NCBI RefSeq assembly: GCF_003201205.1
Contig: NZ_QICN01000003.1
Coordinates: 434,001-498,000 of the forward strand
Direction: 5' to 3'
Source: Sinimarinibacterium flocculans
Lineage (GTDB): Bacteria; Pseudomonadota; Gammaproteobacteria; Nevskiales; Nevskiaceae
DNA length: 64,000 nt
A program made the translations under genes and the position numbers. This document shows, in pieces, positions 1 through 64,000 of this stretch (position 1 is the first letter of the stretch; each line of letters starts with the position of its first letter). The notes beneath the pieces were generated by a model, which had not been told where the DNA came from, made no database searches, and saw nothing but the letters and a program-made list of their open reading frames with translations.

Positions 1-3000
1 GTCGCTGCCGTTGGCGTCGGGGTTGGGCGTGTAGCGCAGCACCTGCAGCGGCAGCAGCTGCGTCACCGTGCCGGCGGCCGGCTGGGTGAAGCCATCGAGG
101 GTCAGCGCATCGCCGTCGGGATCGCGGTCGTTGGCGAGCACGCTCAGGTCGATGCGTCCGTCCTCGTCGAGCGTCGCCGCGTCGTCGACCGCAATCGGCG
201 CGCGGTTGGGGATCGGGGTCGGGGTGGGTGTGGGTGTTGGGGCCGGCGTTGGACTCGGCGTCGGTGTGGGCGTCGGCGCCGGGGTGGGCGTGGGCGTCGG
301 GGCAGGACTGGGCGCCACGCCGCCCGTCGTCGTCACGAAGGTTTCGCGGAACTCGTCGGCATCGGCGCCGAGGATCAGCGTCGTGGTGACCGAGGTCCCG
401 TCGAGGCTCGCGGCGACATGGCGGACGCACAGCGTGTCGCCGTTGACCACCTTCTCCATCGCCGACGTGAAGCCGCTGCCGCAGCCTTTCGAGTAGGTGC
501 CGTTGACGATGCGCACCAGCGCCGGCACGCCGTCCGGCAGGCCGGCGATGGTGATCGTGTTCGAGGTCTGCGTGCTGTTGCGCGCGACGCCGCTGCGATC
601 CTCGAGCGTGAACGGCGAGACGCGCGTGCTGACGCTGGCACCGCCGCACAGCCGCGCGATGACGTGATCCGAATTGCGGCTGCCCCCCTCGCCCCCGCCA
701 CCGATGTCGGCGTCCTGGTCGACGATCACGATGCGCCCGAGCGGATCGATCGCCGAGGCGATCGATCCGAAGACGTTGCGATGACCGAACTGCACCGTGG
801 CGATCTGCACCAGGTCGTCGGCAAAGCCGAGGTCCGGCGTGCCGTCGGCGAAGAAGCGTGCGAGCTGCATCGGTCCCTGGAACCCGGCGGCGCCGCGCAC
901 CACCCGCTTGCCGTCGGGCTGCAGCAGCAGCCCCTCGCCGGCGAGGCTGCGCAGCGCCGAGGTCAGCTCGTCCAGCCCCTGCGCGCCGCTGCCGCCGGCG
1001 CCGCCGAAGTCGCGCAGGATCAGGCCGTCGCCGTTGACGCCGAAGCCGGTATCGGGATCGCCGTCCGCGGTGAGCTGGCCCAGCGCGACCACGCCGGAGG
1101 TGAACAGCAGGCGCCCGTCTTCGAGCACCTGCAGATCGATGCGTCCGGAGAGCGACAGGTTCGGGTTGGTGTCGGGCACGATGCGTTCGCCGGCCGTGCC
1201 GAACGACGGGTCCGGATTGCCGTCGACGCCGAAGCGGTAGAAGTAGTGCCCCTCGACGAAGCCGCCGCCGGGGTTGCCGGCCGCGACCATCAGCACCGGC
1301 CGGCCGTCCTGCAGGCGCACGACGGCGTTCTGCGCGCCGCGCGCTTGGCGGCTGACGACGGCGCCGTCGATGGGGTCGCCGTCGTTGATGCCGAAGCCAT
1401 CGCCCGGCGTGCGGTCCGCCGCCGAGCCGTCGTCCGGGCTGCCGTCGGCATTGAGCCGCCACAGCACGAAGTCGCTGAGCACGCTGCCGGCATTCGGCTC
1501 GTGCAGTCCCGCCACGAGGATGCGTCCGTCGTCCTGCACGACGAGCGACGTCGGCCCGCTGCGGAACGTGGTCGGGAACGCGCTGTGCGGCAGGAAGGCC
1601 ACGCCGGCCGCGCCGAAACTGGCATCGACGCGGCCGTCATCGAACAGGCGCACCACGGCGAAGCCGGTGCCGGCGCCTGTGCGCGTGCCCTGCCCGGCGA
1701 TCAGCAGCTTGCCGTCGGCCAGGCGCTGCGCCGCCAGCTGCGCGCCGTTGCTGAACAGGTCCACATCGCCCACGAGGTCCACGCGTGCCTGGCCGACCCC
1801 CTGCCCGCTGCCGGCGCCGAACTCCGGATCGGGTTCGCCCTGGGCGGTAAAGCGCGCCAGGCGCCAGTCGGCGGGACGTCCGGCGATGAGCAGCACGCGG
1901 CTGTCCGGCAGCGCCAGCACCTGCGTCGGCGCGCCTTCGCCGGTGCCCAGGTCGATCACGCGCACACCGTCGAGCACCTGCGCTCGCGGGCCGTCGCCAT
2001 CGACATCGCCCGGCGCGAAGCTCCCGTCCAGCTCGCCCGGCAGGCAGGCCAGCGGGCCTACGGTCGTGGAGATGAAGTTCTCGACGACGGCATCGTCGTC
2101 CGCCCCGATGATCAGCCGCGAGATCGTGCGCGCGCCGGGCCCCGGCGCGCTGGTGTGCTGCACGACGATGACGTCGCCGTTGCGCACGAGGCGGATGCTG
2201 TCGTTGCCCGAGCCGTCCGACGCGCCGTTGATGGTGAAGCGGCCGTTGACGATGCGCGCGAGCGCGGGCACGCCGTCCGGCAGGCCCGCGATGGTGATCG
2301 GGTTCGACGTGACCGTACTCGCCGGCGGCACGCCCACGGGGTCATCGAGCGTGAAATCCTGCGCGCGAACCGGCAGCGAGGCGCCGCCGCGCAGCTTGGC
2401 CACGAACGGCGCGGCCGGGTTGGCGGTCGCGCCGCCGCGTCCGCCAGTGACGAACACGGCGCCGTCCGCCGCCAGCGCGAAGCTGGATACGTTCGCGGTG
2501 ATGCTGTTCTGCGAACCGCGCACGTAGGTGCTGATCTCGCCGAAGCCGGTGTCCTGCAGTCCGCTGGCGAGAAAGCGTCCGACCTGCGCCCCGGTGAACG
2601 GATCGCTGCCGCCGACGCTGATCCGCGACAGCACCAGCGCCTTGCCGTCGGGCTGCAGCACCAGACCGCGCACGTCGCCTGCCACGGCGGCGAACGGTCC
2701 CGGACCGGTGGCGATGTCCTGGTCGTTGAGCCCCGCGCGACTGGCGACGCCATCGCCCTGCCCGAATGCGGTGTCGGGCGTGCCGTCCGCGCGCAGCTGC
2801 AACAAGCCGGCCGCAGTCGAGCTGCTGAAGACGAACAGCAGGCGCCCGTCCGGCCTCACCGCCACGCCCAGGCCGGCGCTGAGTCCGTCGGTGCTGCCGG
2901 CCAGCCCCGGCCGGGTTCCGGGGGCACGCCGCAGGATGCCGCCGTCGCCGAAGGCCGGATCCAGCGTGCCGTCGGCACGCAGCCGCACCGCGCCGAAGCG

Positions 3001-3810
3001 CCCGCCGATGCCGTCGACGACGGCGTCGCCGGTGAGAATCACCTCGTCCCCGGCCAGCGCCAGGCCGCGGATCGCGCTGAACTGCTCGCCCGCAGTGATC
3101 GCGATGCCGTCGGCCGGCGCCTGCGTCGCGCAGCCGCCAGTGCCGTAATCGGGATCGCGCTGGCCGTTCGGCAGGAAGCGGCAGACGGCGAAGACCCCGC
3201 GCTGACTGCTGTCGCCCGGCGCAGCCGGGCGCCGGTACGCCGTCGCGAGCAGGATGCGGTCCTGCGCGTCCACGACCAGCGGCTGCGCGACGACGGTGCT
3301 CTGGAACGCGCCGCCCGGCCCCGGCAGCGTGGCCGCCGGAAGCGAGGCGCGACCGTTCTCTCCAAAGCCGGTGTCCAGCGTGCCGGCTGGCGTGAGCTTG
3401 ATCAGGTCGAGCTGGTCGTCGTTCTGTCGCGCGGCGAGCACAACGAAGCCGCCGTCGGCCGTCGCACGCACGCGCACGAAACCGTCCACGTTCACGCCGG
3501 CGATGACGTCCTGGTTGAACACGCCGTTGCTGCCGAAGCCGGTGTCGACGCTGCCGTCGCCGCGCAGCATCAGCGCGGCCGGCACGCTGTTGCTCGTGCC
3601 GCCCGGGCCGGAGTCCGTCACCAGCAGCACACGTCCGTCGGCCAGCGGCAGCACGTCGGCGAAGCTGCCGCGCGTCGTCAGGCCCTCCGGCACCAGGAAG
3701 CCCGGCACGGCGGCCTCCGCGGCGAACTCGGTCGCGAGATCGGCCGGCGCCGCAGCGGCGGTGCGCGCAAGCGCGATCAGCAGCGCGGCGGTCAGGATGC
3801 GCGGGCTCAT
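1..3810 (-). CDS. Secreted delta-60 repeat protein, C-terminus outside window
   Basis: About 1270 codons are open from an ATG at 3810 to the window edge. The first 20 residues are a signal peptide (LTAALLIALARTAAAAPA), so the protein is exported. Many units of the form L..DGRVLL...L..DG.LD.GFG follow, which is the delta-60 repeat (TIGR02608 type) expected to form beta-propeller blades. A second domain with the motif TITIAGLPDGVPAL.RIVNG occurs twice, near residues 480-567 and 1053-1160. A Pro/Thr linker then leads into an Ig/cadherin-like unit starting NRAPIAVDDAATLDEDG. It lies 31 bases downstream of the small secreted gene at 3842-4687 and is probably cotranscribed with it. A surface or secreted role is likely; the ligand is unknown. 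The missing C-terminus may carry an anchoring signal. Confidence 0.85.
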   Translation of the reverse strand, partial: MSPRILTAALLIALARTAAAAPADLATEFAAEAAVPGFLVPEGLTTRGSFADVLPLADGRVLLVTDSGPGGTSNSVPAALMLRGDGSVDTGFGSNGVFNQDVIAGVNVDGFVRVRATADGGFVVLAARQNDDQLDLIKLTPAGTLDTGFGENGRASLPAATLPGPGGAFQSTVVAQPLVVDAQDRILLATAYRRPAAPGDSSQRGVFAVCRFLPNGQRDPDYGTGGCATQAPADGIAITAGEQFSAIRGLALAGDEVILTGDAVVDGIGGRFGAVRLRADGTLDPAFGDGGILRRAPGTRPGLAGSTDGLSAGLGVAVRPDGRLLFVFSSSTAAGLLQLRADGTPDTAFGQGDGVASRAGLNDQDIATGPGPFAAVAGDVRGLVLQPDGKALVLSRISVGGSDPFTGAQVGRFLASGLQDTGFGEISTYVRGSQNSITANVSSFALAADGAVFVTGGRGGATANPAAPFVAKLRGGASLPVRAQDFTLDDPVGVPPASTVTSNPITIAGLPDGVPALARIVNGRFTINGASDGSGNDSIRLVRNGDVIVVQHTSAPGPGARTISRLIIGADDDAVVENFISTTVGPLACLPGELDGSFAPGDVDGDGPRAQVLDGVRVIDLGTGEGAPTQVLALPDSRVLLIAGRPADWRLARFTAQGEPDPEFGAGSGQGVGQARVDLVGDVDLFSNGAQLAAQRLADGKLLIAGQGTRTGAGTGFAVVRLFDDGRVDASFGAAGVAFLPHSAFPTTFRSGPTSLVVQDDGRILVAGLHEPNAGSVLSDFVLWRLNADGSPDDGSAADRTPGDGFGINDGDPIDGAVVSRQARGAQNAVVRLQDGRPVLMVAAGNPGGGFVEGHYFYRFGVDGNPDPSFGTAGERIVPDTNPNLSLSGRIDLQVLEDGRLLFTSGVVALGQLTADGDPDTGFGVNGDGLILRDFGGAGGSGAQGLDELTSALRSLAGEGLLLQPDGKRVVRGAAGFQGPMQLARFFADGTPDLGFADDLVQIATVQFGHRNVFGSIASAIDPLGRIVIVDQDADIGGGGEGGSRNSDHVIARLCGGASVSTRVSPFTLEDRSGVARNSTQTSNTITIAGLPDGVPALVRIVNGTYSKGCGSGFTSAMEKVVNGDTLCVRHVAASLDGTSVTTTLILGADADEFRETFVTTTGGVAPSPAPTPTPTPAPTPTPTPSPTPAPTPTPTPTPIPNRAPIAVDDAATLDEDGRIDLSVLANDRDPDGDALTLDGFTQPAAGTVTQLLPLQVLRYTPNPDANGSD
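208..318. repeat. Pro-Thr coding repeat (interdomain linker)
   Basis: On the minus strand this stretch reads as alternating Pro-Thr, Pro-Ala and Pro-Ser inside the delta-60 protein; on the plus strand it appears as GGGTGTGGGTGT-like DNA. It is an extended linker between the repeat region and the C-terminal Ig-like unit. Such coding repeats are prone to length change by slippage. Confidence 0.75.
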
Positions 3811-3841
3811 GGCAGTCTCCGGCGAGGGGCGGACGGTCGGC

Positions 3842-4687
3842 TCAGGGCAGCAGGCGCAGCAGGTGGTTGTCGAGCGTCAGCACGAACTCGCCGCCGGCCT
3901 GCGCCTCCGAGACCTTGCCGTTGCCGATGGACGCGAACACCGCGCTCAGGTGGATCACGCGCGCGCCGCTGACCAGGCTCAGCCGGTAGCGGCCGTTGGC
4001 GAGCGTCAGCGTCTCGTCGACGGCCAGCTCCGCGAACTCGCCACCCGGCACCGGCGCGACTGAGGCCTGGAACACGACCTCGCCGCCGACGCGCTCGAGC
4101 TTCAGCAGCAGGCCCGGATACGCCGCCTGGAAGGCCGGCTCGATGAAGGTCTGCTGCGGATCGGTCGCGCGCACGCGCAGCGTGCCGCTCAGCTGCGCGA
4201 CCGTCGGCCGCAGCAGGCTCAGGACCGCGAATTCCACGCCGGTGGCGGCAGTGGCATCGGCCTCCATGTCGCCGCGATTGGGTCCAGTGATGTGCGAGAG
4301 CGCATCGACGCTCGCCTCGTAGCGCTTCAGGTAGCCGCGCGAGGTGGTCTGCGCATCGTGAAAGGCCGCACCGTCGCCCTGCACCCGCGCATTCGGCGGC
4401 GTGTTCAGCGGCGGCTCGATGAAGCTGAGGGTGGCGATCGTCTCGCCCGGCTGGGTGCTGGCGGCGGTGTCGGCATCGCTGCAGACGCGCGTGGTCACCA
4501 GCTCCTGTCCCGGATAGCAGCGGCGCGGTCCGGCCGGAAACCCGTAGACCTCGCTGGCGCTGGTCTGCACCGACGCCGAGAACGTCACGGTGTCGCCGAT
4601 GACGCCGCCGAGCAGCTGGGCCTGCGCGACGGACCAGGGGCCGGCGGCCGCGGCGGCCAGCATCAGGGGGGCAAGGAGATGTCGCAT
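3842..4687 (-). CDS. Secreted protein of unknown function
   Basis: A 281-residue protein with a signal peptide ending near WSVAQA-QLL. The ATG at 4687 was chosen because GGAGGGA lies just upstream and the signal peptide begins there. The mature protein starts LLGGVIGDTVTFSASVQTS and is predicted to be beta-rich, with two Cys at about residues 50-65. It resembles no family I can name. It sits 31 bases upstream of the delta-60 gene in the same direction and 228 bases from the divergent kinase gene, so the pair could be a target of that regulator (inference). Confidence 0.75.
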   Translation of the reverse strand: MRHLLAPLMLAAAAAGPWSVAQAQLLGGVIGDTVTFSASVQTSASEVYGFPAGPRRCYPGQELVTTRVCSDADTAASTQPGETIATLSFIEPPLNTPPNARVQGDGAAFHDAQTTSRGYLKRYEASVDALSHITGPNRGDMEADATAATGVEFAVLSLLRPTVAQLSGTLRVRATDPQQTFIEPAFQAAYPGLLLKLERVGGEVVFQASVAPVPGGEFAELAVDETLTLANGRYRLSLVSGARVIHLSAVFASIGNGKVSEAQAGGEFVLTLDNHLLRLLP

Positions 4688-4915
4688 GTCGGGTCCCTCC
4701 GGGAGCGATCGCCGGCGGGTCGTGGCCGGCCTGGTGACGCTAGGGGAGGCCCCGCGCCGGGTCCCGACCGATTTCCTACTTTTTCCCGAAGAATGGCTTC
4801 GCAGCGAGGCTGGCGTGCGCTGGGTCACGCTGCACGCCGTGCGCACGCGCGGCCCGGTCCGGTGGATCGGACCGAGCCGCTATCATCCGGACTCGCGAAT
4901 GCCGGACAGGGCGCG

Positions 4916-7717
4916 ATGGCCTCAGCGGGATCGGAAGACGGCACAGGATCGATGCGCGCGGCCGCCAGCGGCGAGCGCGGCGTCGTCTACCGGTTCGCCG
5001 ACTGCTCGCTCGACGCCCGCACGCTCGAGCTGATCGTCCACGACGCGGTCGTCCGTCTCGAACCCAAGCCGCTGGACCTGCTGGTCTACCTGCTGCGCCA
5101 GGCCGGCGAAGTCGTCACCAAGGACGAGCTGCAGGACGGCGTCTGGCCCGGCCGCATCCTGTCCGAGTCGGTGCTGACCAAGACCATGGCCAAGCTGCGC
5201 CAGGGGCTCGGCGACCAGGACCAGCAGATCATCAAGACCGTGCACGGCTTCGGCTACCGCTTGGTGGCGCCGGTGACGGTCGAGGTTGTCGGGCCGGTCC
5301 GCAGCGTGCCGCGACTGGATTTGAGCGCCGGGCAGACGCCGCCGCTGCGCCCGCACTGGCGGCTCGTGGAGTCGATCGGCGGCGGCGGCTTCGGCGAGGT
5401 CTGGCTCGCGCAGCACGACAAGACCGGCGAGCGCCGCGTCTTCAAGTTCGGGCTCGACGCCGCCGGGCTGGGCGCGCTCAAGCGCGAGATCACGCTGTTC
5501 CGCGTGCTGCGCGAGACCCACGGCGAACGGCCGGACATCACCCGCCTGCTCGACTGGAACCTCGAGGAAGCGCCGTACTTCATCGAATCCGAGTACGCCA
5601 ACGGCGGCTCGCTGGCGCACTGGGCGCAGGCGCGCGGCGGACTCGCGACGCCCCCCCTTGAACAGCGCATCGCGCTGATGGCGCAGGCCGCCGAGGCGCT
5701 CGCCGCCGCGCACGCCGCCGGCGTGCTGCACAAGGACCTCAAGCCCTCGAACCTGCTGGTGCACGTCGGCGACGGCGGCACGCCGCAGATCCGCCTGGCC
5801 GACTTCGGCAGCGGCCGCGTCATCGACCTCGCGCGCATCGAACAGCTCGAGATCACGCGCATGGGCTTCACGCGCGCGCAGGGTACCGACGACCCGACCA
5901 GCGGCACGCCGGCCTACTTCGCGCCGGAACTGCTCGCCGGCCAGCAGCCGACCGCGCAGACCGATGTCTACGCGCTCGGCGTGATCCTCTACCAGGTCAT
6001 CGTCGGCGACCTGAGCCGGCCGCTGGCCCCGGGCTGGGAGCGCGAGGTCGACGACGAACTGCTGCGCGAGGACATCGCCGATGCCGCCGCCGGCGCCGCG
6101 GCACAACGCCTCACCGACGCGGCCGAGCTGGCGCGTCGCCTGCGCGAGCTCGACGCGCGCCGCGACGCGCGCAGCCGCCAGCGCGCGGAGGCCGCCGAAC
6201 GCGCGCGCGCACGCGCCGAAGCCGAGACGCTGCGGCACGAGCTGGACCGCGCCCGCCTGCGCCGACGCTGGGCCACGGGCGTGGCCATGGTCTTCGGTCT
6301 GGCCAGCGTTGTCACCGCCGCGCTGCTGCTGCAGGTGCGCGCCGCGCGCGACACCGCGCAGGCCGCCGGTGATCGCGCGGAGCGCGAGGCCGCCGTCGCG
6401 CGCACGGTCAACGCCTTTCTGGTCGAGGACCTGCTGGGCCAGGCCAACCCGCTGCGTTCGGGCGCGGCCGATCTGTCGGTGCGCGCGCTGCTGGACGCGG
6501 CCGCCGCCGAGGCGGGCACGCGCTTCGACGGCCGCCCGGAACAGGAGTCGGCCATCCGCCTGGCGATCGCGCAGGCGTATGCCGGCCTGGGCGCGCTCGA
6601 CCCGGCACAGGAGCAACTCGAGCGGACGCTGGCCATCGCCACCGCGCCGCCGTCGATCCGTGAAGGGGCACGGCTCGCGCAGGCGCAGCTCTGGGTGACG
6701 CGCGACCAGACCGAACCGGCCACGGCGCTGCTGGCCGAGCTCGGCACATCGGCGGACGTTCACGTGCGCCTGCGCGCGCGCCTGCTGCAGGCGACGATCG
6801 ATTTCTACGCGTGGCGCTTCGATGTCGCGCTCGCCGAGATCGACGCGGTGAAGCCGGAACTGATCGCGCTGACCGGCGCCACCAGTCCGGACGCGGCGCG
6901 GGTCATCGGACTGCGCGCCGAAGTGCTCCGCCAGCTGCAGCGCTTCGACGAGGCGCTCGCGGAAGGCAAGGCGGCGCTCGAGGTGCTCACGCGCCTGTAC
7001 GGCGAGGATGACGTGCGCACGCTGCCCGGCCTCACCGCGGTCAGCACCGTGCTGGCAGAGGCGGAACGCTTCGACGAGGCCCGCCCGTACATGGCGCGTC
7101 GGCACCGCCTCTCGACGCGCGTGCTCGGCGCCGAGCACGACGAGACGCTGCGCGCCGCCAGCGACCTGGCCTATGTCGATCGTGGCCTCGGCGACTACGA
7201 GCGTGCGCTGGCGCTGCAGCGTCCGACGCTCGAAGCACGTCTGCGCCTGTTCGGCGAGGCCCACGAGCGCACGCGCAACGTGATGACCTTCCACGCGATG
7301 ACGCTCGACCAGGCCGGCCGTACCGCGGAAGCACTGCCGTGGGCCGAGCGCGTCTACGAAGTCGAGCGGCGCACCGTCGGCGAGACGGCGATGGACACGC
7401 TGATCGACGCCACCAATCTCGCCAAGTACTACTACAAGCTGGACCGGCATCAGGAGGCGGTTGCCCTCATGCGCCGGACGCTCGTGGGGATGGAGAAGGC
7501 CGGCGTCGACGACACCACGATGGCGATCGCGCAGTTCTTCCTCGCCCGGCCGCTGTGGGCGCTCGGCGAACGCGCGGAGGCCGAACAGCTCATCGACCAG
7601 GCCATCGTCACCCTGCGCCGCACCGCGGGCGACGAGAGTTCGTGGACGCGCGACGCGGTGGAGCAGCGCACGCAGTGGCACGCACGGAATGCCGACGCGG
7701 GCGCTTCACCCCCATGA
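4916..7717 (+). CDS. Winged-helix / Ser-Thr kinase / TPR membrane fusion
   Basis: A 933-residue protein with four parts. Residues 26-118 are an OmpR/ToxR-type winged helix (LEPKPLDLLVYLL, ending in HGFGYRLVAPV). Residues 148-410 are a Hanks-type kinase: glycine loop IGGGGFGEVW, Lys178, catalytic LHKDLKPSN (Asp274, Asn279), DFG at 296-298, APE at 336-338. An Ala/Arg coiled coil at 405-450 precedes one membrane helix at about 452-473. The rest, about 450 residues, is helical repeats of TPR type, probably periplasmic. The catalytic residues are intact, with HKD in place of HRD. The start is the ATG at 4916; a second ATG at 4952 is possible. It is divergent from the secreted pair at 1-4687. A membrane one-component regulator that also phosphorylates is inferred. 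Confidence 0.88.
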   Translation: MASAGSEDGTGSMRAAASGERGVVYRFADCSLDARTLELIVHDAVVRLEPKPLDLLVYLLRQAGEVVTKDELQDGVWPGRILSESVLTKTMAKLRQGLGDQDQQIIKTVHGFGYRLVAPVTVEVVGPVRSVPRLDLSAGQTPPLRPHWRLVESIGGGGFGEVWLAQHDKTGERRVFKFGLDAAGLGALKREITLFRVLRETHGERPDITRLLDWNLEEAPYFIESEYANGGSLAHWAQARGGLATPPLEQRIALMAQAAEALAAAHAAGVLHKDLKPSNLLVHVGDGGTPQIRLADFGSGRVIDLARIEQLEITRMGFTRAQGTDDPTSGTPAYFAPELLAGQQPTAQTDVYALGVILYQVIVGDLSRPLAPGWEREVDDELLREDIADAAAGAAAQRLTDAAELARRLRELDARRDARSRQRAEAAERARARAEAETLRHELDRARLRRRWATGVAMVFGLASVVTAALLLQVRAARDTAQAAGDRAEREAAVARTVNAFLVEDLLGQANPLRSGAADLSVRALLDAAAAEAGTRFDGRPEQESAIRLAIAQAYAGLGALDPAQEQLERTLAIATAPPSIREGARLAQAQLWVTRDQTEPATALLAELGTSADVHVRLRARLLQATIDFYAWRFDVALAEIDAVKPELIALTGATSPDAARVIGLRAEVLRQLQRFDEALAEGKAALEVLTRLYGEDDVRTLPGLTAVSTVLAEAERFDEARPYMARRHRLSTRVLGAEHDETLRAASDLAYVDRGLGDYERALALQRPTLEARLRLFGEAHERTRNVMTFHAMTLDQAGRTAEALPWAERVYEVERRTVGETAMDTLIDATNLAKYYYKLDRHQEAVALMRRTLVGMEKAGVDDTTMAIAQFFLARPLWALGERAEAEQLIDQAIVTLRRTAGDESSWTRDAVEQRTQWHARNADAGASPP

Positions 7718-7775
7718 ACACGCGGCGACGCGACGCGCGGCTGTCGCACCCTCGATCCACCCTCCGGGAGATGCC

Positions 7776-8315
7776 ATGAGAACGCTGTGGCTGTGCTGCA
7801 TCCTGCTGCTGACGGCCTGCGCCAGTGCACCGAAAGCCCCGCTGCCGGCACCGGCGCAGCCGCTGGACGTCGAGCGCTTTCTCGGCCGCTGGTACATCAT
7901 CGCCAACATTCCGTACATCGGCGAACGTGGCGATGTCGGCAGCTATGTCGAGTACCACGCGCGCGATGACGGGCGCATCGACGATCTGTATTTCTTCCGC
8001 GACGGCAGCCTCCACGCGCCGCTCGAACAGATGTCCGGCGTCGCGAAGATCGTCGACACGACGACCAACGCGCACTGGAAGGCACAGTTCTTCTGGCCGC
8101 TGTGGTTCTCGTTCCACGTGCTGTACGTGGACGAGGACTATCGCCACACCCTGGTCGGCACGCCGGACCGCGACCTCGGCTGGATCTACGCGCGCACGCC
8201 GCAGCTCGATCCTGCAACGCTCGACGCCCTGTTCGACCGCCTCGTCGCCGCCGGCTACCGGCGCGAGCAGTTCGTGATGATTCCGCAGCGGCCCGCGGGC
8301 GCATCGGCGCCGTAG
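7776..8315 (+). CDS. blc: Outer membrane lipoprotein, lipocalin (Blc-like)
   Basis: A 179-residue lipoprotein with the lipobox LLTACAS and the lipocalin signature FLGRWYIIANIPY directly after it. The conserved Tyr- and Trp-rich strands (DLGWIYARTP) follow. Bacterial lipocalins of this type bind lipids or small hydrophobic molecules at the outer membrane and are linked to envelope stress. The ATG at 7776 is preceded by GGGAG. It starts 58 bases after the kinase fusion gene and could be read from the same transcript. Its end lies only 3 bases from the convergent bioD end. Confidence 0.88.
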   Translation: MRTLWLCCILLLTACASAPKAPLPAPAQPLDVERFLGRWYIIANIPYIGERGDVGSYVEYHARDDGRIDDLYFFRDGSLHAPLEQMSGVAKIVDTTTNAHWKAQFFWPLWFSFHVLYVDEDYRHTLVGTPDRDLGWIYARTPQLDPATLDALFDRLVAAGYRREQFVMIPQRPAGASAP

Positions 8316-8318
8316 CGT

Positions 8319-8978
8319 TCAGCCGGGCAGGGTCAGCGCCGCGGCCGCGGCATCGGGATCGAGACCCGTCGGCAGCACGCCCAGCAGCGGCGCCGGGATC
8401 TGCGTGACCAGTGTGTCGAGGCTCTCGCGCCAGCGCGGCATCTCGGGCGGCACGCGGTTGGCGATCCAGCCCGCCAGCCGCGTGCGCCGCAGGATGGATT
8501 CCGCGCTCAGCAGCGCATGGTTGATGCAGCCCAGCCGCATCGCCACGACCAGCACCACCGGCCAGCCCTGCGCCGCCACCCAGTCGTCGAAACCGAGCGT
8601 GTCGTTCAGCGGCACGCGCCAGCCGCCGGCGCCCTCGACCAGCACCAGTTCGTGCGCCGCGGCGAGCGCATCATGGCCGGCACTCATCGCCGCCGGGTCG
8701 AGCACGATGCCGGCCTCCCGCGCCGCGACGTGCGGCGCGATGGCCGGTTCGAGCGCCAGCGGGTTGACCTGCGCATAGCTCAGCCCGGGTGCCGATTCGG
8801 CCAGCAGGGCCAGGCCATCCTCGTTGCGCAGACCGTCGGGCGTGCGCTCGCAGCCCGACGCCACCGGCTTGTAGCCGCAGGCGCGCAAACCCTGATGGCG
8901 CGCGCGCCGCAGCAGCGCGCAGCTCGCATGCGTCTTGCCGACACCGGTGTCGGTGCCGGTGATGAAGTACGTGCTCAC
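8319..8978 (-). CDS. bioD: Dethiobiotin synthetase
   Basis: BioD makes dethiobiotin from diaminopelargonate, CO2 and ATP in the cytoplasm. The 219-residue product begins with STYFITGTDTGVGKTHAS, which is the P-loop, and has the conserved VLVEGAGG and NHALLS segments. The start is a GTG at 8978 whose last three bases plus the next form GTGA with the bioF stop, a 4-base overlap implying translational coupling. An in-frame ATG further upstream would add residues lying inside bioF and is unlikely. It is the last gene of the six-gene bio operon. Confidence 0.93.
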   Translation of the reverse strand: MSTYFITGTDTGVGKTHASCALLRRARHQGLRACGYKPVASGCERTPDGLRNEDGLALLAESAPGLSYAQVNPLALEPAIAPHVAAREAGIVLDPAAMSAGHDALAAAHELVLVEGAGGWRVPLNDTLGFDDWVAAQGWPVVLVVAMRLGCINHALLSAESILRRTRLAGWIANRVPPEMPRWRESLDTLVTQIPAPLLGVLPTGLDPDAAAAALTLPG

Positions 8979-10213
8979 GCTTTGGCCGTCGCCGGCGAGG
9001 CGGCGGACATGCGCGCGTCGTGCCACGCGCCGGCGAGCGTTTCGACTAGGCCGTCGATCTGCGCGCGCGTGTGCGCGGCGGTCAGGGTGATGCGCAGCCG
9101 CGCGGTGCCGCGCGGCACCGTCGGCGGGCGGATCGCGGCAATCCAGTAGCCGCGCTCGAACAGCGCGCGCGAGATCGCCAGCGTTCGCGCCTCCGCGCCG
9201 ATCACCAGCGGCTGGATCGCGGTCTGCGAAGCCATCAGCGGCACGCCGAGCGCGGCGCAGGCCTCGCGGAAGTAGGCGATGTGCGCGCGCAGCGTCTCGC
9301 GCAGCGCCACACCCTCCGCACCGGCAACGATGCGCAGCGCGGTACGCGCCGCGGCGGCGATCGCCGGCGGCGGCGCGGTCGAGAACACCCAGCTGCGCGC
9401 GCGCTGCACCAGGAACTCGACCAACGTGTCCGAGCCGGCGACGAAAGCACCGGCGCAGCCCAGCGACTTGCCGAGCGTGGCCACGTGAATGTCAGGCTGC
9501 ACCTGCAGCAGCTCGCAGGCCCCCTGCCCGCGCGCACCGAGCACGCCCAGGCCGTGGGCATCGTCGACCATCAGCGCCGCACCGCGCTCGCCGCACAGGC
9601 GCGACAGCTCCGGCAGCGGCGCCAGGTCGCCGTCCATCGAGAACACACTGTCGGTGACCAGCAGGCGCAGCGCGTCCGGGTGCTCGTCCTGCGCGACGCG
9701 CAGCGCGGCGTCGAAGCCGCGCACGTCGCCGTGCCCCACGCGCAGGTAGCGCGCGCCGGACAGCCGCCCACCATCGATCAGCGAGGCATGGTTGAGTTCG
9801 TCGGCGACCAGCACGTCGTGCTTGCCGAGCAGGCCCCGCAGCACGCCCAGGTTCGCCGCCCAGCCGGTGGAGAACAGCAGCGCCCGCGGACGGCCGACGA
9901 ACGCGGCCAGCTCATCTTCCAGTGCGCGATGCTCGCGGTTGTGGCCGGAGATCAGCGCCGACGCGCCGCTGCCGGTACCGTCACGAGCCAGTGCGGCGCG
10001 TGCGGCCTCGGCCACGCGCGGATCGGTCGCCAGCCCCAGATAGTCGTTGCTGCAGAAGTTCAGGCAGGCACGGCCGTCGACGCGCATCTGTACGCCGTGG
10101 CCGCCGTCGACGACGCGCCGCACGCGGTACAGGTCGGCCGCGCGCAGCCGCTCGAGCTGGGGCCGCAATCGCGTGTCGAGGCGATCCGTTTCCATGGGCT
10201 GCACCGGCGGCAT
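8975..10213 (-). CDS. bioF: 8-amino-7-oxononanoate synthase
   Basis: A PLP-dependent enzyme that condenses pimeloyl-ACP with alanine in biotin synthesis. Typical features are FCSNDYLGLATDP near the N-terminus, the His of DELNHASLIDG, the Asp of VDDAHGLGVLG, and the PLP lysine in HVATLGKSLG. Two starts are possible: ATG at 10213, only 4 bases after the peptidase stop, and ATG at 10195 (METDRLDTRLRPQ). The first is given here because a G-rich site precedes it at suitable spacing, but the second matches the family start equally well. It is coupled to bioD by a GTGA overlap. Confidence 0.93.
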   Translation of the reverse strand: MPPVQPMETDRLDTRLRPQLERLRAADLYRVRRVVDGGHGVQMRVDGRACLNFCSNDYLGLATDPRVAEAARAALARDGTGSGASALISGHNREHRALEDELAAFVGRPRALLFSTGWAANLGVLRGLLGKHDVLVADELNHASLIDGGRLSGARYLRVGHGDVRGFDAALRVAQDEHPDALRLLVTDSVFSMDGDLAPLPELSRLCGERGAALMVDDAHGLGVLGARGQGACELLQVQPDIHVATLGKSLGCAGAFVAGSDTLVEFLVQRARSWVFSTAPPPAIAAAARTALRIVAGAEGVALRETLRAHIAYFREACAALGVPLMASQTAIQPLVIGAEARTLAISRALFERGYWIAAIRPPTVPRGTARLRITLTAAHTRAQIDGLVETLAGAWHDARMSAASPATAKA

Positions 10214-10217
10214 CGGC

Positions 10218-11054
10218 TCAGGGCCCCCGCAGCGCAAGGAAGCGCGCTTCGGCCTGCGACAGCGTACCGAGACCGTCGAGCTGCGTGCCCATCGACTTGT
10301 CCAGGGCATCGAGGCGTGCGTCCGGGCGCGGATGCGTGGCGAACATCAGCGCCAGCGTCGAGTCCTGTGCGTCCATCGCCTGCAGCGTCTGCAGCACCGA
10401 CGGCAGGCCGAACGGGTCGTAGCCGGCCCGCGCGGCCAGCACGACGCCGATGCGGTCGGCCGCGTATTCGTCGCCCTTGTCGAGGCCGCGGGTCAGCACC
10501 TCGCGCACACCGCCGAGCAGACGTTCGTTGACCGTCTCGTCGCCGCGCCCTTTCAGCGCGAACTCCGACAGCAGGTCGGCGCCCAGGCTCAGGCCCTGGG
10601 CCTTGCGGATCGCGTTCAGGTGATGCCGCGCGACCACGTGACCGATCTCATGTGCGAGTACGCCGGCCAGCTCGGCCTCGTTGCGCAGCCGCAGCAGCAG
10701 GCCACGCGTCACGAAGATGTAGCCGCCGGGCGTCGCGAAGGCATTCACGTTGGGCGAGTCGAGCACGCCGAATCGCCACGCCAGATCCGGGCGCTCGCTC
10801 TGCAGGGCGACCCAGAGGCCGACACGGTTGACGTACTGCTGCAGCGCCTCGTCGCGAACCAGCGGCGCGGCGCCGAGCAGGGTCGCCGCCCACTGCCGGC
10901 CGATCTCGCGTTCCTCGTCGACGCTCTTGGTCGTGACCACGTCGACCGCCTTCTTCGCGGCACCGAACAGCTTGCCGACGTCGAGCTGCGCCAGCGCCGG
11001 ACCGGCGATCAGTACCAGGCCCAGCAGGGCCCACCGCAAACCGGCGCGGCTCAT
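10218..11054 (-). CDS. M48-family zinc metallopeptidase, secreted
   Basis: A 278-residue protein with a signal peptide (LLGLVLIAGPALA). The zinc site is LAHEIGHVVARHH (His135, Glu136, His139), with a third ligand likely at Glu196 in DKGDEYAADRIG. The layout, with NAFATPGGYIFVTRGLL upstream of HExxH, is that of BepA/LoiP-type periplasmic proteases acting in outer membrane quality control. Its start overlaps the SH3-like gene stop as ATGA. Its presence between biotin genes is unusual; a functional tie to the neighbouring SH3-like and cyclase proteins is more likely than one to biotin (inference). Confidence 0.9.
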   Translation of the reverse strand: MSRAGLRWALLGLVLIAGPALAQLDVGKLFGAAKKAVDVVTTKSVDEEREIGRQWAATLLGAAPLVRDEALQQYVNRVGLWVALQSERPDLAWRFGVLDSPNVNAFATPGGYIFVTRGLLLRLRNEAELAGVLAHEIGHVVARHHLNAIRKAQGLSLGADLLSEFALKGRGDETVNERLLGGVREVLTRGLDKGDEYAADRIGVVLAARAGYDPFGLPSVLQTLQAMDAQDSTLALMFATHPRPDARLDALDKSMGTQLDGLGTLSQAEARFLALRGP

Positions 11055-11548
11055 CGTTTCAGCTCCTTGACGGTCTGCGCCACCAGCACCGGCGCCTGCG
11101 CCGCGAACGCGCGGGCGTCGTCCTGCGTCGAAGCGTGGAGGTCCAACGCATCGACAGCCGCGAGGTCCGGCTCGACCGTGGCGATCTGTTCCTGGTCGAG
11201 ACCGCGCACGCCGGTTGCGACCGCGGTACCGCTCGATCCCGACAGGGCCACGTTCACCGCCTTGCCGACGCCGCTGTCGCCGCGTGCGCGCGCGCCGCCG
11301 TCGAGGCGCACGGCGAGCAACCGCAGCCAGCCGCTGTGCTCGCCGGCGCTCACCTGCATCCATGCCCCTTGGCGCGCCAGCACGGTCAGTGCCGTCTGCT
11401 CGGGCAGCTCGACCAGTGTCGTCGCGTCGATGAACGGCGCGTCCATCAGCGCCACGGCGCGAATGGTGATTCCCGATTCCTGCGTTGCCGCTGCGCCGGC
11501 CCACAGCGCCAGCCCGGCGGCGATCCACATCCTTCCGATTGCCCTCAT
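11051..11548 (-). CDS. Periplasmic SH3-like domain protein
   Basis: A 165-residue protein with a signal peptide (IAAGLALWAGAAATQES). Residues 25-85 form a bacterial SH3-like fold (ITIRAVALMDAPF...GAWMQVSAGEHSGWLRL). The remainder is low in recognisable motifs and ends in LVAQTVKELKR. It overlaps both neighbours by ATGA junctions, the cyclase upstream and the M48 peptidase downstream, so the three should be made in fixed ratio. It may hand a periplasmic signal to the CHASE2 domain or the peptidase (inference). Confidence 0.75.
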   Translation of the reverse strand: MRAIGRMWIAAGLALWAGAAATQESGITIRAVALMDAPFIDATTLVELPEQTALTVLARQGAWMQVSAGEHSGWLRLLAVRLDGGARARGDSGVGKAVNVALSGSSGTAVATGVRGLDQEQIATVEPDLAAVDALDLHASTQDDARAFAAQAPVLVAQTVKELKR

Positions 11549-13389
11549 GCGTCCTGCTCCGGTTCGAACAACTCCACCGCCTGTTGGCGGCCCTTGACGG
11601 TATACGAACCGCGGGACCGGAACCGGGCGCCGTTCGCACATCCGGCCACGGTGTCGGCGGAGACCAGAATCCGCCCCAGCCCCTTGGTCATGCCCTCGAT
11701 GCGGCTGGCGAGATTCACCGTGTCGCCGATGGCCGTGTACTCCAGCTTCTGCTCGGCGCCGATGAAGCCGACGACCGCCGGCCCGGAATGGATGCCGATG
11801 CCGATGTCGAAACCGTCCGCCAGCTCGCCCAGCTCGGTCGCGTACTCGGCCTTGAACGCCGCGAGCGTCCGTTGCATCTCCAGGGCACAGGCCACGGCCC
11901 GCTGCGCGTGGCGGGCGTCGGCGATCGGCGCGCCCCAGAACGCCATGATGCAATCGCCGATGAACTTGTCGAGCGTGCCGCCGTGGCGGAACACCACCGC
12001 CACCTGCAGGCTGAAGTAGCGGTTGAGCAGGTCGACGACCTGCTGCGGCGTGCGCTGCTCCGACAGCGTCGTGAAGCCGCGGATGTCCGAGAACAGCACG
12101 CTGATCTCGTGCGCACGCCCGGACAGCGACTCGACGGTCTCGCCGCGCGCGACCAGGCGGTCGACGACCTCGGGATTGAGGAAGCGCGCGAACAGCCGCA
12201 CCGCCTGTTCGCGCGCGCGCTTCTCGCGCAGGTAGGCCAGCAGCGCGCCGCCGACATAACCGGCCCAGGCGGCCAGCACCGGCAGCATCACCGGGACGCG
12301 CCAGCCGGCGCCGACCGCGGCATGCGCACCGAGCAGCAGCACCAGCGTCGCCAGTGCGAGCCCGACGCCGATCACGCCGGCATGGCGGTGCCACAGGAAA
12401 GCCAGCCACAGCGATCCGAGCAGCAGCGCCGCCGCGGCGGCGGGCCACCACGCCGGCGCCGGCCGCATCGCGTCGCCGTTCTTCAGGTTGTCCAGTGCGG
12501 TCGCGAGGATGTCCACGCCCGGATACAGCGAACCCAGCGGCGTGACGCGCAGATCGCGCAGCCCCGACGCCGCCGTGCCGACGATGACGATGCGGTCGCG
12601 GAACTCGTCGGGCGGACGCTGGCGCTGGCGGCGCTGGAAATCGATGTACAGGTCCGCGAACGAGACGCGCGAATAGCTGCGGGCCGCACTGCCGCGCCAG
12701 TCGAGCAGCAGCGTGTCGCCGTCCGGAACCTCGTAGCCGAGATCGCGTGCGACCCGGGCGGGCAGCGACGGCAACCGCCAGCCGTCGATGTCGACGTACA
12801 GCGGATAGCGCCGGCCGACGCCGTCCACATCCTCGACGAAGTTGATCACCCCGGTCCGCCACAGCCCGGCCGGTACCGCGGCCGGCGGCAGCAGCATTGC
12901 GCGCGCGGCGGGATCGGCCCCTGCGCTGCGGTCGGCACCGAGCAGCGGCCCGAACTCGGCCAGCGCCAGGCCGCGCGCGTCGTCGGCCGGGTCGAGCCGC
13001 AGCATCGGCAGGTAGACGCGATCCTGCCCTTCGAGCACGGCGACGAAGGCGGCGTCGGATTCCGGGCGGAAACGGTCGGCCTCGGCGAACAGGATGTCGA
13101 ACAGGATTGCCCGCGGTTGCTGCGCGAGCAGGCCCAGCACCAGCTCGGCATACACGGCGCGCGGCCACGGCCAGTTGCCGGCCTCGTCCTGCAGGCGCGC
13201 GAGACTGGCCTCGTCGATGTCGACGACGACGATGTCGGGATCGGGGGTGCGCGATGCGGCGTGACGCTGCACCGAGGCGTCGATCAGGCGCTGGTCCGGA
13301 TCGTGAAGCAGCCGCGGTCCGGCCAGCTCGACCACGACCAGGGCGAGCAGTGCGCCGAACAGCAGATGCAGCGACGCGGCGCCGCGCAT
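11545..13389 (-). CDS. CHASE2-domain membrane adenylate/guanylate cyclase
   Basis: A 614-residue class III cyclase. An N-terminal membrane helix leads into a periplasmic CHASE2 sensor (DPDIVVVDIDEASL through RVTPLGSLYPGVDILA, about residues 30-300). Three further membrane helices lie at about 310-385. The catalytic domain from about residue 415 carries the metal-binding VLFSDIRGFTTLSEQ and FIGDCIMAFWGAP, the purine-recognition region EYTAIGDTVNLASRIE, and a C-terminal TVKGRQQAVELFEP. A cAMP product is typical of this group. It starts 12 bases after bioB and overlaps the SH3-like gene. The sensed signal is unknown. Confidence 0.9.
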   Translation of the reverse strand: MRGAASLHLLFGALLALVVVELAGPRLLHDPDQRLIDASVQRHAASRTPDPDIVVVDIDEASLARLQDEAGNWPWPRAVYAELVLGLLAQQPRAILFDILFAEADRFRPESDAAFVAVLEGQDRVYLPMLRLDPADDARGLALAEFGPLLGADRSAGADPAARAMLLPPAAVPAGLWRTGVINFVEDVDGVGRRYPLYVDIDGWRLPSLPARVARDLGYEVPDGDTLLLDWRGSAARSYSRVSFADLYIDFQRRQRQRPPDEFRDRIVIVGTAASGLRDLRVTPLGSLYPGVDILATALDNLKNGDAMRPAPAWWPAAAAALLLGSLWLAFLWHRHAGVIGVGLALATLVLLLGAHAAVGAGWRVPVMLPVLAAWAGYVGGALLAYLREKRAREQAVRLFARFLNPEVVDRLVARGETVESLSGRAHEISVLFSDIRGFTTLSEQRTPQQVVDLLNRYFSLQVAVVFRHGGTLDKFIGDCIMAFWGAPIADARHAQRAVACALEMQRTLAAFKAEYATELGELADGFDIGIGIHSGPAVVGFIGAEQKLEYTAIGDTVNLASRIEGMTKGLGRILVSADTVAGCANGARFRSRGSYTVKGRQQAVELFEPEQDA

Positions 13390-13401
13390 CCGGGGATGGG
13401 C

Positions 13402-14466
13402 TTACGCCGCCCTTGCGCCGTGCGGGCCGTCGCTGGCCGCCTGCGCAGCCGACGCGCAGCCGGCGACCTCGCCGTGCGCGTCGGCCTCCGCCACCTCGCC
13501 CGCCTGCGGCTCGATGCCGAGCCGCGCCATCAGCGCGCGGTCCTTGAGATTCTGCGGGTTCTCGGTCGTCAGCAGACGGTCGCCGTAGAAGATGGAGTTG
13601 GCACCGGCGAAGAAGCACAGCGCCTGCATCTCGTCGGACATCTCGGTGCGCCCCGCCGACAGCCGCACATGCGACTTCGGCATCAGGATGCGCGCAACCG
13701 CGATCGTGCGCACGAATTCGATGGGGTTGAGTTCCTCGGCGCCCTTGAGCGGCGTGCCTTCGACCTGCACCAGATTGTTGATCGGGACCGATTCCGGGTG
13801 CGGCTGCATGATCGCGAGCTGGCGCAGCAGCTCGGCGCGGTCCTTGTCCTGCTCGCCCATGCCGACGATGCCGCCGCAGCAGACCTTGATGCCGGCGTCG
13901 CGCACGTTGGCGAGGGTGTTCAGCCGGTCTTCGTAGGTACGCGTGGTGATGATGCTGCCGTAGAACTCCGGCGAGGTGTCGATGTTGTGGTTGTAGTAGT
14001 CCAGCCCGGCATCGGCAAGGCGCCCGGCCTGCTCGGGTTTGAGCATGCCCAGCGTCACGCAGGTCTCCATGCCCAGCGCCTTGACCTCGCGCACCATGGC
14101 CTCGACCTTGTTCAGATCGCGGTCCTTGGGCGAGCGCCAGGCCGCGCCCATGCAGAAGCGCGTCGCGCCGTTGGCCTTGGCTTCGCGCGCCGCCTCGAGC
14201 ACCGCTTCGACCTCCATCAGCGCCTCGCGCGGCAGGCCGGTGTCGTTGCGCACCGACTGCGGGCAGTAGGCGCAGTCCTCCGGGCACGCGCCGGTCTTGA
14301 TCGACAACAGCGTCGACAGCTGCACGCGGTTCGGATCAAAGTAGGTCCGATGCAGACTGTGCGCACGGAACAGCAGATCGTTGAACGGCAGGCGGAACAG
14401 CGCCTCGACGTCCTCGCGGCGCCAGTCGTGGCGCACATGCGGATGATCATTGGCAGCTACGGACAT
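13402..14466 (-). CDS. bioB: Biotin synthase (radical SAM)
   Basis: BioB inserts sulfur into dethiobiotin. The 354-residue protein has the radical SAM cysteines C61, C65 and C68 (CPEDCAYC), the [13 protein letters not shown] segment, the substrate and cluster region [11 protein letters not shown], and the conserved Arg in SAGRTEMS. The last 35 residues, rich in Ala and Glu, extend past the conserved core. It is the first gene of an operon bioB-cyclase-SH3-M48-bioF-bioD, and is divergent from comF across 163 bases. Confidence 0.96.
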
Positions 14467-14606
14467 CGTGGTTTCCCCGACCGGCTCGCCCGCCCCGCGG
14501 CCAAGGCAAGCCGTGATGATTTGTTGAACTTAAAAGCGAAATACAGCATGTCGGCTCACCGCCGGAAGCGCGCGAGCCGCGGCAGTGTTCCGCCGGCAAC
14601 CGTGAG

Positions 14607-14640
14607 TTGTCAACCGGAAGACCGGCCTCATGGTTGACGG
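14607..14640. promoter_or_regulatory. Possible BirA-like inverted repeat in the comF/bioB gap
   Basis: TTGTCAACC at 14607-14615 is separated by 16 bases from GGTTGACGG at 14632-14640. The known BirA operator has TTGTAAACC and GGTTTACAA arms at about this spacing. The arms here form a 7-bp inverted repeat, GTCAACC/GGTTGAC. It lies 140 bases from bioB and runs over the comF start codon, so a role in bio control is only suggestive. Confidence 0.3.
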
Positions 14641-15310
14641 ATTCATCGAGCGCCTGCTGCCGCAACGCTGCCGGATCTGCGACGACGCCACCGGCGGCCC
14701 GCTGCTGTGCGACGCCTGCACGCTCGAGCTGCCGTGGAACGATGCCGCCTGCGTGCGCTGCGCGCTGCCGATGGCCGCGCCCGGCACCTGCCCCGACTGC
14801 CTGCGTCGCGCCCCGCGCTTCGACACAGCCTGGGCCGCATTCCGCCTGCAGCCGCCGATCCAGCACGGCGTGCACGCGCTCAAGTACCACGCGGACTTCG
14901 CCCAGGCGCGCCTGCTCGGCGAGCTGATGACACGACGCCTGCGCGCTCGCGCCGCAGCGCTGCCGGAGCGGCTGATTCCGGTGCCGCTGCACCCGCTGCG
15001 GCTGATGCGGCGCGGCTACAACCAGGCCGTCGAGATCGCGCGCGTGATCGCGCGCGAGTGCGCCATCACCCTCGACCTCGACGGCGCGCGGCGCACCCGC
15101 CCGACAGAGGACCAGATCGGCCAGTCGCGCGCGGCCCGTCGTCGCAACATGCGCGGCGCCTTCGCCGTGCGCGCCGACCTCGCCGGCCAGCACGTCGCGC
15201 TCGTCGACGACGTCATGACCACCGGCGCCACCTTCGACGAGCTCGCGCGCGCCTGCCGCGCCGCGGGCGCGGAGCGCGTCGAGGTCTGGGCTGCGGCGCG
15301 TACGCCGTAG
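14630..15310 (+). CDS. comF: ComF family phosphoribosyltransferase-like protein
   Basis: A 226-residue protein with an N-terminal zinc-binding double CxxC pair (CRIC, CDAC, CVRC, CPDC) and a C-terminal PRPP-binding loop, VALVDDVMTTGATFDEL. The middle carries the family marker HPLRLMRRGYNQA. ComF proteins act in DNA uptake and possibly in replication fork repair. The gene diverges from bioB, a placement common in gammaproteobacteria. Confidence 0.93.
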   Translation: MVDGFIERLLPQRCRICDDATGGPLLCDACTLELPWNDAACVRCALPMAAPGTCPDCLRRAPRFDTAWAAFRLQPPIQHGVHALKYHADFAQARLLGELMTRRLRARAAALPERLIPVPLHPLRLMRRGYNQAVEIARVIARECAITLDLDGARRTRPTEDQIGQSRAARRRNMRGAFAVRADLAGQHVALVDDVMTTGATFDELARACRAAGAERVEVWAAARTP

Positions 15311-15324
15311 ACGTCGCCACCCGA

Positions 15325-16008
15325 TCAGGTCTCGGCGTCGACCGCACGCAGGTAGTCGGCGAGGCTGGTGCCCGGGGCTTCCTCGAAGCGCTCGCCCGTC
15401 GCGCGCATCGTGCCGATGCGGTCGACACGGAAGTTGCGGAACCCGCCGCGCATCTCGCACCAGGCGCCGAGCGTCCATACCGCGCCCCAGTACGCGAGAC
15501 ACAGCGGCCGTACGCGACGCGTGGAGGTCTGCGCATCCTCGCGGCGATAGTCCAGCTCCAGCACCTCGTGCGCCTCGATCGCCGCGTGCAGCCGGTCGAG
15601 CATCTGCCCCACCGGCGCATGACGCGGCACCGGCGGCGCATACAGGCGCGAACGCTCGCCGCTGGCACGCAGCGACTCCGGCAGCACCGCCTCGATCTTG
15701 GTCAGCGCCTGCCGCGCGTTGCGTGCGAGCCGGCTGCCGGTCCAGGCCTCGACCAGCCGCGCGCCGACGACCAGCGCCTCAAGTTCGTCGCGCGTGAACA
15801 TCAGCGGCGGTACGTCGGCGCCACGGCGCAGCATGTAGCCGACGCCGGCCTCGCCCTCGACCGGAATGCCGGAGAGCTGCAGGTCGCGCACGTCGCGGTA
15901 GACCGTGCGCTCGGACACCTCCAGCAGCTCGGCGAGGCGGCGTGCCGTGACGACACGCCGCCCGCGCAAGGCCTGGATCAGCAAGAACAGACGGTCGGCG
16001 CGGCGCAT
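15325..16008 (-). CDS. YafY-type HTH/WYL transcriptional regulator
   Basis: A 227-residue protein with an N-terminal DeoR-like winged helix (TARRLAELLEVSERTVYRDV) and a C-terminal WYL domain in which the LDYRREDAQTSTRRVRPLCLAYWGAVW strand pair stands for the ligand-sensing core. WYL regulators respond to small ligands or nucleic acid. It is third in a run VOC-ABM-WYL and probably controls that unit (inference). Confidence 0.9.
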   Translation of the reverse strand: MRRADRLFLLIQALRGRRVVTARRLAELLEVSERTVYRDVRDLQLSGIPVEGEAGVGYMLRRGADVPPLMFTRDELEALVVGARLVEAWTGSRLARNARQALTKIEAVLPESLRASGERSRLYAPPVPRHAPVGQMLDRLHAAIEAHEVLELDYRREDAQTSTRRVRPLCLAYWGAVWTLGAWCEMRGGFRNFRVDRIGTMRATGERFEEAPGTSLADYLRAVDAET

Positions 16009-16051
16009 GGGCGCTCGGGAGCATGCGGCGCGGCGCCCGGTGCATCAAGCT

Positions 16052-16369
16052 TCACGCGTAGACGGCGACCGGCTCGAACAGCACGACACCGCCCGCCGCG
16101 TCCGACGGTTCCAGCAGCACGAAATAGGCCTGGCAAGCCGCGCTGGTGCCGACCGCCGCCATCGCCGTTTCCGCCGCCTCGCGACTGTCCCAGCGCACCA
16201 GGTCGACCCATTGCCCGTCTGCGCTCCGGAGCAGTTCGCGCGTACGGAATCCCGCCTGCCGTGCGACGAACTGCTCCTGCAGGGCGGCCGACGACGCCAG
16301 CAGCTGCGCCTCCGACACCCCGGAGCGCACGCGAAACGGCGCCCACTCGATGTAGTCACGCGTCGTCAT
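16052..16369 (-). CDS. Small ABM-like (antibiotic biosynthesis monooxygenase fold) protein
   Basis: A 105-residue protein whose pattern, with ..QEQFVARQAGFRTRELLRS..GQWVDLVRWDSREAAETAM.., is that of the dimeric ferredoxin-like ABM fold. No catalytic residues can be assigned. It starts 7 bases after the VOC gene stop, and 43 bases separate it from the WYL regulator. A role in handling a small organic molecule together with the VOC protein is inferred. Confidence 0.7.
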   Translation of the reverse strand: MTTRDYIEWAPFRVRSGVSEAQLLASSAALQEQFVARQAGFRTRELLRSADGQWVDLVRWDSREAAETAMAAVGTSAACQAYFVLLEPSDAAGGVVLFEPVAVYA

Positions 16370-16376
16370 GGCGCCA

Positions 16377-16751
16377 TCACTCCGGCGAATAGAAGCCGAC
16401 GCGGTTGCCTTCGCTGTCGACGAACTGCGCGAAGAAGCCCATGCCCTCCGGCAGCGGTGTCTTGCCGAGCAGCACCTGCCCGCCTGCCGGCTTGACCCGC
16501 TCCAGCGGTGCCGACAGGTCCTGCTTCAGGTTGAGATAGACCGTCGCGCCCTCTTCCGACGGCCGGTAGCCCGGCCCCTGCGCGAGGCAGCCGCCGCCGA
16601 GCTTCGGGTCATGCGGGAAGATCGCCATCTGCACCGGCCCCATCGTTTCCTGCTGCAGCGTCACGCCCAGCACCGACTCGTAGAAGCGCGTCGCGCGCTT
16701 CAGGTCCGGCGCCGGAATCTCGAACCAGTTCGCCACATTGCCTGCCAGCAT
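16377..16751 (-). CDS. VOC/glyoxalase-fold protein
   Basis: A 124-residue protein with the paired beta-alpha-beta-beta-beta modules of the vicinal oxygen chelate family: NWFEIPAPDLKRATRFYESVLG at the start and GFFAQFVDSEGNRVGFYSPE at the end. The ATG at 16751 was preferred to an upstream one at 16784 because GGAGACGAAAG precedes it and family members start near this residue. It is the first gene of the VOC-ABM-WYL group. Confidence 0.85.
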   Translation of the reverse strand: MLAGNVANWFEIPAPDLKRATRFYESVLGVTLQQETMGPVQMAIFPHDPKLGGGCLAQGPGYRPSEEGATVYLNLKQDLSAPLERVKPAGGQVLLGKTPLPEGMGFFAQFVDSEGNRVGFYSPE

Positions 16752-16906
16752 CTTTCGTCTCCGATCGTTCGTGCATCGATGCACGACGCGCAGGCTAAGG
16801 ACCGGCTCCTGACAGCGTCCTGTCAGCAGGGTGCAGGGAGTTTCCCGGCTTGCCGACGCCGGCGCGATGCCGGAGGCTTGCGCCTTTCATCCCTGCGAGT
16901 GAAGCC

Positions 16907-18142
16907 TTGAGCCAGACGCCCCTGATCACCAACGACGCCGTCGCCCTCGGCCTGCTGTGCGTGCTGCTCGGTCTGGTGTTCTGGACGTCCGGCAGCGCGC
17001 ATCCGTTCTGGCGCCGGTTCTATACCTACGTGCCGGCGCTGCTGCTGTGCTACTTCCTGCCGGCGCTGTTCAACTCCTTCGGTGTCATCGACGGCGAGCA
17101 CTCGCAGCTCTACCCGGTGGCCTCGCGCTACCTGCTGCCGGCGACGTTGGTGCTGCTGACGCTGTCGATCGATCTCAAGGCGATCCTGCGCCTGGGGCCC
17201 AAGGCGCTGATCATGTTCCTCACCGGCACCGTCGGCGTGATGCTCGGCGGCCCGTTGGCGCTGCTGATCTGGGGCACGCTCAGCCCGGAGACGGTGAGCG
17301 GCGAGGTCTGGCGCGGCATGACGACGGTCGCCGGAAGCTGGATCGGCGGCGGCGCCAACCAGGCGGCGATGAAGGAGATCTTCGCCGTCGACAACAACCT
17401 GTTCGGCATGATGGTGGCTGTCGACGTCATCGTCGCCAACATCTGGATGGCGGTGCTGCTGTACATGGCCGGCCGTGCCGACAAGCTCGATGCCAAGCGC
17501 GGCGCCGATACCACCGCGCTGGCCGACCTGCGCACGCGCATGGAGCGCTTCGTCAGCGAGCACGCGCGCATCCCGACGCTGCGCGACTTCATGTTCATGC
17601 TCGCGATCGGCTTCGGCCTCACCGGCGTCGCGCACGCACTGGCCACACCGCTGGCGGCCTTCTTCGACGAACAGGGCGCGTGGGCGCAACGCCTGAGCCT
17701 GTCGAGCACGTTCTTCTGGATCGTCGTGCTGGCGACGACCTTCGGGCTGATCCTGTCGTTCACCCGCGCGCGCGAACTCGAAGGCCCCGGCGCGTCCAAG
17801 GTCGGCAGCGCGATGCTCTACGTGCTGGTGGCCAGCATCGGCATGCACATGGACCTGCGCTCCATCTTCACCAACCCCGGCCTGTTCGGCGTCGGCCTGA
17901 CCTGGATCGCCTTCCACGCCGGCCTGCTGCTGATCGTCGCCCGTGCGATCAAGGCGCCGACCTTCTATCTCGCCGTCGGCAGCCAGGCCAACATCGGCGG
18001 CGCGGCCAGTGCGCCGGTGGTCGCCAGCGCTTTCCATCCGTCCCTCGCGCCGGTCGGCGTGCTGCTCGCCGTGCTCGGTTATGCGCTCGGCACCTACGGC
18101 GCCTGGCTCTGCGGGCAGATGCTGCGCATGGCCGGGTCGTAG
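16907..18142 (+). CDS. DUF819 family membrane protein
   Basis: An integral membrane protein of about 411 residues with some ten helices and the family segment VAGSWIGGGANQAAMKEIF, matched in the second half by VGSQANIGGAASAPVVASAF. These repeated GG(A)N motifs suggest an inverted-repeat transporter fold; the substrate is unknown. The reading frame is open from a TTG at 16850, but homologues begin near SQTPLITNDAVALGLL, so the TTG at 16907 is given as start. No ATG fits. Confidence 0.85.
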   Translation: MSQTPLITNDAVALGLLCVLLGLVFWTSGSAHPFWRRFYTYVPALLLCYFLPALFNSFGVIDGEHSQLYPVASRYLLPATLVLLTLSIDLKAILRLGPKALIMFLTGTVGVMLGGPLALLIWGTLSPETVSGEVWRGMTTVAGSWIGGGANQAAMKEIFAVDNNLFGMMVAVDVIVANIWMAVLLYMAGRADKLDAKRGADTTALADLRTRMERFVSEHARIPTLRDFMFMLAIGFGLTGVAHALATPLAAFFDEQGAWAQRLSLSSTFFWIVVLATTFGLILSFTRARELEGPGASKVGSAMLYVLVASIGMHMDLRSIFTNPGLFGVGLTWIAFHAGLLLIVARAIKAPTFYLAVGSQANIGGAASAPVVASAFHPSLAPVGVLLAVLGYALGTYGAWLCGQMLRMAGS

Positions 18143-18145
18143 CGA

Positions 18146-18979
18146 TCAGTCGCGCAGGTAACGGTCCAGAAAGTCGATCGCGCGATCGCGCGCCTCGCCG
18201 GGAAGGAAGAAGCCGACGATGTGGCCGCGCATTGGCAGCCAGTGCAGCTCGTTCGGCACACCGGCATCGTCGAGCGCGGCCTGCAGGCGTCGCGCATGCT
18301 CGGTGGCGACGATCCAGTCCCAGCGCGCGTGGTAGATGAAGGTCGGCGGCGCGTCCGCCGTCACCTGGTGTAGCGGCGAAGCCGCGCGATAGGCGTCGGG
18401 CATGTCGTCGAAGGGGCCGCCCATCAGCGCCTCCACCAACGGACTGGTGGACGCATAAAGCAGGTCCGCGGGATTGCCGCCGGACACCACCACACGCACG
18501 CGCGGGGCGTCGGTGACCAGCGCCGCGAGCGAAGCCAAGTGCGCGCCGGCCGAGTAGCCCCAGATGCCGAGCCTCCCGGCATCGATGTCCAGCGCATCGG
18601 CCTCGCGCGCCAGCCAGCGCAGCGCCAGCTGCACGTCCTCGAGCTGCGCCGGAAAGCGCCAGTCCGGCACCAGCCGGTACTGCACGCTGAACGAGGCGTA
18701 ACCGCGCGCCGCCAGCGCCTCTGCGAAACCGCGCATGTGCCCCGGTTTGCCGCTCTTCCAGCTCCCGCCATGCACCAGCACGACGAGCGGACAGCGGCTG
18801 CATCCGTCGGGTCGCACCAGGTCGCCGGCGAGCGGCTGCGGCCAGTCGGGTGGCGAGAAGACCAGGCCCTCGTCGACGCGCATCGCCGCCGAAGCACCGC
18901 AGCCCGTCAGCCCCATGCCCAGGCACAGATACAGGGCTAGGGTCACGATCGGCTGGATCAGCGTGCGCAGCATGGACAT
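18146..18979 (-). CDS. Lipoprotein alpha/beta hydrolase
   Basis: A 277-residue protein with the lipobox GLTGCGAS and an esterase/lipase fold: oxyanion segment VLVHGGSWKSG, nucleophile elbow GYSAG, acid in HARWDWIV, and His in MRGHIVGFF. This matches the BD-FAE/Est-type group of carboxylesterases. The substrate is not predictable. The ATG at 18979 has CGGAAG upstream; an ATG at 18973 is an alternative. It converges with the DUF819 gene. Confidence 0.87.
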   Translation of the reverse strand: MSMLRTLIQPIVTLALYLCLGMGLTGCGASAAMRVDEGLVFSPPDWPQPLAGDLVRPDGCSRCPLVVLVHGGSWKSGKPGHMRGFAEALAARGYASFSVQYRLVPDWRFPAQLEDVQLALRWLAREADALDIDAGRLGIWGYSAGAHLASLAALVTDAPRVRVVVSGGNPADLLYASTSPLVEALMGGPFDDMPDAYRAASPLHQVTADAPPTFIYHARWDWIVATEHARRLQAALDDAGVPNELHWLPMRGHIVGFFLPGEARDRAIDFLDRYLRD

Positions 18980-19008
18980 CGGCGACTTCCGGGCAGGGAT
19001 GCCGGCCA

Positions 19009-19914
19009 CTACGCCACGACGCCGAGTGCGGATGCAAGCCACGGCCCGGCGTGATCCAGCGCCAGCCCGGCGAAGATCGCGAACCCGAAGCGGTTGTTGT
19101 CGAGAAACGCCGCGAAGCAGGCGGCCGGATCGCGGCTGCGCGTGCGCTGCCACTGCCGCAGCGCGAGCACCGCCGCCACCAGCAGGCCACCGAAGAACAG
19201 CGGGCCACGCCCGTCGGCGATCCCCAGTCCGCCCAGCAACAGCAGGCACAGCGCCTGCAGCACGGCGATGAGCAGACGATCGCGCGTGCCGAACAGGATC
19301 GCCGAGGACTTCACGCCGATCTTCAGGTCGTCCGCGCGGTCGGCCATCGCGTAGTAGGTGTCGTAGGCCACGACCCAGCACAGGTTCGCCGCCATCAGCA
19401 CCAGCACCTCGCCCCAGGCGATCTCGTGGCGCACCGCCGCGTAGGCCATGGGAATGCCCCAGGAGAACGCCACGCCGAGTACCGCCTGCGGCATGCTGAT
19501 CCAGCGCTTGGTGAACGGGTACAGCGCGGCGAGTACCGCCGCAGGCACCGACAGCGCCAGCGCCAGCGTGTTCTTCAGCGACGTGAGCAGGCCGAAGGCC
19601 ACCAGCGACACCACCACGAACAGCCGCACCGCCTCGGCCGGCGTCACCCGGCCCGCCGCCACCGGCCGCTGCTGTGTGCGCGCGACATGCGGGTCGAACT
19701 CGCGGTCGGCAAAGTCGTTGATCGCGCAGCCGGCCGAACGCATCAGCACGGTGCCGAGCACGAACACGGCAAGCACGTGCAGATCCGGAACACCGTCGGC
19801 CGCGAACCATAGCGCCCACAGCGTCGGCCACAGCAGCAGCCAGATGCCGATGGGCCGGTCCAGCCGCATCAGCAGGGCGTAGTCGCGCAGCTTGTCGAGC
19901 GTCGGGGCGTTCAT
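19009..19914 (-). CDS. ubiA: 4-hydroxybenzoate polyprenyltransferase
   Basis: UbiA attaches the polyprenyl tail to 4-hydroxybenzoate in ubiquinone synthesis at the inner membrane. The 301-residue protein has the first Asp-rich motif NDFADREFD with HVARTQQRPVA after it, the second motif YDTYYAMADRADD, and eight or nine membrane helices. Length and motif spacing are normal. The start ATG at 19914 opens MNAPTLDKLRDYALLMRLDR, typical of the family. Confidence 0.96.
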   Translation of the reverse strand: MNAPTLDKLRDYALLMRLDRPIGIWLLLWPTLWALWFAADGVPDLHVLAVFVLGTVLMRSAGCAINDFADREFDPHVARTQQRPVAAGRVTPAEAVRLFVVVSLVAFGLLTSLKNTLALALSVPAAVLAALYPFTKRWISMPQAVLGVAFSWGIPMAYAAVRHEIAWGEVLVLMAANLCWVVAYDTYYAMADRADDLKIGVKSSAILFGTRDRLLIAVLQALCLLLLGGLGIADGRGPLFFGGLLVAAVLALRQWQRTRSRDPAACFAAFLDNNRFGFAIFAGLALDHAGPWLASALGVVA

Positions 19915-19964
19915 TGCGCGCCGAAGATTAGCGGCACTTGCGCTGCCGCGCTCGCATAGCCGGG

Positions 19965-21980
19965 TCAGCGAGACGTTCGCCGCACCACGAACAGCCGACG
20001 GCGCCCGCAGACAGCCGCGAGGAGCAACCACAACAGCGTGGCCGGCATCGCCCCGCCGCCACCGCCGCGGCTTTCGTCGTCCGCGATCGTCACGGTCGTT
20101 CGGTCCGGCGCCACGACCGCGCCGCCGCCATCGGCGCCGGTGAGCACGACATCGAAGGTTTCGTCCGCTTCCTCGATCGCGTCGTCGACGAGGCTCACCG
20201 GAAAGCTTGCGCGCGACGTACCTTCCCGGAACACGAACGTGCCTCCGCCGCCGAAATCGGTTCCGGCCGTAGCGGTCCCCGCCTCGGCCGCAAAGCTCAC
20301 GGTGAGGTCGCCGACGCAGCCATCGTCGCGCCGCACCTCGATCAGCACCTCTGCATCCGGCTCGGGCGCGATACGCGCCGTGGCGACGACGCTCACCGTG
20401 CCCGGTGCACCTACCCATGTGTTGTCTGCCAGCGTGTCGTTGCCACCCACCGAATCGAACTGCTGGCTGGTCACCGACGCACGCGCCTCGGCGTCGAGGC
20501 ACAGCGTATCCGGCCGCAGCAGCCGTAAGACCAGGCTGCGCTCATCGCCGGCGGGCAGCGAAGCGGCCGGCACACAACGCAGTGTCGCCGTCCCGCTGCA
20601 CTGCCAGCCATCCGTCTCCACGTCGATGAGGCTGTGTCCCGCGGGCAGCGTAATCTGAGCCAGCACACCATCGGCTTGGCCGATGCCCGGGCCGGCAGGC
20701 ATCCGCGTGTTCGTCACGGTCACCTCATAGCGGCCCTCGCTCGACCCGGGAGCCCCCGACGCGCCGTCGTCGATCGCGATTGCCAGATCGACATCGGCGG
20801 GCCCCGTCATCCGGCGGACGAAGGCATTGCGATCGGCCTCGTCCGTGCGCGTCGTCAGTTGCCACGCGATCACGGCATCGCCATCCGCATCCAGCGCGAC
20901 ATCGGGCCCCTCGACACTGGCGCCGTCCACCGCGGCGACGACGACGCCCGGCGCGGTCGCAGCGCCTGAGGCGTCAAAGCTCTGGGCAAACAACTCCGTG
21001 AAGCTCTTCGCAGCCCAGACGATGACCGCATCGCCGTCCGCATCGACATCCACAGAGACGCCGTCTACCGTGCCGGCGAAAACCTCCGTCTCGCCCTCCA
21101 GCGGCGCTCCTGTGGCGTCGTATCGCCGGCGCAGCACCCGGTCGGCCGCCTCGCCAACCCACGTCACGATGAATGCACCGGTGCCGTCCACCGCCAGGTC
21201 TGCGGCACGAACGCCAGCGGCAACGTTGACCTGGCTAACCGGCCCCGGCGGTCCGTTCAACGGCAGCCGCCTCCAGAACAGGTCATCAGCGAACACCCAG
21301 ACGATCACGGCGTCGCCACTGTCGTCGATGCCGATGCGCACGCGCGGCACCTCGCCGGTGCTTCCGATACTCACTACCGGCGCCGGCGCCGCGACCGTGG
21401 CCCCGTCGCTGTCGAGGCGGATCGCTCGCACCTCGACGAGGCCTTCGTCCGGCCCTTCGCTCCAGACGATGATCGCCCTGCCATCGGGCGCCACCGCCAC
21501 TTCCGGCCCGAGCGAGGCGCGGATGCCGAGCTCGATGCTCGTCGCCGGCCCGAGTGCGGCGCCGACAGGGGAGTAGCGGCGAAAGAGCAGCCGCGACCCC
21601 GGCTCAGTGGCAGAGGTCTGCGACATCCAGACCGCCGTGCTCACACCGGCACCGTCGATGCCGACCACGGTGTCCGAGTAGGACGTATCGGGAACACCGA
21701 AATACAGATTTTGCTGCGCGCCGCGCGCAGTGCCGTCCGCCCGGTAGAAGCGGACCCGGCCCTGCGCCGCCGGCGGATTCCCCGTGCGGGCCAGCTCGAG
21801 CCAGCCAACGACGGTATCGCCCGTGGCCGACACGGCCACCCGCGGCCGCAGCACGTCGAAGTCGGTGGCCGCATTCACCTGCTGCGCCTCGCCGCGGAAC
21901 TCGCCGCGCTCGAGCGCCGCGCCTTCTGCCGTCCATACCAACGCCGCCACCAACACGCTGCTCATCCGCAATGCCAGCAT
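19965..21980 (-). CDS. Secreted repeat protein with Calx-beta domain and GlyGly-CTERM-like tail
   Basis: A 671-residue protein with a signal peptide and repeated strands ending in D.VIVW or AVIAW (for example GDAVIVWVF, GDAVIVWAA), read as propeller-like blades. Around residues 415-560 is a DUF11/CARDB-like segment with Cys pairs. At about 565-635 is a Calx-beta domain (FAAEAGTATAGTDFGGGGTFVF). The end is GGGGGAMPATLLWLLLAAV followed by a strongly basic tail, the layout of a GlyGly-CTERM sorting signal cut by rhombosortase. The ATG at 21980 has GGGAGGGG upstream. It probably ends up at the surface. It resembles the lipoprotein at 45609-46853 in its blades. Confidence 0.82.
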   Translation of the reverse strand: MLALRMSSVLVAALVWTAEGAALERGEFRGEAQQVNAATDFDVLRPRVAVSATGDTVVGWLELARTGNPPAAQGRVRFYRADGTARGAQQNLYFGVPDTSYSDTVVGIDGAGVSTAVWMSQTSATEPGSRLLFRRYSPVGAALGPATSIELGIRASLGPEVAVAPDGRAIIVWSEGPDEGLVEVRAIRLDSDGATVAAPAPVVSIGSTGEVPRVRIGIDDSGDAVIVWVFADDLFWRRLPLNGPPGPVSQVNVAAGVRAADLAVDGTGAFIVTWVGEAADRVLRRRYDATGAPLEGETEVFAGTVDGVSVDVDADGDAVIVWAAKSFTELFAQSFDASGAATAPGVVVAAVDGASVEGPDVALDADGDAVIAWQLTTRTDEADRNAFVRRMTGPADVDLAIAIDDGASGAPGSSEGRYEVTVTNTRMPAGPGIGQADGVLAQITLPAGHSLIDVETDGWQCSGTATLRCVPAASLPAGDERSLVLRLLRPDTLCLDAEARASVTSQQFDSVGGNDTLADNTWVGAPGTVSVVATARIAPEPDAEVLIEVRRDDGCVGDLTVSFAAEAGTATAGTDFGGGGTFVFREGTSRASFPVSLVDDAIEEADETFDVVLTGADGGGAVVAPDRTTVTIADDESRGGGGGAMPATLLWLLLAAVCGRRRLFVVRRTSR

Positions 21981-22079
21981 GAGAACCCCTCCCTGATGTG
22001 CCGGCGGCACTGACGCCGCCGATATTCCGCGCCCCATGAGTCACACCGTCCGGATCAGCCCGCCCGACCCCACCGGTTG

Positions 22080-22610
22080 CTAGCGTCCGCCCAGGCAACC
22101 GTTGATGCCGAGTGGCAGGTCGAAGCACGGGTCATCGGCGTCGCCGGGGCTATCGTTGTCACCGTTGCCCTGGACGGTCGGGTTGCTGTCTTCGACGGCG
22201 TCGCCCACCGCGTAGACCACCAGGGCCAGCGCCGCGCCGAGGCCGAGCGCAATCATGCCGATGCGCGTGCCCCAGTTGCCGGAGCTGTCCTCCGACTGCG
22301 ACGAGTCGGCGCCCAGCGACAGCCCAATGAGCCGCAGATCCTTCGCCGTGCCATCGAGTCTGAGTTCGAAGACAGCGGGCTTGTCGACCGCCATGGCCAG
22401 CTCGTCCGCACCCGCCGTCGCCCACAGGCGCTGCCAGCCCCGATCGTTCGGGAACAGGCCAAGACTCAGCGACGGCGTAGCCTGGTTCGCCCCGGCGCCG
22501 AAGGTCCAAGCGAGGCGCGCCCCCGGCTCGACCCATTGCGTCTCGCCAGCCAGTGCCGGCCACGCCACGACGCAGGCGAGTGCGCCTGCCGCAATCGATG
22601 AACGCTTCAT
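22080..22610 (-). CDS. Exported protein of unknown function with one membrane helix
   Basis: A 176-residue protein with a signal peptide (ALACVVAWPALAGE). Residues 22-110 look like a secreted beta domain; residues 115-140 (IGMIALGLGAALALVVYAVGDAV) are a membrane helix; the tail is rich in Asp/Asn and ends CFDLPLGINGCLGGR with two Cys. No family is recognised. A strong AAAGGGGGGATC site precedes the ATG. It lies 99 bases upstream of the Calx-beta gene and may share its transcript. Confidence 0.7.
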   Translation of the reverse strand: MKRSSIAAGALACVVAWPALAGETQWVEPGARLAWTFGAGANQATPSLSLGLFPNDRGWQRLWATAGADELAMAVDKPAVFELRLDGTAKDLRLIGLSLGADSSQSEDSSGNWGTRIGMIALGLGAALALVVYAVGDAVEDSNPTVQGNGDNDSPGDADDPCFDLPLGINGCLGGR

Positions 22611-22796
22611 GATCCCCCCTTTGGCGCTGGCGCCGGTTTCTTGTCTGCGTCCCCGTTGCTGCCGACACGGGCCGCACGAGCGATGCTAGCCACGCGCAAG
22701 ACGGCGCGCCATCGCGATCGGCGGGGGAACTGAGTGCTGGATCGCAGTGCGGAGCGCGTCGTCCGCGTGGCCTGCCGTGCCGGGCTTCCGGCGTGC

Positions 22797-23159
22797 TCAG
22801 GCAGGCAGGCGCGACTGGAACGACACCTGCAGGCCACCCGGCGCCTTGAGCATGTAGATGCGCTCGCCGTGCGCGTCCATCGGCCCTTCCGGCGACAGGC
22901 CGTTGGCACGTGCATGCGCCGCAAACGCATCGGCGTCGTCGACGACCACCTGCAGCATCGTGCCCTCCGGCATCTGCGGGCCGGCCGGCCACAGCTCGAT
23001 CCAGCTCTCGCCGGCCGGGAACACCGCGCCGGCGAACGGCTCGGCGGCGATGCCGAAGGCGCTCAGGTCCTTGCGCGACAGACCCAGCGCATCGAAGAAC
23101 GTCGCCTGTGCGGCGGCCTCGCCGCTCACCGTGCACCAGCGGATGCCCAGAACCTTCAT
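22797..23159 (-). CDS. VOC-fold protein
   Basis: A 120-residue protein with a glyoxalase/bleomycin-resistance fold, seen in GIRWCTVSGEAAAQATFFDALGL and in AHARANGLSPEGPMDAHGERIYMLKAPGG. The start ATG overlaps the amidohydrolase stop as ATGA, so the two are translationally coupled. No metal ligands can be assigned with confidence. Confidence 0.82.
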   Translation of the reverse strand: MKVLGIRWCTVSGEAAAQATFFDALGLSRKDLSAFGIAAEPFAGAVFPAGESWIELWPAGPQMPEGTMLQVVVDDADAFAAHARANGLSPEGPMDAHGERIYMLKAPGGLQVSFQSRLPA

Positions 23160-24244
23160 CGCGCACCTCCCGTTGGCGTGTCGTTGCGAGGCGCCGGCGC
23201 GCCGCCATGATGCGCGGCGATCTGTGCCTCGCTCAACCGCAGGAAGCGCGCGGCGTTGTGGTAGAGGATGTCGCGCTTCTGTTCCGCGGTGAGGAACGGC
23301 GCCTGCTCGATCGTCTCGATGGCGATGGGCAGCGTGTCCGGCCAGATCATCTGGTCGGAACCGAACAGGATGCGCTGGGCAAAGCCGGCATCCACGAGCT
23401 GCCGGAGCTGACGGTAGAAGTGCGCGCGCGGAAAGCCCCAGTTGTTCTGCGCCACGTCCACGTAGAGCTGCGGATGCGCGTACAGCAGCGCGATCATCTC
23501 TTCCACCAGCGGCGAGCCGTAGTGCATCACGTAGACACGCAGCTTCGGATGGCGCCGCAGCAGCGGGTCGATGTCGAGCGGCCGTCCCGCGGCCGGGCTG
23601 TAGCGGCTGCCCGGCATCACGTGCGTGCCGCCCGGCGGCCCTTCGCCCAGATGCAGCCCCACGGGGACGTCCAGCCGCTCGGCCAGCGCGAAGTACGGCG
23701 CCAGCCGCTCCGCCGTCGCCAGTTCGCCGTCGTACTGCGGGCTCACCTCCGCAAACAGCCGGATGCGCCCCTGCCGCACCTGCGCCTCCAGCGCATCGAG
23801 CGGCGGCAGATTGGCGTCGGAGAAATCCAGCGCCACCCAGTAGCGCCCGGGCGCGTGCGCCTCCCAGGCCTGCGCGTGGGCCAGGCTCGCGTCCAGCCCC
23901 TCGTCGCGCGTCACGTCGAGCACGCCGTAGACGTTGTGGCGCACCATCAGCTCGCCGGTGCGCCGGGCGTTCTGCTGGCCGCCCTGCACCGACATCAGCG
24001 GTCGCGCGCAGACGGCTGTCTTCTGCACCGTGATCGTCTCGCGCGGGTCCACCGGGGGAAAGCTCACCGCGTCCCGGTTGGTGCAGACCGTCTGCGGGCC
24101 GCCATAGCTCTGCGGGTCGCTCGCATGCAGGTGCATGTCGATCACCGGCAGCGGCTGCGCCTGCACTGCGACCGCCGCGACGGCCAGCGCCGGGCCCGCG
24201 AACCTCTGCCTGCGCCGGCTTCCCCTGACCTCGCTCCGCGCCAT
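23156..24244 (-). CDS. Secreted amidohydrolase (ACMSD-like TIM barrel)
   Basis: A 362-residue protein with a basic, signal-like N-terminus (FAGPALAVAAVAVQAQP). Metal-dependent hydrolase motifs follow: IDMHLHASD near residue 35, VGLHLGEG, YVMHYGSPLVEE, and RILFGSDQMIWPD near the end, with the C-terminal YHNAARFL typical of amidohydrolase 2 proteins. The substrate is unknown. It begins 3 bases after the ZIP gene stop and is coupled to the VOC gene, giving a ZIP-amidohydrolase-VOC unit; metal supply to the hydrolase is a possible link (inference). Confidence 0.87.
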   Translation of the reverse strand: MARSEVRGSRRRQRFAGPALAVAAVAVQAQPLPVIDMHLHASDPQSYGGPQTVCTNRDAVSFPPVDPRETITVQKTAVCARPLMSVQGGQQNARRTGELMVRHNVYGVLDVTRDEGLDASLAHAQAWEAHAPGRYWVALDFSDANLPPLDALEAQVRQGRIRLFAEVSPQYDGELATAERLAPYFALAERLDVPVGLHLGEGPPGGTHVMPGSRYSPAAGRPLDIDPLLRRHPKLRVYVMHYGSPLVEEMIALLYAHPQLYVDVAQNNWGFPRAHFYRQLRQLVDAGFAQRILFGSDQMIWPDTLPIAIETIEQAPFLTAEQKRDILYHNAARFLRLSEAQIAAHHGGAPAPRNDTPTGGAR

Positions 24245-24247
24245 CGC

Positions 24248-24967
24248 TCAGCCTCCGTGCACCAGCAGATGTCCGACCAGCCCCGCCAGGAACCCGGCCA
24301 CCGCACCCAGCGGAGGCGCCCAGTGATTCTTCAGCCGCACCTGCGGCGCGATGTCCTGGAAGATCAGGTACAGGATGCCGCCGGCCGCGAACAGCATGAT
24401 CCCCGACACGATCGCCGGCTGCGAGGACAGCAGGAAGTGCCCCGCGATGCCGAACACCGGCCCCAGCAGCGCCATGAGCGTGAACGCGCCGATCAGCTTC
24501 GCCGATCCATAGTGCGTGGCACGCGACAGTTCGCGATAGGCGTTGAAGCCCTCCGGCACGTTCTGCAACGCGATGATCGCCGCCAGCACGATGCCGGCCG
24601 AGCGTGAGGTCACGAAGGTCGCGCCCAGCGCCAGCGCCTCCGGCACGAAGTCCGCCAGCATCGCCACCAGCTGCCCCATCGGCGTGCCGTTGCGCGCCAG
24701 TGCGCGGTCCAGCGCCATGAACGCCAGCGCCCCGGCCGCGAAGCAGACCGAGACCGTGACGGTCGACAATCCCCGCACACCCTCCGGCACCAGCACCAGC
24801 GCCACCGCGGCCAGCAATGCGCCACCGCCAAAGGCGATGACCCCGTGACGGAACTCGCTCTCCAACCAGCGCGGCCGGATGCGCTCCGCGCTCGCCAGTG
24901 CCGCACCCGCCGGCATCGCCAGCCCGGCCAGCAAGGTAATCAGGCCGATTTGCAGCCAGTCGCTCAT
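24248..24967 (-). CDS. ZIP family metal transporter
   Basis: A 239-residue protein with about eight helices. The metal pathway is shown by ALQNVPEGFNAY in helix IV and GILYLIFQDIAP in helix V, which replace the common HNxPEG and HExPE forms, plus DFVPEALALGA. The first His is replaced by Gln (LQNVPEG), so metal preference may differ from zinc. A role in import of a divalent metal into the cytoplasm is inferred from the family. It opens the ZIP-amidohydrolase-VOC unit. Confidence 0.88.
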   Translation of the reverse strand: MSDWLQIGLITLLAGLAMPAGAALASAERIRPRWLESEFRHGVIAFGGGALLAAVALVLVPEGVRGLSTVTVSVCFAAGALAFMALDRALARNGTPMGQLVAMLADFVPEALALGATFVTSRSAGIVLAAIIALQNVPEGFNAYRELSRATHYGSAKLIGAFTLMALLGPVFGIAGHFLLSSQPAIVSGIMLFAAGGILYLIFQDIAPQVRLKNHWAPPLGAVAGFLAGLVGHLLVHGG

Positions 24968-25215
24968 GCGTGACGTACCCCAAGAGCTGTCGCTTCAGCG
25001 CTTCCCCGCGTCCTACGCGACGGTGCGACGGTGCGACGGTGCGACGGAGTAAGCTGCAGGCAGGCGCTCAACGTAGAGTGTAGAAAAAGTCCGAACATCT
25101 CCGTCGACCTCGTAAAAAGGCCAGAAGACGCTCGCGACAGTTCGCTCAAGGCGCGCTCAACATTCTGAGCGGCATCCAAGGCGGCTGTCGTGCCCATGCT
25201 TTCGATTGTCGTCAC
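24964..25215 (-). CDS. Possible small cassette-borne protein
   Basis: An 83-residue frame from a GTG at 25215, preceded by AAAAGGTCC, to a stop overlapping the ZIP start as ATGA. It begins 23 bases after the right-hand core of the attC site, where a cassette gene is expected. The N-terminal 55 residues are helical; the C-terminus is encoded by an 8-base tandem repeat and is low in complexity. No family is recognised. It may be a decayed cassette or chance. Confidence 0.35.
   Translation of the reverse strand: MTTIESMGTTAALDAAQNVERALSELSRASSGLFTRSTEMFGLFLHSTLSACLQLTPSHRRTVAPSRRTRGSAEATALGVRHA
25017..25048. repeat. Four tandem copies of GCGACGGT
   Basis: GCGACGGT occurs three times in a row and a fourth copy ends in A. 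The unit is not a multiple of three, so copy-number change would shift the frame of the small coding region at 24964-25215. Confidence 0.9.
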
Positions 25216-25237
25216 GGTAGCGGACCTTTTCTACAGC

Positions 25238-25336
25238 CTCAACGCCTGAGTTCAGCTGCGTTTGAGGCGACGCCGCTTTTGGCGGCAGCAAAAAGAGGTG
25301 GCGGGTCAAACGTCAGCTGCAACGATTTGTTATGTG
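25238..25336 (-). repeat. Integron attC recombination site
   Basis: Read on the minus strand, the site begins ACATAAC (R'' core) and ends GGCGTTGAGG (R' core). The inner arms are GCAGCTGACGTTTGA and TCAAACGCAGCTGAAC, which pair except for a single extra A on the L'' side, the unpaired base that defines attC polarity. A central hairpin GCCGC-CAAAA-GCGGC caps the fold. R'' and R' each depart from RYYYAAC and GTTRRRY at one base. The stop codon of the 255-residue gene lies inside R'', as is usual in gene cassettes. Confidence 0.85.
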
Positions 25337-26097
25337 TTGCCTGCACTATTGCGTCCGATGGCTCTTTTAGTGAAAGCTTCAAGGCTGTCACCTTCCGTTT
25401 CGAATTCATCCGGCCATAGCCGCAAATTACCAAAGGCGTTGTGGAAATCATCCCACGTTAGGGATGCGGATTCGAACGGCTCACGGTTTCTCGCATAGTC
25501 GAACAAACGCGCAACCAAAGCCTGGAGCTCTCCCAATCGGTACATGTACACGAGAAGGTTCGGCCTATCCGGATTGAACCTATGGGATAGACGGCCGCCA
25601 TTCATGTAGTCCTGAAGCCTTGAGTCGTGCACTTGGAGCTTTGCAAGAATCTTCGCTAGGTAATCACCTACGGCTGGATCAGCATGACGTATGCAGTTCC
25701 CAAACACCTCTCTGTACTGGCCCGGCAGAGTGGGAATTACAAAATTCGGCCTTTCTCCGGGAGCCGAGTTCCAACCCAACCTGAATACTGCCGACGATTC
25801 CTCAAAGTAGGTAACTAATTCGCTGAGCGCGTGAGGGAGAAATGCCTTGGCAACTGCAAACTCACGCAGGCGCTGACGATCGGCATTGAATCTAGCGATA
25901 TAGAAAGCTGTGACACTGGAGGCTAGCGCAAGCATGCCGACATTGAGGCCCTGCCACCGATCCCACACGCTTTGGACATATTCCCAACTTCCGCGGCCTT
26001 CAACGAACGGCGCAACGAACATGAAGGCTACGTAAACGGCCGCCACAATAGCCAAAGGCACGCGGACAGAACGGGCAATCAACTCGGAGTTCATCAC
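25330..26097 (-). CDS. Cassette-encoded membrane protein of unknown function
   Basis: A 255-residue protein with two membrane helices (VPLAIVAAVYVAFMFVAPF and GLNVGMLALASSVTAFYIARF) and a cytoplasmic helical remainder. The layout resembles small membrane proteins found in cassettes and defence islands, but no family is recognised. Codon use is more AT-rich than in the neighbours. The start (MMNSEL) is about 30 bases after the GGGCGTTATG core of the upstream site, and the TAA stop is inside the downstream attC. Both positions are as expected for a mobile gene cassette. Confidence 0.8.
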   Translation of the reverse strand: MMNSELIARSVRVPLAIVAAVYVAFMFVAPFVEGRGSWEYVQSVWDRWQGLNVGMLALASSVTAFYIARFNADRQRLREFAVAKAFLPHALSELVTYFEESSAVFRLGWNSAPGERPNFVIPTLPGQYREVFGNCIRHADPAVGDYLAKILAKLQVHDSRLQDYMNGGRLSHRFNPDRPNLLVYMYRLGELQALVARLFDYARNREPFESASLTWDDFHNAFGNLRLWPDEFETEGDSLEAFTKRAIGRNSAGNT

Positions 26098-26125
26098 AGG
26101 TGCCGGAATTGAACGGGATTAAGAC

Positions 26126-26298
26126 ACATAACGCCCAATTGAGGAACCAGACCGGTTCCATAACTCAGCTATAGGTTCGATAACTTGCCCCCGAAGGCTG
26201 TAAGCGGCTGAGTCGCCTGGTTGCAGTTCAATCGGCTCCGCGATAGGGCGCTCGAAAGGGGCAGCCACCCAGCGGACAGATCAGGGATGAGGTTATGC
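26126..26298 (-). repeat. Degraded or long attC-like site
   Basis: On the minus strand the segment runs from GCATAACC, holding the DUF2442 stop codon, to GGGCGTTATGTG just before the 255-residue gene. The ends form the pair CATAAC/GTTATG and the right end looks like a classic attC right core. The inner arms do not pair well, so the site may be decayed. It fills the 195 bases between the two genes. Confidence 0.45.
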
Positions 26299-26601
26299 GG
26301 AGGGAATCGATCCGCGACCCGCCGGCTTAATTCTCAGATTGGGCACCGCTTCGAACGACGGCTTGCCGGCGAGCAGCCCGCGGATGCTGATGTCTTCGTC
26401 AAGCATCGGCCAGTGGATGCCCTGACCGTCCCCGAGAAGTTCGAACTTGGCGCGATCTTCCGGTCGCGCATTGGCCAGCCGCGGAAACCAAGTCAGCGGG
26501 ACGGAGAGTGTGCGCCCGTCCGTCAGCGCCACGACAAGCTCATCGTCCGTGCAATGAACATGTTCCGCGTGAGGATCATCTTGCAGCGCCAAAGAACTCA
26601 T
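26293..26601 (-). CDS. DUF2442 domain protein
   Basis: A 102-residue protein with the family core LVVALTDGRTLSVPLTWFPRLANA and the ending GIHWPMLDEDISIRGLLAG. DUF2442 proteins commonly follow DUF4160 genes and the pair behaves like a small two-gene module, possibly of toxin-antitoxin type; this is genomic association, not proof. Its start lies inside the end of the DUF4160 gene (26-base overlap). Its stop lies inside the attC-like repeat. Confidence 0.85.
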   Translation of the reverse strand: MSSLALQDDPHAEHVHCTDDELVVALTDGRTLSVPLTWFPRLANARPEDRAKFELLGDGQGIHWPMLDEDISIRGLLAGKPSFEAVPNLRIKPAGRGSIPSA

Positions 26602-26818
26602 TCCAAGCCTCCACCAGCAGTGCCGCGTTCTCCTGCACGACTCTGGACAGCCTCGTCAGCTCTCGTGCAGAAAACCCCGTGCTTGAAGCCAGCGCAACGG
26701 GCCTGAGCCAGAATTTAGCCAAAGCGCGCTCCCGTTGCACATGAATGTGGGGCGGCTCGTCGTTCTCGTTCGAGTAGAAGAACAGCCGGTAGGGTCCGAT
26801 GCGGAGAACGACTGGCAT
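26576..26818 (-). CDS. DUF4160 domain protein
   Basis: An 80-residue protein opening MPVVLRIGPYRLFFYSNEND and continuing EPPHIHVQRE, the diagnostic DUF4160 pattern. The frame is open further upstream to 26977, but the family starts at this methionine. It overlaps the DUF2442 gene. Its biochemical function is unknown; the conserved His pair in PPHIHV suggests a catalytic or metal site. Confidence 0.85.
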   Translation of the reverse strand: MPVVLRIGPYRLFFYSNENDEPPHIHVQRERALAKFWLRPVALASSTGFSARELTRLSRVVQENAALLVEAWNEFFGAAR

Positions 26819-26948
26819 GCTGGGCTGCCTCCCGTAAGCCCTCGACGACGCGCCAAGCCGAGGCAGGACGTCGAGCAGATACCCCCAACGCCGCACCTCG
26901 TCCAGGCCGCATTGAACCTGCATCGGCACCACGGCGCCGCGAACTTCC

Positions 26949-29057
26949 TCACACCATCGCGTACCGCTCCGGATCACCGACCCATCGGGCGATGAGCAGG
27001 CGGGCGAGCGGCGGGTGTTCGGCCAGCAGGCGGTCGGCCAGCGGTTGCAGCGGCGGCACGAGAGGGGCGTCGCGCACCGGGTCGGCGAGCTTCATGCCGA
27101 TGTCGCCGGTCTGGCGGCGGCCGAGCAGTTCGCCGGGGCCGCGCAGTTCGAGGTCGCGCTGGGCGATGGCGAAGCCGTCGGTGGTGGCGCGTAGGGTTTC
27201 GAGGCGGGCGCGGGCCATGTCGCTCAGCGGCGGCTGGTACAGCAGTACGCACTGGCTCTCGCGTGCGCCGCGACCGACGCGACCGCGAAGCTGGTGGAGC
27301 TGTGACAGGCCGAGGCGTTCGGCGTTGTCGATGACCATGATGCTGGCGTTGGGCACATCCACGCCCACTTCGATGACAGTGGTGGCGACGAGCAGTTGCG
27401 TGGTGCCGTCCTTGAAGGCGCGCATCTGCACTTCCTTCTGGTCCGGCTTCATGCGGCCGTGGACCAGCCCCACCTGCAGTTGCGGCAGTTCCTCGCGCAG
27501 CCGTGCGGCGGTGGCCTCGGCGGCTTCGGCATCGAGTTCTTCGGATTCCTCGATCAGCGTGCAGACCCAGTAGGCCTGCCGGCCTTCGGCGCAGGCGCTG
27601 CCGATGCGCGCGACGATCTCGGCGCGCTTGGCGGCGGAGAGCGCGACGGTGGTCACCGGTGTGCGACCGGGCGGCAGTTCGTCGATGACGGAGACGTCCA
27701 GGTCCGCGTACAGCGTCTGCGCCAGCGTGCGCGGGATGGGCGTGGCGGACATGATGAGCTGGTGCGGCGCGAGCTTGCCGCCCTTTTCGCGCAGGGCGAT
27801 GCGCTGCTGCACGCCGAAGCGGTGCTGCTCGTCGACGACGGTGAGCGCGAGGCGCGCGTAGTCCACGCCGTCCTGCAGCAGCGCATGGGTGCCGACGGCG
27901 ATGGCCGGCTCGGGCGCGGCGAGCCGTTCGAGCACGCGGGAGCGCTCGGCCTTCTTCACGCGGTTGGACAGGAACAGCGGCGCGATGCCCAGCGGCTCGA
28001 ACCATGCGCTCAGCGTGCGCAGGTGCTGTTCGGCGAGCAGTTCGGTGGGCGCGACGAGCACGGCCTGCAGGCCGTCGCGACAGGCCGCGAGCAGCGCGGC
28101 GGCGGCGATGACGGTCTTGCCGCTGCCGACGTCGCCCTGCACCAGCCGCAGCATCGGCCGGCTCGCCGACAGGTCCTTGGCCACCTCGTCGAGCACGCGG
28201 CGCTGCGCGCCGGTGGGCGCGAACGGCAGCACGCCGAGCAGGGCGGATACCGCATCGGCCGGCTTGCGGATGGCCGGCGCCGGCCGCGCCTTGAGCCGGC
28301 CGCGCAGCAGGCGCATGCCGAGCTGGTGCGCGAGCAGTTCCTCGTGGATCAGACGCGTCTGCGCCGGATGGCTGCGCTCGATCAGCGCCTCGGCGTCGGC
28401 ATCGCTCTTCGGATGGTGGATGGCGCGCAGCGCGTCGAGCGTGGCGGGGCCGTCGAGGCCGGGGAGTGTCGTCGCCAGCGCCGCGTCGGCCGCCGCGAGG
28501 TCCAGCGCCAGCGCGATCAGGCCGCGCAGGCGCTGCTGGGTGATGCCGGTGGTCAGCGGGTAGATCGGCGCGAGGTACGGGTCCGGCTGCAGCGCCTCGG
28601 CCTCGTCGGCCACGCGGTACTGCGGATGCACCATCTCCGGCCCGGCGGTGCCGGTGCGCACGCTGCCGTAGGCCTGCAGCCAGCGGCCGACGGCCAGGCT
28701 TTCGCGCTGCGCGGGATTGAAATGGAAGAAACGCAGCAGCAGGCCGCCGGTGCCGTCATCGATCACCACGCGCAGCGTGCGCCGCCCGGCAAAGCGCACG
28801 TCGGCGGCGACGATACGGCCGCGCACCAGGGCGTCGGTGTCCGGCCGCAACCGCGCGCAGGGCGTGTGCTTGCGGCGGTCCTCGTAGCGCGTGGGCAGGT
28901 GGAACAGCAGGTCGCGCACGCAGCGCAGGTCCAGCGTGCGCAGGCGCTGGGCGACGGCGGGACCGGCGCCCTTGAGGTAGGTGATTTCCGAGTCGAGATT
29001 CAGCGGCGACCGTGCCGCCTTGCCGTTCCCGAGCTTCGACCGTGCAGAACGGAACAC
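26949..29057 (-). CDS. recG: ATP-dependent DNA helicase RecG
   Basis: RecG remodels stalled replication forks and branched DNA. The product has the N-terminal wedge domain (VRGRIVAADVRFAGRRTLRVV), Walker A GDVGSGKTVIAA, a DEQH box in TVVDEQHRFGVQQR, motif III SATPIPRTLA, and the C-terminal motifs QLHQLRGRVGRGARESQC. A GTG at 29057 gives 702 residues, close to the usual length; no ATG fits, and the frame upstream of it runs into a repeated C-rich element. The start is therefore moderately uncertain. Confidence 0.94.
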   Translation of the reverse strand: MFRSARSKLGNGKAARSPLNLDSEITYLKGAGPAVAQRLRTLDLRCVRDLLFHLPTRYEDRRKHTPCARLRPDTDALVRGRIVAADVRFAGRRTLRVVIDDGTGGLLLRFFHFNPAQRESLAVGRWLQAYGSVRTGTAGPEMVHPQYRVADEAEALQPDPYLAPIYPLTTGITQQRLRGLIALALDLAAADAALATTLPGLDGPATLDALRAIHHPKSDADAEALIERSHPAQTRLIHEELLAHQLGMRLLRGRLKARPAPAIRKPADAVSALLGVLPFAPTGAQRRVLDEVAKDLSASRPMLRLVQGDVGSGKTVIAAAALLAACRDGLQAVLVAPTELLAEQHLRTLSAWFEPLGIAPLFLSNRVKKAERSRVLERLAAPEPAIAVGTHALLQDGVDYARLALTVVDEQHRFGVQQRIALREKGGKLAPHQLIMSATPIPRTLAQTLYADLDVSVIDELPPGRTPVTTVALSAAKRAEIVARIGSACAEGRQAYWVCTLIEESEELDAEAAEATAARLREELPQLQVGLVHGRMKPDQKEVQMRAFKDGTTQLLVATTVIEVGVDVPNASIMVIDNAERLGLSQLHQLRGRVGRGARESQCVLLYQPPLSDMARARLETLRATTDGFAIAQRDLELRGPGELLGRRQTGDIGMKLADPVRDAPLVPPLQPLADRLLAEHPPLARLLIARWVGDPERYAMV

Positions 29058-29073
29058 GCCGGCTGCGCCGTCG

Positions 29074-29120
29074 CCCCCCTCTCCCCGACCCTCTCCCCCC
29101 GCAGACGGGTGGCGAGGGGA
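29074..29120. repeat. CCCTCTCCCC-type intergenic repeat
   Basis: CCCCCCTCTCCCCGACCCTC and what follows, together with GGCGAGGGGA, form an imperfect inverted repeat between recG and ridA. Elements of this kind recur between genes in many high-GC proteobacteria. Its copy number in this genome cannot be judged here. Confidence 0.5.
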
Positions 29121-29133
29121 TTTTCGCTTTGGG

Positions 29134-29526
29134 TCAGTCAAGCACGAGGATGCCGTCGGCCTCGACGCGCGCGCCGCGCGGCAGGCTGGCGACGCCAATC
29201 GCGGCGCGCGCCGGATACGGCGCCTCGAAGTAGTTGGACATGATCTCGTTGACCTTGGTGAAGTGCGCGAGATCGGTGAGGAAGACGTTGAGCTTGACGA
29301 TGCCGGCCAGCGAACCGCCGGCGGCCTCGCAGACGGCCTTGAGGTTGCGGAAGACCTGGTGAATCTCGTCCTCGATGGTCGCGTTGACCAGACTCATGGT
29401 CTTCGGGTCGAGCGGAATCTGGCCGGAGAGATACACGGTCTCCTTCGCGCTGCTGCAGGCGACGGCCTGCGAGTAGGTGCCGATGGCGGCGGGCGCGGCG
29501 TCGGTCTGGATGATGCGGCGGGTCAT
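29134..29526 (-). CDS. ridA: RidA family enamine/imine deaminase
   Basis: A 130-residue protein that hydrolyses reactive enamines and imines from PLP enzymes. Family marks are IGTYSQAV near the N-terminus, [11 protein letters not shown], and the catalytic Arg in [19 protein letters not shown]. Length is typical. It lies between recG and spoT, all on the minus strand, in the order spoT, ridA, recG by transcription. A REP-type doublet separates it from spoT. Confidence 0.93.
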
Positions 29527-29552
29527 TTGCTTGTGGCCTCTCTATGGCAATC

Positions 29553-29640
29553 CGTCATTCCCGCGCATGCGGGAATCCAGGCGGCGCTAAGCGCCGTTCG
29601 CGCCGGACGTTACTGGATTCCCGCTTGCGCGGGAATGACG
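29553..29640. repeat. REP-type palindromic doublet
   Basis: Two 28-base arms, each a hairpin of ATTCCCGC and GCGGGAAT, lie in opposite orientation around a 32-base spacer. The arms differ from perfect inversion at only one loop base. The core GTCATTCCCGC with GCGGGAATCCAG is a widespread proteobacterial repeat. It may stabilise or end the spoT transcript. Confidence 0.85.
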
Positions 29641-29662
29641 ATGTTCAGCGGCGCCCGTGCGA

Positions 29663-31825
29663 TCACGCGCGCCAGACGCGCTCGATCCACTCGATGCGGC
29701 GGATGCGGCGCACGACGCGCGCCAGATGCACGCGGCTTTTCACGGCGACGATGAAGCGCATTTCGACGGCCTCGCCGCCCGCGCGGTCGGGCATCTGCAC
29801 GTTCTCGATCGAGGCCTCGGCGTTGGCCAGCTCGGCAGTGATGCGCGCCAGCAGGCCGCGCTTGTTGTAGGCCTTGATGCGCAGTTCGGCGATGAAGTCG
29901 CCGAGGACCTTCTCCGACCAGGCCAACGGCACCCAGTCCTGCGGCCGGCCCTTGACGTGCTTGCACTCGATGCGGTGCACGACGATGCCGCGTCCGACGC
30001 TGACGTGGCCGCGGATCTCGTCGCCCGGTAGCGGGTGACAGCAGCGCGCGTAGTCGAGCACCAGGCCCTCGGTGCCCTCGATCGCCAGCGGCGCGGCGCC
30101 GCCCTCGTCCTGCACCTCGGCCGCGCCCTTGGGCAGGAAGTGGCGTGCGACCAGCGGCGCGAGGCGCTGGCCGCTGCCGACGGCGGCGTACAGTTCCTCG
30201 ATGTCGGCGAGCTTGTTGGCGGCGAGCACCGGCTCGAGCTTGGCATCGTCCTTGAGCACAGACGCCGGCACCGACAGCTCGCGCAGCGCGATCTCCAGCA
30301 GTCGGCGGCCGAGGCGCACGGCCTCGTCCTCGTGCTGCTGGCGCAGATAGTTGCGGATGGCCGAGCGCGCCTTGGCGGTCTTGACGAAGTTGAGCCAGGC
30401 GGCGTTGGGCCGCGCGTGACGCGCGGTGATGATCTCCACGGTCTGGCCGTTGGCGAGCGTGGAGTTCAGCGGCTCCAGCGCGCCGTCGAGCCGCGCGGCA
30501 ACGCAGTGGTCGCCCAGGTCGGAGTGCACCGCGTAGGCGAAGTCCACCGGCGTGGCGCCGCGCGGCAGCCGGCGGATCTCGCCCTTGGGTGTGAAGACGT
30601 AGACCTCGTCCGGGAACAGGTCGACCTTGACGTTCTCGACGAAGTCGATCGGGCTGGCGTTGCCGAAGTCGTCGAACAGGCTCGCCACCCATTCGCGCGC
30701 GCGCGCCTGCGGCTGCTTGTGGCCCTCGCGCGCGCCCTGCTTGTACTGCCAATGCGCGGCGATGCCGCTCTCGGCCACGTGGTGCATGTCGCGCGTGCGG
30801 ATCTGCACCTCGATCTTGTGGCCCATGGGCCCGACGCAGGCGGTGTGCAGCGACTGGTAGCCGTTGGCCTTCGGGTTGGCGATGTAGTCGTCGAACTCCA
30901 GCGGCACCGGCTTGTAGACGTGGTGCACGACACCCAGCGCGCGGTAGCAGTCGTCGACCTTGGAGACGATGACGCGGAAGCCCAGCAGGTCGGTGACCTT
31001 GAGCAGCTTGAGCTTCTTGCGCCGCATCTTCTGGTAGATGCCGAACAGGTTCTTCTGGCGGCCGACGACGCTGGCGCCGATGCCCTCCTCGCGCAGTGTG
31101 GTCGACAGCTTCTGCTCCACCTCGCGGATCAGCTTGCGCGTGTCGCCGAGCTGCGCGCTGACGCCTTCCTGCAGCACGCCGTGACGCTTGGGGTAGAGGT
31201 TGGCAAAGGCCAGGTCCTCCAGCTCAGTGCGGATGAAGTTGATGCCCAGGCGCTGGGCGATCGGCGCGTAGATCTCCAGCGTCTCGCGCGCGACACGACG
31301 GCGCTTCTCGTGCGAGACATGGCCGAGCGTACGCATGTTGTGCAGGCGGTCGGCGAGCTTGACCAGGATCACGCGCAGGTCCTTGGTCATCGCCAGCAGC
31401 AGCTTGCGGAAGCTCTCCGCCTGCATCTCGGCGCGGGTGCGGCCTTCGATCTTGGTGACCTTGCTGACGCCGTCGACCAGTTCGGCCACATCCTCGCCGA
31501 AGCCCAGCGCCAGCGATTCCTTGGACACGCCGGTGTCCTCGATCACGTCGTGCAGGATCGCCGCCATCAATGTGGTGTGATCCATGCGCATCTCGGCCAG
31601 CGTGCGCGCGACCGCGAGCGGGTGATACACGTAGGGCTCGCCGGAGGTGCGGCGCTGGCCCTCGTGCACGCTGGTGGCGAACTCGGCGGCGCGGCGCACC
31701 TCGGCGACGTGCTGATCCGGCAGATAGCCTTCGAGCATGCGGCACAGCGCGTCCACGCCGAAGGCGCGCTCCGCACGCTGGGTGCGGATCGCGTTCGACA
31801 GGCGCTGCATGACCGTCATCTCCAT
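29663..31825 (-). CDS. spoT: Bifunctional (p)ppGpp synthetase/hydrolase
   Basis: A 720-residue RelA/SpoT protein. The HD hydrolase domain is intact (YHPLAVA, AAILHDVIEDTG with H92 and D93, KLADRLHNMRT). The synthetase domain has NPKANGYQSLHTA and KIEVQIRT. TGS (VYVFTPKGEIRRLPRG) and C-terminal ACT domains follow. The synthetase motif reads EFDD at residues 310-313, where bifunctional enzymes usually carry RxKD. Start choice: ATGs at 31825, 31819 and 31810 are all in frame. TATACT just upstream suggests a very short leader, and GGAG before 31810 would suit that ATG. The divergent DUF2946 gene begins 73 bases away. Confidence 0.95.
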   Translation of the reverse strand: MEMTVMQRLSNAIRTQRAERAFGVDALCRMLEGYLPDQHVAEVRRAAEFATSVHEGQRRTSGEPYVYHPLAVARTLAEMRMDHTTLMAAILHDVIEDTGVSKESLALGFGEDVAELVDGVSKVTKIEGRTRAEMQAESFRKLLLAMTKDLRVILVKLADRLHNMRTLGHVSHEKRRRVARETLEIYAPIAQRLGINFIRTELEDLAFANLYPKRHGVLQEGVSAQLGDTRKLIREVEQKLSTTLREEGIGASVVGRQKNLFGIYQKMRRKKLKLLKVTDLLGFRVIVSKVDDCYRALGVVHHVYKPVPLEFDDYIANPKANGYQSLHTACVGPMGHKIEVQIRTRDMHHVAESGIAAHWQYKQGAREGHKQPQARAREWVASLFDDFGNASPIDFVENVKVDLFPDEVYVFTPKGEIRRLPRGATPVDFAYAVHSDLGDHCVAARLDGALEPLNSTLANGQTVEIITARHARPNAAWLNFVKTAKARSAIRNYLRQQHEDEAVRLGRRLLEIALRELSVPASVLKDDAKLEPVLAANKLADIEELYAAVGSGQRLAPLVARHFLPKGAAEVQDEGGAAPLAIEGTEGLVLDYARCCHPLPGDEIRGHVSVGRGIVVHRIECKHVKGRPQDWVPLAWSEKVLGDFIAELRIKAYNKRGLLARITAELANAEASIENVQMPDRAGGEAVEMRFIVAVKSRVHLARVVRRIRRIEWIERVWRA

Positions 31826-31897
31826 GGCACGAGTATAGGAGCACGACCGGCACGCGGCGTTCCGCCTGCGCGGGCGATCTGCCAGAATCGCCGTCCC

Positions 31898-32299
31898 ATG
31901 CGAACGTTCCGGCACTTCGGCGTCTGGTTCGGCACCCTGGCGGTGCTGATGCAGCTGCTGTTGCCGCAGGTCCACGCCGCCGCCTACGCCGACCGGTCGG
32001 GCGATCCGCTCGGCTACGCGCTGTGCGGTGCCGGCGTGACGCCCAGCCTCGCCGCCGAACTGCGGCAGATCCTGCCAGCCGAAGTCGTCGCGGCACTCGA
32101 CGCCGACCATGCCGCGCCGGAGCTGACGGACTGCCATGCCTGCGTCGGCGCGCATGCGAGCGCGGCGACGCAATCGCCGGCCGCAGCCGGCACCGCTCCG
32201 GAAACGGTCGTCATCGTCGCGACGCCGACCGATGCGGCGATCGCCGATTCTCGCCGCGCGCGACGACCACCCGCGCGCGCCCCGCCCCTGAGCACCTGA
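31898..32299 (+). CDS. DUF2946 domain protein
   Basis: A 133-residue protein whose N-terminus (FGVWFGTLAVLMQLLLPQVHA) is an uncleaved or cleaved signal segment, followed by the family pattern YALCGAG and, further on, DCHACVGAHA. DUF2946 proteins are small envelope proteins often found beside copper or TonB genes. The Cys/His stretch could bind metal (inference). It opens the plus-strand group that includes the MbnP/MbnH pair. Confidence 0.75.
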   Translation: MRTFRHFGVWFGTLAVLMQLLLPQVHAAAYADRSGDPLGYALCGAGVTPSLAAELRQILPAEVVAALDADHAAPELTDCHACVGAHASAATQSPAAAGTAPETVVIVATPTDAAIADSRRARRPPARAPPLST

Positions 32300-32375
32300 G
32301 CGAAGCCCGTCCGACGCGCCTGCGCGCGTCGCCGTTTCACTCAGCGACCGCTGCTGCGGTCGAGGGAGCCTTTCC

Positions 32376-33275
32376 ATGTCATCCCGTCTCCGGGGCCCGG
32401 CCGTTGCCGCCGGCCTCGCCGCCCTGCTGCTGCAGGCGCCGGCATCGGCCTGTTCGACCTGCAAATGCGGGGATTACACGATCAGCCTGTTCGGCGCAGA
32501 AAAACCTTTCGAGAGCCGCTTTCGCGTCGGCGTCGACTACGTCCACCGCAGCGAGCGCCAGGGCGATCCCGCCGTGCTCGAACGCGAAACCGACGAGCAG
32601 CGCCTGCTGCTCGGCCTGTCCTACGCCGTCACCGGCGACCTGAGCGTCGCCGCGCAGATTCCCTTCGTCCGCAAGCAGATCCGCGATAGCGACCTGGCGC
32701 GCCAGCAGGCCGAGGGACTCGGCGACATCGACCTCGTCGGCCGCTGGACGCTGCTGCGCGAAGGCGGTGTCAGCGGCCGGCATCTGGCCGGTGTGCGCTT
32801 CGGCGTGCGTCTGCCGACCGCCGAGCAGGTCGAAGACGCCGCTGGCGAACGCCTCGACATCGACGTGCAGCCGGACGCCGGCAGCACGGTGCCGAACCTC
32901 GGCGGCTGGTACTCGTACTTCCGCTATCCGTGGTTCGTCACGACGACGCTGACCTGGTTCAGCTTCGGCGACGGCCATCAGGACTTCTCGCCGAGCGATG
33001 CCGTGGTCGCTTCCGCTCTGGCGCAGTACGGCCTCACGCAGACGCTCGCGCTGCAGCTGGGCCTCGACGCGCGGCACGCCGGGCGCAACCGCTTTTTGAG
33101 CATCGAGGACCGGGATTCCGGCGGAACGCTGGCGATGGCGTTCGGCGGCGTGGCGCTGCGCGTGTTCGACGAGCTGGTCGTCAGCGCCGGCGCACAAGTG
33201 CCGGTCTTCGACGACCTCAACGGCCACCAGGAGGAAGACCCGGTCCTGCGGGTCGGCCTCGCCTACGACTTCTGA
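32376..33275 (+). CDS. Outer-membrane beta-barrel type protein of the metal cluster
   Basis: A 299-residue exported protein. The signal peptide ends at PASA; the mature N-terminus is CSTCKCGDYTISLFG, a C-x2-C-x-C site that could bind metal or form disulfides. Alternating hydrophobic and polar strands follow and the protein ends in the aromatic LRVGLAYDF, as outer membrane barrels do. It resembles the 'transporter' family of uncharacterised barrels. It lies 22 bases before the MbnP-like gene, so a role in moving or sensing copper is inferred from context. Confidence 0.72.
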   Translation: MSSRLRGPAVAAGLAALLLQAPASACSTCKCGDYTISLFGAEKPFESRFRVGVDYVHRSERQGDPAVLERETDEQRLLLGLSYAVTGDLSVAAQIPFVRKQIRDSDLARQQAEGLGDIDLVGRWTLLREGGVSGRHLAGVRFGVRLPTAEQVEDAAGERLDIDVQPDAGSTVPNLGGWYSYFRYPWFVTTTLTWFSFGDGHQDFSPSDAVVASALAQYGLTQTLALQLGLDARHAGRNRFLSIEDRDSGGTLAMAFGGVALRVFDELVVSAGAQVPVFDDLNGHQEEDPVLRVGLAYDF

Positions 33276-33297
33276 TCTTTCCTTTCGAGACTCTCAC

Positions 33298-35004
33298 ATG
33301 ACACATCTTCAGCTTCTGCGCCTGGGCACCCTGCTGCTCGGCGCCGGCCTGGTCGCGGCCTGCTCCGACACCGGCAGCCGCAGCGACGGCATCTCGGTGA
33401 CGCTCAAGGCGCAGCCGGTCGGCACGCCGCATGCCCACGACGACAGCCACGCCAAGCATTCGAATCCCGACTACGTGACCTTCCGCCGCAGCGATGGCGT
33501 GAAGGTCGATCTGCAGCTCGGCCTGCTCAACCTCGTCCCGGTCGAGCTGCAGCGTTGCGAGGCCACGGTGGCGCATCGCCTGCTGCCGCTGCTCGACGCG
33601 CTCAACCCCGTGGGCGCCGCGCAGGCCCACGCCGGCCACGGCGGAGAGGCCCCGGAAGGTGCGGTCAACGTCGTTTCGACAGAGCCGACCGGTCTCGGCA
33701 CCCTGGTCGCATCGGCCGGCACCTACTGCGGTGTGGTGGTGGAGCTGCAGCCGGGCGCTGCGGCCAAGCACGGGGACGGTCTCGACACAGGCCTCGAAGG
33801 TGTGTCGGTGAACGTCTCGCCCTGCTACTACCCGACCACGGCGGGCCTGTCCGACGCCGAGGCGGCGGCCGTGACGGAACACGCGTGCATCCAGGCCAAG
33901 GCCGGTGCCGCCGCGCGCCGGGTGACCCTGCCGTTCGCCGAGCCGGTGCCGCTGGGCGCCGAGGACATGGCGCTGGAGATCACGATCGCGACACGCTACG
34001 AGGAGTGGTTCGAGAACGTGGACTTCGATGCGCTGGCCAACAGCGCCGGGCAGCAGGCGCTGCTGGTCGACAACATCGTCGCCTCGCTGCAGGCGCACGG
34101 CGATGACGAACAGCTCGTCAATCTCGCCTTCGCCTTACGCGTCAACGGCCACGAGGCGGTGTGCGGCGCGGCCTACCAGGGCCTGGGCAACACCGCCCAG
34201 CCGCTGCGCATGGAGGGCTTCCGCTTCTACGCCAGCAAGCTGACGCTCGAGAACGCCAGCGGCACGGTCCCGGTACGGCTCGCGGCCAAGCCCAACGGCA
34301 CCGTCTACCAGGACGCCGAACGCAACCTTGCACTGATCGGGCATGCACAGGGGTGCGACAGCCCGGCGCGGCTGCGCAACCTGACGCTGACCGGCAGCGC
34401 GCCGCGAGGCGAGTACGACCGCCTGTGCTTCGAACTGGGCGTACCCTTCGAGCTGAACCACAGCGACGTCGCCACGGCGCCGAGCCCACTGAACGTCACC
34501 GGCATGAGCTGGAGCTGGCTGTCGGGCCGCGTCTTCCTGCGCTTCGACGCCAAGGTGCCGGGTGGCGACGGCGGTGGTGGCGGACACGGCCACGGCAAGC
34601 ACGAGGGCGAGGACCATGGCGGCGGCGATGGCAGCGATGGCACCGGGACCGATGCCGAGCTGACGCAGAACTTCTTCGTGCACCTGGGCAGCACCGGCTG
34701 CAGCAACGGCACCGGCGATTTCGGCGCCCCGCCGGATGCCGCCTGCACCTACCCGAACCGTCCGCGCATCTGCCTCGACTACGCGCCGGTCGCGGCCGGC
34801 AACCCCGTGATCGCAGACATCGCACCGGTGATCGGCGAGCTCGACATCACGGTCAACACGCAGGACACGGCGCCGGGCTGCATGTCCTTTCCGGGCGACC
34901 CGGAGTGCGTGACCATCCTCCCCCAGCTCAACCTGGACTTTGCGCTGTCGCCGAACGAGCTGATCCCGCGTCGCGACCAGTCACTGTTCAGCGTCGGCCC
35001 GTGA
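33298..35004 (+). CDS. MbnP-like copper-binding lipoprotein with N-terminal extension
   Basis: A 568-residue lipoprotein (lipobox LVAAC, Cys22). Residues 278-565 match the MbnP/MXAN_0976 family: NLALIGHAQGC, YDRLCFELGVPFELNHSD, SPLNVTGMSWSWLSGRVFLR, FFVHLGSTGC. MbnP binds copper using a kynurenine made from Trp by its dihaem partner; W405 and W407 are candidates. Two features are unusual. Residues 25-270 form an additional domain with His-rich HAHDDSHAKH and HAGHGG. Residues 421-450 are a Gly/His/Glu/Asp-rich insert inside the MbnP domain (GGHGHGKHEGEDHGGG). Several Cys in both halves suggest disulfides. The 3' end overlaps the MbnH-like gene by GTGA. Confidence 0.85.
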   Translation: MTHLQLLRLGTLLLGAGLVAACSDTGSRSDGISVTLKAQPVGTPHAHDDSHAKHSNPDYVTFRRSDGVKVDLQLGLLNLVPVELQRCEATVAHRLLPLLDALNPVGAAQAHAGHGGEAPEGAVNVVSTEPTGLGTLVASAGTYCGVVVELQPGAAAKHGDGLDTGLEGVSVNVSPCYYPTTAGLSDAEAAAVTEHACIQAKAGAAARRVTLPFAEPVPLGAEDMALEITIATRYEEWFENVDFDALANSAGQQALLVDNIVASLQAHGDDEQLVNLAFALRVNGHEAVCGAAYQGLGNTAQPLRMEGFRFYASKLTLENASGTVPVRLAAKPNGTVYQDAERNLALIGHAQGCDSPARLRNLTLTGSAPRGEYDRLCFELGVPFELNHSDVATAPSPLNVTGMSWSWLSGRVFLRFDAKVPGGDGGGGGHGHGKHEGEDHGGGDGSDGTGTDAELTQNFFVHLGSTGCSNGTGDFGAPPDAACTYPNRPRICLDYAPVAAGNPVIADIAPVIGELDITVNTQDTAPGCMSFPGDPECVTILPQLNLDFALSPNELIPRRDQSLFSVGP

Positions 35005-36206
35005 GTCCGCGCATGCGCTGGCTCGTCCCCGTCGTCGCGGCGCTGCTCGGCGCCTGCGGCGGCGGGGGCGGTGGTACCGATCCGGGGCCGGTTCCGACGG
35101 CGCCGCCGCCGGATCGGTACGTCTTCGACCTGCCGCCGGGCTTCCCGGAACCGCGGGCGCCCGCCGACATGTCGGTCGCCATGGTCGAGCTGGGCCGGCA
35201 CCTGTTCTACGACCCGCGGCTCGCGGCAGGCGGCAACGGCTCCTGCGCGAGCTGCCATGAACAGCGGCTGGGCTTCACCGACGCACGCACGACCTCGCTT
35301 GCCCCGGGTGGCGACGTGCATCCGCGCAATGCGCAGACGCTGGTCAATGCGGTCTACAACGCGCGACAGAACTGGGCCAATCCGAACGTCCGCACCTTGC
35401 GCGAGCAGGCTTTGCTGGTGCTGCTCAACGAGGACCCGGTGGAGCTGGGCTGGGCCGGCCGCGAGCAGCAAATGCTCGACCGCTTCCGTGCCGATGGCGA
35501 CTACGTGCAGCGCTTCGCCGAAGCGTTCCCCGATGCGGCCGAGCCGTTCACGCTCGACAACGTCGCCCGGGCGCTGGCGGCGTTCACCGCGACGCTGATT
35601 TCCGGCAACTCCGCCTTCGACCGCGGCACGATGAGCGCGGCGGCACGAAGCGGCGAGGCCCTGTTCAACTCAGAGCGGCTGGAGTGCCACCACTGCCACA
35701 ACGGCTTCAACTTCGCGAACTCGGTCGTGCACGCGGGCACCACGCTCGACAACATCGAGTACAAGAACACCGGCCTGTACAACATCCGCGGACCGGCAAC
35801 CGGATATCCGCTGGCCAGCGGCAACTACCCGGCGAACAACCCGGGCCTGTACGCGTTCACGTTCCGCGACACGGACATGGGGCGGTTCCGCCCGCCGACG
35901 CTGCGCAATGTGGCGCTGACCGCGCCGTACATGCACGATGGCTCGATCGCGACGCTGCGCGAGGTCGTCGTCGACCATTACGCGCGCGGCGGCCGCCATG
36001 TCGCCGGCGGCCCGTATGCCGGCGACGGCGCGCGCAATCCGAACAAGGACGCCCTGATGATCGGCTTCGCGATCGACGAGAACGAGGTCGCGGACCTGCT
36101 GGCCTTCTTCGACGCCCTGACCGACTGGGATTTCGTCTGTGACGAACGATTCGGCGACCCCTTCGGTCAGATTCCGATGCACGAGGCCTGCCCGGCCTCG
36201 CCCTGA
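35001..36206 (+). CDS. MbnH-like dihaem cytochrome c peroxidase family protein
   Basis: A 401-residue lipoprotein (lipobox LLGAC). It has two c-type haem motifs, C82ASCH86 and C229HHCH233, and the family segment EYKNTGLYNIRG between the second haem and RPPTLRNVALTAPYMHDGS. This is the MbnH (MXAN_0977) subgroup, which oxidises a Trp of its MbnP partner. The GTG at 35001 overlaps the MbnP-like stop as GTGA and keeps the signal peptide; the ATG at 35013 is an alternative. Coupled translation fits a one-to-one enzyme and substrate pair. Confidence 0.88.
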   Translation: MSPRMRWLVPVVAALLGACGGGGGGTDPGPVPTAPPPDRYVFDLPPGFPEPRAPADMSVAMVELGRHLFYDPRLAAGGNGSCASCHEQRLGFTDARTTSLAPGGDVHPRNAQTLVNAVYNARQNWANPNVRTLREQALLVLLNEDPVELGWAGREQQMLDRFRADGDYVQRFAEAFPDAAEPFTLDNVARALAAFTATLISGNSAFDRGTMSAAARSGEALFNSERLECHHCHNGFNFANSVVHAGTTLDNIEYKNTGLYNIRGPATGYPLASGNYPANNPGLYAFTFRDTDMGRFRPPTLRNVALTAPYMHDGSIATLREVVVDHYARGGRHVAGGPYAGDGARNPNKDALMIGFAIDENEVADLLAFFDALTDWDFVCDERFGDPFGQIPMHEACPASP

Positions 36207-36214
36207 CCACCCGC

Positions 36215-36904
36215 ATGGAGCACCCGATGATGCCGACACGCCCCCCGAACCGTCCCTCACGAGCCGCCGCAGCGATGCTCGTCGCCCTGTGCGCGCTCGC
36301 GGCCTGTTCCAGGCCCGCCGCCCCCACGCCGGCCGAGCCCACGGGCGTCGCCACCGCGTCACCGCAGACCGCGGCACAGCCGAGCCTGTGGCGACTCGAC
36401 GCCGAGGCCTCGCAGCTGAGCTTCGTCTCGATCAAGAACGATCGCATCGCCGAGGTCCACCGCTTCACCGATCTCATCGGCACCGTCGATGCCGAGGGCG
36501 AGGCGAACCTGAAGGTCGGGCTCGAGTCGGTGCAGACCGGCATCGAGATCCGCGACCAGCGCATGCGCGAACTGCTGTTCGAGGCCGCGTCCTATCCGCA
36601 GGCGGTGGTCACGCTGAGCGTCGACCCGCAGGTCATCGGTGCCCTGGCGCCGGGCACGTCGCAACTGCTGCGCACGGACGTTCGGCTGGAGTTGCACGGC
36701 CTCGCCGGCACGATGCCGGCGATGCTGCGCGTGACGCGGCTCGACGCCCAGCGCTGGCTCGTCACCAGCGAACAGCCGGTGATCGTCGATGCGGCGGCCT
36801 TCGACCTGGTGGCCGGTGTCGAGCAGCTGCGCGAGGTCGCCGGCCTGCAGTCGATCGCCACCGGCATTCCGGTCAGCTTTGCCTTGAGCTTCGTCGGCTC
36901 GTAG
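36215..36904 (+). CDS. YceI family lipoprotein
   Basis: A 229-residue lipoprotein (lipobox ALAACSR, Cys31) with the YceI lipocalin-like barrel: WRLDAEASQLSFVSIKN, IEIRDQRMRELLFEAASYPQAVVT, and a closing VSFALSFVG. YceI proteins bind isoprenoids or other lipids in the periplasm. It follows the MbnH-like gene by 8 bases and should be in the same transcript. A link to copper is by context only. It converges with rsmB, 7 bases away. Confidence 0.88.
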   Translation: MEHPMMPTRPPNRPSRAAAAMLVALCALAACSRPAAPTPAEPTGVATASPQTAAQPSLWRLDAEASQLSFVSIKNDRIAEVHRFTDLIGTVDAEGEANLKVGLESVQTGIEIRDQRMRELLFEAASYPQAVVTLSVDPQVIGALAPGTSQLLRTDVRLELHGLAGTMPAMLRVTRLDAQRWLVTSEQPVIVDAAAFDLVAGVEQLREVAGLQSIATGIPVSFALSFVGS

Positions 36905-36911
36905 CCGCGGA

Positions 36912-38150
36912 TCAGGCGACCCGCCGCAGCACGGCGCCGAAGAAGCCGTCGGTGCCGTGCCGGTGGGGCCAGAGCTGCAGGTAGCGCCCGGGGAAGCGGA
37001 CGCCCTGCGCGGCGAGCACGTCGCCGGCGTCGACAGGTTCGAATGAGGGATGGCCGGCAAGGAAGGCCTCGACCACGGCGGCGTTCTCGGCATCGAGCAG
37101 GCTGCAGGTCCCGTAGACCAGGCGTCCGCCCGCTCGCACGTGGCGCGCCGCGCGTTCGAGGATCTGTCGCTGCTGCGCGGCCAGCGCCGCGACATCGAGC
37201 GGCTTGAGCCGCGCCTCCGGCTGGCGACGCCAGGTCCCGGTGGCCGAGCAGGGCGCGTCGACCAGCACGGCATCGAAAGTCGTTTCGTCGGGCACCGTGT
37301 CGAGCGCGTGCACGCGCACGCAGCCGACGCCGGCGCGCTGCAACCGCGGGCCGAGGCGCTGCAGACGCTGCGCGTCGATGTCGATCGCCCAGAGCTCGCC
37401 GCTGTCCCGCATCGCCGCCGCCAGCGCCAGGGTCTTGCCGCCGGCGCCCGCGCACCAGTCGGCGATGCGCTCGCCCGGCCGCGCGCCGACGAGCAAGGCC
37501 AGCAACTGGCTGCCCTCGTCCTGCGGCTCGATCCAGCCGTCGCGGAACGCGGCGAGCTGCTGCAGGGGCGCGCGGCCGGCGAGCCGCAGCCCCAGCGGCG
37601 CCCACGGTGTCGGCCCGGCATCCACGTTCGCCGCGGCGAGCGCCTCGATCGCCTGCTCAGGCGCGCACTTGAGCGCGTTCACGCGCAGGTCCACCGGTGC
37701 CTGCTGCGCGAGCGCGGCGGCGAGCGCACGGGTTTCCCCGGCACCGATCGCTGCGTCCCAGGCGGCGTACACCGTGTCCGGAAGGTTGAGGGCTTCGGCC
37801 GGCGTCAGCGTCGTGGCGTCGAACTGCGCCAGCCGTGCGGCCAGCGCCGCGGCGTCGGCCACGCCGAGGCGCGTCAGGGACTCCGCATCGCTCATGCCGG
37901 TGTCGAGTGCATGCACGGCGCAGAGGGCCGCCGGTTCCCTGCGACCCGCGACGCGCTGCAGGCGTCGCAGGTTACGCAGGCTGCCGTAGACGAGCTCGGT
38001 GACGCGGGCGCGGTCGCGGCCACCCATGGCCCGGCGCTCGCGGAAGGTCGCCTGCAACAGGCGGTCGGCCGCGCGTCCTTCGCGCAGCACCGTTCCCAGC
38101 ACCTCGCAGGCGAGCTGCCACTGCGCGGGAAAGATCCGGGGACGGCTCAT
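36912..38150 (-). CDS. rsmB: RsmB-type rRNA cytosine-5 methyltransferase
   Basis: A 412-residue protein with an N-terminal NusB-like RNA-binding part (ACEVLGTVLREGRAADRLLQA) and an m5C methyltransferase domain: IADWCAGAGGKTLALA for S-adenosylmethionine, VDAPCSATGTWRRQPE with one catalytic Cys, and VYGTCSLLDAEN with the second. RsmB modifies C967 of 16S rRNA in E. coli. It is not next to fmt or def here, unlike the classic arrangement. It may instead be a related RsmB/Nol1 paralogue. Confidence 0.85.
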   Translation of the reverse strand: MSRPRIFPAQWQLACEVLGTVLREGRAADRLLQATFRERRAMGGRDRARVTELVYGSLRNLRRLQRVAGRREPAALCAVHALDTGMSDAESLTRLGVADAAALAARLAQFDATTLTPAEALNLPDTVYAAWDAAIGAGETRALAAALAQQAPVDLRVNALKCAPEQAIEALAAANVDAGPTPWAPLGLRLAGRAPLQQLAAFRDGWIEPQDEGSQLLALLVGARPGERIADWCAGAGGKTLALAAAMRDSGELWAIDIDAQRLQRLGPRLQRAGVGCVRVHALDTVPDETTFDAVLVDAPCSATGTWRRQPEARLKPLDVAALAAQQRQILERAARHVRAGGRLVYGTCSLLDAENAAVVEAFLAGHPSFEPVDAGDVLAAQGVRFPGRYLQLWPHRHGTDGFFGAVLRRVA

Positions 38151-38245
38151 CGGGAGGCGGGGGCAATGGTCATGTTTTGACCGTTCGTCGGCTGGCTTGA
38201 TACAAGGTATTGTGGCTTGACAAACGCGATGACACTATCAGTCGT

Positions 38246-38284
38246 GGTTGGCAGACCATAGACATCGGGTCTACGGAGCCAGCC
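38246..38284 (+). promoter_or_regulatory. Leader hairpin before the 17-residue peptide gene
   Basis: GGTTGGC-AGACC pairs with GGTCT and GCCAGCC around a ten-base loop, with a five-base bulge on the right side. It lies 24 bases before the ATG at 38309. A TTGACA hexamer at 38217 is a possible -35 box, though no good -10 box lies at normal spacing. The hairpin could control translation or stabilise the RNA. Confidence 0.5.
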
Positions 38285-38308
38285 ATCTTTCGCAATCGGA
38301 GGTCGATC

Positions 38309-38362
38309 ATGGCTGCCAAGAAAGCTGCGAAGAAGGCTGCAAAGAAGACCAAGAAGAAGTAA
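38309..38362 (+). CDS. 17-residue Lys/Ala-rich peptide (histone-tail-like)
   Basis: The frame reads MAAKKAAKKAAKKTKKK and stops. It has a very strong ribosome site, TCGGAGGTCGATC, immediately before the ATG and a strong intrinsic terminator 28 bases after the stop. The composition is that of histone H1-like or AlgP-like tails, which bind DNA or RNA by charge. Ten of 17 residues are basic or Ala-Lys repeats, so it cannot fold alone. It may be a nucleoid peptide, a translation-control leader, or a by-product of a small RNA. The signals on either side make real expression likely. Confidence 0.6.
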   Translation: MAAKKAAKKAAKKTKKK

Positions 38363-38389
38363 GTCGCTGCACCAGCGGTACGCTTCTTC

Positions 38390-38421
38390 GCGGCAGCGCC
38401 TGGCGCTGCCGCGTTTTTGTT
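38390..38421 (+). terminator. Intrinsic terminator
   Basis: An 11-bp perfect stem, GCGGCAGCGCC and GGCGCTGCCGC around a single T, is followed by GTTTTTGTT. It ends the short transcript that carries the 17-residue peptide and isolates it from the REC gene beginning at 38481. Confidence 0.9.
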
Positions 38422-38480
38422 GCGCCACCGTCCGCCGGCGATGCTAGATTGCAGCCCTCTGCACGCCACCGGGAGCTGGC

Positions 38481-39455
38481 ATGGGCGAACGCATCGCGCT
38501 GGTCGTCGACGATTCCAAGTCGGCCCGCTTCGCATTGCGCAAGTACCTGGAGGGGCACGCGTTTCGCGTCGACACGGCCGACAGTGCCCGCGCCGCCTAC
38601 GCCTGGCTGCAGGACCAGCGCCCGGACCTGATCTTCCTCGATCACGTGATGCCCGGCGAGGATGGCTTCGCCGCGCTGCAGCACATCAAGGACGATCCGC
38701 AGACCGCCGGAATTCCGGTGGTGATCTGCTCGTCCAACGAGGGCGGCGCCTTCGTCGCCGAGGCGCGCAGCCGCGGTGCGGCCGAAGTGCTGCAGAAGCC
38801 GCCGAGCCCGGACCAGCTGCAACGCGTCCTCAAGCAGATCGAGACCCTGTCGGCTGCGGCGCCGGCACCGGTGCCCTCCGCGCCCGCCGGGCAACCGCAT
38901 CCCGTTCCGACCGCGCCCGCCGTCGACACCTCGGTGGCGGCAGCGCCCGCCCGGACCGCCGCGGCGACACCGGCTGCCGCCGACGCCGGCGAGCTGCGGG
39001 AACTGCGCGAATCGCTGGACCTGCTGCGCGCCGATCTCGCCACCGCGAGCACCGACAGCGCGCAGATCACGCAGGCGCTCGAGGCGCGCGCGGGCGCAAT
39101 CGAGGCGCGCCTCAACGCGATCGAGCAGCGTCTCGGCAGCGACCTGGCGAACGTGCACAAGCACCTCGAACGCGAGATCGAGAGCCTGCGCCGCCACGGC
39201 GATCAGGCGGTCGAGGCGCTGCGCAGCCAGTACGAGGCGGCGCTGGAGGCCCTGCGCGAAGAGCAGCGTCAGACGATGGACGCCCTGCACCAGCAGCGTG
39301 CGCAGGACCACGACGCCCGGCGCCAGCAGTTCGACGTCGAACTGCGCGCGGTGCACGAACAGTTCCGCGAGGAGCTGGCGCAGGCGATGCAGTCGGCACG
39401 CGAGCAGGCGCTGCAGGACGTTCGCGCCCGCCTGCTGGCGGCGCTGGGCGAATAG
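38481..39455 (+). CDS. Receiver domain with long coiled-coil output
   Basis: A 324-residue protein. Residues 1-120 are a response-regulator receiver: Asp10/Asp11, phosphorylation site Asp54 in FLDHVMPGEDG, Lys106 in LQKPPSP. A Pro/Ala-rich linker spans about 125-165. Residues 165-320 are an almost unbroken charged coiled coil (ELRELRESLDLLRADLA ... EQALQDVRARLLA). There is no DNA-binding or enzymatic output domain, so it probably acts by protein contact. No histidine kinase is adjacent. Start ATG has GGGAGCTGGC upstream. Confidence 0.88.
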   Translation: MGERIALVVDDSKSARFALRKYLEGHAFRVDTADSARAAYAWLQDQRPDLIFLDHVMPGEDGFAALQHIKDDPQTAGIPVVICSSNEGGAFVAEARSRGAAEVLQKPPSPDQLQRVLKQIETLSAAAPAPVPSAPAGQPHPVPTAPAVDTSVAAAPARTAAATPAAADAGELRELRESLDLLRADLATASTDSAQITQALEARAGAIEARLNAIEQRLGSDLANVHKHLEREIESLRRHGDQAVEALRSQYEAALEALREEQRQTMDALHQQRAQDHDARRQQFDVELRAVHEQFREELAQAMQSAREQALQDVRARLLAALGE

Positions 39456-39475
39456 CGCCGACAAGACGGCGGCGA

Positions 39476-39853
39476 TCAGGCGCCGCGAAGCGCGGCCACC
39501 AGCAGCAGTGCCCAGCCGGCGAGCAGCAACATCCCGCCGAACGGCGTGATCGCCCCCAGCACGCGCACGCCGCTGAGGCACAGCGCGTAGAGGCTGCCGC
39601 TGAACAGCAGCACGCCGAGCGCGAAACCCGCACCCGCCCATTGCAGCGGCGCACTGGTGCCGAGCTGGCGCAGCAGCAGACCGACGCCGAGCAGCGCAAG
39701 CGCGTGATACATCTGGTATTCGACCGCGGTCTTCCACACCACGAGCAGTTCCGCGCTCAGGCGCGTCTTGAGTGCGTGGGCGCCGAAGGCGCCCAGCGCG
39801 ACGCCGAGAAACCCGTAGACCGCGCCAAGCGCCAGCCAGAAAGCGGGCGTCAC
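39476..39853 (-). CDS. DUF423 family membrane protein
   Basis: A 125-residue protein with four membrane helices and the family signature FLGVALGAFGAHALKTRL near the N-terminus and VLGAITPFGGMLLLAGW near the C-terminus. The function of this widespread inner membrane family is unknown. Its start overlaps the upstream reductase stop as ATGA. Confidence 0.9.
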   Translation of the reverse strand: MTPAFWLALGAVYGFLGVALGAFGAHALKTRLSAELLVVWKTAVEYQMYHALALLGVGLLLRQLGTSAPLQWAGAGFALGVLLFSGSLYALCLSGVRVLGAITPFGGMLLLAGWALLLVAALRGA

Positions 39854-41031
39854 GGCTGCACCTCGACGACGCGGAACACGATGCCGGCGGCCTGCAGACG
39901 CGCGATCAGCGCATCGCCCATCGCCCGCGCCGGCGTCAGCACGCCGCCACCCGCAGGCAGTGCGTCATGCGCCAGGCACAGCGCCGACTCGGCCAGCATC
40001 TTCGCGGTTTCGCCGTAGCCCGGATCGCCGCCGCTGACCTCGCAGCGCACACGCCGCCCGCCGCCTTCGCCGATGAAGGTCACGCGAAACCAGCCCTTCG
40101 CCCGCTGCCGCGCGTCCGGCCCCTGCCCGGGCTCGCGCAGCGCCAGCAGGCGCCGGCGCGTCGGGCCGAACTGGCTGCCGACCAGCGCCGCGCCGGCGCC
40201 GCCGGCCAGCGCCAGCGCGCTGGGCAGCTTCTTGACCTGGAGGAAGTGGCCGTAGCGGAAATCCGGACCGTAGCGGTCGATCGTCGCGGCGCTGTGGCGC
40301 ACGATCTGCGGGTCGATGCTCGGCATCGGCAGTGTCCACGTACCCAGCTCGCGCACGTAGCGAAGACCGCGATGGATCGCGCCGACGCGTCGCGCCTGCT
40401 CGGGGCGCTCGGCGCGGCGGCGTGCGCGTGCCACACGGGCGTAAGTGCCCAGGCGCGAGAACGCGGTGATCGCCGAATGCAGGGTGCCGCCGGAGAACTG
40501 CCCGCCGGCGCGCACGAATCCCTGCACGCGCAGCGGCACGTTCTCCGGCAGCTGCTGCACGGTGAACCAGCAGCCCAAGTCGTGCGGAATGCTGTCGAAG
40601 CCGCAGCAGTGCACGATGCGCGCGCCGCTGGCGCGCGCCGCCGCGTCGTAGCGCAGCCACATGCGGTCGACGAATTCCGGCTCGCCGGTGAGATCGACGT
40701 AGTCGGTACCGGCCGCAGCGCAGGCGGCGACCAGCCCCTCGCCGTAGCGGATGTACGGCCCGACCGTGGTGATGACGACGCGCGCGCTGCGTGCCAGGCG
40801 TTGCAGCGAGGCCGGATCGTCGACGTCGGCCTCGATCAGCGGCAGCTCGCGGCAGTGGGCGGCGGCGTCGGTCAGGCGCGCGCGCACCACGCGCAGCTTG
40901 TCCGGATTGCGCCCCGCGAGCGCCCAGCGCAGCGCGCGACCGCCGGCGCGGGCCAAGTACTCGGCGACGAGCTGACCGGTGAAGCCGGTCGCGCCGAACA
41001 GGACGATGTCGTAGGGACGTTCGGTGGGCAT
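39850..41031 (-). CDS. Saccharopine dehydrogenase-like oxidoreductase
   Basis: A 393-residue protein with an N-terminal Rossmann fold (IVLFGATGFTGQLVAEYLA) and the conserved TTVGPYIRYGEGLVAACA and YVDLTGEPEF segments. This is the group containing trans-acting enoyl reductases of lipid synthesis as well as uncharacterised proteins, rather than true lysine-pathway enzymes. It is the first gene of a two-gene unit with DUF423. Confidence 0.88.
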   Translation of the reverse strand: MPTERPYDIVLFGATGFTGQLVAEYLARAGGRALRWALAGRNPDKLRVVRARLTDAAAHCRELPLIEADVDDPASLQRLARSARVVITTVGPYIRYGEGLVAACAAAGTDYVDLTGEPEFVDRMWLRYDAAARASGARIVHCCGFDSIPHDLGCWFTVQQLPENVPLRVQGFVRAGGQFSGGTLHSAITAFSRLGTYARVARARRRAERPEQARRVGAIHRGLRYVRELGTWTLPMPSIDPQIVRHSAATIDRYGPDFRYGHFLQVKKLPSALALAGGAGAALVGSQFGPTRRRLLALREPGQGPDARQRAKGWFRVTFIGEGGGRRVRCEVSGGDPGYGETAKMLAESALCLAHDALPAGGGVLTPARAMGDALIARLQAAGIVFRVVEVQP

Positions 41032-41088
41032 CGGACGAGCCTGTTCGAAAAACGGGCGCCGATCATACGCCCGGCCGCAGCGCGCGGA

Positions 41089-41700
41089 CTACGGATCGAA
41101 GCCGCGACGGCCGACGCGCACATCCTCGACGCGGCCGTTCTCCAGCACGACGATGCGCAGCAACTGGTTGGAGCCGAAGTTGTACGTCCACTCCTCGCGG
41201 TAGACCCGGATCACCGCGTTGTAGCTGTCGTGCAGGCTGCCGCGACGGTGCCGCCGGTCGGGCACGAAGACGTGGTCGGCCACGCGCGCCAGCGGTTCGC
41301 CGCAGCGCGCCAGCAGCCGGTACTTGGTCATGCCGCGCAGGATGTCGGTCTGTCCGCAGCTGCCGGCGCCCTGTTCGGCGAAGCCGTAGCCTTCGGTGCC
41401 GATACTGTGGATACGGCCGTTGCGGATCTGCAGCACGCGCAGGAGCTGGCTCGACCCACGGTTGTAGATCCACTCCTCGATGCTGTCGTGCAGGCCGTAG
41501 CCGTAGCCATGGCCGCGGGGCGACGGCCAGACGTCGACGAAGTCGGGTTCGCCGCAGATCGCGACAGCCTCGGCGGCCAGCATGCCCTCGCTGAGCAGGC
41601 GCGATCCGCAGCGCATCGAACCGCTGGCCGCGGCCGGCGCCGGCGTCAGCCAGGCGCCGAGCAGCAACAGCGCGAGCAGGGCTTTCACACGGGGACTCAT
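41089..41700 (-). CDS. Exported protein with two DUF2845 units
   Basis: A 203-residue protein with a signal peptide (ALLALLLLGAWLTPAPAAA). Two related modules follow, each with Cys, a CGEP motif and a W-x-YN strand: AICGEPDFVD ... EEWIYNRGSSQLLRVLQIRNG and LARCGEPLARV ... EEWTYNFGSNQLLRIVVLENG. The duplication is clear. DUF2845 has no known function. Confidence 0.85.
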   Translation of the reverse strand: MSPRVKALLALLLLGAWLTPAPAAASGSMRCGSRLLSEGMLAAEAVAICGEPDFVDVWPSPRGHGYGYGLHDSIEEWIYNRGSSQLLRVLQIRNGRIHSIGTEGYGFAEQGAGSCGQTDILRGMTKYRLLARCGEPLARVADHVFVPDRRHRRGSLHDSYNAVIRVYREEWTYNFGSNQLLRIVVLENGRVEDVRVGRRGFDP

Positions 41701-41851
41701 GCCCGCAGTTTGCCGCCGAACGCGGCGCGGCGAAACCGCAGGCGCGTCGCGGCGGCCACGCTGTTAGGCTTGCACGTCGTCCGTCGTCGCCCGGATGCTG
41801 AACCTCCGGCGGCGGATCGCGGTCTGACGCCTGTCCATCTCCGACGAATCC

Positions 41852-43945
41852 ATGACTTCACGCCTTTTCACCGGCCGCTGCCTGAGCGCGCTGCTCGCGC
41901 TCGGCCTGTCGGGCATTGCGGCGGCGGCCCCGGTGCGCACTGCCGAGGTCGAAGCCGAGCTGCATGCGCAGCACACGGCCCTGCGCGTCGGCGACAACCT
42001 CGTCGGCCTGCGCCTGCGGCCCGAGCCGGGCTGGCACGTCTACTGGCGCAATCCGGGCGACTCCGGCATCCCCACCAAGCTCGAATGGACCCTGCCGGAC
42101 GGCGTGCAGGCCGGCGAGATCCAGTGGCCCTACCCGCACCCGGAGTCGCTCGGCGAGCTGACCAACTACGGCTATGCGGAAGAAACCCTGCATCCGGTCA
42201 CGATCCGTATCGACGAAGGCGTCGATGCGGCGACGATGACGCTGCAGTCCGAGGCGAGCTGGCTGGCGTGCAAGGACATCTGCGTGCCCGGCTCGGCGGC
42301 GCTCGAGCTGACGCTGCCGCTGACCGGCGACGCCCTGCAGCCGAACCCCGACTGGGCGCACCTGTTCGACAAGGCCCTGCGCGAGCTGCCGCGGCCGGCA
42401 CCCGGATGGCCGGCGCGTTTCGCCGTCGACGCGCAGGACGTCTCGGTGGAGATCGAAGGCCCCGCACGCGAGGCCGCGCCCCGGTCGATCGCGTTCTTTC
42501 CCTACGCCAACGACCTGGTCAACCACGCGGCGCCGCAGCGGATCGCGGCATCACCCGGCAGGGTCCGCCTGAGCCAGACGACCAGTCCGTACTTCGTCGA
42601 TGCGCCCGCCCGCGTCGACGGCGTGCTCGTCATCGAGAACGACGACGGCACCATGGCCTACGAAATCAGCGCCGAACCCGGCAGCGTCGCCGTCGTCCCG
42701 GGTGGGGCGCCGCTGCCCGCCGTCGATGCCGCGCCGCGTAGCGCAGGCAGCGATGCCGGTGCGCCGCCGCCGGCGCTGGTGCTGGTCCTGCTGTTTGCGC
42801 TGCTCGGCGGGCTGATTCTCAACCTGATGCCCTGCGTGTTCCCGGTGCTGTCGCTCAAGGCGATCTCGCTGATGAAGTCCGGCGCCGACGACCACGGCGA
42901 ACGCCGGCGCCAGACCTGGGCCTACACCGCCGGCGTGATCGCTTCCTGCGTGCTCGTGGCCGCGGCGATGATCGGGCTGCGCGGCGCGGGCGAGGCCGTC
43001 GGCTGGGGCTTCCAGCTGCAGTCGCCGGTCTTCGTCGCACTGATGGCCTACGTGCTGTTCGCGCTCGGCCTGTCGCTCTCCGGCGCCGCGCAGTTCGGTG
43101 TCGGCCTGATGAATCTCGGCGGCGGGCTGGCGCAGAAACCGGGACTCTCGGGCGCGTTCTTCACCGGTGTGCTGGCCGTCGTCGTCGCCAGCCCGTGCAC
43201 GGCACCGTTCATGGGCACGGCGCTCGGCTATGCGATGACGCAGCCGGCCTGGGTCGCCCTGCTGGTGTTCGCGACCCTGGGCCTGGGCCTGGCGCTACCC
43301 TTCCTGCTGCTCGGCTGGTTCCCGGCCCTGGCGCGCTGGCTGCCCCGGCCCGGCGCGTGGATGGAGACCTTCAAGCAGTTCATGGCCTTCCCGCTGTATC
43401 TGTCGGTGGTCTGGCTGCTGTGGGTGCTGGTGCGCCAGACCGATGCGCAGGCGCTGGCACGGGTACTCATGGGTCTGGTCGCGATCGCCTTCGCGCTGTG
43501 GCTGTGGCCGTCGCGCGGCGTGGTGGCGTCGAGCCTGAAGCTGGCATCGCTCGCCGGCGCGCTGGCGCTCGCGGCCGTGCCGGCGCAAAAGGGAACGCCG
43601 GCCGCGGTCGCGCAGGGGGCCGAGATCTGGTCGAGCGAGCGCGTCGCCGAGCTGCGCGCCGACGGCCGCACGGTCTTCGTCGACTTCACCGCGGACTGGT
43701 GCCTGAGCTGCAAGGTCAACGAGCGCGTCGCGCTCAAGTCGGACCGGGTGCAGCGCGCCTTCGCCGAGCACGACGTCGCCTTCCTGGTGGGCGACTGGAC
43801 CCGCGCCGATCCGCTGATCACCGAAGAACTGTCACGTTTCGGCCGCAACGGCGTGCCGCTCTATCTCGTATACCCGGACGGTGGAGACCCCGTGGTGCTG
43901 CCGCAGTTGCTCACACCCGAGATCGTCATCGCCGCCATCCGCTAA
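41852..43945 (+). CDS. ScsB/DsbD-like membrane thiol-disulfide exchanger
   Basis: A 697-residue protein. After a signal peptide, residues 30-270 match the ScsB-type N-terminal domain (GWHVYWRNPGDSG, WLACKDICVPGSA with a Cys pair). Eight membrane helices at about 308-575 carry the paired Cys of NLMPCVFPV and VVASPCTAPF. The C-terminal thioredoxin domain has WCLSC near residue 616. Electrons pass from cytoplasmic thioredoxin to periplasmic partners. The N-domain is nearer to ScsB, linked to copper tolerance, than to DsbD. The redoxin gene 70 bases downstream is a candidate partner. Confidence 0.9.
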   Translation: MTSRLFTGRCLSALLALGLSGIAAAAPVRTAEVEAELHAQHTALRVGDNLVGLRLRPEPGWHVYWRNPGDSGIPTKLEWTLPDGVQAGEIQWPYPHPESLGELTNYGYAEETLHPVTIRIDEGVDAATMTLQSEASWLACKDICVPGSAALELTLPLTGDALQPNPDWAHLFDKALRELPRPAPGWPARFAVDAQDVSVEIEGPAREAAPRSIAFFPYANDLVNHAAPQRIAASPGRVRLSQTTSPYFVDAPARVDGVLVIENDDGTMAYEISAEPGSVAVVPGGAPLPAVDAAPRSAGSDAGAPPPALVLVLLFALLGGLILNLMPCVFPVLSLKAISLMKSGADDHGERRRQTWAYTAGVIASCVLVAAAMIGLRGAGEAVGWGFQLQSPVFVALMAYVLFALGLSLSGAAQFGVGLMNLGGGLAQKPGLSGAFFTGVLAVVVASPCTAPFMGTALGYAMTQPAWVALLVFATLGLGLALPFLLLGWFPALARWLPRPGAWMETFKQFMAFPLYLSVVWLLWVLVRQTDAQALARVLMGLVAIAFALWLWPSRGVVASSLKLASLAGALALAAVPAQKGTPAAVAQGAEIWSSERVAELRADGRTVFVDFTADWCLSCKVNERVALKSDRVQRAFAEHDVAFLVGDWTRADPLITEELSRFGRNGVPLYLVYPDGGDPVVLPQLLTPEIVIAAIR

Positions 43946-44015
43946 CCCGCCTTCCCGGGAGCCGCGACAGGGATGTCGTGATCCCGCCCCCGGAGGGCCC
44001 TGCAAGGAGTTGATC

Positions 44016-44612
44016 ATGCGTCTGACTTCCGCCCTCGCCGTTGCCGCGGCCCTCGCCACCGGCGCAGCCGCAGCCGCCCCCACCGTCGGCAAGCCGGCTC
44101 CGGGCTTCACCGCCACCGACAGCAAGGGCGCGACCGTCGCCCTGTCGGACTTCAAGGGCCGGTTCGTCGTCCTGGAATGGACCAACGACGGCTGCCCCTT
44201 CGTGCAGAAGCACTACAAGGGGAACATGCAGGCGCTGCAGCAGCAGGCGCGCGACCAGGATGTCGCCTGGCTGTCGGTGATCTCTTCGGCGCCGGGCAAG
44301 CAGGGCCACGTCAGCGGCGCGCAGGCCGATGCGCTGAGCGAGAGCCGCGGGGCCGTGCCGACGCACGTGCTGCTCGACGAGAGCGGCGACGTCGGCCGTC
44401 TCTACGAGGCCAAGACCACGCCGCACATGTTCATCGTCGATCCCGAGGGTACGCTGGTGTACGCGGGTGGCATCGACAGCATCCCGTCGGCCGATCCCGA
44501 CGACATCGACAAGGCCACGCCGTACGTGGAGCTGGCACTCGCGCAGGCGATCGCCGGCGAGCCGATCGAGCACGCCGTGACGCGGCCGTACGGTTGCTCG
44601 GTAAAATACTGA
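44016..44612 (+). CDS. Periplasmic thioredoxin-fold redoxin
   Basis: A 198-residue protein with a signal peptide and an AhpC/TSA-like fold. The peroxidatic-type Cys is in EWTNDGCPFVQKHYKGNM, and the C-terminus ends in PYGCSVKY, the tail of the thioredoxin-family group that uses these two Cys. The ATG at 44016 has AAGGAG upstream. It may be reduced by the ScsB/DsbD-like protein encoded just upstream (inference). Confidence 0.88.
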   Translation: MRLTSALAVAAALATGAAAAAPTVGKPAPGFTATDSKGATVALSDFKGRFVVLEWTNDGCPFVQKHYKGNMQALQQQARDQDVAWLSVISSAPGKQGHVSGAQADALSESRGAVPTHVLLDESGDVGRLYEAKTTPHMFIVDPEGTLVYAGGIDSIPSADPDDIDKATPYVELALAQAIAGEPIEHAVTRPYGCSVKY

Positions 44613-44670
44613 GCAGCCGCGCCGCACCCGCCGCAAGCGGGGCGCGGCGCCCTATCCAGAGGAGATCGAG

Positions 44671-45612
44671 ATGCCCGGTGGTCTGAGGGGATTCGTGCGT
44701 CCGGCGCTGGCGGCGCTGGTTGCACTGTGCGCGTTGCCCGCGTCGGCGCTGTCGTTCCTGCCCTGGGAGAACGTGCGCATCACCTACGACACGTTCACCT
44801 ACTCCGGTGACGGCGTCACCCGCAGCGTCGGCGTGATGCAGCCGCAGGACCGGGGCTCGCGCACACCCGCCATCGTCGTGCTGCACTTCAACCTCGGCAG
44901 CGCGTCGAGCATGGCCAACCTCACCGAGATCGGCGAGCTGGCGCGCGACGAGGGCGTGGTGATCCTGCTGCCGATCGCCGACGACGCCACCTGGGCCCAC
45001 AATCCCAACGAGATCGGCGCGTCGGACGACGCCGGCTTTCTCGCCGCGATGATCGACGAATACGTCGCGCGATACGACCTCGATCCCGCGCGCATCTACA
45101 TGACCGGCTATTCGCAGGGCGGCAACATGACCGTGCGCATGGCCTGCGAGTATCCGGGCAAGATCGCCGCCGGCGCCTCGGTGGCGGCGACGATGCGCAA
45201 GTCGCTGGCGCGGCAGTGCGCGCCGGCGGTGCCGACACCGATGGCCTTCTTCCACGGCACCGAGGACGAGCAGGTGCCGTACGGCCCCGGCGTTCCGTCG
45301 CTGCTCCGCGATCTGCTCGGCGTCGGTGCCCTCGGCGCCCAGGACGCCGCCGCGTTCTGGGCCGAGGTCAACGGCTGCGAGGCCAACGCCACGCGCACGA
45401 CGCTGCCCGCACCTGTCGACGACGGCACGCAGATCCAGCTCGACAGCTACGACAACTGCCCGGACAACGGCGGCGCCGCGCTCTACACGATCGTCGGCGG
45501 CGGCCACACCTGGCCGGGTGTTCTCGACTTCGTGCCGGTGGCCGGCATCACCACCCAGAACCTGCGCGCGAACCGCGCGATGTGGGACTTCTTCAAGAGG
45601 TTTTCGCGATGA
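44671..45612 (+). CDS. Secreted LpqC/PHB depolymerase-type esterase
   Basis: A 313-residue exported alpha/beta hydrolase. The nucleophile is in MTGYSQGGNM, the acid in FFHGTEDEQVPY and the His in GGGHTWPG, the arrangement of feruloyl esterase and polyhydroxybutyrate depolymerase-like enzymes. GAGGAGATCGAG precedes the start. The next gene overlaps its stop as ATGA. Substrate unknown. Confidence 0.85.
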   Translation: MPGGLRGFVRPALAALVALCALPASALSFLPWENVRITYDTFTYSGDGVTRSVGVMQPQDRGSRTPAIVVLHFNLGSASSMANLTEIGELARDEGVVILLPIADDATWAHNPNEIGASDDAGFLAAMIDEYVARYDLDPARIYMTGYSQGGNMTVRMACEYPGKIAAGASVAATMRKSLARQCAPAVPTPMAFFHGTEDEQVPYGPGVPSLLRDLLGVGALGAQDAAAFWAEVNGCEANATRTTLPAPVDDGTQIQLDSYDNCPDNGGAALYTIVGGGHTWPGVLDFVPVAGITTQNLRANRAMWDFFKRFSR

Positions 45613-46853
45613 TCCGCGCCGACATCGACCTGCGCCGCGGCGCCGCCGTCCTGCTCGTGCTGCTGGCCGCGGGCTGCGGTTCGAGCAACGAACCCGGGAC
45701 CGGCGACTCCGCCGCGATCAACACGACGACCGCCCTCGACCAGCAGCGTCCGGTGGTCGCCGCCAACGGTGACGGCCGCGGTGTCGTCGTCTGGGAAAGC
45801 TTCGGCCAGGACGGCAGCCATTTCGGCATCTTCGCGCGCCGCATCGTCGACGGCGTGCCGGAAGGGCCCGAGTTCCAGGTCAACAGCTACACCGTCAGCC
45901 GGCAGAGCTTTCCCGCCGTGGGCATGGACGCCGAAGGCAATTTCGTCGTCGCCTGGCGCAGCTCGCTGCAGGGCAGCCCCGGCGGCACGATCTTCGCGCA
46001 GCGCTTCGCCGCCGACGGTACGCGCCTGGGCGAGGAATTCCGCGTCGGCCCGGACGATTCGATTCGCGACTCGCAGTCCGAGCCGCAGGTCGCGATGGGG
46101 GCCGACGGCAACTTCGTGATCGCATGGAGCAACCGCGAGGTCGGCGCGCTCGCCGAGGAGCTGGGCCAGAACCAGCTCGAGGACCGCTGGATCGAGGCGC
46201 GCGTGTACAGCGCCGACGGCACGCCGCGCACCGCACCGACGCGCACGACGGTGCAGGCCACCGACCAGTACCCGCGCGCGCCGCGCGTGGCGATGGACGC
46301 GCAGGGCAACTTCGTGCTGGTCTGGGCCACGGCCTCGGCCGGCACGGTGCTGCGCGCGCAGCACTTCGGCCCCGACCTGCTGCCGCTGTCGGAGCCTTAC
46401 GACGTCAATGCGGTCGCCGACGGCATCGACGCGGATCTCGCCAGCGTGGCGATGGCGCCGACCGGCGAGTTCGTGATCGCCTGGGAGGCCTACACCTTCG
46501 GCAACGTGCCGCTCGGCATCTTCGTGCGCCGCTACGACGGTCCGTCCAGCCCGCTGGGACCGGCCGCGGTCGTGCTGCCGCCATCGTCCGGACTGGTGGA
46601 GCGCAACTCGATCGACCTGTCGCCCGCCGGCGACCTGCTGCTCGCGGCGCATGCCGCGGACCGGGTGCGCTTCGCCGTGCAGCATGCCGACGGCGGCATC
46701 TTCGGGCCGCTGCTGGTGAGCAGCAGCGCCTACGCTTCGCTGTTCCCGTCGGTGGCACGCAGCGGTGACGGCCGCGCGCTGATCGCCTGGCAGAGCCTGG
46801 GGCAGGATGGCGACGGCCGCGGCGTGCGCGCCCGCGAGCTGAGCTGGCGCTGA
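45609..46853 (+). CDS. Lipoprotein with propeller-type repeats
   Basis: A 414-residue lipoprotein (lipobox LLAAGCGSS). It carries at least six blades ending in G.FV.AW or G.ALIAW (GNFVVAWRS, GNFVIAWSN, GEFVIAWEA, GRALIAWQS), similar to the blades of the Calx-beta protein at 19965. It is coupled to the esterase gene by an ATGA overlap. A surface-exposed binding role is likely. Confidence 0.8.
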   Translation: MIRADIDLRRGAAVLLVLLAAGCGSSNEPGTGDSAAINTTTALDQQRPVVAANGDGRGVVVWESFGQDGSHFGIFARRIVDGVPEGPEFQVNSYTVSRQSFPAVGMDAEGNFVVAWRSSLQGSPGGTIFAQRFAADGTRLGEEFRVGPDDSIRDSQSEPQVAMGADGNFVIAWSNREVGALAEELGQNQLEDRWIEARVYSADGTPRTAPTRTTVQATDQYPRAPRVAMDAQGNFVLVWATASAGTVLRAQHFGPDLLPLSEPYDVNAVADGIDADLASVAMAPTGEFVIAWEAYTFGNVPLGIFVRRYDGPSSPLGPAAVVLPPSSGLVERNSIDLSPAGDLLLAAHAADRVRFAVQHADGGIFGPLLVSSSAYASLFPSVARSGDGRALIAWQSLGQDGDGRGVRARELSWR

Positions 46854-46875
46854 CCCTGCGGGCGCCGCACGGCGC

Positions 46876-48258
46876 TCAGGCCGGCACGGTGCCGGCCGTG
46901 CGGCGCGTGCCGAGCGGCGACAGCAGCGCGTAGGCGGCGAAGGCCGCTGCCAGCGACATCAGGTAGGGATAGTCGGCCGCGCCGACCCAGGCGGCGCCGA
47001 CATAGGTCAGCAGGCCGGCAAGCAGTGCCGCGTACGCCGCCGGTGCGGCGCCGAACCGCGGCGCCCACAGGGCCGCCAGCAGCGTCACGAGGATGCCGGC
47101 CGATCCCAGGCTCGATGCCGTGACGACGAGGTCGTAGACGCTGTCGCTCGCCAGCGCCAGCACATAGGCGGTCAGCCCGAACAGGATCACCGCGATGCGG
47201 TTCACGCGCAGCCGCGCCGCCTCGTCGAGCCGGGGGCGCAGCGGCAGCACGAGGTTGTGGGCGGCCAGCGAGCCCGACACCAGCAGCGCCGAGTCGACGG
47301 TCGACAGGATCGCCGAGACCAGCGCACCGACGAACATGGCGTAGAGCACGGTGGGCAACTGCGTCTGCGCCACCTGCATCAGGACCTGGTCCGGCTCGTC
47401 GAGTTCGCCCACGTAGTGCACGCCGACCAGCCCGACGCCGACCGGAATCAGCCCGACCAGCAGGTACAGCAGACCGGCGCCGGCGGTCGCGCGCCGCGCG
47501 AGTTGCGGCGAGCGGATCGACAGCATGCGCGCGACCAGCTCCTGGGCGACGATGGAACCGCAGATGGGCACGGCGAAGGTCTCGAGGGTGACCAGCCACG
47601 ACGCCTGCCCGTCGACGAAGCTCAGGCGCTCGGGCGGCAGCGCCGCCAGCTGCTTGGCACCGCCGGACTGCCAGACGAGCATGCCGACGAGGATCACGCC
47701 GGCGATCAGCACCAGTCCCTGGACCAGATCACTCATCGCGTCGGCCCACATGCCGCCGGTCGCCGTGTAGACGATGACGACGACCGCCGCGAGGGTCACG
47801 GCGACGCCGACGCCGAGATCGGACGAGGCCGCGAGCACCTGGCCGAAGGCACGGATCTGCGCCGCCGCCCACAGCAGCGAGGTCGGGATCATGATGACCG
47901 CGGCGCATCGCTCGACCCCCGGGCCGAAGCGCTGGCGGAACAGGTCGGCGAGCGTGACGATGCCGCGCCGCCACAGGGGTACGGCGAACACCAGCCCCAT
48001 GACGACGATGCCGAGCGCGTAACCGAAGGGATCGGCGTTCACGCCCGACAGGCCGGACACGTGCGCCTGCCCCGCGGCGCCGATGCAGGTCTCGGCGCCG
48101 AACCAGGTCGCGAAGACCGTGAAGACGCCCAGCCACGGCCCGAGCCGGCGGCCGGCAAGCAGGTAGTCGACCTCGTTGCGCACGCGGCGCGCGGCCCACG
48201 CGGCGAAGGCGAGCTGCAGGGCGATGTAGGCGAGGATGAAGCCGAGGATCAGGGTCAC
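46876..48258 (-). CDS. Sodium:solute symporter (SSS family)
   Basis: A 460-residue protein with 12-13 helices. The family core is present as FATWFGAETCIGAAGQA, YTATGGMWADAMSDLVQG and ALVSAILSTVDSALLVSGSLAAHN, the last holding the Na+ site residues. The substrate (amino acid, sugar or vitamin) cannot be told. It stands alone, divergent from nothing nearby, with convergent neighbours. Confidence 0.93.
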   Translation of the reverse strand: MTLILGFILAYIALQLAFAAWAARRVRNEVDYLLAGRRLGPWLGVFTVFATWFGAETCIGAAGQAHVSGLSGVNADPFGYALGIVVMGLVFAVPLWRRGIVTLADLFRQRFGPGVERCAAVIMIPTSLLWAAAQIRAFGQVLAASSDLGVGVAVTLAAVVVIVYTATGGMWADAMSDLVQGLVLIAGVILVGMLVWQSGGAKQLAALPPERLSFVDGQASWLVTLETFAVPICGSIVAQELVARMLSIRSPQLARRATAGAGLLYLLVGLIPVGVGLVGVHYVGELDEPDQVLMQVAQTQLPTVLYAMFVGALVSAILSTVDSALLVSGSLAAHNLVLPLRPRLDEAARLRVNRIAVILFGLTAYVLALASDSVYDLVVTASSLGSAGILVTLLAALWAPRFGAAPAAYAALLAGLLTYVGAAWVGAADYPYLMSLAAAFAAYALLSPLGTRRTAGTVPA

Positions 48259-48303
48259 CGGCGGAGTATGCCGATCCTGCGCCGGGGAGACACCGCGGAA
48301 ACG

Positions 48304-49062
48304 CTAGCGCTCGGCGACGCCGGAGATATGCGCGACGGCGGCGAGGCTCATGCGCTGCAGCGCCGCTTCCAGCGGCGTGTTGCGGAACAGGCGCGCGAGG
48401 CCGGGGAGTTCGAGGATATCGCCGCCGATGTCGAAGTAGCCGCTCATGTCCGCCCCCAGGCGCCAGTAACGCCCCTCGACGGTCGCGGCGTCGAGCACCC
48501 GCGCACTGCGCGCGTCGACGACGCGCAGGTCGAGCGCGACGTATCCGCGCGCGGCGCGCAGGTGCAGCAGGCCGATGCCGTCATCGCCGAGCGGCACCGG
48601 CAGCGGCAGTGCGCCCCCGTCCAGCCCGGGGTCGATCGCGGTGATCGCGGCCAGCACCAGGACGTCCGCCCCTTCGAGCGTCGCCGGCGGCAGCGCCAGC
48701 TCGGCGGCTTCGGCGACGAAGGCCTGCTCGACCAGCACGGCATCGAGCGCCTCCCGCTCGAGGACGACGAAACGTCCCGAGGCGAACAGCTCGGTGATCA
48801 GCAGGTCGCGCACGCTGGCGAGCAGGGCCTGCGACGTCAGCGGCGTCTCCGCGGACCGCCGCGCGTTGAGCGCCGCAACGGCGGCGTCGACCGACTCGTC
48901 CTCGCCGCTGCGGTCGACCACGGCCGCGACGACGATGCGCGGTCTCGCGTCCGCGGCGAGCGACCGCACCGCGGCGATCGACTCGCCGTCGCCGCGGCTG
49001 AGCCGTGCCGACGGCGCGCACGCGGTCAGCACGGCCGCCGTCAGCAGCAGGGCGGCGCGCAC
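48304..49062 (-). CDS. CsgG-family lipoprotein (second of pair)
   Basis: A 252-residue lipoprotein (lipobox AVLTACAPS). Two segments, RIVVAAVVDRSG and LLITELFASGRFVVLEREAL, match the CsgG/FlgO-type fold; the C-terminus RNTPLEAALQRM is shared with the neighbour. It starts with GTG at 49062, 5 bases after the stop of the upstream paralogue, with GAGAAAC as a weak site. CsgG proteins form outer membrane pores or assembly factors, but no curli genes are here. Confidence 0.82.
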   Translation of the reverse strand: MRAALLLTAAVLTACAPSARLSRGDGESIAAVRSLAADARPRIVVAAVVDRSGEDESVDAAVAALNARRSAETPLTSQALLASVRDLLITELFASGRFVVLEREALDAVLVEQAFVAEAAELALPPATLEGADVLVLAAITAIDPGLDGGALPLPVPLGDDGIGLLHLRAARGYVALDLRVVDARSARVLDAATVEGRYWRLGADMSGYFDIGGDILELPGLARLFRNTPLEAALQRMSLAAVAHISGVAER

Positions 49063-49067
49063 GTTTC

Positions 49068-49715
49068 TCAGAGCTTGGTCTCGACGATGTGCGCGACCGC
49101 TGCGTCGATGCAGGCGCGCAGCGCCTGTTCCATCGGCGTATTGCGGTAGGCGCCCAGGCCGATCGGCAGGTCGCTGCGCGCGTAGGTGAAGCCGACGCCG
49201 GCATTGCGCGACGAGCCCTCGACGGTCGTTGCGTTGACGATGCGGCCGGTACGCGCATCGATCACGCGCAGGTTCACCGCCATGCACGCCGTCCGGGTCG
49301 ACGCCAGGATCACGGAGCCGCCCGCGCAGTCGCGTTCGAACTGCACGACCGATCCGCGCACCAGCAGTTCGGCACCCTCGATCTGCCCGGTCGCCGCGGC
49401 GGTCTGCGGATCGATGCGTCCGCTGGCGGCGAGGTCCTGCTCGGCAGTGACCTCGGCCAGGCGCGCGCGCTCCAGGACGATGAACCGGTCGGCATTGAAC
49501 AGCGCGGCCGTGAGCATGTCGGCGAGTCCTGCGCCGAGTTCGGCATCGCCGCGAAACTCGAATGCGCTCACCGCGACGCGCGGCCGGGCACCCTGCGCCG
49601 GCTCGGCGCGGGCCGCGCGGATGCCGGGCCCGTCACCGGACACGACACGCGCCGACGGCTGCATCGCGCAGCTCGCGAGCAGTGCGGCAGCCAACAGCAT
49701 CGGAAATCGATACAT
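49068..49715 (-). CDS. CsgG-family lipoprotein (first of pair)
   Basis: A 215-residue lipoprotein (lipobox LLASCAMQ) with the same scheme as the next gene: RVAVSAFEFRGD, MLTAALFNADRFIVLERARL, LLVRGSVVQFE, and the ending RNTPMEQALRACIDAAVAHI. The two are tandem paralogues. It lacks the export apparatus of curli. Pairs of CsgG-like lipoproteins of unknown function are found near envelope genes. Confidence 0.84.
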   Translation of the reverse strand: MYRFPMLLAAALLASCAMQPSARVVSGDGPGIRAARAEPAQGARPRVAVSAFEFRGDAELGAGLADMLTAALFNADRFIVLERARLAEVTAEQDLAASGRIDPQTAAATGQIEGAELLVRGSVVQFERDCAGGSVILASTRTACMAVNLRVIDARTGRIVNATTVEGSSRNAGVGFTYARSDLPIGLGAYRNTPMEQALRACIDAAVAHIVETKL

Positions 49716-49802
49716 GAAACGCTCCGGGCGGAAAGATGCGCTAAGTTAGCCCCTCCCCGTGCACGCCGATGCAACGGCCGTCACACTCTTTTCGCGTCCG
49801 AC

Positions 49803-50738
49803 ATGATCCGACTTGCCCTGCATGGCGGCGCCGGCGATCTCGCCCTCGACCGCACCGACACCCGCGAACAGCGCGCCGCGCTGCGCGACATCGCCCAGCA
49901 GGGACGGCAGTTGCTGCAGGACGGCGCATCGGCAGTCGAGGCGGTGGAGCATCTGGTTGTCCTGCTCGAGGAATGCCCGCTGTTCAACGCCGGAATCGGC
50001 GCCGTGCTCAATCGCGACGGCCAGCCGGAACTCGACGCGGCGATCATGTCCGGACTCGACCGTGCATGCGGCGCGGTGGCCGGCGTGATGCGCGCGAAAA
50101 GTCCGATACGGCTGGCCCGCGCGGTGATGGAACGCTCGCCGCACGTGATGTTCACCGGCACCGGCGCCGAGACGCTGAACCGCGAACTCGGCCTCGAGGA
50201 AGTCACGCCCGACCACTTCATCACCGAGATCCGCTTCCATCAGCTCAAGGAGGCGCACGCCCGCGGCGTGATCGTGCTCGATCATGACGACGCGTCGTTC
50301 GCGGCGCCCGATGCCGCGTTCGGCACGGTGGGCGCCGTCGTGCGCGATGCCGAGGGCCACCTGGCGGCGGCCACCAGCACCGGCGGACTGACCAACAAGC
50401 ATCCGGGCCGCGTCGGCGACACGCCGGTGATCGGCGCCGGCACCTTCGCCGACGACCGCAGCGCGGCCATCTCCTGCACCGGGACCGGCGAGGCCTTCAT
50501 CCGCAGCGGCTTCGGCTTCGAGGTGCATGCACGGATGACCTACTGCGGCTGGGATCTGGCGCGGGCCTGCGACGACGGGCTCGACGAGGTGCGGCGTCTC
50601 GGCGGGCGCGGCGGCTGCATCGCCATCGACCACGAAGGCCAGCTCGCGCTGCCGTTCAACTCCAGTGCGATGTTCCGCGCGTGGATGGGCGCCGACGGCA
50701 ACATCCACACGGCCGTGGGGCCACAGGACGCGGACTGA
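49803..50738 (+). CDS. Isoaspartyl peptidase / plant-type L-asparaginase
   Basis: A 311-residue Ntn hydrolase that self-cleaves before the catalytic Thr. The Thr is in AAFGTVGAVV (residue 175), and the conserved TSTGGLTNKHPGRVGDTPVIGAG and SCTGTGEAFIR segments follow. It begins MIRLALHGGAG, typical of the family. It degrades isoaspartyl dipeptides and asparagine. Subcellular place is the cytoplasm as there is no signal peptide. Confidence 0.93.
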   Translation: MIRLALHGGAGDLALDRTDTREQRAALRDIAQQGRQLLQDGASAVEAVEHLVVLLEECPLFNAGIGAVLNRDGQPELDAAIMSGLDRACGAVAGVMRAKSPIRLARAVMERSPHVMFTGTGAETLNRELGLEEVTPDHFITEIRFHQLKEAHARGVIVLDHDDASFAAPDAAFGTVGAVVRDAEGHLAAATSTGGLTNKHPGRVGDTPVIGAGTFADDRSAAISCTGTGEAFIRSGFGFEVHARMTYCGWDLARACDDGLDEVRRLGGRGGCIAIDHEGQLALPFNSSAMFRAWMGADGNIHTAVGPQDAD

Positions 50739-50752
50739 GCCGGTCGCGGCGT

Positions 50753-52048
50753 TCAGGCCGGCACGGCGTGATGCGCGACCGGACCGGCGAAACCCTTGAG
50801 CGCCGCTGGCGGCCGCGACTGCAGCAGCGGCGGATCGCCGGCCAGTTCCGCCGTGCGCGCATCGACGAGGATCTCGCCGTCTCCCGCCAGCTCGCACAGG
50901 CGTGAGGCCAGGTTCACGGCGGAACCGACCGCGGTGTATTCCAGTCGCGACGCCGAGCCGATGATGCCGACGGTGACCATGCCCGTGGCGACGCCGACGC
51001 CGATCCCGAGGCGATGCCCGGGCCGCTCCCAGCGTCCGCACAGCGCAGCGCCGACGACGCGGATGCGCTGCGCCAGTTCGATCGCGCGCGCGGCGTGGTA
51101 CGCCACCGGCAGCGGCGCACCGACGAGGATCAGCACGCCGTCGCCGGCAAAGTCCTTGATCGTGGCCCCGAAGCTGGCGGCCTCGCAGCCGACGTCGTCG
51201 TAGTACTCGCGCAGCACCGCGAGCACCTGGCTCGACGGGTGCGCCGCAGCGTAGCGGGTGAACCCGCGCAGATCGCAGCAGACCACGCTGATCTCGCGGC
51301 TCGACTCGCGCATCGCCTGGTCGAGCCCGCGCTCGGACACCAGCCGCGCCACCTGCGGCGACAGGAAGCGCGACATGAACTGTCCGCGTTGGCCCTGCAG
51401 GACGTGGTAGTGAACGGCGCCGACCAGAAAGATCATCTCGCCGATGACCACGACCAGCGCTGCGTAGTCGATGGGCAGCACGAAGCCGGCGACGAACATC
51501 GGCGTGGCCAGCGCCATGGCGACGACGCGTACCGCCTCGGCGCGGTCTGGCCGCCGGTTGAGCAGCAGCAGGATGCCCGCCAGTCCGGCCAGCATCGCCA
51601 GCAGGACCGGCCCCATGAACAGCCAGAAGCCCGGCGTCAGGTAGAAGCGCGGCAGCTCGCCGGCACGGATGAAGGCCTGCAGACGCAGTTCCGGCTCGAG
51701 GACCGACGCGATGCCGTAGAACAGCCCGCAGAGCTGCCCGACACGCAGTGCGCGGTCGCCGGCGCGGGTGTCGACGCCGGGAGCGACCGGGAGCGTGCGG
51801 CGCACGCGCAGGATCCACTCGAGGACGCAGACGATGGCCAGCGCCTCCGGCCAGGCGAACCAGCCGCTCCACGCCGGCGGGACCGGCCAGGCGGCCATGA
51901 CGACGACGTTGAGCAGGATCGACAGGCCGATGAAGGCGAATCCGGCCGCCAATGCGCGCGACGCCGGCGAGTTGCGGTCCGCCGAGACGAAGGCGATGCC
52001 CATGCCCAGGGCGACCAGCGAGACCAGCACGTCGGCGTTCAGGTCCAT
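50753..52048 (-). CDS. Integral membrane adenylate/guanylate cyclase
   Basis: A 431-residue protein with about six membrane helices in residues 8-225 and a class III catalytic domain from about 250. Metal-binding Asps are in VVCCDLRGFTRY and FAGDGVLILVGAP, and the nucleotide region is EYTAVGSAVNLASRL. The membrane part resembles no CHASE domain. It is the second cyclase of the window. Substrate specificity (ATP or GTP) is not assigned. Confidence 0.88.
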   Translation of the reverse strand: MDLNADVLVSLVALGMGIAFVSADRNSPASRALAAGFAFIGLSILLNVVVMAAWPVPPAWSGWFAWPEALAIVCVLEWILRVRRTLPVAPGVDTRAGDRALRVGQLCGLFYGIASVLEPELRLQAFIRAGELPRFYLTPGFWLFMGPVLLAMLAGLAGILLLLNRRPDRAEAVRVVAMALATPMFVAGFVLPIDYAALVVVIGEMIFLVGAVHYHVLQGQRGQFMSRFLSPQVARLVSERGLDQAMRESSREISVVCCDLRGFTRYAAAHPSSQVLAVLREYYDDVGCEAASFGATIKDFAGDGVLILVGAPLPVAYHAARAIELAQRIRVVGAALCGRWERPGHRLGIGVGVATGMVTVGIIGSASRLEYTAVGSAVNLASRLCELAGDGEILVDARTAELAGDPPLLQSRPPAALKGFAGPVAHHAVPA

Positions 52049-52243
52049 TCCATTCCCGGGATATGGCGCGGGCGCCTCGACCTCGGTTCCATTCAGAACC
52101 TCATGACCTGCTGATAATCCTTTTTATTACATGTAGATATAACTTAATTCTCAGAACTCCGTTGAAGGTGCGCGGGGTTTCGCGGACAATCGCCGAGTTC
52201 GAAATTATCTACAGTTATTTAAACTTGTGTCTGTTGTTCACAG
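52049..52243. promoter_or_regulatory. AT-rich intergenic promoter region
   Basis: These 195 bases are markedly AT-rich against their surroundings (ATAATCCTTTTTATTACATG, TTATTTAAACTTGTG). They separate the divergent cyclase gene and the AbiEi-like gene and should hold both promoters. Several -10-like boxes exist, so none is singled out. No clear ribosome site precedes the ATG at 52244. Confidence 0.55.
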
Positions 52244-52855
52244 ATGGACGAGCACAGCAAGGCCGAGCGCATCTTACAGCTGGTGCATAAGCTCGGGGTC
52301 CTGCGTCCCAAGGACCTCGTACCTTATGGCATCCAGGCGGAGTACTTGCGCAGGCTTTGCGACCGCGGCCAGTTGCAGAAGCTCGGCCGCGGCAGCTACG
52401 TCGCCGCCAACACGCGCCTGTCCACCGACCTGATTCTCGCGATCGTCGCGCGCGCGATCCCCAACGGCGTCATCTGCCTCGAGTCCGCCTTGGCGTTCCA
52501 CGGCCTCGCCGAGTTCGACCCGGACGAGGTCAGCGTCGCGATCGAACGTCGCGCCGCCAAACCGCGCGTGGAGTTCCCGGACATCCGCATCGCCCGTCTC
52601 GGCGGCCCGGCGTTCACCGAGGGCGTCGAGGTCCACGTGCTCGAGAACGTGAAGGTGTACATCTACTGTCTCGAGAAAACGCTCGCGGATCTGTTCAAGT
52701 TCCGCAACAAGATCGGCCCGCACATCGCCGTCGATGCGCTGCGCTCGGCGCTGACCGAGCACGAGGTCAGCATGCGCCGCCTGTGGCACTACGCCCGGCT
52801 GTGCCGCGTCGAGCGCGTGATGCGCCCCTACGTCGACGCCCTGCTGCCGACCTGA
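52244..52855 (+). CDS. AbiEi-like transcriptional regulator without its toxin
   Basis: A 203-residue protein with an N-terminal winged helix (LVHKLGVLRPKDLVPYGIQA ... LCDRGQLQKLGRGSYVAA) and a C-terminal domain of the type IV antitoxin AbiEi (GVICLESALAFHGLAE, VYIYCLEKTLADLFKFRNKIG). AbiEi normally represses the promoter of, and counters, a nucleotidyltransferase AbiEii encoded immediately after it. Here the next gene is pldA, 53 bases on, so no toxin partner is present. It may have been retained as a plain regulator. Confidence 0.87.
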   Translation: MDEHSKAERILQLVHKLGVLRPKDLVPYGIQAEYLRRLCDRGQLQKLGRGSYVAANTRLSTDLILAIVARAIPNGVICLESALAFHGLAEFDPDEVSVAIERRAAKPRVEFPDIRIARLGGPAFTEGVEVHVLENVKVYIYCLEKTLADLFKFRNKIGPHIAVDALRSALTEHEVSMRRLWHYARLCRVERVMRPYVDALLPT

Positions 52856-52908
52856 AGCCCGCCGACGCCGACTACAATGCGCCGCCGCTCCCCGCCGACC
52901 GACGCACC

Positions 52909-53820
52909 ATGCGCCTGACCGTCCTGCTCCTGTGCCTGGGAGTTCTCCCGCGAACCCTGCACGCCGCCGACATCCTGGGCCCGGACGTGCCGCCGTCCGC
53001 CGAGCCGCCGGCGCCGTCGGGCGTGCCGATGGCGACACCGGAAGACAGCGCCCGCCAGGGCGGCCGCAACATCTTCGAGAACCTCGGCCGCAGCGACCGC
53101 TTCACGCTGGTCAGCGAAACCCCGGGACTGTCGTTCCACAAGCCGATCTACCTGCTGCCGCTGACCTGGTCGGACGATTTCCAGGGCGACGAGACCGAAC
53201 TGATCTTCCAGATCAGCCTCAAGCAACGGCTGTTCAACCGCAACTTCTTCTTCGGCTACACGCAGAAATCGTTCTGGCAGGTCTACAACACAGATGACTC
53301 GCGGCCGTTCCGCGAAACCAACTACAACCCGGAGTTCTTCTACCGCTGGAAGCCCGAATGGCACAGCGCCCCCGGTCTCGGATTCGACGTCGGCATCGAC
53401 CACGAGTCCAACGGCTCGGAACTGCCCGAGTCGCGCAGCTGGAACCGCCTTATCGGCGCGGCGTTCTACGAAACCGGCCGCCAGTTGCTGCACCTGCGGC
53501 TGTGGTACCGCCTGCCCGAGGACGACGACCGCGAGATCGACGATCCCAAGCGCGACGACAACCCCGACATCTACCGCTACTACGGCTACGGCGAACTGCG
53601 CTGGCAGCGGCGGCTGTTCGGCGAGTCCGGGCACTCGGCGGCCGTGATGCTGCGCGGCAATCCGTCGACCGGTTACGGCGCGGTGTCGGTGAACTACAGC
53701 GCCCCGTTCTCGGACTGGGCGTTCTGGAACCTTTCGATCTGGCACGGCTACGGCGAGAGCCTGATCGACTACGACCGCAGCACCACCCGGATCGGCCTCG
53801 GCTTCATGCTCGCGCGCTGA
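52909..53820 (+). CDS. pldA: Outer membrane phospholipase A
   Basis: A 303-residue exported barrel protein. The active site is in GIDHESNGSELPESRSWNR (His165, Ser167), with YNPEFFYRWK before it as in the family. PldA hydrolyses phospholipids in the outer leaflet when the outer membrane is disturbed and dimerises with calcium. The C-terminus ends in LGFMLAR. A shared stem-loop follows. Confidence 0.92.
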   Translation: MRLTVLLLCLGVLPRTLHAADILGPDVPPSAEPPAPSGVPMATPEDSARQGGRNIFENLGRSDRFTLVSETPGLSFHKPIYLLPLTWSDDFQGDETELIFQISLKQRLFNRNFFFGYTQKSFWQVYNTDDSRPFRETNYNPEFFYRWKPEWHSAPGLGFDVGIDHESNGSELPESRSWNRLIGAAFYETGRQLLHLRLWYRLPEDDDREIDDPKRDDNPDIYRYYGYGELRWQRRLFGESGHSAAVMLRGNPSTGYGAVSVNYSAPFSDWAFWNLSIWHGYGESLIDYDRSTTRIGLGFMLAR

Positions 53821-53832
53821 GCGGACGCCACA

Positions 53833-53867
53833 ACGCAAACGGGCGCCCCGAGGCGCCCGTTTGCGTG
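53833..53867. terminator. Bidirectional intrinsic terminator
   Basis: A 15-bp perfect stem, ACGCAAACGGGCGCC and GGCGCCCGTTTGCGT, surrounds a CCGA loop. It lies between the convergent pldA and rplQ genes and can end transcription from both sides. Confidence 0.9.
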
Positions 53868-53886
53868 TTCACAACCCTTCGCAGGC

Positions 53887-54285
53887 TCAGGCCGCTGCCG
53901 CTTCCTCGCCGCCCGCTGCCGTCGCCGCACCGCGGTCGATCAGCTCGACGTAGGCCATCGGCGCATCGTCGCCGGCGCGGAAACCGCAGCGCAGGATGCG
54001 CAGGTAGCCGCCCGGACGCGCCTTATAGCGCGGGCCCAGCTCGTTGAACAGCTTCTGCACGGCGTCGCGGTCGCGCAGACGTGCGAACGCCAAGCGACGG
54101 TTGTGCACCGAATCTTCCTTGGCGCGCGTGATCAGCGGCTCGGCGAAACGGCGCAGTTCCTTGGCCTTGGGCAGCGTGGTCTTGATCAGCTCGTGCTTGA
54201 GCAGGGCCACGGTGATGGCCTGCATCGTCGCCTTGCGGTGGGCGCTGGTACGGCCGAACGTGCGGCCTGCAATCTTGTGACGCAT
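53887..54285 (-). CDS. rplQ: 50S ribosomal protein L17
   Basis: A 132-residue L17 protein. It opens [20 protein letters not shown], the family start, and has the conserved [23 protein letters not shown] short Ala/Glu-rich tail follows residue 120. It is last in the alpha operon, 23 bases after rpoA. Confidence 0.97.
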
Positions 54286-54308
54286 GACGTGTTTTCCTTA
54301 GCGGTGCG

Positions 54309-55289
54309 TCAGGCCGAGACCTTCGGCGACGACCAGTTGTCGAGCTTCATGCCGAGCTCAAGCTCGTGCGACTTGAGCGCTTCCTTGATCTCGTTGAGCG
54401 ACTTCTTGCCGAGATTCGGGGTCTTCATCAGCTCCATCTCGGTGCGCTGCACCAGATCGCCGATGTAGTAGATATTCTCGGCCTTCAGGCAGTTGGCCGA
54501 GCGGACCGTGAGCTCGAGATCGTCGATCGGACGGAACAGGATCGGCGAGAGCTCCTTCTTGCCGGGCGCTGCGGCGGACTGCGCGGCCTCGGCCTCGAGG
54601 TCGACGAACACCGCCAGCTGGTCGCGCAGGATGCGCGCGGCGAGGCGCACGGCCTCGGCGGCGTCGACGCTACCGTTGGTGTCGACGTCGAGAATCAGCT
54701 TGTCGAGGTCGGTGCGCTGGGCGACGCGAGCGCGCTCGACGCTGTAGCTGACGCGACGAACCGGGCTGTACGAGGCATCGAGCTTGAGCACGCCAATGCC
54801 GCGGCCGTCCTCTTCACGGGTCGCGCTGGCAGCCGGCACGTAGCCGCGGCCGCGGGTGACCTTGAGCGAGATGTTGAGCTTGCCGCCGGTCAGATGGGCG
54901 ATCTCGAGATCCGGGTTCACGATCTCGACGTCGTGGTCGAGCGCGATGTCGGCCGCGGTGACCACGCCCTTGCCGCTCTTCTCGAGCCGCAGCGTGGCTT
55001 CCTCGCGGGCGTTCAGGCGCACGGCGATGTTCTTGATGTTCAGCAGGATGTCGAGCACGTCTTCCTGGACGCCGTCGATCGCGCTGTACTCGTGGACCAC
55101 CCCCTCGATCTGCACCTCGGTGATCGCGGCACCCGGGATCGACGACAGCAGGATGCGGCGCAGCGCATTGCCCAGCGTGTGGCCGAAGCCACGCTCCATC
55201 GGTTCGAGCGTGACGCGCGAGCGGTTCGCCGAAAGGGTTTCGACGTCGATCTGGCGCGGCTTGAGAAGATCGGCAATGACGTTCTGCAT
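54309..55289 (-). CDS. rpoA: RNA polymerase subunit alpha
   Basis: A 326-residue alpha subunit. The N-terminal dimer domain contains [20 protein letters not shown], and the C-terminal domain, after the flexible linker near residue 235, ends in [19 protein letters not shown] for UP-element and activator contact. Length is normal. Confidence 0.98.
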
Positions 55290-55331
55290 GAATAACCTCG
55301 CGTGAAGCGAATATTGCGTGTCCGGCGCAGT

Positions 55332-55354
55332 CGCGTTGACGGATCGTCAACGCG
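55332..55354 (-). other. Hairpin in the rpsD-rpoA gap
   Basis: CGCGTTGAC and GTCAACGCG form a perfect 9-bp stem around GGATC in the 106 bases between rpsD and rpoA. It has no T-run. It could pause polymerase or shape mRNA decay between the two genes. Confidence 0.55.
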
Positions 55355-55395
55355 GCGACGGCAACGGCCGGGGTGCCGGCGGCACCCGTGGCCTC

Positions 55396-56016
<621 letters not shown>

Positions 56017-56031
56017 TGTTCTGTCCTCGCC

Positions 56032-56430
56032 TTAGACGCGACGGCGCTTGGCCGGGCGGCAGCCGTTGTGCGGAATCGGCGTCACGTCGGTGATGCTGGT
56101 GACCTTGAAGCCGGCGTTGTTGAGCGCACGCACGGCCGACTCACGGCCGGGGCCCGGGCCCTTCACGCGCACTTCCACGCTGCGGACGCCATGCTCGGCG
56201 GCGGCCTGCGCGGCCTTGTCGGCGGCGACCTGGGCGGCGAACGGCGTCGACTTGCGCGATCCCTTGAATCCCGCGGCGCCGGCCGTGCTCCACGACAGCG
56301 TGTTGCCCTGCCGGTCGGTGATCATGATGATCGTGTTGTTGAAGGACGCATGAATATGCGCCACCGCGTCGGTGACGTTCTTCTTGACCTTCTTGCGCTT
56401 CGCCGTGGAGGCGGTGGACGGGCTTGCCAT
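56032..56430 (-). CDS. rpsK: 30S ribosomal protein S11
   Basis: A 132-residue S11 with the core [20 protein letters not shown] and the closing [18 protein letters not shown]. It starts 24 bases after rpsM. Confidence 0.98.
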
Positions 56431-56454
56431 GTCTTGGGTCCGGAATCCTTGAAC

Positions 56455-56826
56455 TTACGCTTTCTTCTTGCCGGCGATCGTCGCGCGGCGCGGGCCCTTG
56501 CGGGTACGGGCATTGGTACGGGTGCGCTGACCGCGCACCGGCAGGCCGCGGCGATGACGCTGGCCGCGGTAGCAGCCGAGGTCGATCAGGCGCTTGATGC
56601 TCATCGAGACTTCGCGACGCAGGTCGCCCTCGACGATGTAGCGGCCGACTTCGGTACGCAGCTGCTCGAGTTCACCCTCGGTCAGGCTGCGGATCTGCGT
56701 GGTCGGGTCCACCCCGGCGGCTGCGCAGATCTTCTTGGCGCGCGTCGCGCCGATACCGTAGATCGCGCGCAGTGCGATCACCGTGTGCTTGCGATCCGGG
56801 ATGTTGACGCCCGCAATACGTGCCAT
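56455..56826 (-). CDS. rpsM: 30S ribosomal protein S13
   Basis: A 123-residue S13, opening [20 protein letters not shown], with the C-terminal [21 protein letters not shown]. It is the first gene of the alpha group and follows a 208-base leader after rpmJ. Confidence 0.98.
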
Positions 56827-56965
56827 TGTGCAGCCCTCGACTCAAAGTCGCGCGGAAAAGCCGCGCATTATAGTGAAACCGGGTGTAGCGTTCAATCGGT
56901 GCCGGCTCGGGCCAGCACTGTCCTTGCCGTCCCTGGCGCGGCGACGCGCCGCTGATCTGACCCCG

Positions 56966-57036
56966 GGGCGGCCATCCGTGGCCGCCCGTGATTCGCCGCG
57001 CGAGACCCCACCGGGGTCTCGCAAGCGCGGCGAATC
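56966..57036 (-). promoter_or_regulatory. Two hairpins in the rpmJ-rpsM leader
   Basis: One stem pairs GATTCGCCGCGC-GAGACCCC (from 56990) with GGGGTCTC and GCGCGGCGAATC (to 57036), overlapping the rpmJ stop codon. A second, GGGCGGCC-ATCCGT-GGCCGCCC, covers 56966-56987. They lie where S4 represses the alpha operon in E. coli, but the structures need not be alike. The first is among the largest in the window. Confidence 0.6.
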
Positions 57037-57148
57037 ACCCCTGCCGCTGCTTGTGGCGGGGGTCGGTGCACAGCACGCGCACGACGCCGTTGCGTCGCAC
57101 GACCTTGCAGTTGCGGCACATCTTCTTGACGGAGGTACGAACTTTCAT
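57035..57148 (-). CDS. rpmJ: 50S ribosomal protein L36
   Basis: A 37-residue L36 ([20 protein letters not shown] ...). Three Cys (11, 14, 27) and His32 form the zinc site, so this is the zinc-binding C+ form. It lies 40 bases after secY. The start was set by the family start MKVR. Confidence 0.96.
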
Positions 57149-57188
57149 CGCTTTCGTCTCTTGAGGTAATCGGGCTGGCGCCGCCGCG

Positions 57189-58532
57189 TCAGCGGCCCGG
57201 CGTCGAGCCCAGCGTCTTCAGGTTGGCCTTCTTCAGCAGGCCTTCGTACTGGTGCGACATCAGGTGCGCCTGCAACTGCGCCATGAAGTCCATGACCACG
57301 ACCACCGTGATCAGCAGCGAGGTGCCGCCGAAATAGAACGGGATGCTCGGCACGAACGAGCGCATGACCTCGGGGGCGAGGCACACCGCGAGGATGTAGA
57401 TCGAGCCGATGACCGTCAGGCGCGTGAGCACCTGGTCGATGTAACGGGCGGTGTTCGCTCCGGGGCGCACGCCCGGGATGAACGCGCCGGACTTCTTCAG
57501 GTTGTCCGCGGTGTCGCGCGAATCGAACACCAGCGCCGTGTAGAAGAAGCAGAAGAACACGATCAGCAGGCCGTACAGCAGCGTGTACAGCGGCTGCCCA
57601 GGCGCCAGCGCGTTGGAGATGCGCTGCAGCACGCCGCCCGAGCCCTCGTCGCCGAAGAACTGCACCAGCGAAGCCGGGAACAGGATCAGCGACGACGCGA
57701 AGATCGGCGGAATCACGCCGGACATGTTGATCTTCAGCGGCAGATGCTGCGTCTGCGCGGCGAAAACCTTGCGCCCCTGCTGCCGCCGTGCGTGATGCAC
57801 GGGGATGCGGCGCTGGGCACGCTCGACGTAGACCACGCCCCAGGTCACGAGGACCACGAGCGCCAGCACCACCATCACCGTGAAGGCACTCAGCGAACCC
57901 TCGCTGACCAGCTCGGTGGTCGAGGCCATCGCCCGCGGGAAACCGGCGACGATGCCCGCGAAGATGATCATCGAGATGCCGTTGCCGATGCCGCGCTCGG
58001 TGATCTGCTCGCCGAGCCACATCAGGAACATGGTGCCGGTGACCAGGCTGACGGTCGCCGTGAAGATGAACGCGAAGCCCGGCGAGATCGCGATGCCCGA
58101 TCGCTGCAGCGCCAGCGCCGCACCGAAGGACTGGAAGATCGCCAGTACCAGCGTGCCGTAGCGCGTGTACTTGGTGATCTGCCGACGGCCGGACTCGCCT
58201 TCCTTCTTCAGCTCCTTGAGCTGTGGAACGACGGCGGTCATCAGCTGCACGATGATGCTGGCCGAGATGTACGGCATCACGCCGAGCGCGAAGATCGACA
58301 GGCGCTCGAGCGCACCACCCGAGAACATGTTGAACATGTCCAGGATCGTGCCCCGGCTCTGCCCGAACAGCTGCGCGAGCTGCTCGGGGTCGATGCCCGG
58401 CACCGGAATGAAGCTGCCGATCCGGAACACGATGATGGCGCCCAGCAGGAACAGCAGGCGATCCTTCACCTCACCGATCTTGCTGAGATCCGGCATCATC
58501 GAGCCGGAAGGCATTCCTGCGGTCTTGGCCAT
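57189..58532 (-). CDS. secY: Preprotein translocase subunit SecY
   Basis: A 447-residue, ten-helix channel of the Sec translocon at the inner membrane. The plug region follows [16 protein letters not shown], and the conserved cytoplasmic loops are [20 protein letters not shown] and [16 protein letters not shown]. Length is standard. Confidence 0.98.
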
Positions 58533-58594
58533 GCTTGCTCTGGTCTAGCGCTTTCGCTGCGGCGGGCCTTGCGGGGCCGCCTGCCTGCGTCCTT

Positions 58595-59029
58595 TTACTC
58601 TTCGATCGTGCCGCCGGCGGCCGCGATCGCCTCGCGCGCGCCCTTGGTCGCGAGCACGCCCTTGAGCGTGAGCTTGCGCGTCAGTTCGCCCGACTTGATC
58701 ACCTTGGCGGTCAGCACGTTGGCGCCGACCACACCTTCGGCCTTCAGCGTCGACAGGTCGATCGTGTCGGCCTTCATCTTCTGCAGCTCGGACAGCCGCA
58801 CTTCGGCGGTCAGCGCCTTGATCGGCGACTTGAAGCCGCGCTTCGGCAGGCGCCGCTGGATCGGCATCTGGCCGCCTTCGAAGCCCAGCTTGTTGTAGCC
58901 GCCCTTGCGGGCGTGCTGACCCTTGTGGCCGCGACCCGCGGTCTTTCCCAGGCCCGAGCCGATGCCGCGAGCGACGCGCGTACGCGCCTTCTTTGCACCC
59001 TTGGCCGGCTTGATCGTGTTCAGTTTCAT
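58595..59029 (-). CDS. rplO: 50S ribosomal protein L15
   Basis: A 144-residue L15, opening [20 protein letters not shown], with [17 protein letters not shown]. It lies 62 bases before secY in the spc group. Confidence 0.97.
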
Positions 59030-59049
59030 CGCATCGATTCCCGAAGAGC

Positions 59050-59238
59050 TCAGAGCTCTTCAATCTTGAGCAGGTACGAGGCCTTGCGGACCATACCCAT
59101 GTTCTCGGGCGTGGCCGCGACGACGACGCTCTGGTTCATGCGCCGCAGCCCCAGGCCGTGCACGCAGGCCTGATGGTTCTTCAGCTTCTTGGCGAGGCTG
59201 CGCACCAGGGTGATCTTGATCTGCTTGGTCTCGGACAT
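59050..59238 (-). CDS. rpmD: 50S ribosomal protein L30
   Basis: A 62-residue L30 with [20 protein letters not shown] and the family ending for [20 protein letters not shown]. Present between S5 and L15 as in the usual spc order. Confidence 0.97.
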
Positions 59239-59256
59239 CTGCCAGTTTCCTAACGA

Positions 59257-59772
59257 TTAGCCCAGGATCTCTTCGAGCGTCTTGCCGCGCTTGGCGGCGA
59301 CCTCGGACGGCAGGCTCATCTGGGTGAGCGCGTTCATCGTGGCGCGCACCAGGTTGATCGGGTTACGCGAACCGAACGACTTGGCGAGGATGTTCTGCAC
59401 GCCGGCCACTTCGAACACCGCGCGCATCGCACCGCCGGCGATCACGCCGGTACCTTCCGAAGCCGGGCGCAGGAACACCTTCGACGCGCCGTGGATGCCC
59501 CAGATCTCGTGCTGCACCGTCAGGCCCTTGAGGGGCACGCTGACCATGCTCTTGCGCGCCTGCTCCATCGCCTTGGCGATCGCGGCCGGCACTTCGCGCG
59601 CCTTGCCGTAGCCGAAGCCGACGCGGCCGGCACCGTCGCCGACGACCGTCAGCGCGGTGAAGGCGAACTGCTTGCCGCCCTTGACCGTCTTGGACACGCG
59701 GTTGACGGTGACCAGCTTCTCCTTCAGCTCGTTGCCGGACTGCCCGTCGTCGTAGTTCATCTGGTTTGCCAT
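59257..59772 (-). CDS. rpsE: 30S ribosomal protein S5
   Basis: A 171-residue S5 with the RNA-binding [20 protein letters not shown] and [20 protein letters not shown]. It follows L18 by 3 bases. Confidence 0.98.
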
Positions 59773-59775
59773 GTC

Positions 59776-60132
59776 TTAAAACTCCAGGCCGGCTTCGCGC
59801 GCGGCGTCGGCCAGCGCCTTGACGCGGCCGTGAAACTTGAAGCCGCCGCGATCGAACGCGACCTTGCTGACGCCCTTGGCCTTGGCGCGCTCGGCGATCG
59901 CGGCGCCGATCTTCTTGGCGGCCTCGACGTTGCCGGGGCTCGACAGCCCCGAGATCAGATCCTTCTCCGCGGTCGACGCGGCAGCGATCGTCAGCCCGGC
60001 ATCGGGGCTGATGATCTGCGCGTAGATATGGCGCGGCGTGCGGTGCACTGCCAGGCGATGCATGCCGAGTTCGCGGATGTGCGCGCGCGTGCGGCGGGCG
60101 CGGCGCAGTCGGCTGGTGTTCTTGTCTTTCAT
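59776..60132 (-). CDS. rplR: 50S ribosomal protein L18
   Basis: A 118-residue L18 with [20 protein letters not shown], the 5S rRNA-binding core, and the closing [20 protein letters not shown]. Confidence 0.98.
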
Positions 60133-60135
60133 GGC

Positions 60136-60666
60136 TTACTTCTTCTTCGCTTCCTTGAGCACGACCTTCTCGGTCGAGTAACGCACGCCCTTGCCCTTGT
60201 ACGGTTCAGGCGGACGGAAGCGGCGGATATCGGAGGCAACCTGACCGACCATCTTCTTGTCCGCGCCCTTGACCACGATCTCGGTCTGGCTCGGCGTTTC
60301 CACCGTGATGCCGTCCGGGATCGGGTACTCGATCGGGTGCGAGAAGCCGAGGCTGAGATTGAGCTTCTTGCCCTGGGTGGCGGCGCGATAGCCGACGCCG
60401 ACCAGGTTGAGCTTCAGCTCGTAACCCTTGGACACGCCGATCACGGCGTTGCTCAGGATGGCCCGCGCCGTACCCGAAGCCATCGGGTTGGCCTTCACCG
60501 AGTCGGCATTGATCGTGGCGACGTTGCCGTCGACGTCGATCTTGACCGCAGGCGGGATGACCACGGTCAGCGACGCCTTGGCGCCCTTCACGGTGACCTG
60601 GCCGTCGCTGGAGCTGATCTGCACACCGGCCGGCAGCGGAACCGGCATCTTTGCTACGCGGGACAT
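60136..60666 (-). CDS. rplF: 50S ribosomal protein L6
   Basis: A 176-residue L6, from [20 protein letters not shown] to the conserved [20 protein letters not shown]. The start at 60666 is set by the family start MSR; the frame continues upstream into rpsH. Confidence 0.98.
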
Positions 60667-60679
60667 CTTCAGTCTCTCC

Positions 60680-61075
60680 TTAGGCCACGATGCACAGGAC
60701 TTCGCCGCCCTGGCCGGCCTCGCGTGCGCGGCGGTCGCTGACCACGCCGCTCGGCGTGGACACGATCGCGACGCCCAGGCCGCCCAGCACCTTCGGCAGT
60801 TCGTCCTTGCCCTTGTATACACGCAGCGACGGACGCGACACGCGCTCGATACGCTCGATCACCGGCTTGCCCTCGAAGTACTTCAGGCCCACCGTCAGCG
60901 TCTTCTTGGCACCGTCGGCCACGACGTTGAACTCGGCGATGTAGCCCTCGTCCTTCAGCACTGCGGCGATCGCCTCCTTCACCTTCGACGAAGGGACGGC
61001 GATCTGCTTCTTGCGCGCCTGCTGACCATTGCGGATGCGGGTCAGAAAGTCGGCGATCGGATCAGTCATGCTCAT
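60680..61075 (-). CDS. rpsH: 30S ribosomal protein S8
   Basis: A 131-residue S8, opening [20 protein letters not shown] as in E. coli, ending in [15 protein letters not shown]8 is the translational repressor of the spc operon in E. coli. Confidence 0.98.
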
Positions 61076-61099
61076 TTCGCTAAACCCCAGTAGTCCTTG

Positions 61100-61405
61100 T
61101 CACCAGCTCGCCTTCTTGAGGCCCGGGATCTCGCCCTTCATCGCAGCTTCGCGCAGCTTGTTGCGGCCGAGCTTGAACTTGCGGTACACGCCACGCGGGC
61201 GGCCGGTCAGCTCGCAACGCGTGCGCTGACGCGCCTTGCTGGAATCGCGCGGCATCTTCTGCAGCGCCACCACCGCCACCTCCTTCTCGTCCGGCGTCGC
61301 CGTCGTGCTGGAGATGATGGTCTTGAGCTTCTCGCGCTTGGCGGCGAACCGCTTGGCGAGGCGGGCGCGCTTGACTTCGCGCTCGATCATGCTGGTCTTG
61401 GCCAT
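61100..61405 (-). CDS. rpsN: 30S ribosomal protein S14
   Basis: A 101-residue S14 of the C- type (no zinc Cys pairs; one Cys in [17 protein letters not shown]). It opens [20 protein letters not shown]. Confidence 0.97.
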
Positions 61406-61417
61406 GGTCTTACTGGC

Positions 61418-61957
61418 TCACTTGCGGAACGGGAAGTTGAAGGCCTCGAGCAGGGCCTGGCCCTGTTCGTCGGTCTTCGCCGTCGTGGTGATCGTGATGT
61501 TCATGCCGCGCAGCGCATCGACCTTGTCGTAGTCGATTTCCGGGAAGATGATCTGCTCGGTCACACCGAAGTTGAAGTTGCCGCGGCCGTCGAAGCCACG
61601 CGCCGGGATGCCGCGGAAGTCGCGGATACGCGGCAGCGCGACCATGATCAGGCGCTCGAGGAACTCGTACATGCGCTCGCGGCGCAGCGTGACCTTCACG
61701 CCCACGGGATAGTTCTCGCGGATCTTGAAGCCGGCCACGGCGATGCGCGACTTGGTCACCACCGGCTTCTGGCCGGCGATGGCCGTCATGTCGGCCACGG
61801 CGTGCTCGATGACCTTGCGGTCGGTCGTCGCCTCGCCCACGCCCATGTTGAGCGTGATCTTGGAGATGCGCGGCACCTCCATCGGCGAAACCCCGAGCTT
61901 CTTGCCCAGATCGGTCGCGATCTTCTCGCGGTACAGTGTCTGCAGGTTGGCTGTCAT
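61418..61957 (-). CDS. rplE: 50S ribosomal protein L5
   Basis: A 179-residue L5, opening [20 protein letters not shown], with [19 protein letters not shown] and [19 protein letters not shown]. It binds 5S rRNA. Confidence 0.98.
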
Positions 61958-61968
61958 CGTCGACTACC

Positions 61969-62295
61969 TCAGCCGTCCACCAGTTCCTGGTTGGACTTGA
62001 ATACACGCACCTTGCGGCGCTTCTCGCCTTCGCCCTCGACCTTGAAGCCGACGCGATCGCCCTTGCCCGCCTTGGCGTTCCAGACCATCACGTTGGAGGC
62101 CTGGATCGGCATCTCCTTCTCCACGATGCCGCCGGCGATGCCGGCGTTCGGGTTCGGACGCTGGTGCTTCTTGGCGACGTTGATGCCCTCGACCAGCAGC
62201 GTGCCGTCGGCACGCACCTGCGACACCGTTCCACGGCGGCCCTTGTCGCGGCCGGTGATGACGACGATCTCGTCGCCCTTGCGAATCTTGTTCAT
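61969..62295 (-). CDS. rplX: 50S ribosomal protein L24
   Basis: A 108-residue L24 with the KOW motif [20 protein letters not shown] followed by RGTVSQV. It lies 11 bases before rplE and 12 after rplN. Confidence 0.97.
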
Positions 62296-62307
62296 GCGAT
62301 GCGCCCC

Positions 62308-62673
62308 TTACAGGACTTCCGGCGCCAGCGACACGATCTTCATGAAGCGGTCGCGCAGCTCGCGCGTGACCGGTCCGAAGATGCGCGTCCCCAGCGGCTC
62401 GAGTTTGCTCGACACCAGCACCGCGGCGTTGGTGTCGAAGCGGATGACCGAACCGTCGGCCCGCTTGATCGGGAACTTGGTGCGCACGACGACGGCGTCG
62501 TGGACCTCGCCCTTCTTGACCTTGCCGCGCGGAATGGCTTCCTTGACCGTGACCTTGATCAGGTCACCGACGCCGGCATAGCGCCGGTAGGTGGAGCCCT
62601 TGACCTGGATCACCTGGACCAGGCGCGCGCCGCTGTTGTCCGCGGCAACGAGAAACGATTCCTGCTGGATCAT
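62308..62673 (-). CDS. rplN: 50S ribosomal protein L14
   Basis: A 121-residue L14, opening [20 protein letters not shown], with [20 protein letters not shown] and ending [15 protein letters not shown]-like. It starts the spc group in the usual order. Confidence 0.98.
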
Positions 62674-62676
62674 GGC

Positions 62677-62982
62677 TCAGCCTCCGGCCTGCGCCTGCTG
62701 CAGCGCACTGGCGCGCTGCAGGATCTCGACCAGGCGGAAATGCTTGGTCGCCGACAGCGGACGGGACTGGACGATGGCCACGAGGTCGCCCTCGTTGCAC
62801 TCGTTGTTCTCGTCGTGCGCGCGCAGCTTGGTGGAGCGGCGCAGCATCTTGCCGTAGACCGGATGCCGCTCGCTGCGCTCGACGAGCACGGTAATGGTCT
62901 TGTCAGCCTTGTTGCTGACGACCTTGCCGACGATGCGGCGCTTGGCCGCTGCTGCGGCCTCAACCTGGGACTGTTCGCTCAT
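62677..62982 (-). CDS. rpsQ: 30S ribosomal protein S17
   Basis: A 101-residue S17 with [20 protein letters not shown] and a long N-terminal segment [18 protein letters not shown]. Its start codon overlaps the rpmC stop as ATGA. Confidence 0.97.
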
Positions 62983-63197
62983 GACGCTTGCACCGATTGC
63001 TTGGCCTGCTGTGCGACCACCGTCTTCAGACGCGCGATCTTCTTGCGCACTTCACGCGCCAGGTGGGTCTTTCCGCCCTGCCCGGTGGCGAGCTGCATGC
63101 GCAGGTTGAACTGCTCCTTGCGCAGCGCCTCGAGCTCGCTGCCGAGTTCGGCGGCGGACTTGCCGAGGAGGGACTTCACGTACTCTTGCGTTTTCAT
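62979..63197 (-). CDS. rpmC: 50S ribosomal protein L29
   Basis: A 72-residue L29, opening [20 protein letters not shown], with the conserved [11 protein letters not shown]. The ATG at 63197 shares one base with the rplP stop (TGATG), and the stop overlaps rpsQ by ATGA, so three genes are coupled. Confidence 0.97.
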
Positions 63198-63610
63198 CAC
63201 ATGATCGTCCGGTTGACGAACGCGGTCTTCACCGGCAGCTTCGCGGCGGCCAGCCGGAACGCCTCGCGCGCGGTGGTCTCGTCCACGCCTTCCATCTCGT
63301 ACAGCACCTTGCCGGGCTGCACCTTGGCAACCCAGTACTCGACGTTGCCCTTGCCCGAGCCCATGCGGACTTCGAGAGGCTTCTTGGTCACCGGAACGTC
63401 CGGGAAGATGCGGATCCAGACCTTGCCGCCGCGCTTGATGTAGCGCGTGATGACGCGGCGCGCGGCCTCGATCTGGCGCGCAGTGATGCGGCCGTGCTCG
63501 GAGGTCTTCAGGCCCCACTCGCCGAAGCTGACCTTGTTGCCGGTCAGCGCCAGGCCGGTGTTGGTGCCTTTGCGTTGCTTGCGGAATTTTGTGCGCTTGG
63601 GCTGCAACAT
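63197..63610 (-). CDS. rplP: 50S ribosomal protein L16
   Basis: A 137-residue L16, opening [20 protein letters not shown], with the [18 protein letters not shown] core and [20 protein letters not shown]. Standard length. Confidence 0.98.
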
Positions 63611-63628
63611 GACGGTTGTCTCTCGTTT

Positions 63629-64000
63629 TTAGGCGGCCGCGGCTTCGCCGGCCTCGGCGCGGTCCTGGCGACGGTCGGCCTCGAACACCTCGCCGGTGAA
63701 CACCCAGACCTTCACGCCGATGACGCCGTAGGTGGTCTTGGCCTCGCCCACCGCGTAGTCGACGTGCGCGCGCAGCGTGTGCAGCGGCACGCGGCCTTCG
63801 CGATACCATTCGGTGCGCGCGATCTCGGCGCCGTTGAGGCGGCCGCTGACCTGGATCTTGATGCCGCCGGCGCCCAGGCGCATCGCGTTCTGCACGGCGC
63901 GCTTCATCGCGCGGCGGAACATGATGCGGCGCTCAAGCTGCTGCGCCACCGAATCGGCGATCAGCTTGGCGTCGAGCTCCGGCTTGCGGATTTCCTCGAC
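63629..64000 (-). CDS. rpsC: 30S ribosomal protein S3, N-terminus outside window
   Basis: The last 123 residues of S3 are visible, entering the window in [20 protein letters not shown] and continuing to [20 protein letters not shown], with GLGAGGIK-like RNA-binding residues and [18 protein letters not shown]. An Asp/Glu/Ala-rich tail ends it. The gene is cut by the right edge. Confidence 0.97.

Follow-up and report, generated by a model that had tools for sequence, protein, structure and literature searches.

An MbnP/MbnH gene pair joined to a predicted outer-membrane channel and to a second domain of probable MbnP fold in Sinimarinibacterium flocculans: a possible Cu(I) module

In the 64,000 nucleotides of Sinimarinibacterium flocculans DNA analysed here (the window; contig NZ_QICN01000003.1, positions 434,001 to 498,000), five plus-strand genes at 31898-36904 encode a leader of DUF2946 type, a barrel of the outer membrane, a lipoprotein of 568 residues, MbnH and a YceI-family protein (Table 1). 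The lipoprotein carries an MbnP domain behind a second, N-terminal domain (hereafter NDOM), and we propose, with moderate confidence, that the set is a module for the acquisition and holding of Cu(I) at the outer membrane, built on the known MbnP/MbnH pair. The proposal builds on the gene set itself, on NDOM and barrel occurring together, on the fusion and the predicted folds (that of NDOM moderately), on the CxxC with which the mature barrel is predicted to begin and on the hallmarks of the leader ORF. The copper context that a sequence-only reading had seen in these genes is borne out, although some of the uses it found for them are not. Papers are cited by PMC number, for the passages available to us.

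Table 1. Features of the module, in window coordinates
Feature	Coordinates	Strand	Remarks
CruR-like (DUF2946) leader ORF	31898..32299	+	133 aa; PF11162 near cut-off and hallmark motifs
Two GC-rich hairpins	32312..32331 and 32345..32362	+	between leader stop and barrel start
Putative ribosome-binding site of barrel	32363..32367	+	abutted by the second hairpin
Outer-membrane 12-strand barrel, COG4313-like fold	32376..33275	+	299 aa, predicted
CSTCKC, predicted mature N-terminus of barrel	32451..32468	+	barrel residues 26-31
Fused lipoprotein NDOM-MbnP	33298..35004	+	568 aa; Cys22 closes a lipobox-like VAAC
NDOM	33388..34107	+	residues 31-270 of the fused lipoprotein; probable divergent MbnP-fold domain without WxW
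MbnP domain	34108..35001	+	residues 271-568; WxW Trp405/Trp407, Met403, His388, His462, Met529
His/Gly-rich insert within MbnP domain	34558..34662	+	about residues 421-455
MbnH di-haem enzyme	35013..36206	+	397 aa from ATG; GTG at 35001 possible
YceI-family protein, accessory	36215..36904	+	229 aa; PF04264; lipoprotein-like signal

Results

The MbnP-like lipoprotein and MbnH-like enzyme recognised by the sequence-only reading are genuine, both scoring above curated cut-offs. The C-terminal half of the fused lipoprotein reaches 172.3 bits against TIGR04052 (cut-off 140) and 101.1 bits against PF20243 (cut-off 27), and judged from its profile matches and motifs, this half is a genuine MbnP with an intact WxW. 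Both tryptophans of this motif (here Trp405-Ser-Trp407) and two candidate ligand histidines are invariant in all 20 aligned MbnPs, and the candidate ligands Met403 and Met529 are kept in 18 and 17 of them, the former being Leu in Hydrocarboniphaga and Thiomargarita. In characterised MbnP, the first Trp of the WxW is converted to kynurenine and one Cu(I) is bound in a kynurenine-dependent manner, the copper ligands being a His, a Met, solvent and this kynurenine. The next gene is that of MbnH, whose product scores 398.8 bits against TIGR04039 (cut-off 362.85), matches PDB entry 6e1c at E 3.8e-86 and has two CxxCH motifs (CASCH at residue 78, CHHCH at residue 225). A coupling of the two genes through GTGA, also part of that reading, is possible: GTG at 35001 does overlap the TGA of the lipoprotein gene, but ATG at 35013 opens a lipoprotein-like signal as well, so that the start of MbnH is ambiguous.

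Conservation of the set is partial. The YceI-family protein (37.5 bits against PF04264, cut-off 23.7) is encoded directly 3' of MbnH in two of the six fused loci and upstream in a third; it is an optional accessory, and the supposed five-gene module shrinks to a conserved core which, as profile searches delimit it, is MbnP, MbnH, barrel and NDOM. Among 369 genomes of the class, strong NDOM matches (E <= 7.4e-26) occur in seven, two of which (the window's and G617) had been rows in the profiles, and barrels above 300 bits occur in the same seven, with 84.9 bits as the best barrel score elsewhere. These seven, each from a different family in the coding used, all belong to the 13 genomes with MbnH over its cut-off. 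MbnP lies in the same stretch as MbnH in 13 of 13, and six of these 13 loci are without barrel and NDOM in the stretch examined; therefore, not every MbnP needs them. At E <= 0.01, NDOM (profile A2) is found in eight of the 369 class genomes, namely the seven and a marginal one (G493, E 0.009), in whose stretch (L119) profile searches found no MbnH, MbnP or barrel and which was left out of the co-occurrence count. In the phylum samples it is found in the window genome only (narrow profile A1, 1 of 398 genomes; profile A5, 1 of 319). The barrel profile matched 81 of the 369 class genomes, and the 74 weak matches beyond the seven, which reach 84.9 bits at most and of which those listed all begin no earlier than model position 43, past the CxxC, were left out of the count. 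Genes in relatives were called by a simple codon scorer, which missed several leaders, some starts, and the MbnP and MbnH of L115, both recovered by tblastn. There are no methanobactin genes beside the module, as the sequence-only reading had held; the genome's single PF05114 (MNIO) match lies on another contig (C7), where it adjoins a small ORF with EGKCG repeats.

NDOM is a second domain in its own right, being predicted to fold and existing as a separate gene, adjoining that of the barrel, in many relatives; it is fused to MbnP in six genomes of the order. The solved MbnP 7l6g aligns to residues 272-551 only, leaving NDOM uncovered, and none of 14 aligned non-fused MbnPs, all short proteins, carries it, so that as far as checked this N-domain is not common in characterised MbnPs. 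Its invariant residues are Cys87, His111, Cys144, Trp237 and Phe238, His111 lying where the model is least certain (pLDDT < 50). The predicted structure matches MbnP above unrelated folds, if moderately (Foldseek E 0.12-0.42, rmsd 4.5, 12% identity). Between NDOM and MbnP there is no profile match, and hhalign gives a probability of 0.6%; we therefore describe NDOM as probably having the same fold, without the WxW, and not as an MbnP member. Searches with its profile gave one chance match among PDB sequences (E 0.33), and Pfam a weak match in one of 17 members. The tree of NDOM, with 17 rows, sets nine of them, fused or stand-alone, apart from the remaining eight (100/100), and these eight include G062 and G064, both from the window's order; the barrel tree (14 rows), unlike that of NDOM, groups G062 with the order, and a single fusion and later losses are separated by neither.

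The His-rich stretches noticed by the sequence-only reading (HAHDDSHAKH at residues 45-54 and HAGHGG at residues 111-116 of the lipoprotein, and the His/Gly insert of the MbnP domain) are real, yet they vary among relatives. The insert occurs in two of the 20 aligned MbnPs (the window and Hydrocarboniphaga), most of the N-terminal His run is missing from several relatives in the NDOM alignment, and of the N-terminal histidines His111 alone is invariant (17 of 17 sequences). A His-rich metal store was for these reasons rejected as a general function.

The barrel is recognised by its predicted structure. In the window it matches no Pfam family, its one NCBIfam match is at chance level, far below cut-off, and its profile gives a single chance match among PDB sequences (FapF, E 0.58). 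PF13557 (Phenol_MetA_deg), which we take to be the Pfam counterpart of COG4313, has no match in the window barrel and matches one of 14 relatives, at E 0.00095 at best; therefore, the barrel is called COG4313-like in fold only. All 18 barrel loci have CxxC at the predicted mature N-terminus, and by analogy with the N-terminal lumen plug of the COG4313 channel (PMC4493636), we infer that the CSTCKC segment occupies the plug position within the lumen.

In the leader ORF, an N-terminus that by eye is hydrophobic is followed by CHAC (residues 79-82), 44 further residues, RAPP at 127-130, three more residues and a stop. Its score against PF11162 (DUF2946) is 23.2 bits where the cut-off is 23.7, at E 1.2e-4 and with the entire profile covered, and it is therefore called CruR-like and not a Pfam member. 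The signature (CxxC, 43-46 residues, R[AG]PP, short tail) precedes the barrel in all 12 loci of the same order that were read and is absent from the 13 loci scanned outside it; as control, shuffled sequence (499 kb) gave 0.4 matches per pass. Two genomes, G044 and G047, retain the leader and the barrel-NDOM genes although MbnP has no match in them and MbnH none above its cut-off, and the MbnP-MbnH pairs of L053 and L054, away from the barrel, have no leader match; from this pattern of genes, copper control seems to follow channel and NDOM. DUF2946 together with MbnPH-like genes is already published (PMC9426467). In the gap between leader and barrel, the hairpins of the window are more stable than most shuffles (z -2.42, 6 of 200 shuffles as stable; second run z -2.05). 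Across the gaps of 11 of the 12 loci (L056 left out), z runs from -3.45 to +1.05, at or above 0 in L043 and L055, the barrel start chosen for folding being possibly wrong in L043, L049 and L050; no conserved structure is evident across these 11 gaps, and an RNA switch was rejected.

Discussion

In the reading that we prefer, a COG4313-like 12-strand channel with a CxxC in its N-terminal lumen plug would bind or pass copper and hand it to a lipoprotein of two MbnP-fold domains, of which NDOM, without the WxW, could be a docking or hand-over domain. MbnH would oxidise Trp405, the first Trp of the WxW, to kynurenine and so complete the Cu(I) site of MbnP, and the CruR-like leader peptide would sense exported copper and shut the operon when copper is plentiful. 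Kynurenine formation and Cu(I) binding are here carried over from characterised MbnP, CorA and MopE, and copper sensing from CruR; that copper is the cargo of the channel, moves inward, passes between the domains and represses the operon is what we infer from the module as a whole. Points against this reading are the hydrophobic cargo attributed to COG4313 channels, the moderate fold match of NDOM, the uncertain modelling around His111, the imperfect conservation of the candidate Met ligands, the lack of the leader signature in the loci scanned outside the order, the induction by copper under the related leader CutF, and the MbnH loci that have neither barrel nor NDOM. A bolder version, possible though doubtful, is self-contained copper import without a TonB receptor, through a CxxC gate to an MbnP-fold lipoprotein and a kynurenine site, with a copper-sensing nascent peptide ahead and NDOM as a WxW-less sister of MbnP turned channel dock. 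Such a dock would account for the genomes with leader, channel and NDOM but no MbnP/MbnH.

The module could instead serve copper tolerance, lipoprotein and channel sequestering or expelling excess Cu(I) under a leader that, as CutF does, turns the operon on. CutF is a related leader in which copper switches its genes on, not off, by way of a stable hairpin at the ribosome-binding site, and CutF-like (DUF2946) ORFs often stand ahead of efflux genes (PMC9973294); the window has a stable hairpin beside the putative ribosome-binding site of the barrel. In addition, its genome has the MNIO cluster with the EGKCG-repeat ORF, and bufferins from MNIO-type enzymes chelate excess copper (PMC12452194). 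However, the leader has the CruR-like signature and not the CxxxC of CutF (PMC9426467, PMC9973294), and copper represses CorA and MopE, whose copper sites also contain kynurenine (PMC3912023). We consider tolerance unlikely. More unlikely still is a channel for a copper complex or another ligand (e.g., a small chalkophore) in place of free Cu(I), from which MbnP would strip the copper. Such cargo suits the uptake of hydrophobic molecules in which COG4313 channels are implicated, the solved one being said unlikely to serve hydrophilic molecules (PMC4493636), and mbnPH has been speculated to aid methanobactin maturation or copper release (PMC9601215); against it, no methanobactin genes adjoin the module, the lone PF05114 match being on another contig. 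TonB receptors are the usual route for such complexes. Genes resembling them (by eye) adjoin the module in L043 and L044, and none was recognised by eye beside that of the window.

That NDOM is a second substrate of MbnH, with Trp237 oxidised too, is very improbable: this Trp is invariant in all 17 aligned sequences and is the only one in the window's NDOM, but it lies in a WF motif, not a WxW, and is conserved independently of MbnH, being kept in G044, which has no MbnH match, and in G047, which has a 38-position match of 19.9 bits only. An ordinary MbnP with added low-affinity metal stores, as the His-rich stretches had suggested to the sequence-only reading, can hardly be upheld, because neither the insert nor most of the N-terminal His run is conserved and NDOM is a predicted folded domain with its own gene elsewhere.

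The MbnP/MbnH pair, whose role outside methanobactin operons has been called ‘unclear’ (PMC3621798) and has been the subject of speculation (PMC9601215), gains two dedicated partners, barrel and NDOM, by strict co-occurrence and physical fusion. These partners suggest that its copper comes through a channel in the outer membrane that is plugged by a thiol-bearing segment. Single residues (the barrel CxxC, Trp405 and His111) make the question accessible to point changes, and an MbnP fold without the kynurenine site, as suggested for NDOM, bears on the origin of that site. Our search found no literature on NDOM or on a CxxC barrel with MbnPH, most subscription papers lying outside the set searched.

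Among known systems, the barrel resembles the COG4313 outer-membrane channels (Pput2725, 4rl8) in predicted fold. The leader resembles CruR (Bp2923, DUF2946; PMC9426467) in its CxxC, in a RAPP three residues from the end and in being first in a gene run; the CxxC-RAPP spacing is 44 residues against 45 in CruR and the gap to the next gene 76 nt against 162 nt, the window leader scoring 0.5 bit under the Pfam cut-off. CorA/CorB and MopE/SACCP of methanotrophs combine a di-haem partner with a cell-surface protein whose copper site contains kynurenine, and the passages of PMC3912023 available to us mention neither a channel nor NDOM; according to PMC3621798, the sequence of MbnP shows no marked resemblance to MopE or CorA. 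With the MbnP/MbnH pair itself (TIGR04052/TIGR04039; 7l6g, 6e1c) the window shares families over cut-offs, adjacent genes, the WxW with two candidate histidines and the two haem motifs; the window differs in that no methanobactin genes are nearby, that its MbnP follows, in one polypeptide, another domain that probably has the MbnP fold but lacks the WxW, and that the module has a CxxC-bearing outer-membrane channel.

Results

The barrel (a predicted outer-membrane, COG4313-like protein with CSTCKC at its predicted mature N-terminus) and NDOM (the N-terminal domain of the window's fused lipoprotein) go together. When one set of 369 genomes of the class was searched with profiles for NDOM, MbnH and the barrel, MbnH exceeded the cut-off in 13 genomes and NDOM matched strongly in seven, all among these 13; the barrel scored above 300 bits in the same seven and at best 84.9 bits outside them. 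The profile rows included two of the seven genomes, the window's and G617. MbnP was present in the stretches of all 13 MbnH-positive genomes, and both barrel and NDOM were absent from the stretch read in the remaining six. By the tool's taxonomic coding the seven genomes represent seven families, and therefore are not a single clade counted repeatedly. The module is rare (7/369), and NDOM profile searches of the phylum samples found it in no genome except the window's.

In the window, which comes from contig 3 of a genome of 4.4 Mb, MbnP forms the C-terminal side of the 568-aa lipoprotein, with the MbnH gene directly behind; its candidate Met ligands are variable (Met403 in 18 and Met529 in 17 of 20 aligned MbnPs). 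Modelling suggests, with moderate confidence, that NDOM resembles MbnP in fold, and in some relatives this domain has its own gene. With residues 21-270 as query it was matched in 11 of 85 genomes of the order, fused to MbnP in six (the window's, G008, G053, G045, G043 and G035) and stand-alone in five (G044, G047, G066, G067 and, weakly, G062). G066 and G067, near copies of each other by appearance, both carry MbnP-MbnH elsewhere in the genome, and G044 and G047 (98% and 99% complete) gave no MbnP match and no MbnH over the cut-off.

Genes of relatives were called automatically. The six fused loci read barrel-[NDOM-MbnP]-MbnH. G064, where a profile wider than A1, the narrow NDOM profile, also placed NDOM behind MbnH, reads barrel-MbnP-MbnH-NDOM, as probably does G062, two contig ends of which overlap by 306 bases at 96.4%. 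Outside the order, all six loci read (L068, L069, L110, L115, L117 and L118) have MbnP-MbnH-barrel-NDOM, with a single additional gene separating MbnP from MbnH in L110; the A1 scan of named genomes added Granulosicoccaceae (G617) and Thiomargarita, each with four separate genes in this order.

The window's first ORF, the leader, has CHAC, 44 residues, RAPP, three residues and a stop; Bordetella CruR, which has CxxC, 45 residues, RAPP and three residues, exerts copper-dependent control of the genes behind it (PMC9426467). In all 12 order loci read (the window, L043-L051, L055 and L056, with L049 and L050 near copies), the barrel is preceded by an ORF in which CxxC and R[AG]PP are 43-46 residues apart and R[AG]PP is followed by a short tail; shuffled sequence gave 0.4 matches per pass of 499 kb. 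Searching 13 loci from beyond the order, and L053 and L054, where the MbnP-MbnH pair lies apart from the barrel, gave no match to the signature; an additional match in L047, with spacing 52, is probably chance. L043, L045 and L046 each hold one second CruR-type ORF, and several copper-leader operons may be sited together there.

Other observations are listed in the table. The small proteins of L109 and L112 are possibly other partners of the MbnP-MbnH pair, and the L058 and L059 pairs appear to be a second, different MbnPH-like context. The L121 cluster, with further genes that we take to be DUF2063-like and DoxX-like, looks like a bufferin-like or thiooxazole metallophore cluster. An MNIO cluster has been studied in Fontimonas thermophila (PMC13097082), which the tool's coding places in the window's genus.

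Coordinates of the module and of features noted beside it
Stretch	Position	Feature
Window	31898-36904 (+)	Five genes
Window	53887-64000 (-)	Series of ribosomal-protein-like genes (by eye)
Window	29544-29870	HSRACGNPG and SRLRGNDD in ORF translations, resembling those of a short palindromic intergenic repeat
L121 (window genome, contig C7)	2556-5219	MNIO (PF05114) gene beside small ORF rich in EGKCG repeats
L058 (same genus)	4445-6267	More distant MbnP-like/MbnH-like pair, TIGR04052 (MbnP) below cut-off; adjoins RND-type genes; TonB-receptor-like and PepSY-like gene (by eye)
L059 (same genus)	4960-6768	Similarly distant pair, TIGR04052 below cut-off; adjoins RND-type genes
L109	7992-8378	Small exported-looking protein(s) directly 3' of pair-only MbnP-MbnH
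L112	7903-8507	As L109; one with His/Gly-rich stretch
L043	around 14374	Second CruR-type leader, ahead of TonB-receptor-like gene (by eye)
L045	3387-4449	Second CruR-type leader, after YceI
L046	10973-11906	Second CruR-type leader, ahead of small exported protein

Discussion

In the probable working scheme of the module, the thiol-plugged channel would be the entry or capture point for copper. The outer-membrane lipoprotein of MbnP fold would receive the copper from it and hold it at a kynurenine site matured by MbnH; the leader would lower operon output once copper is sufficient, and through the fusion the dock and the copper site would be kept together. That kynurenine is formed and that Cu(I) is bound are both carried over from relatives, namely characterised MbnP, CorA and MopE. 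The latter two have kynurenine copper sites (PMC3912023).

MbnPH-like genes in CruR-type operons are already in print (PMC9426467), and the leader-MbnPH link is therefore known; we found no published description of the leader heading barrel-NDOM pairs, including those of genomes without MbnP/MbnH. The leader is closer to CruR than to CutF and, because of this and because copper represses CorA and MopE (PMC3912023), we infer by analogy that uptake is to be preferred over tolerance. Hydrophobic molecules are the more familiar cargo of COG4313 channels; the barrel is proposed here as a copper route.
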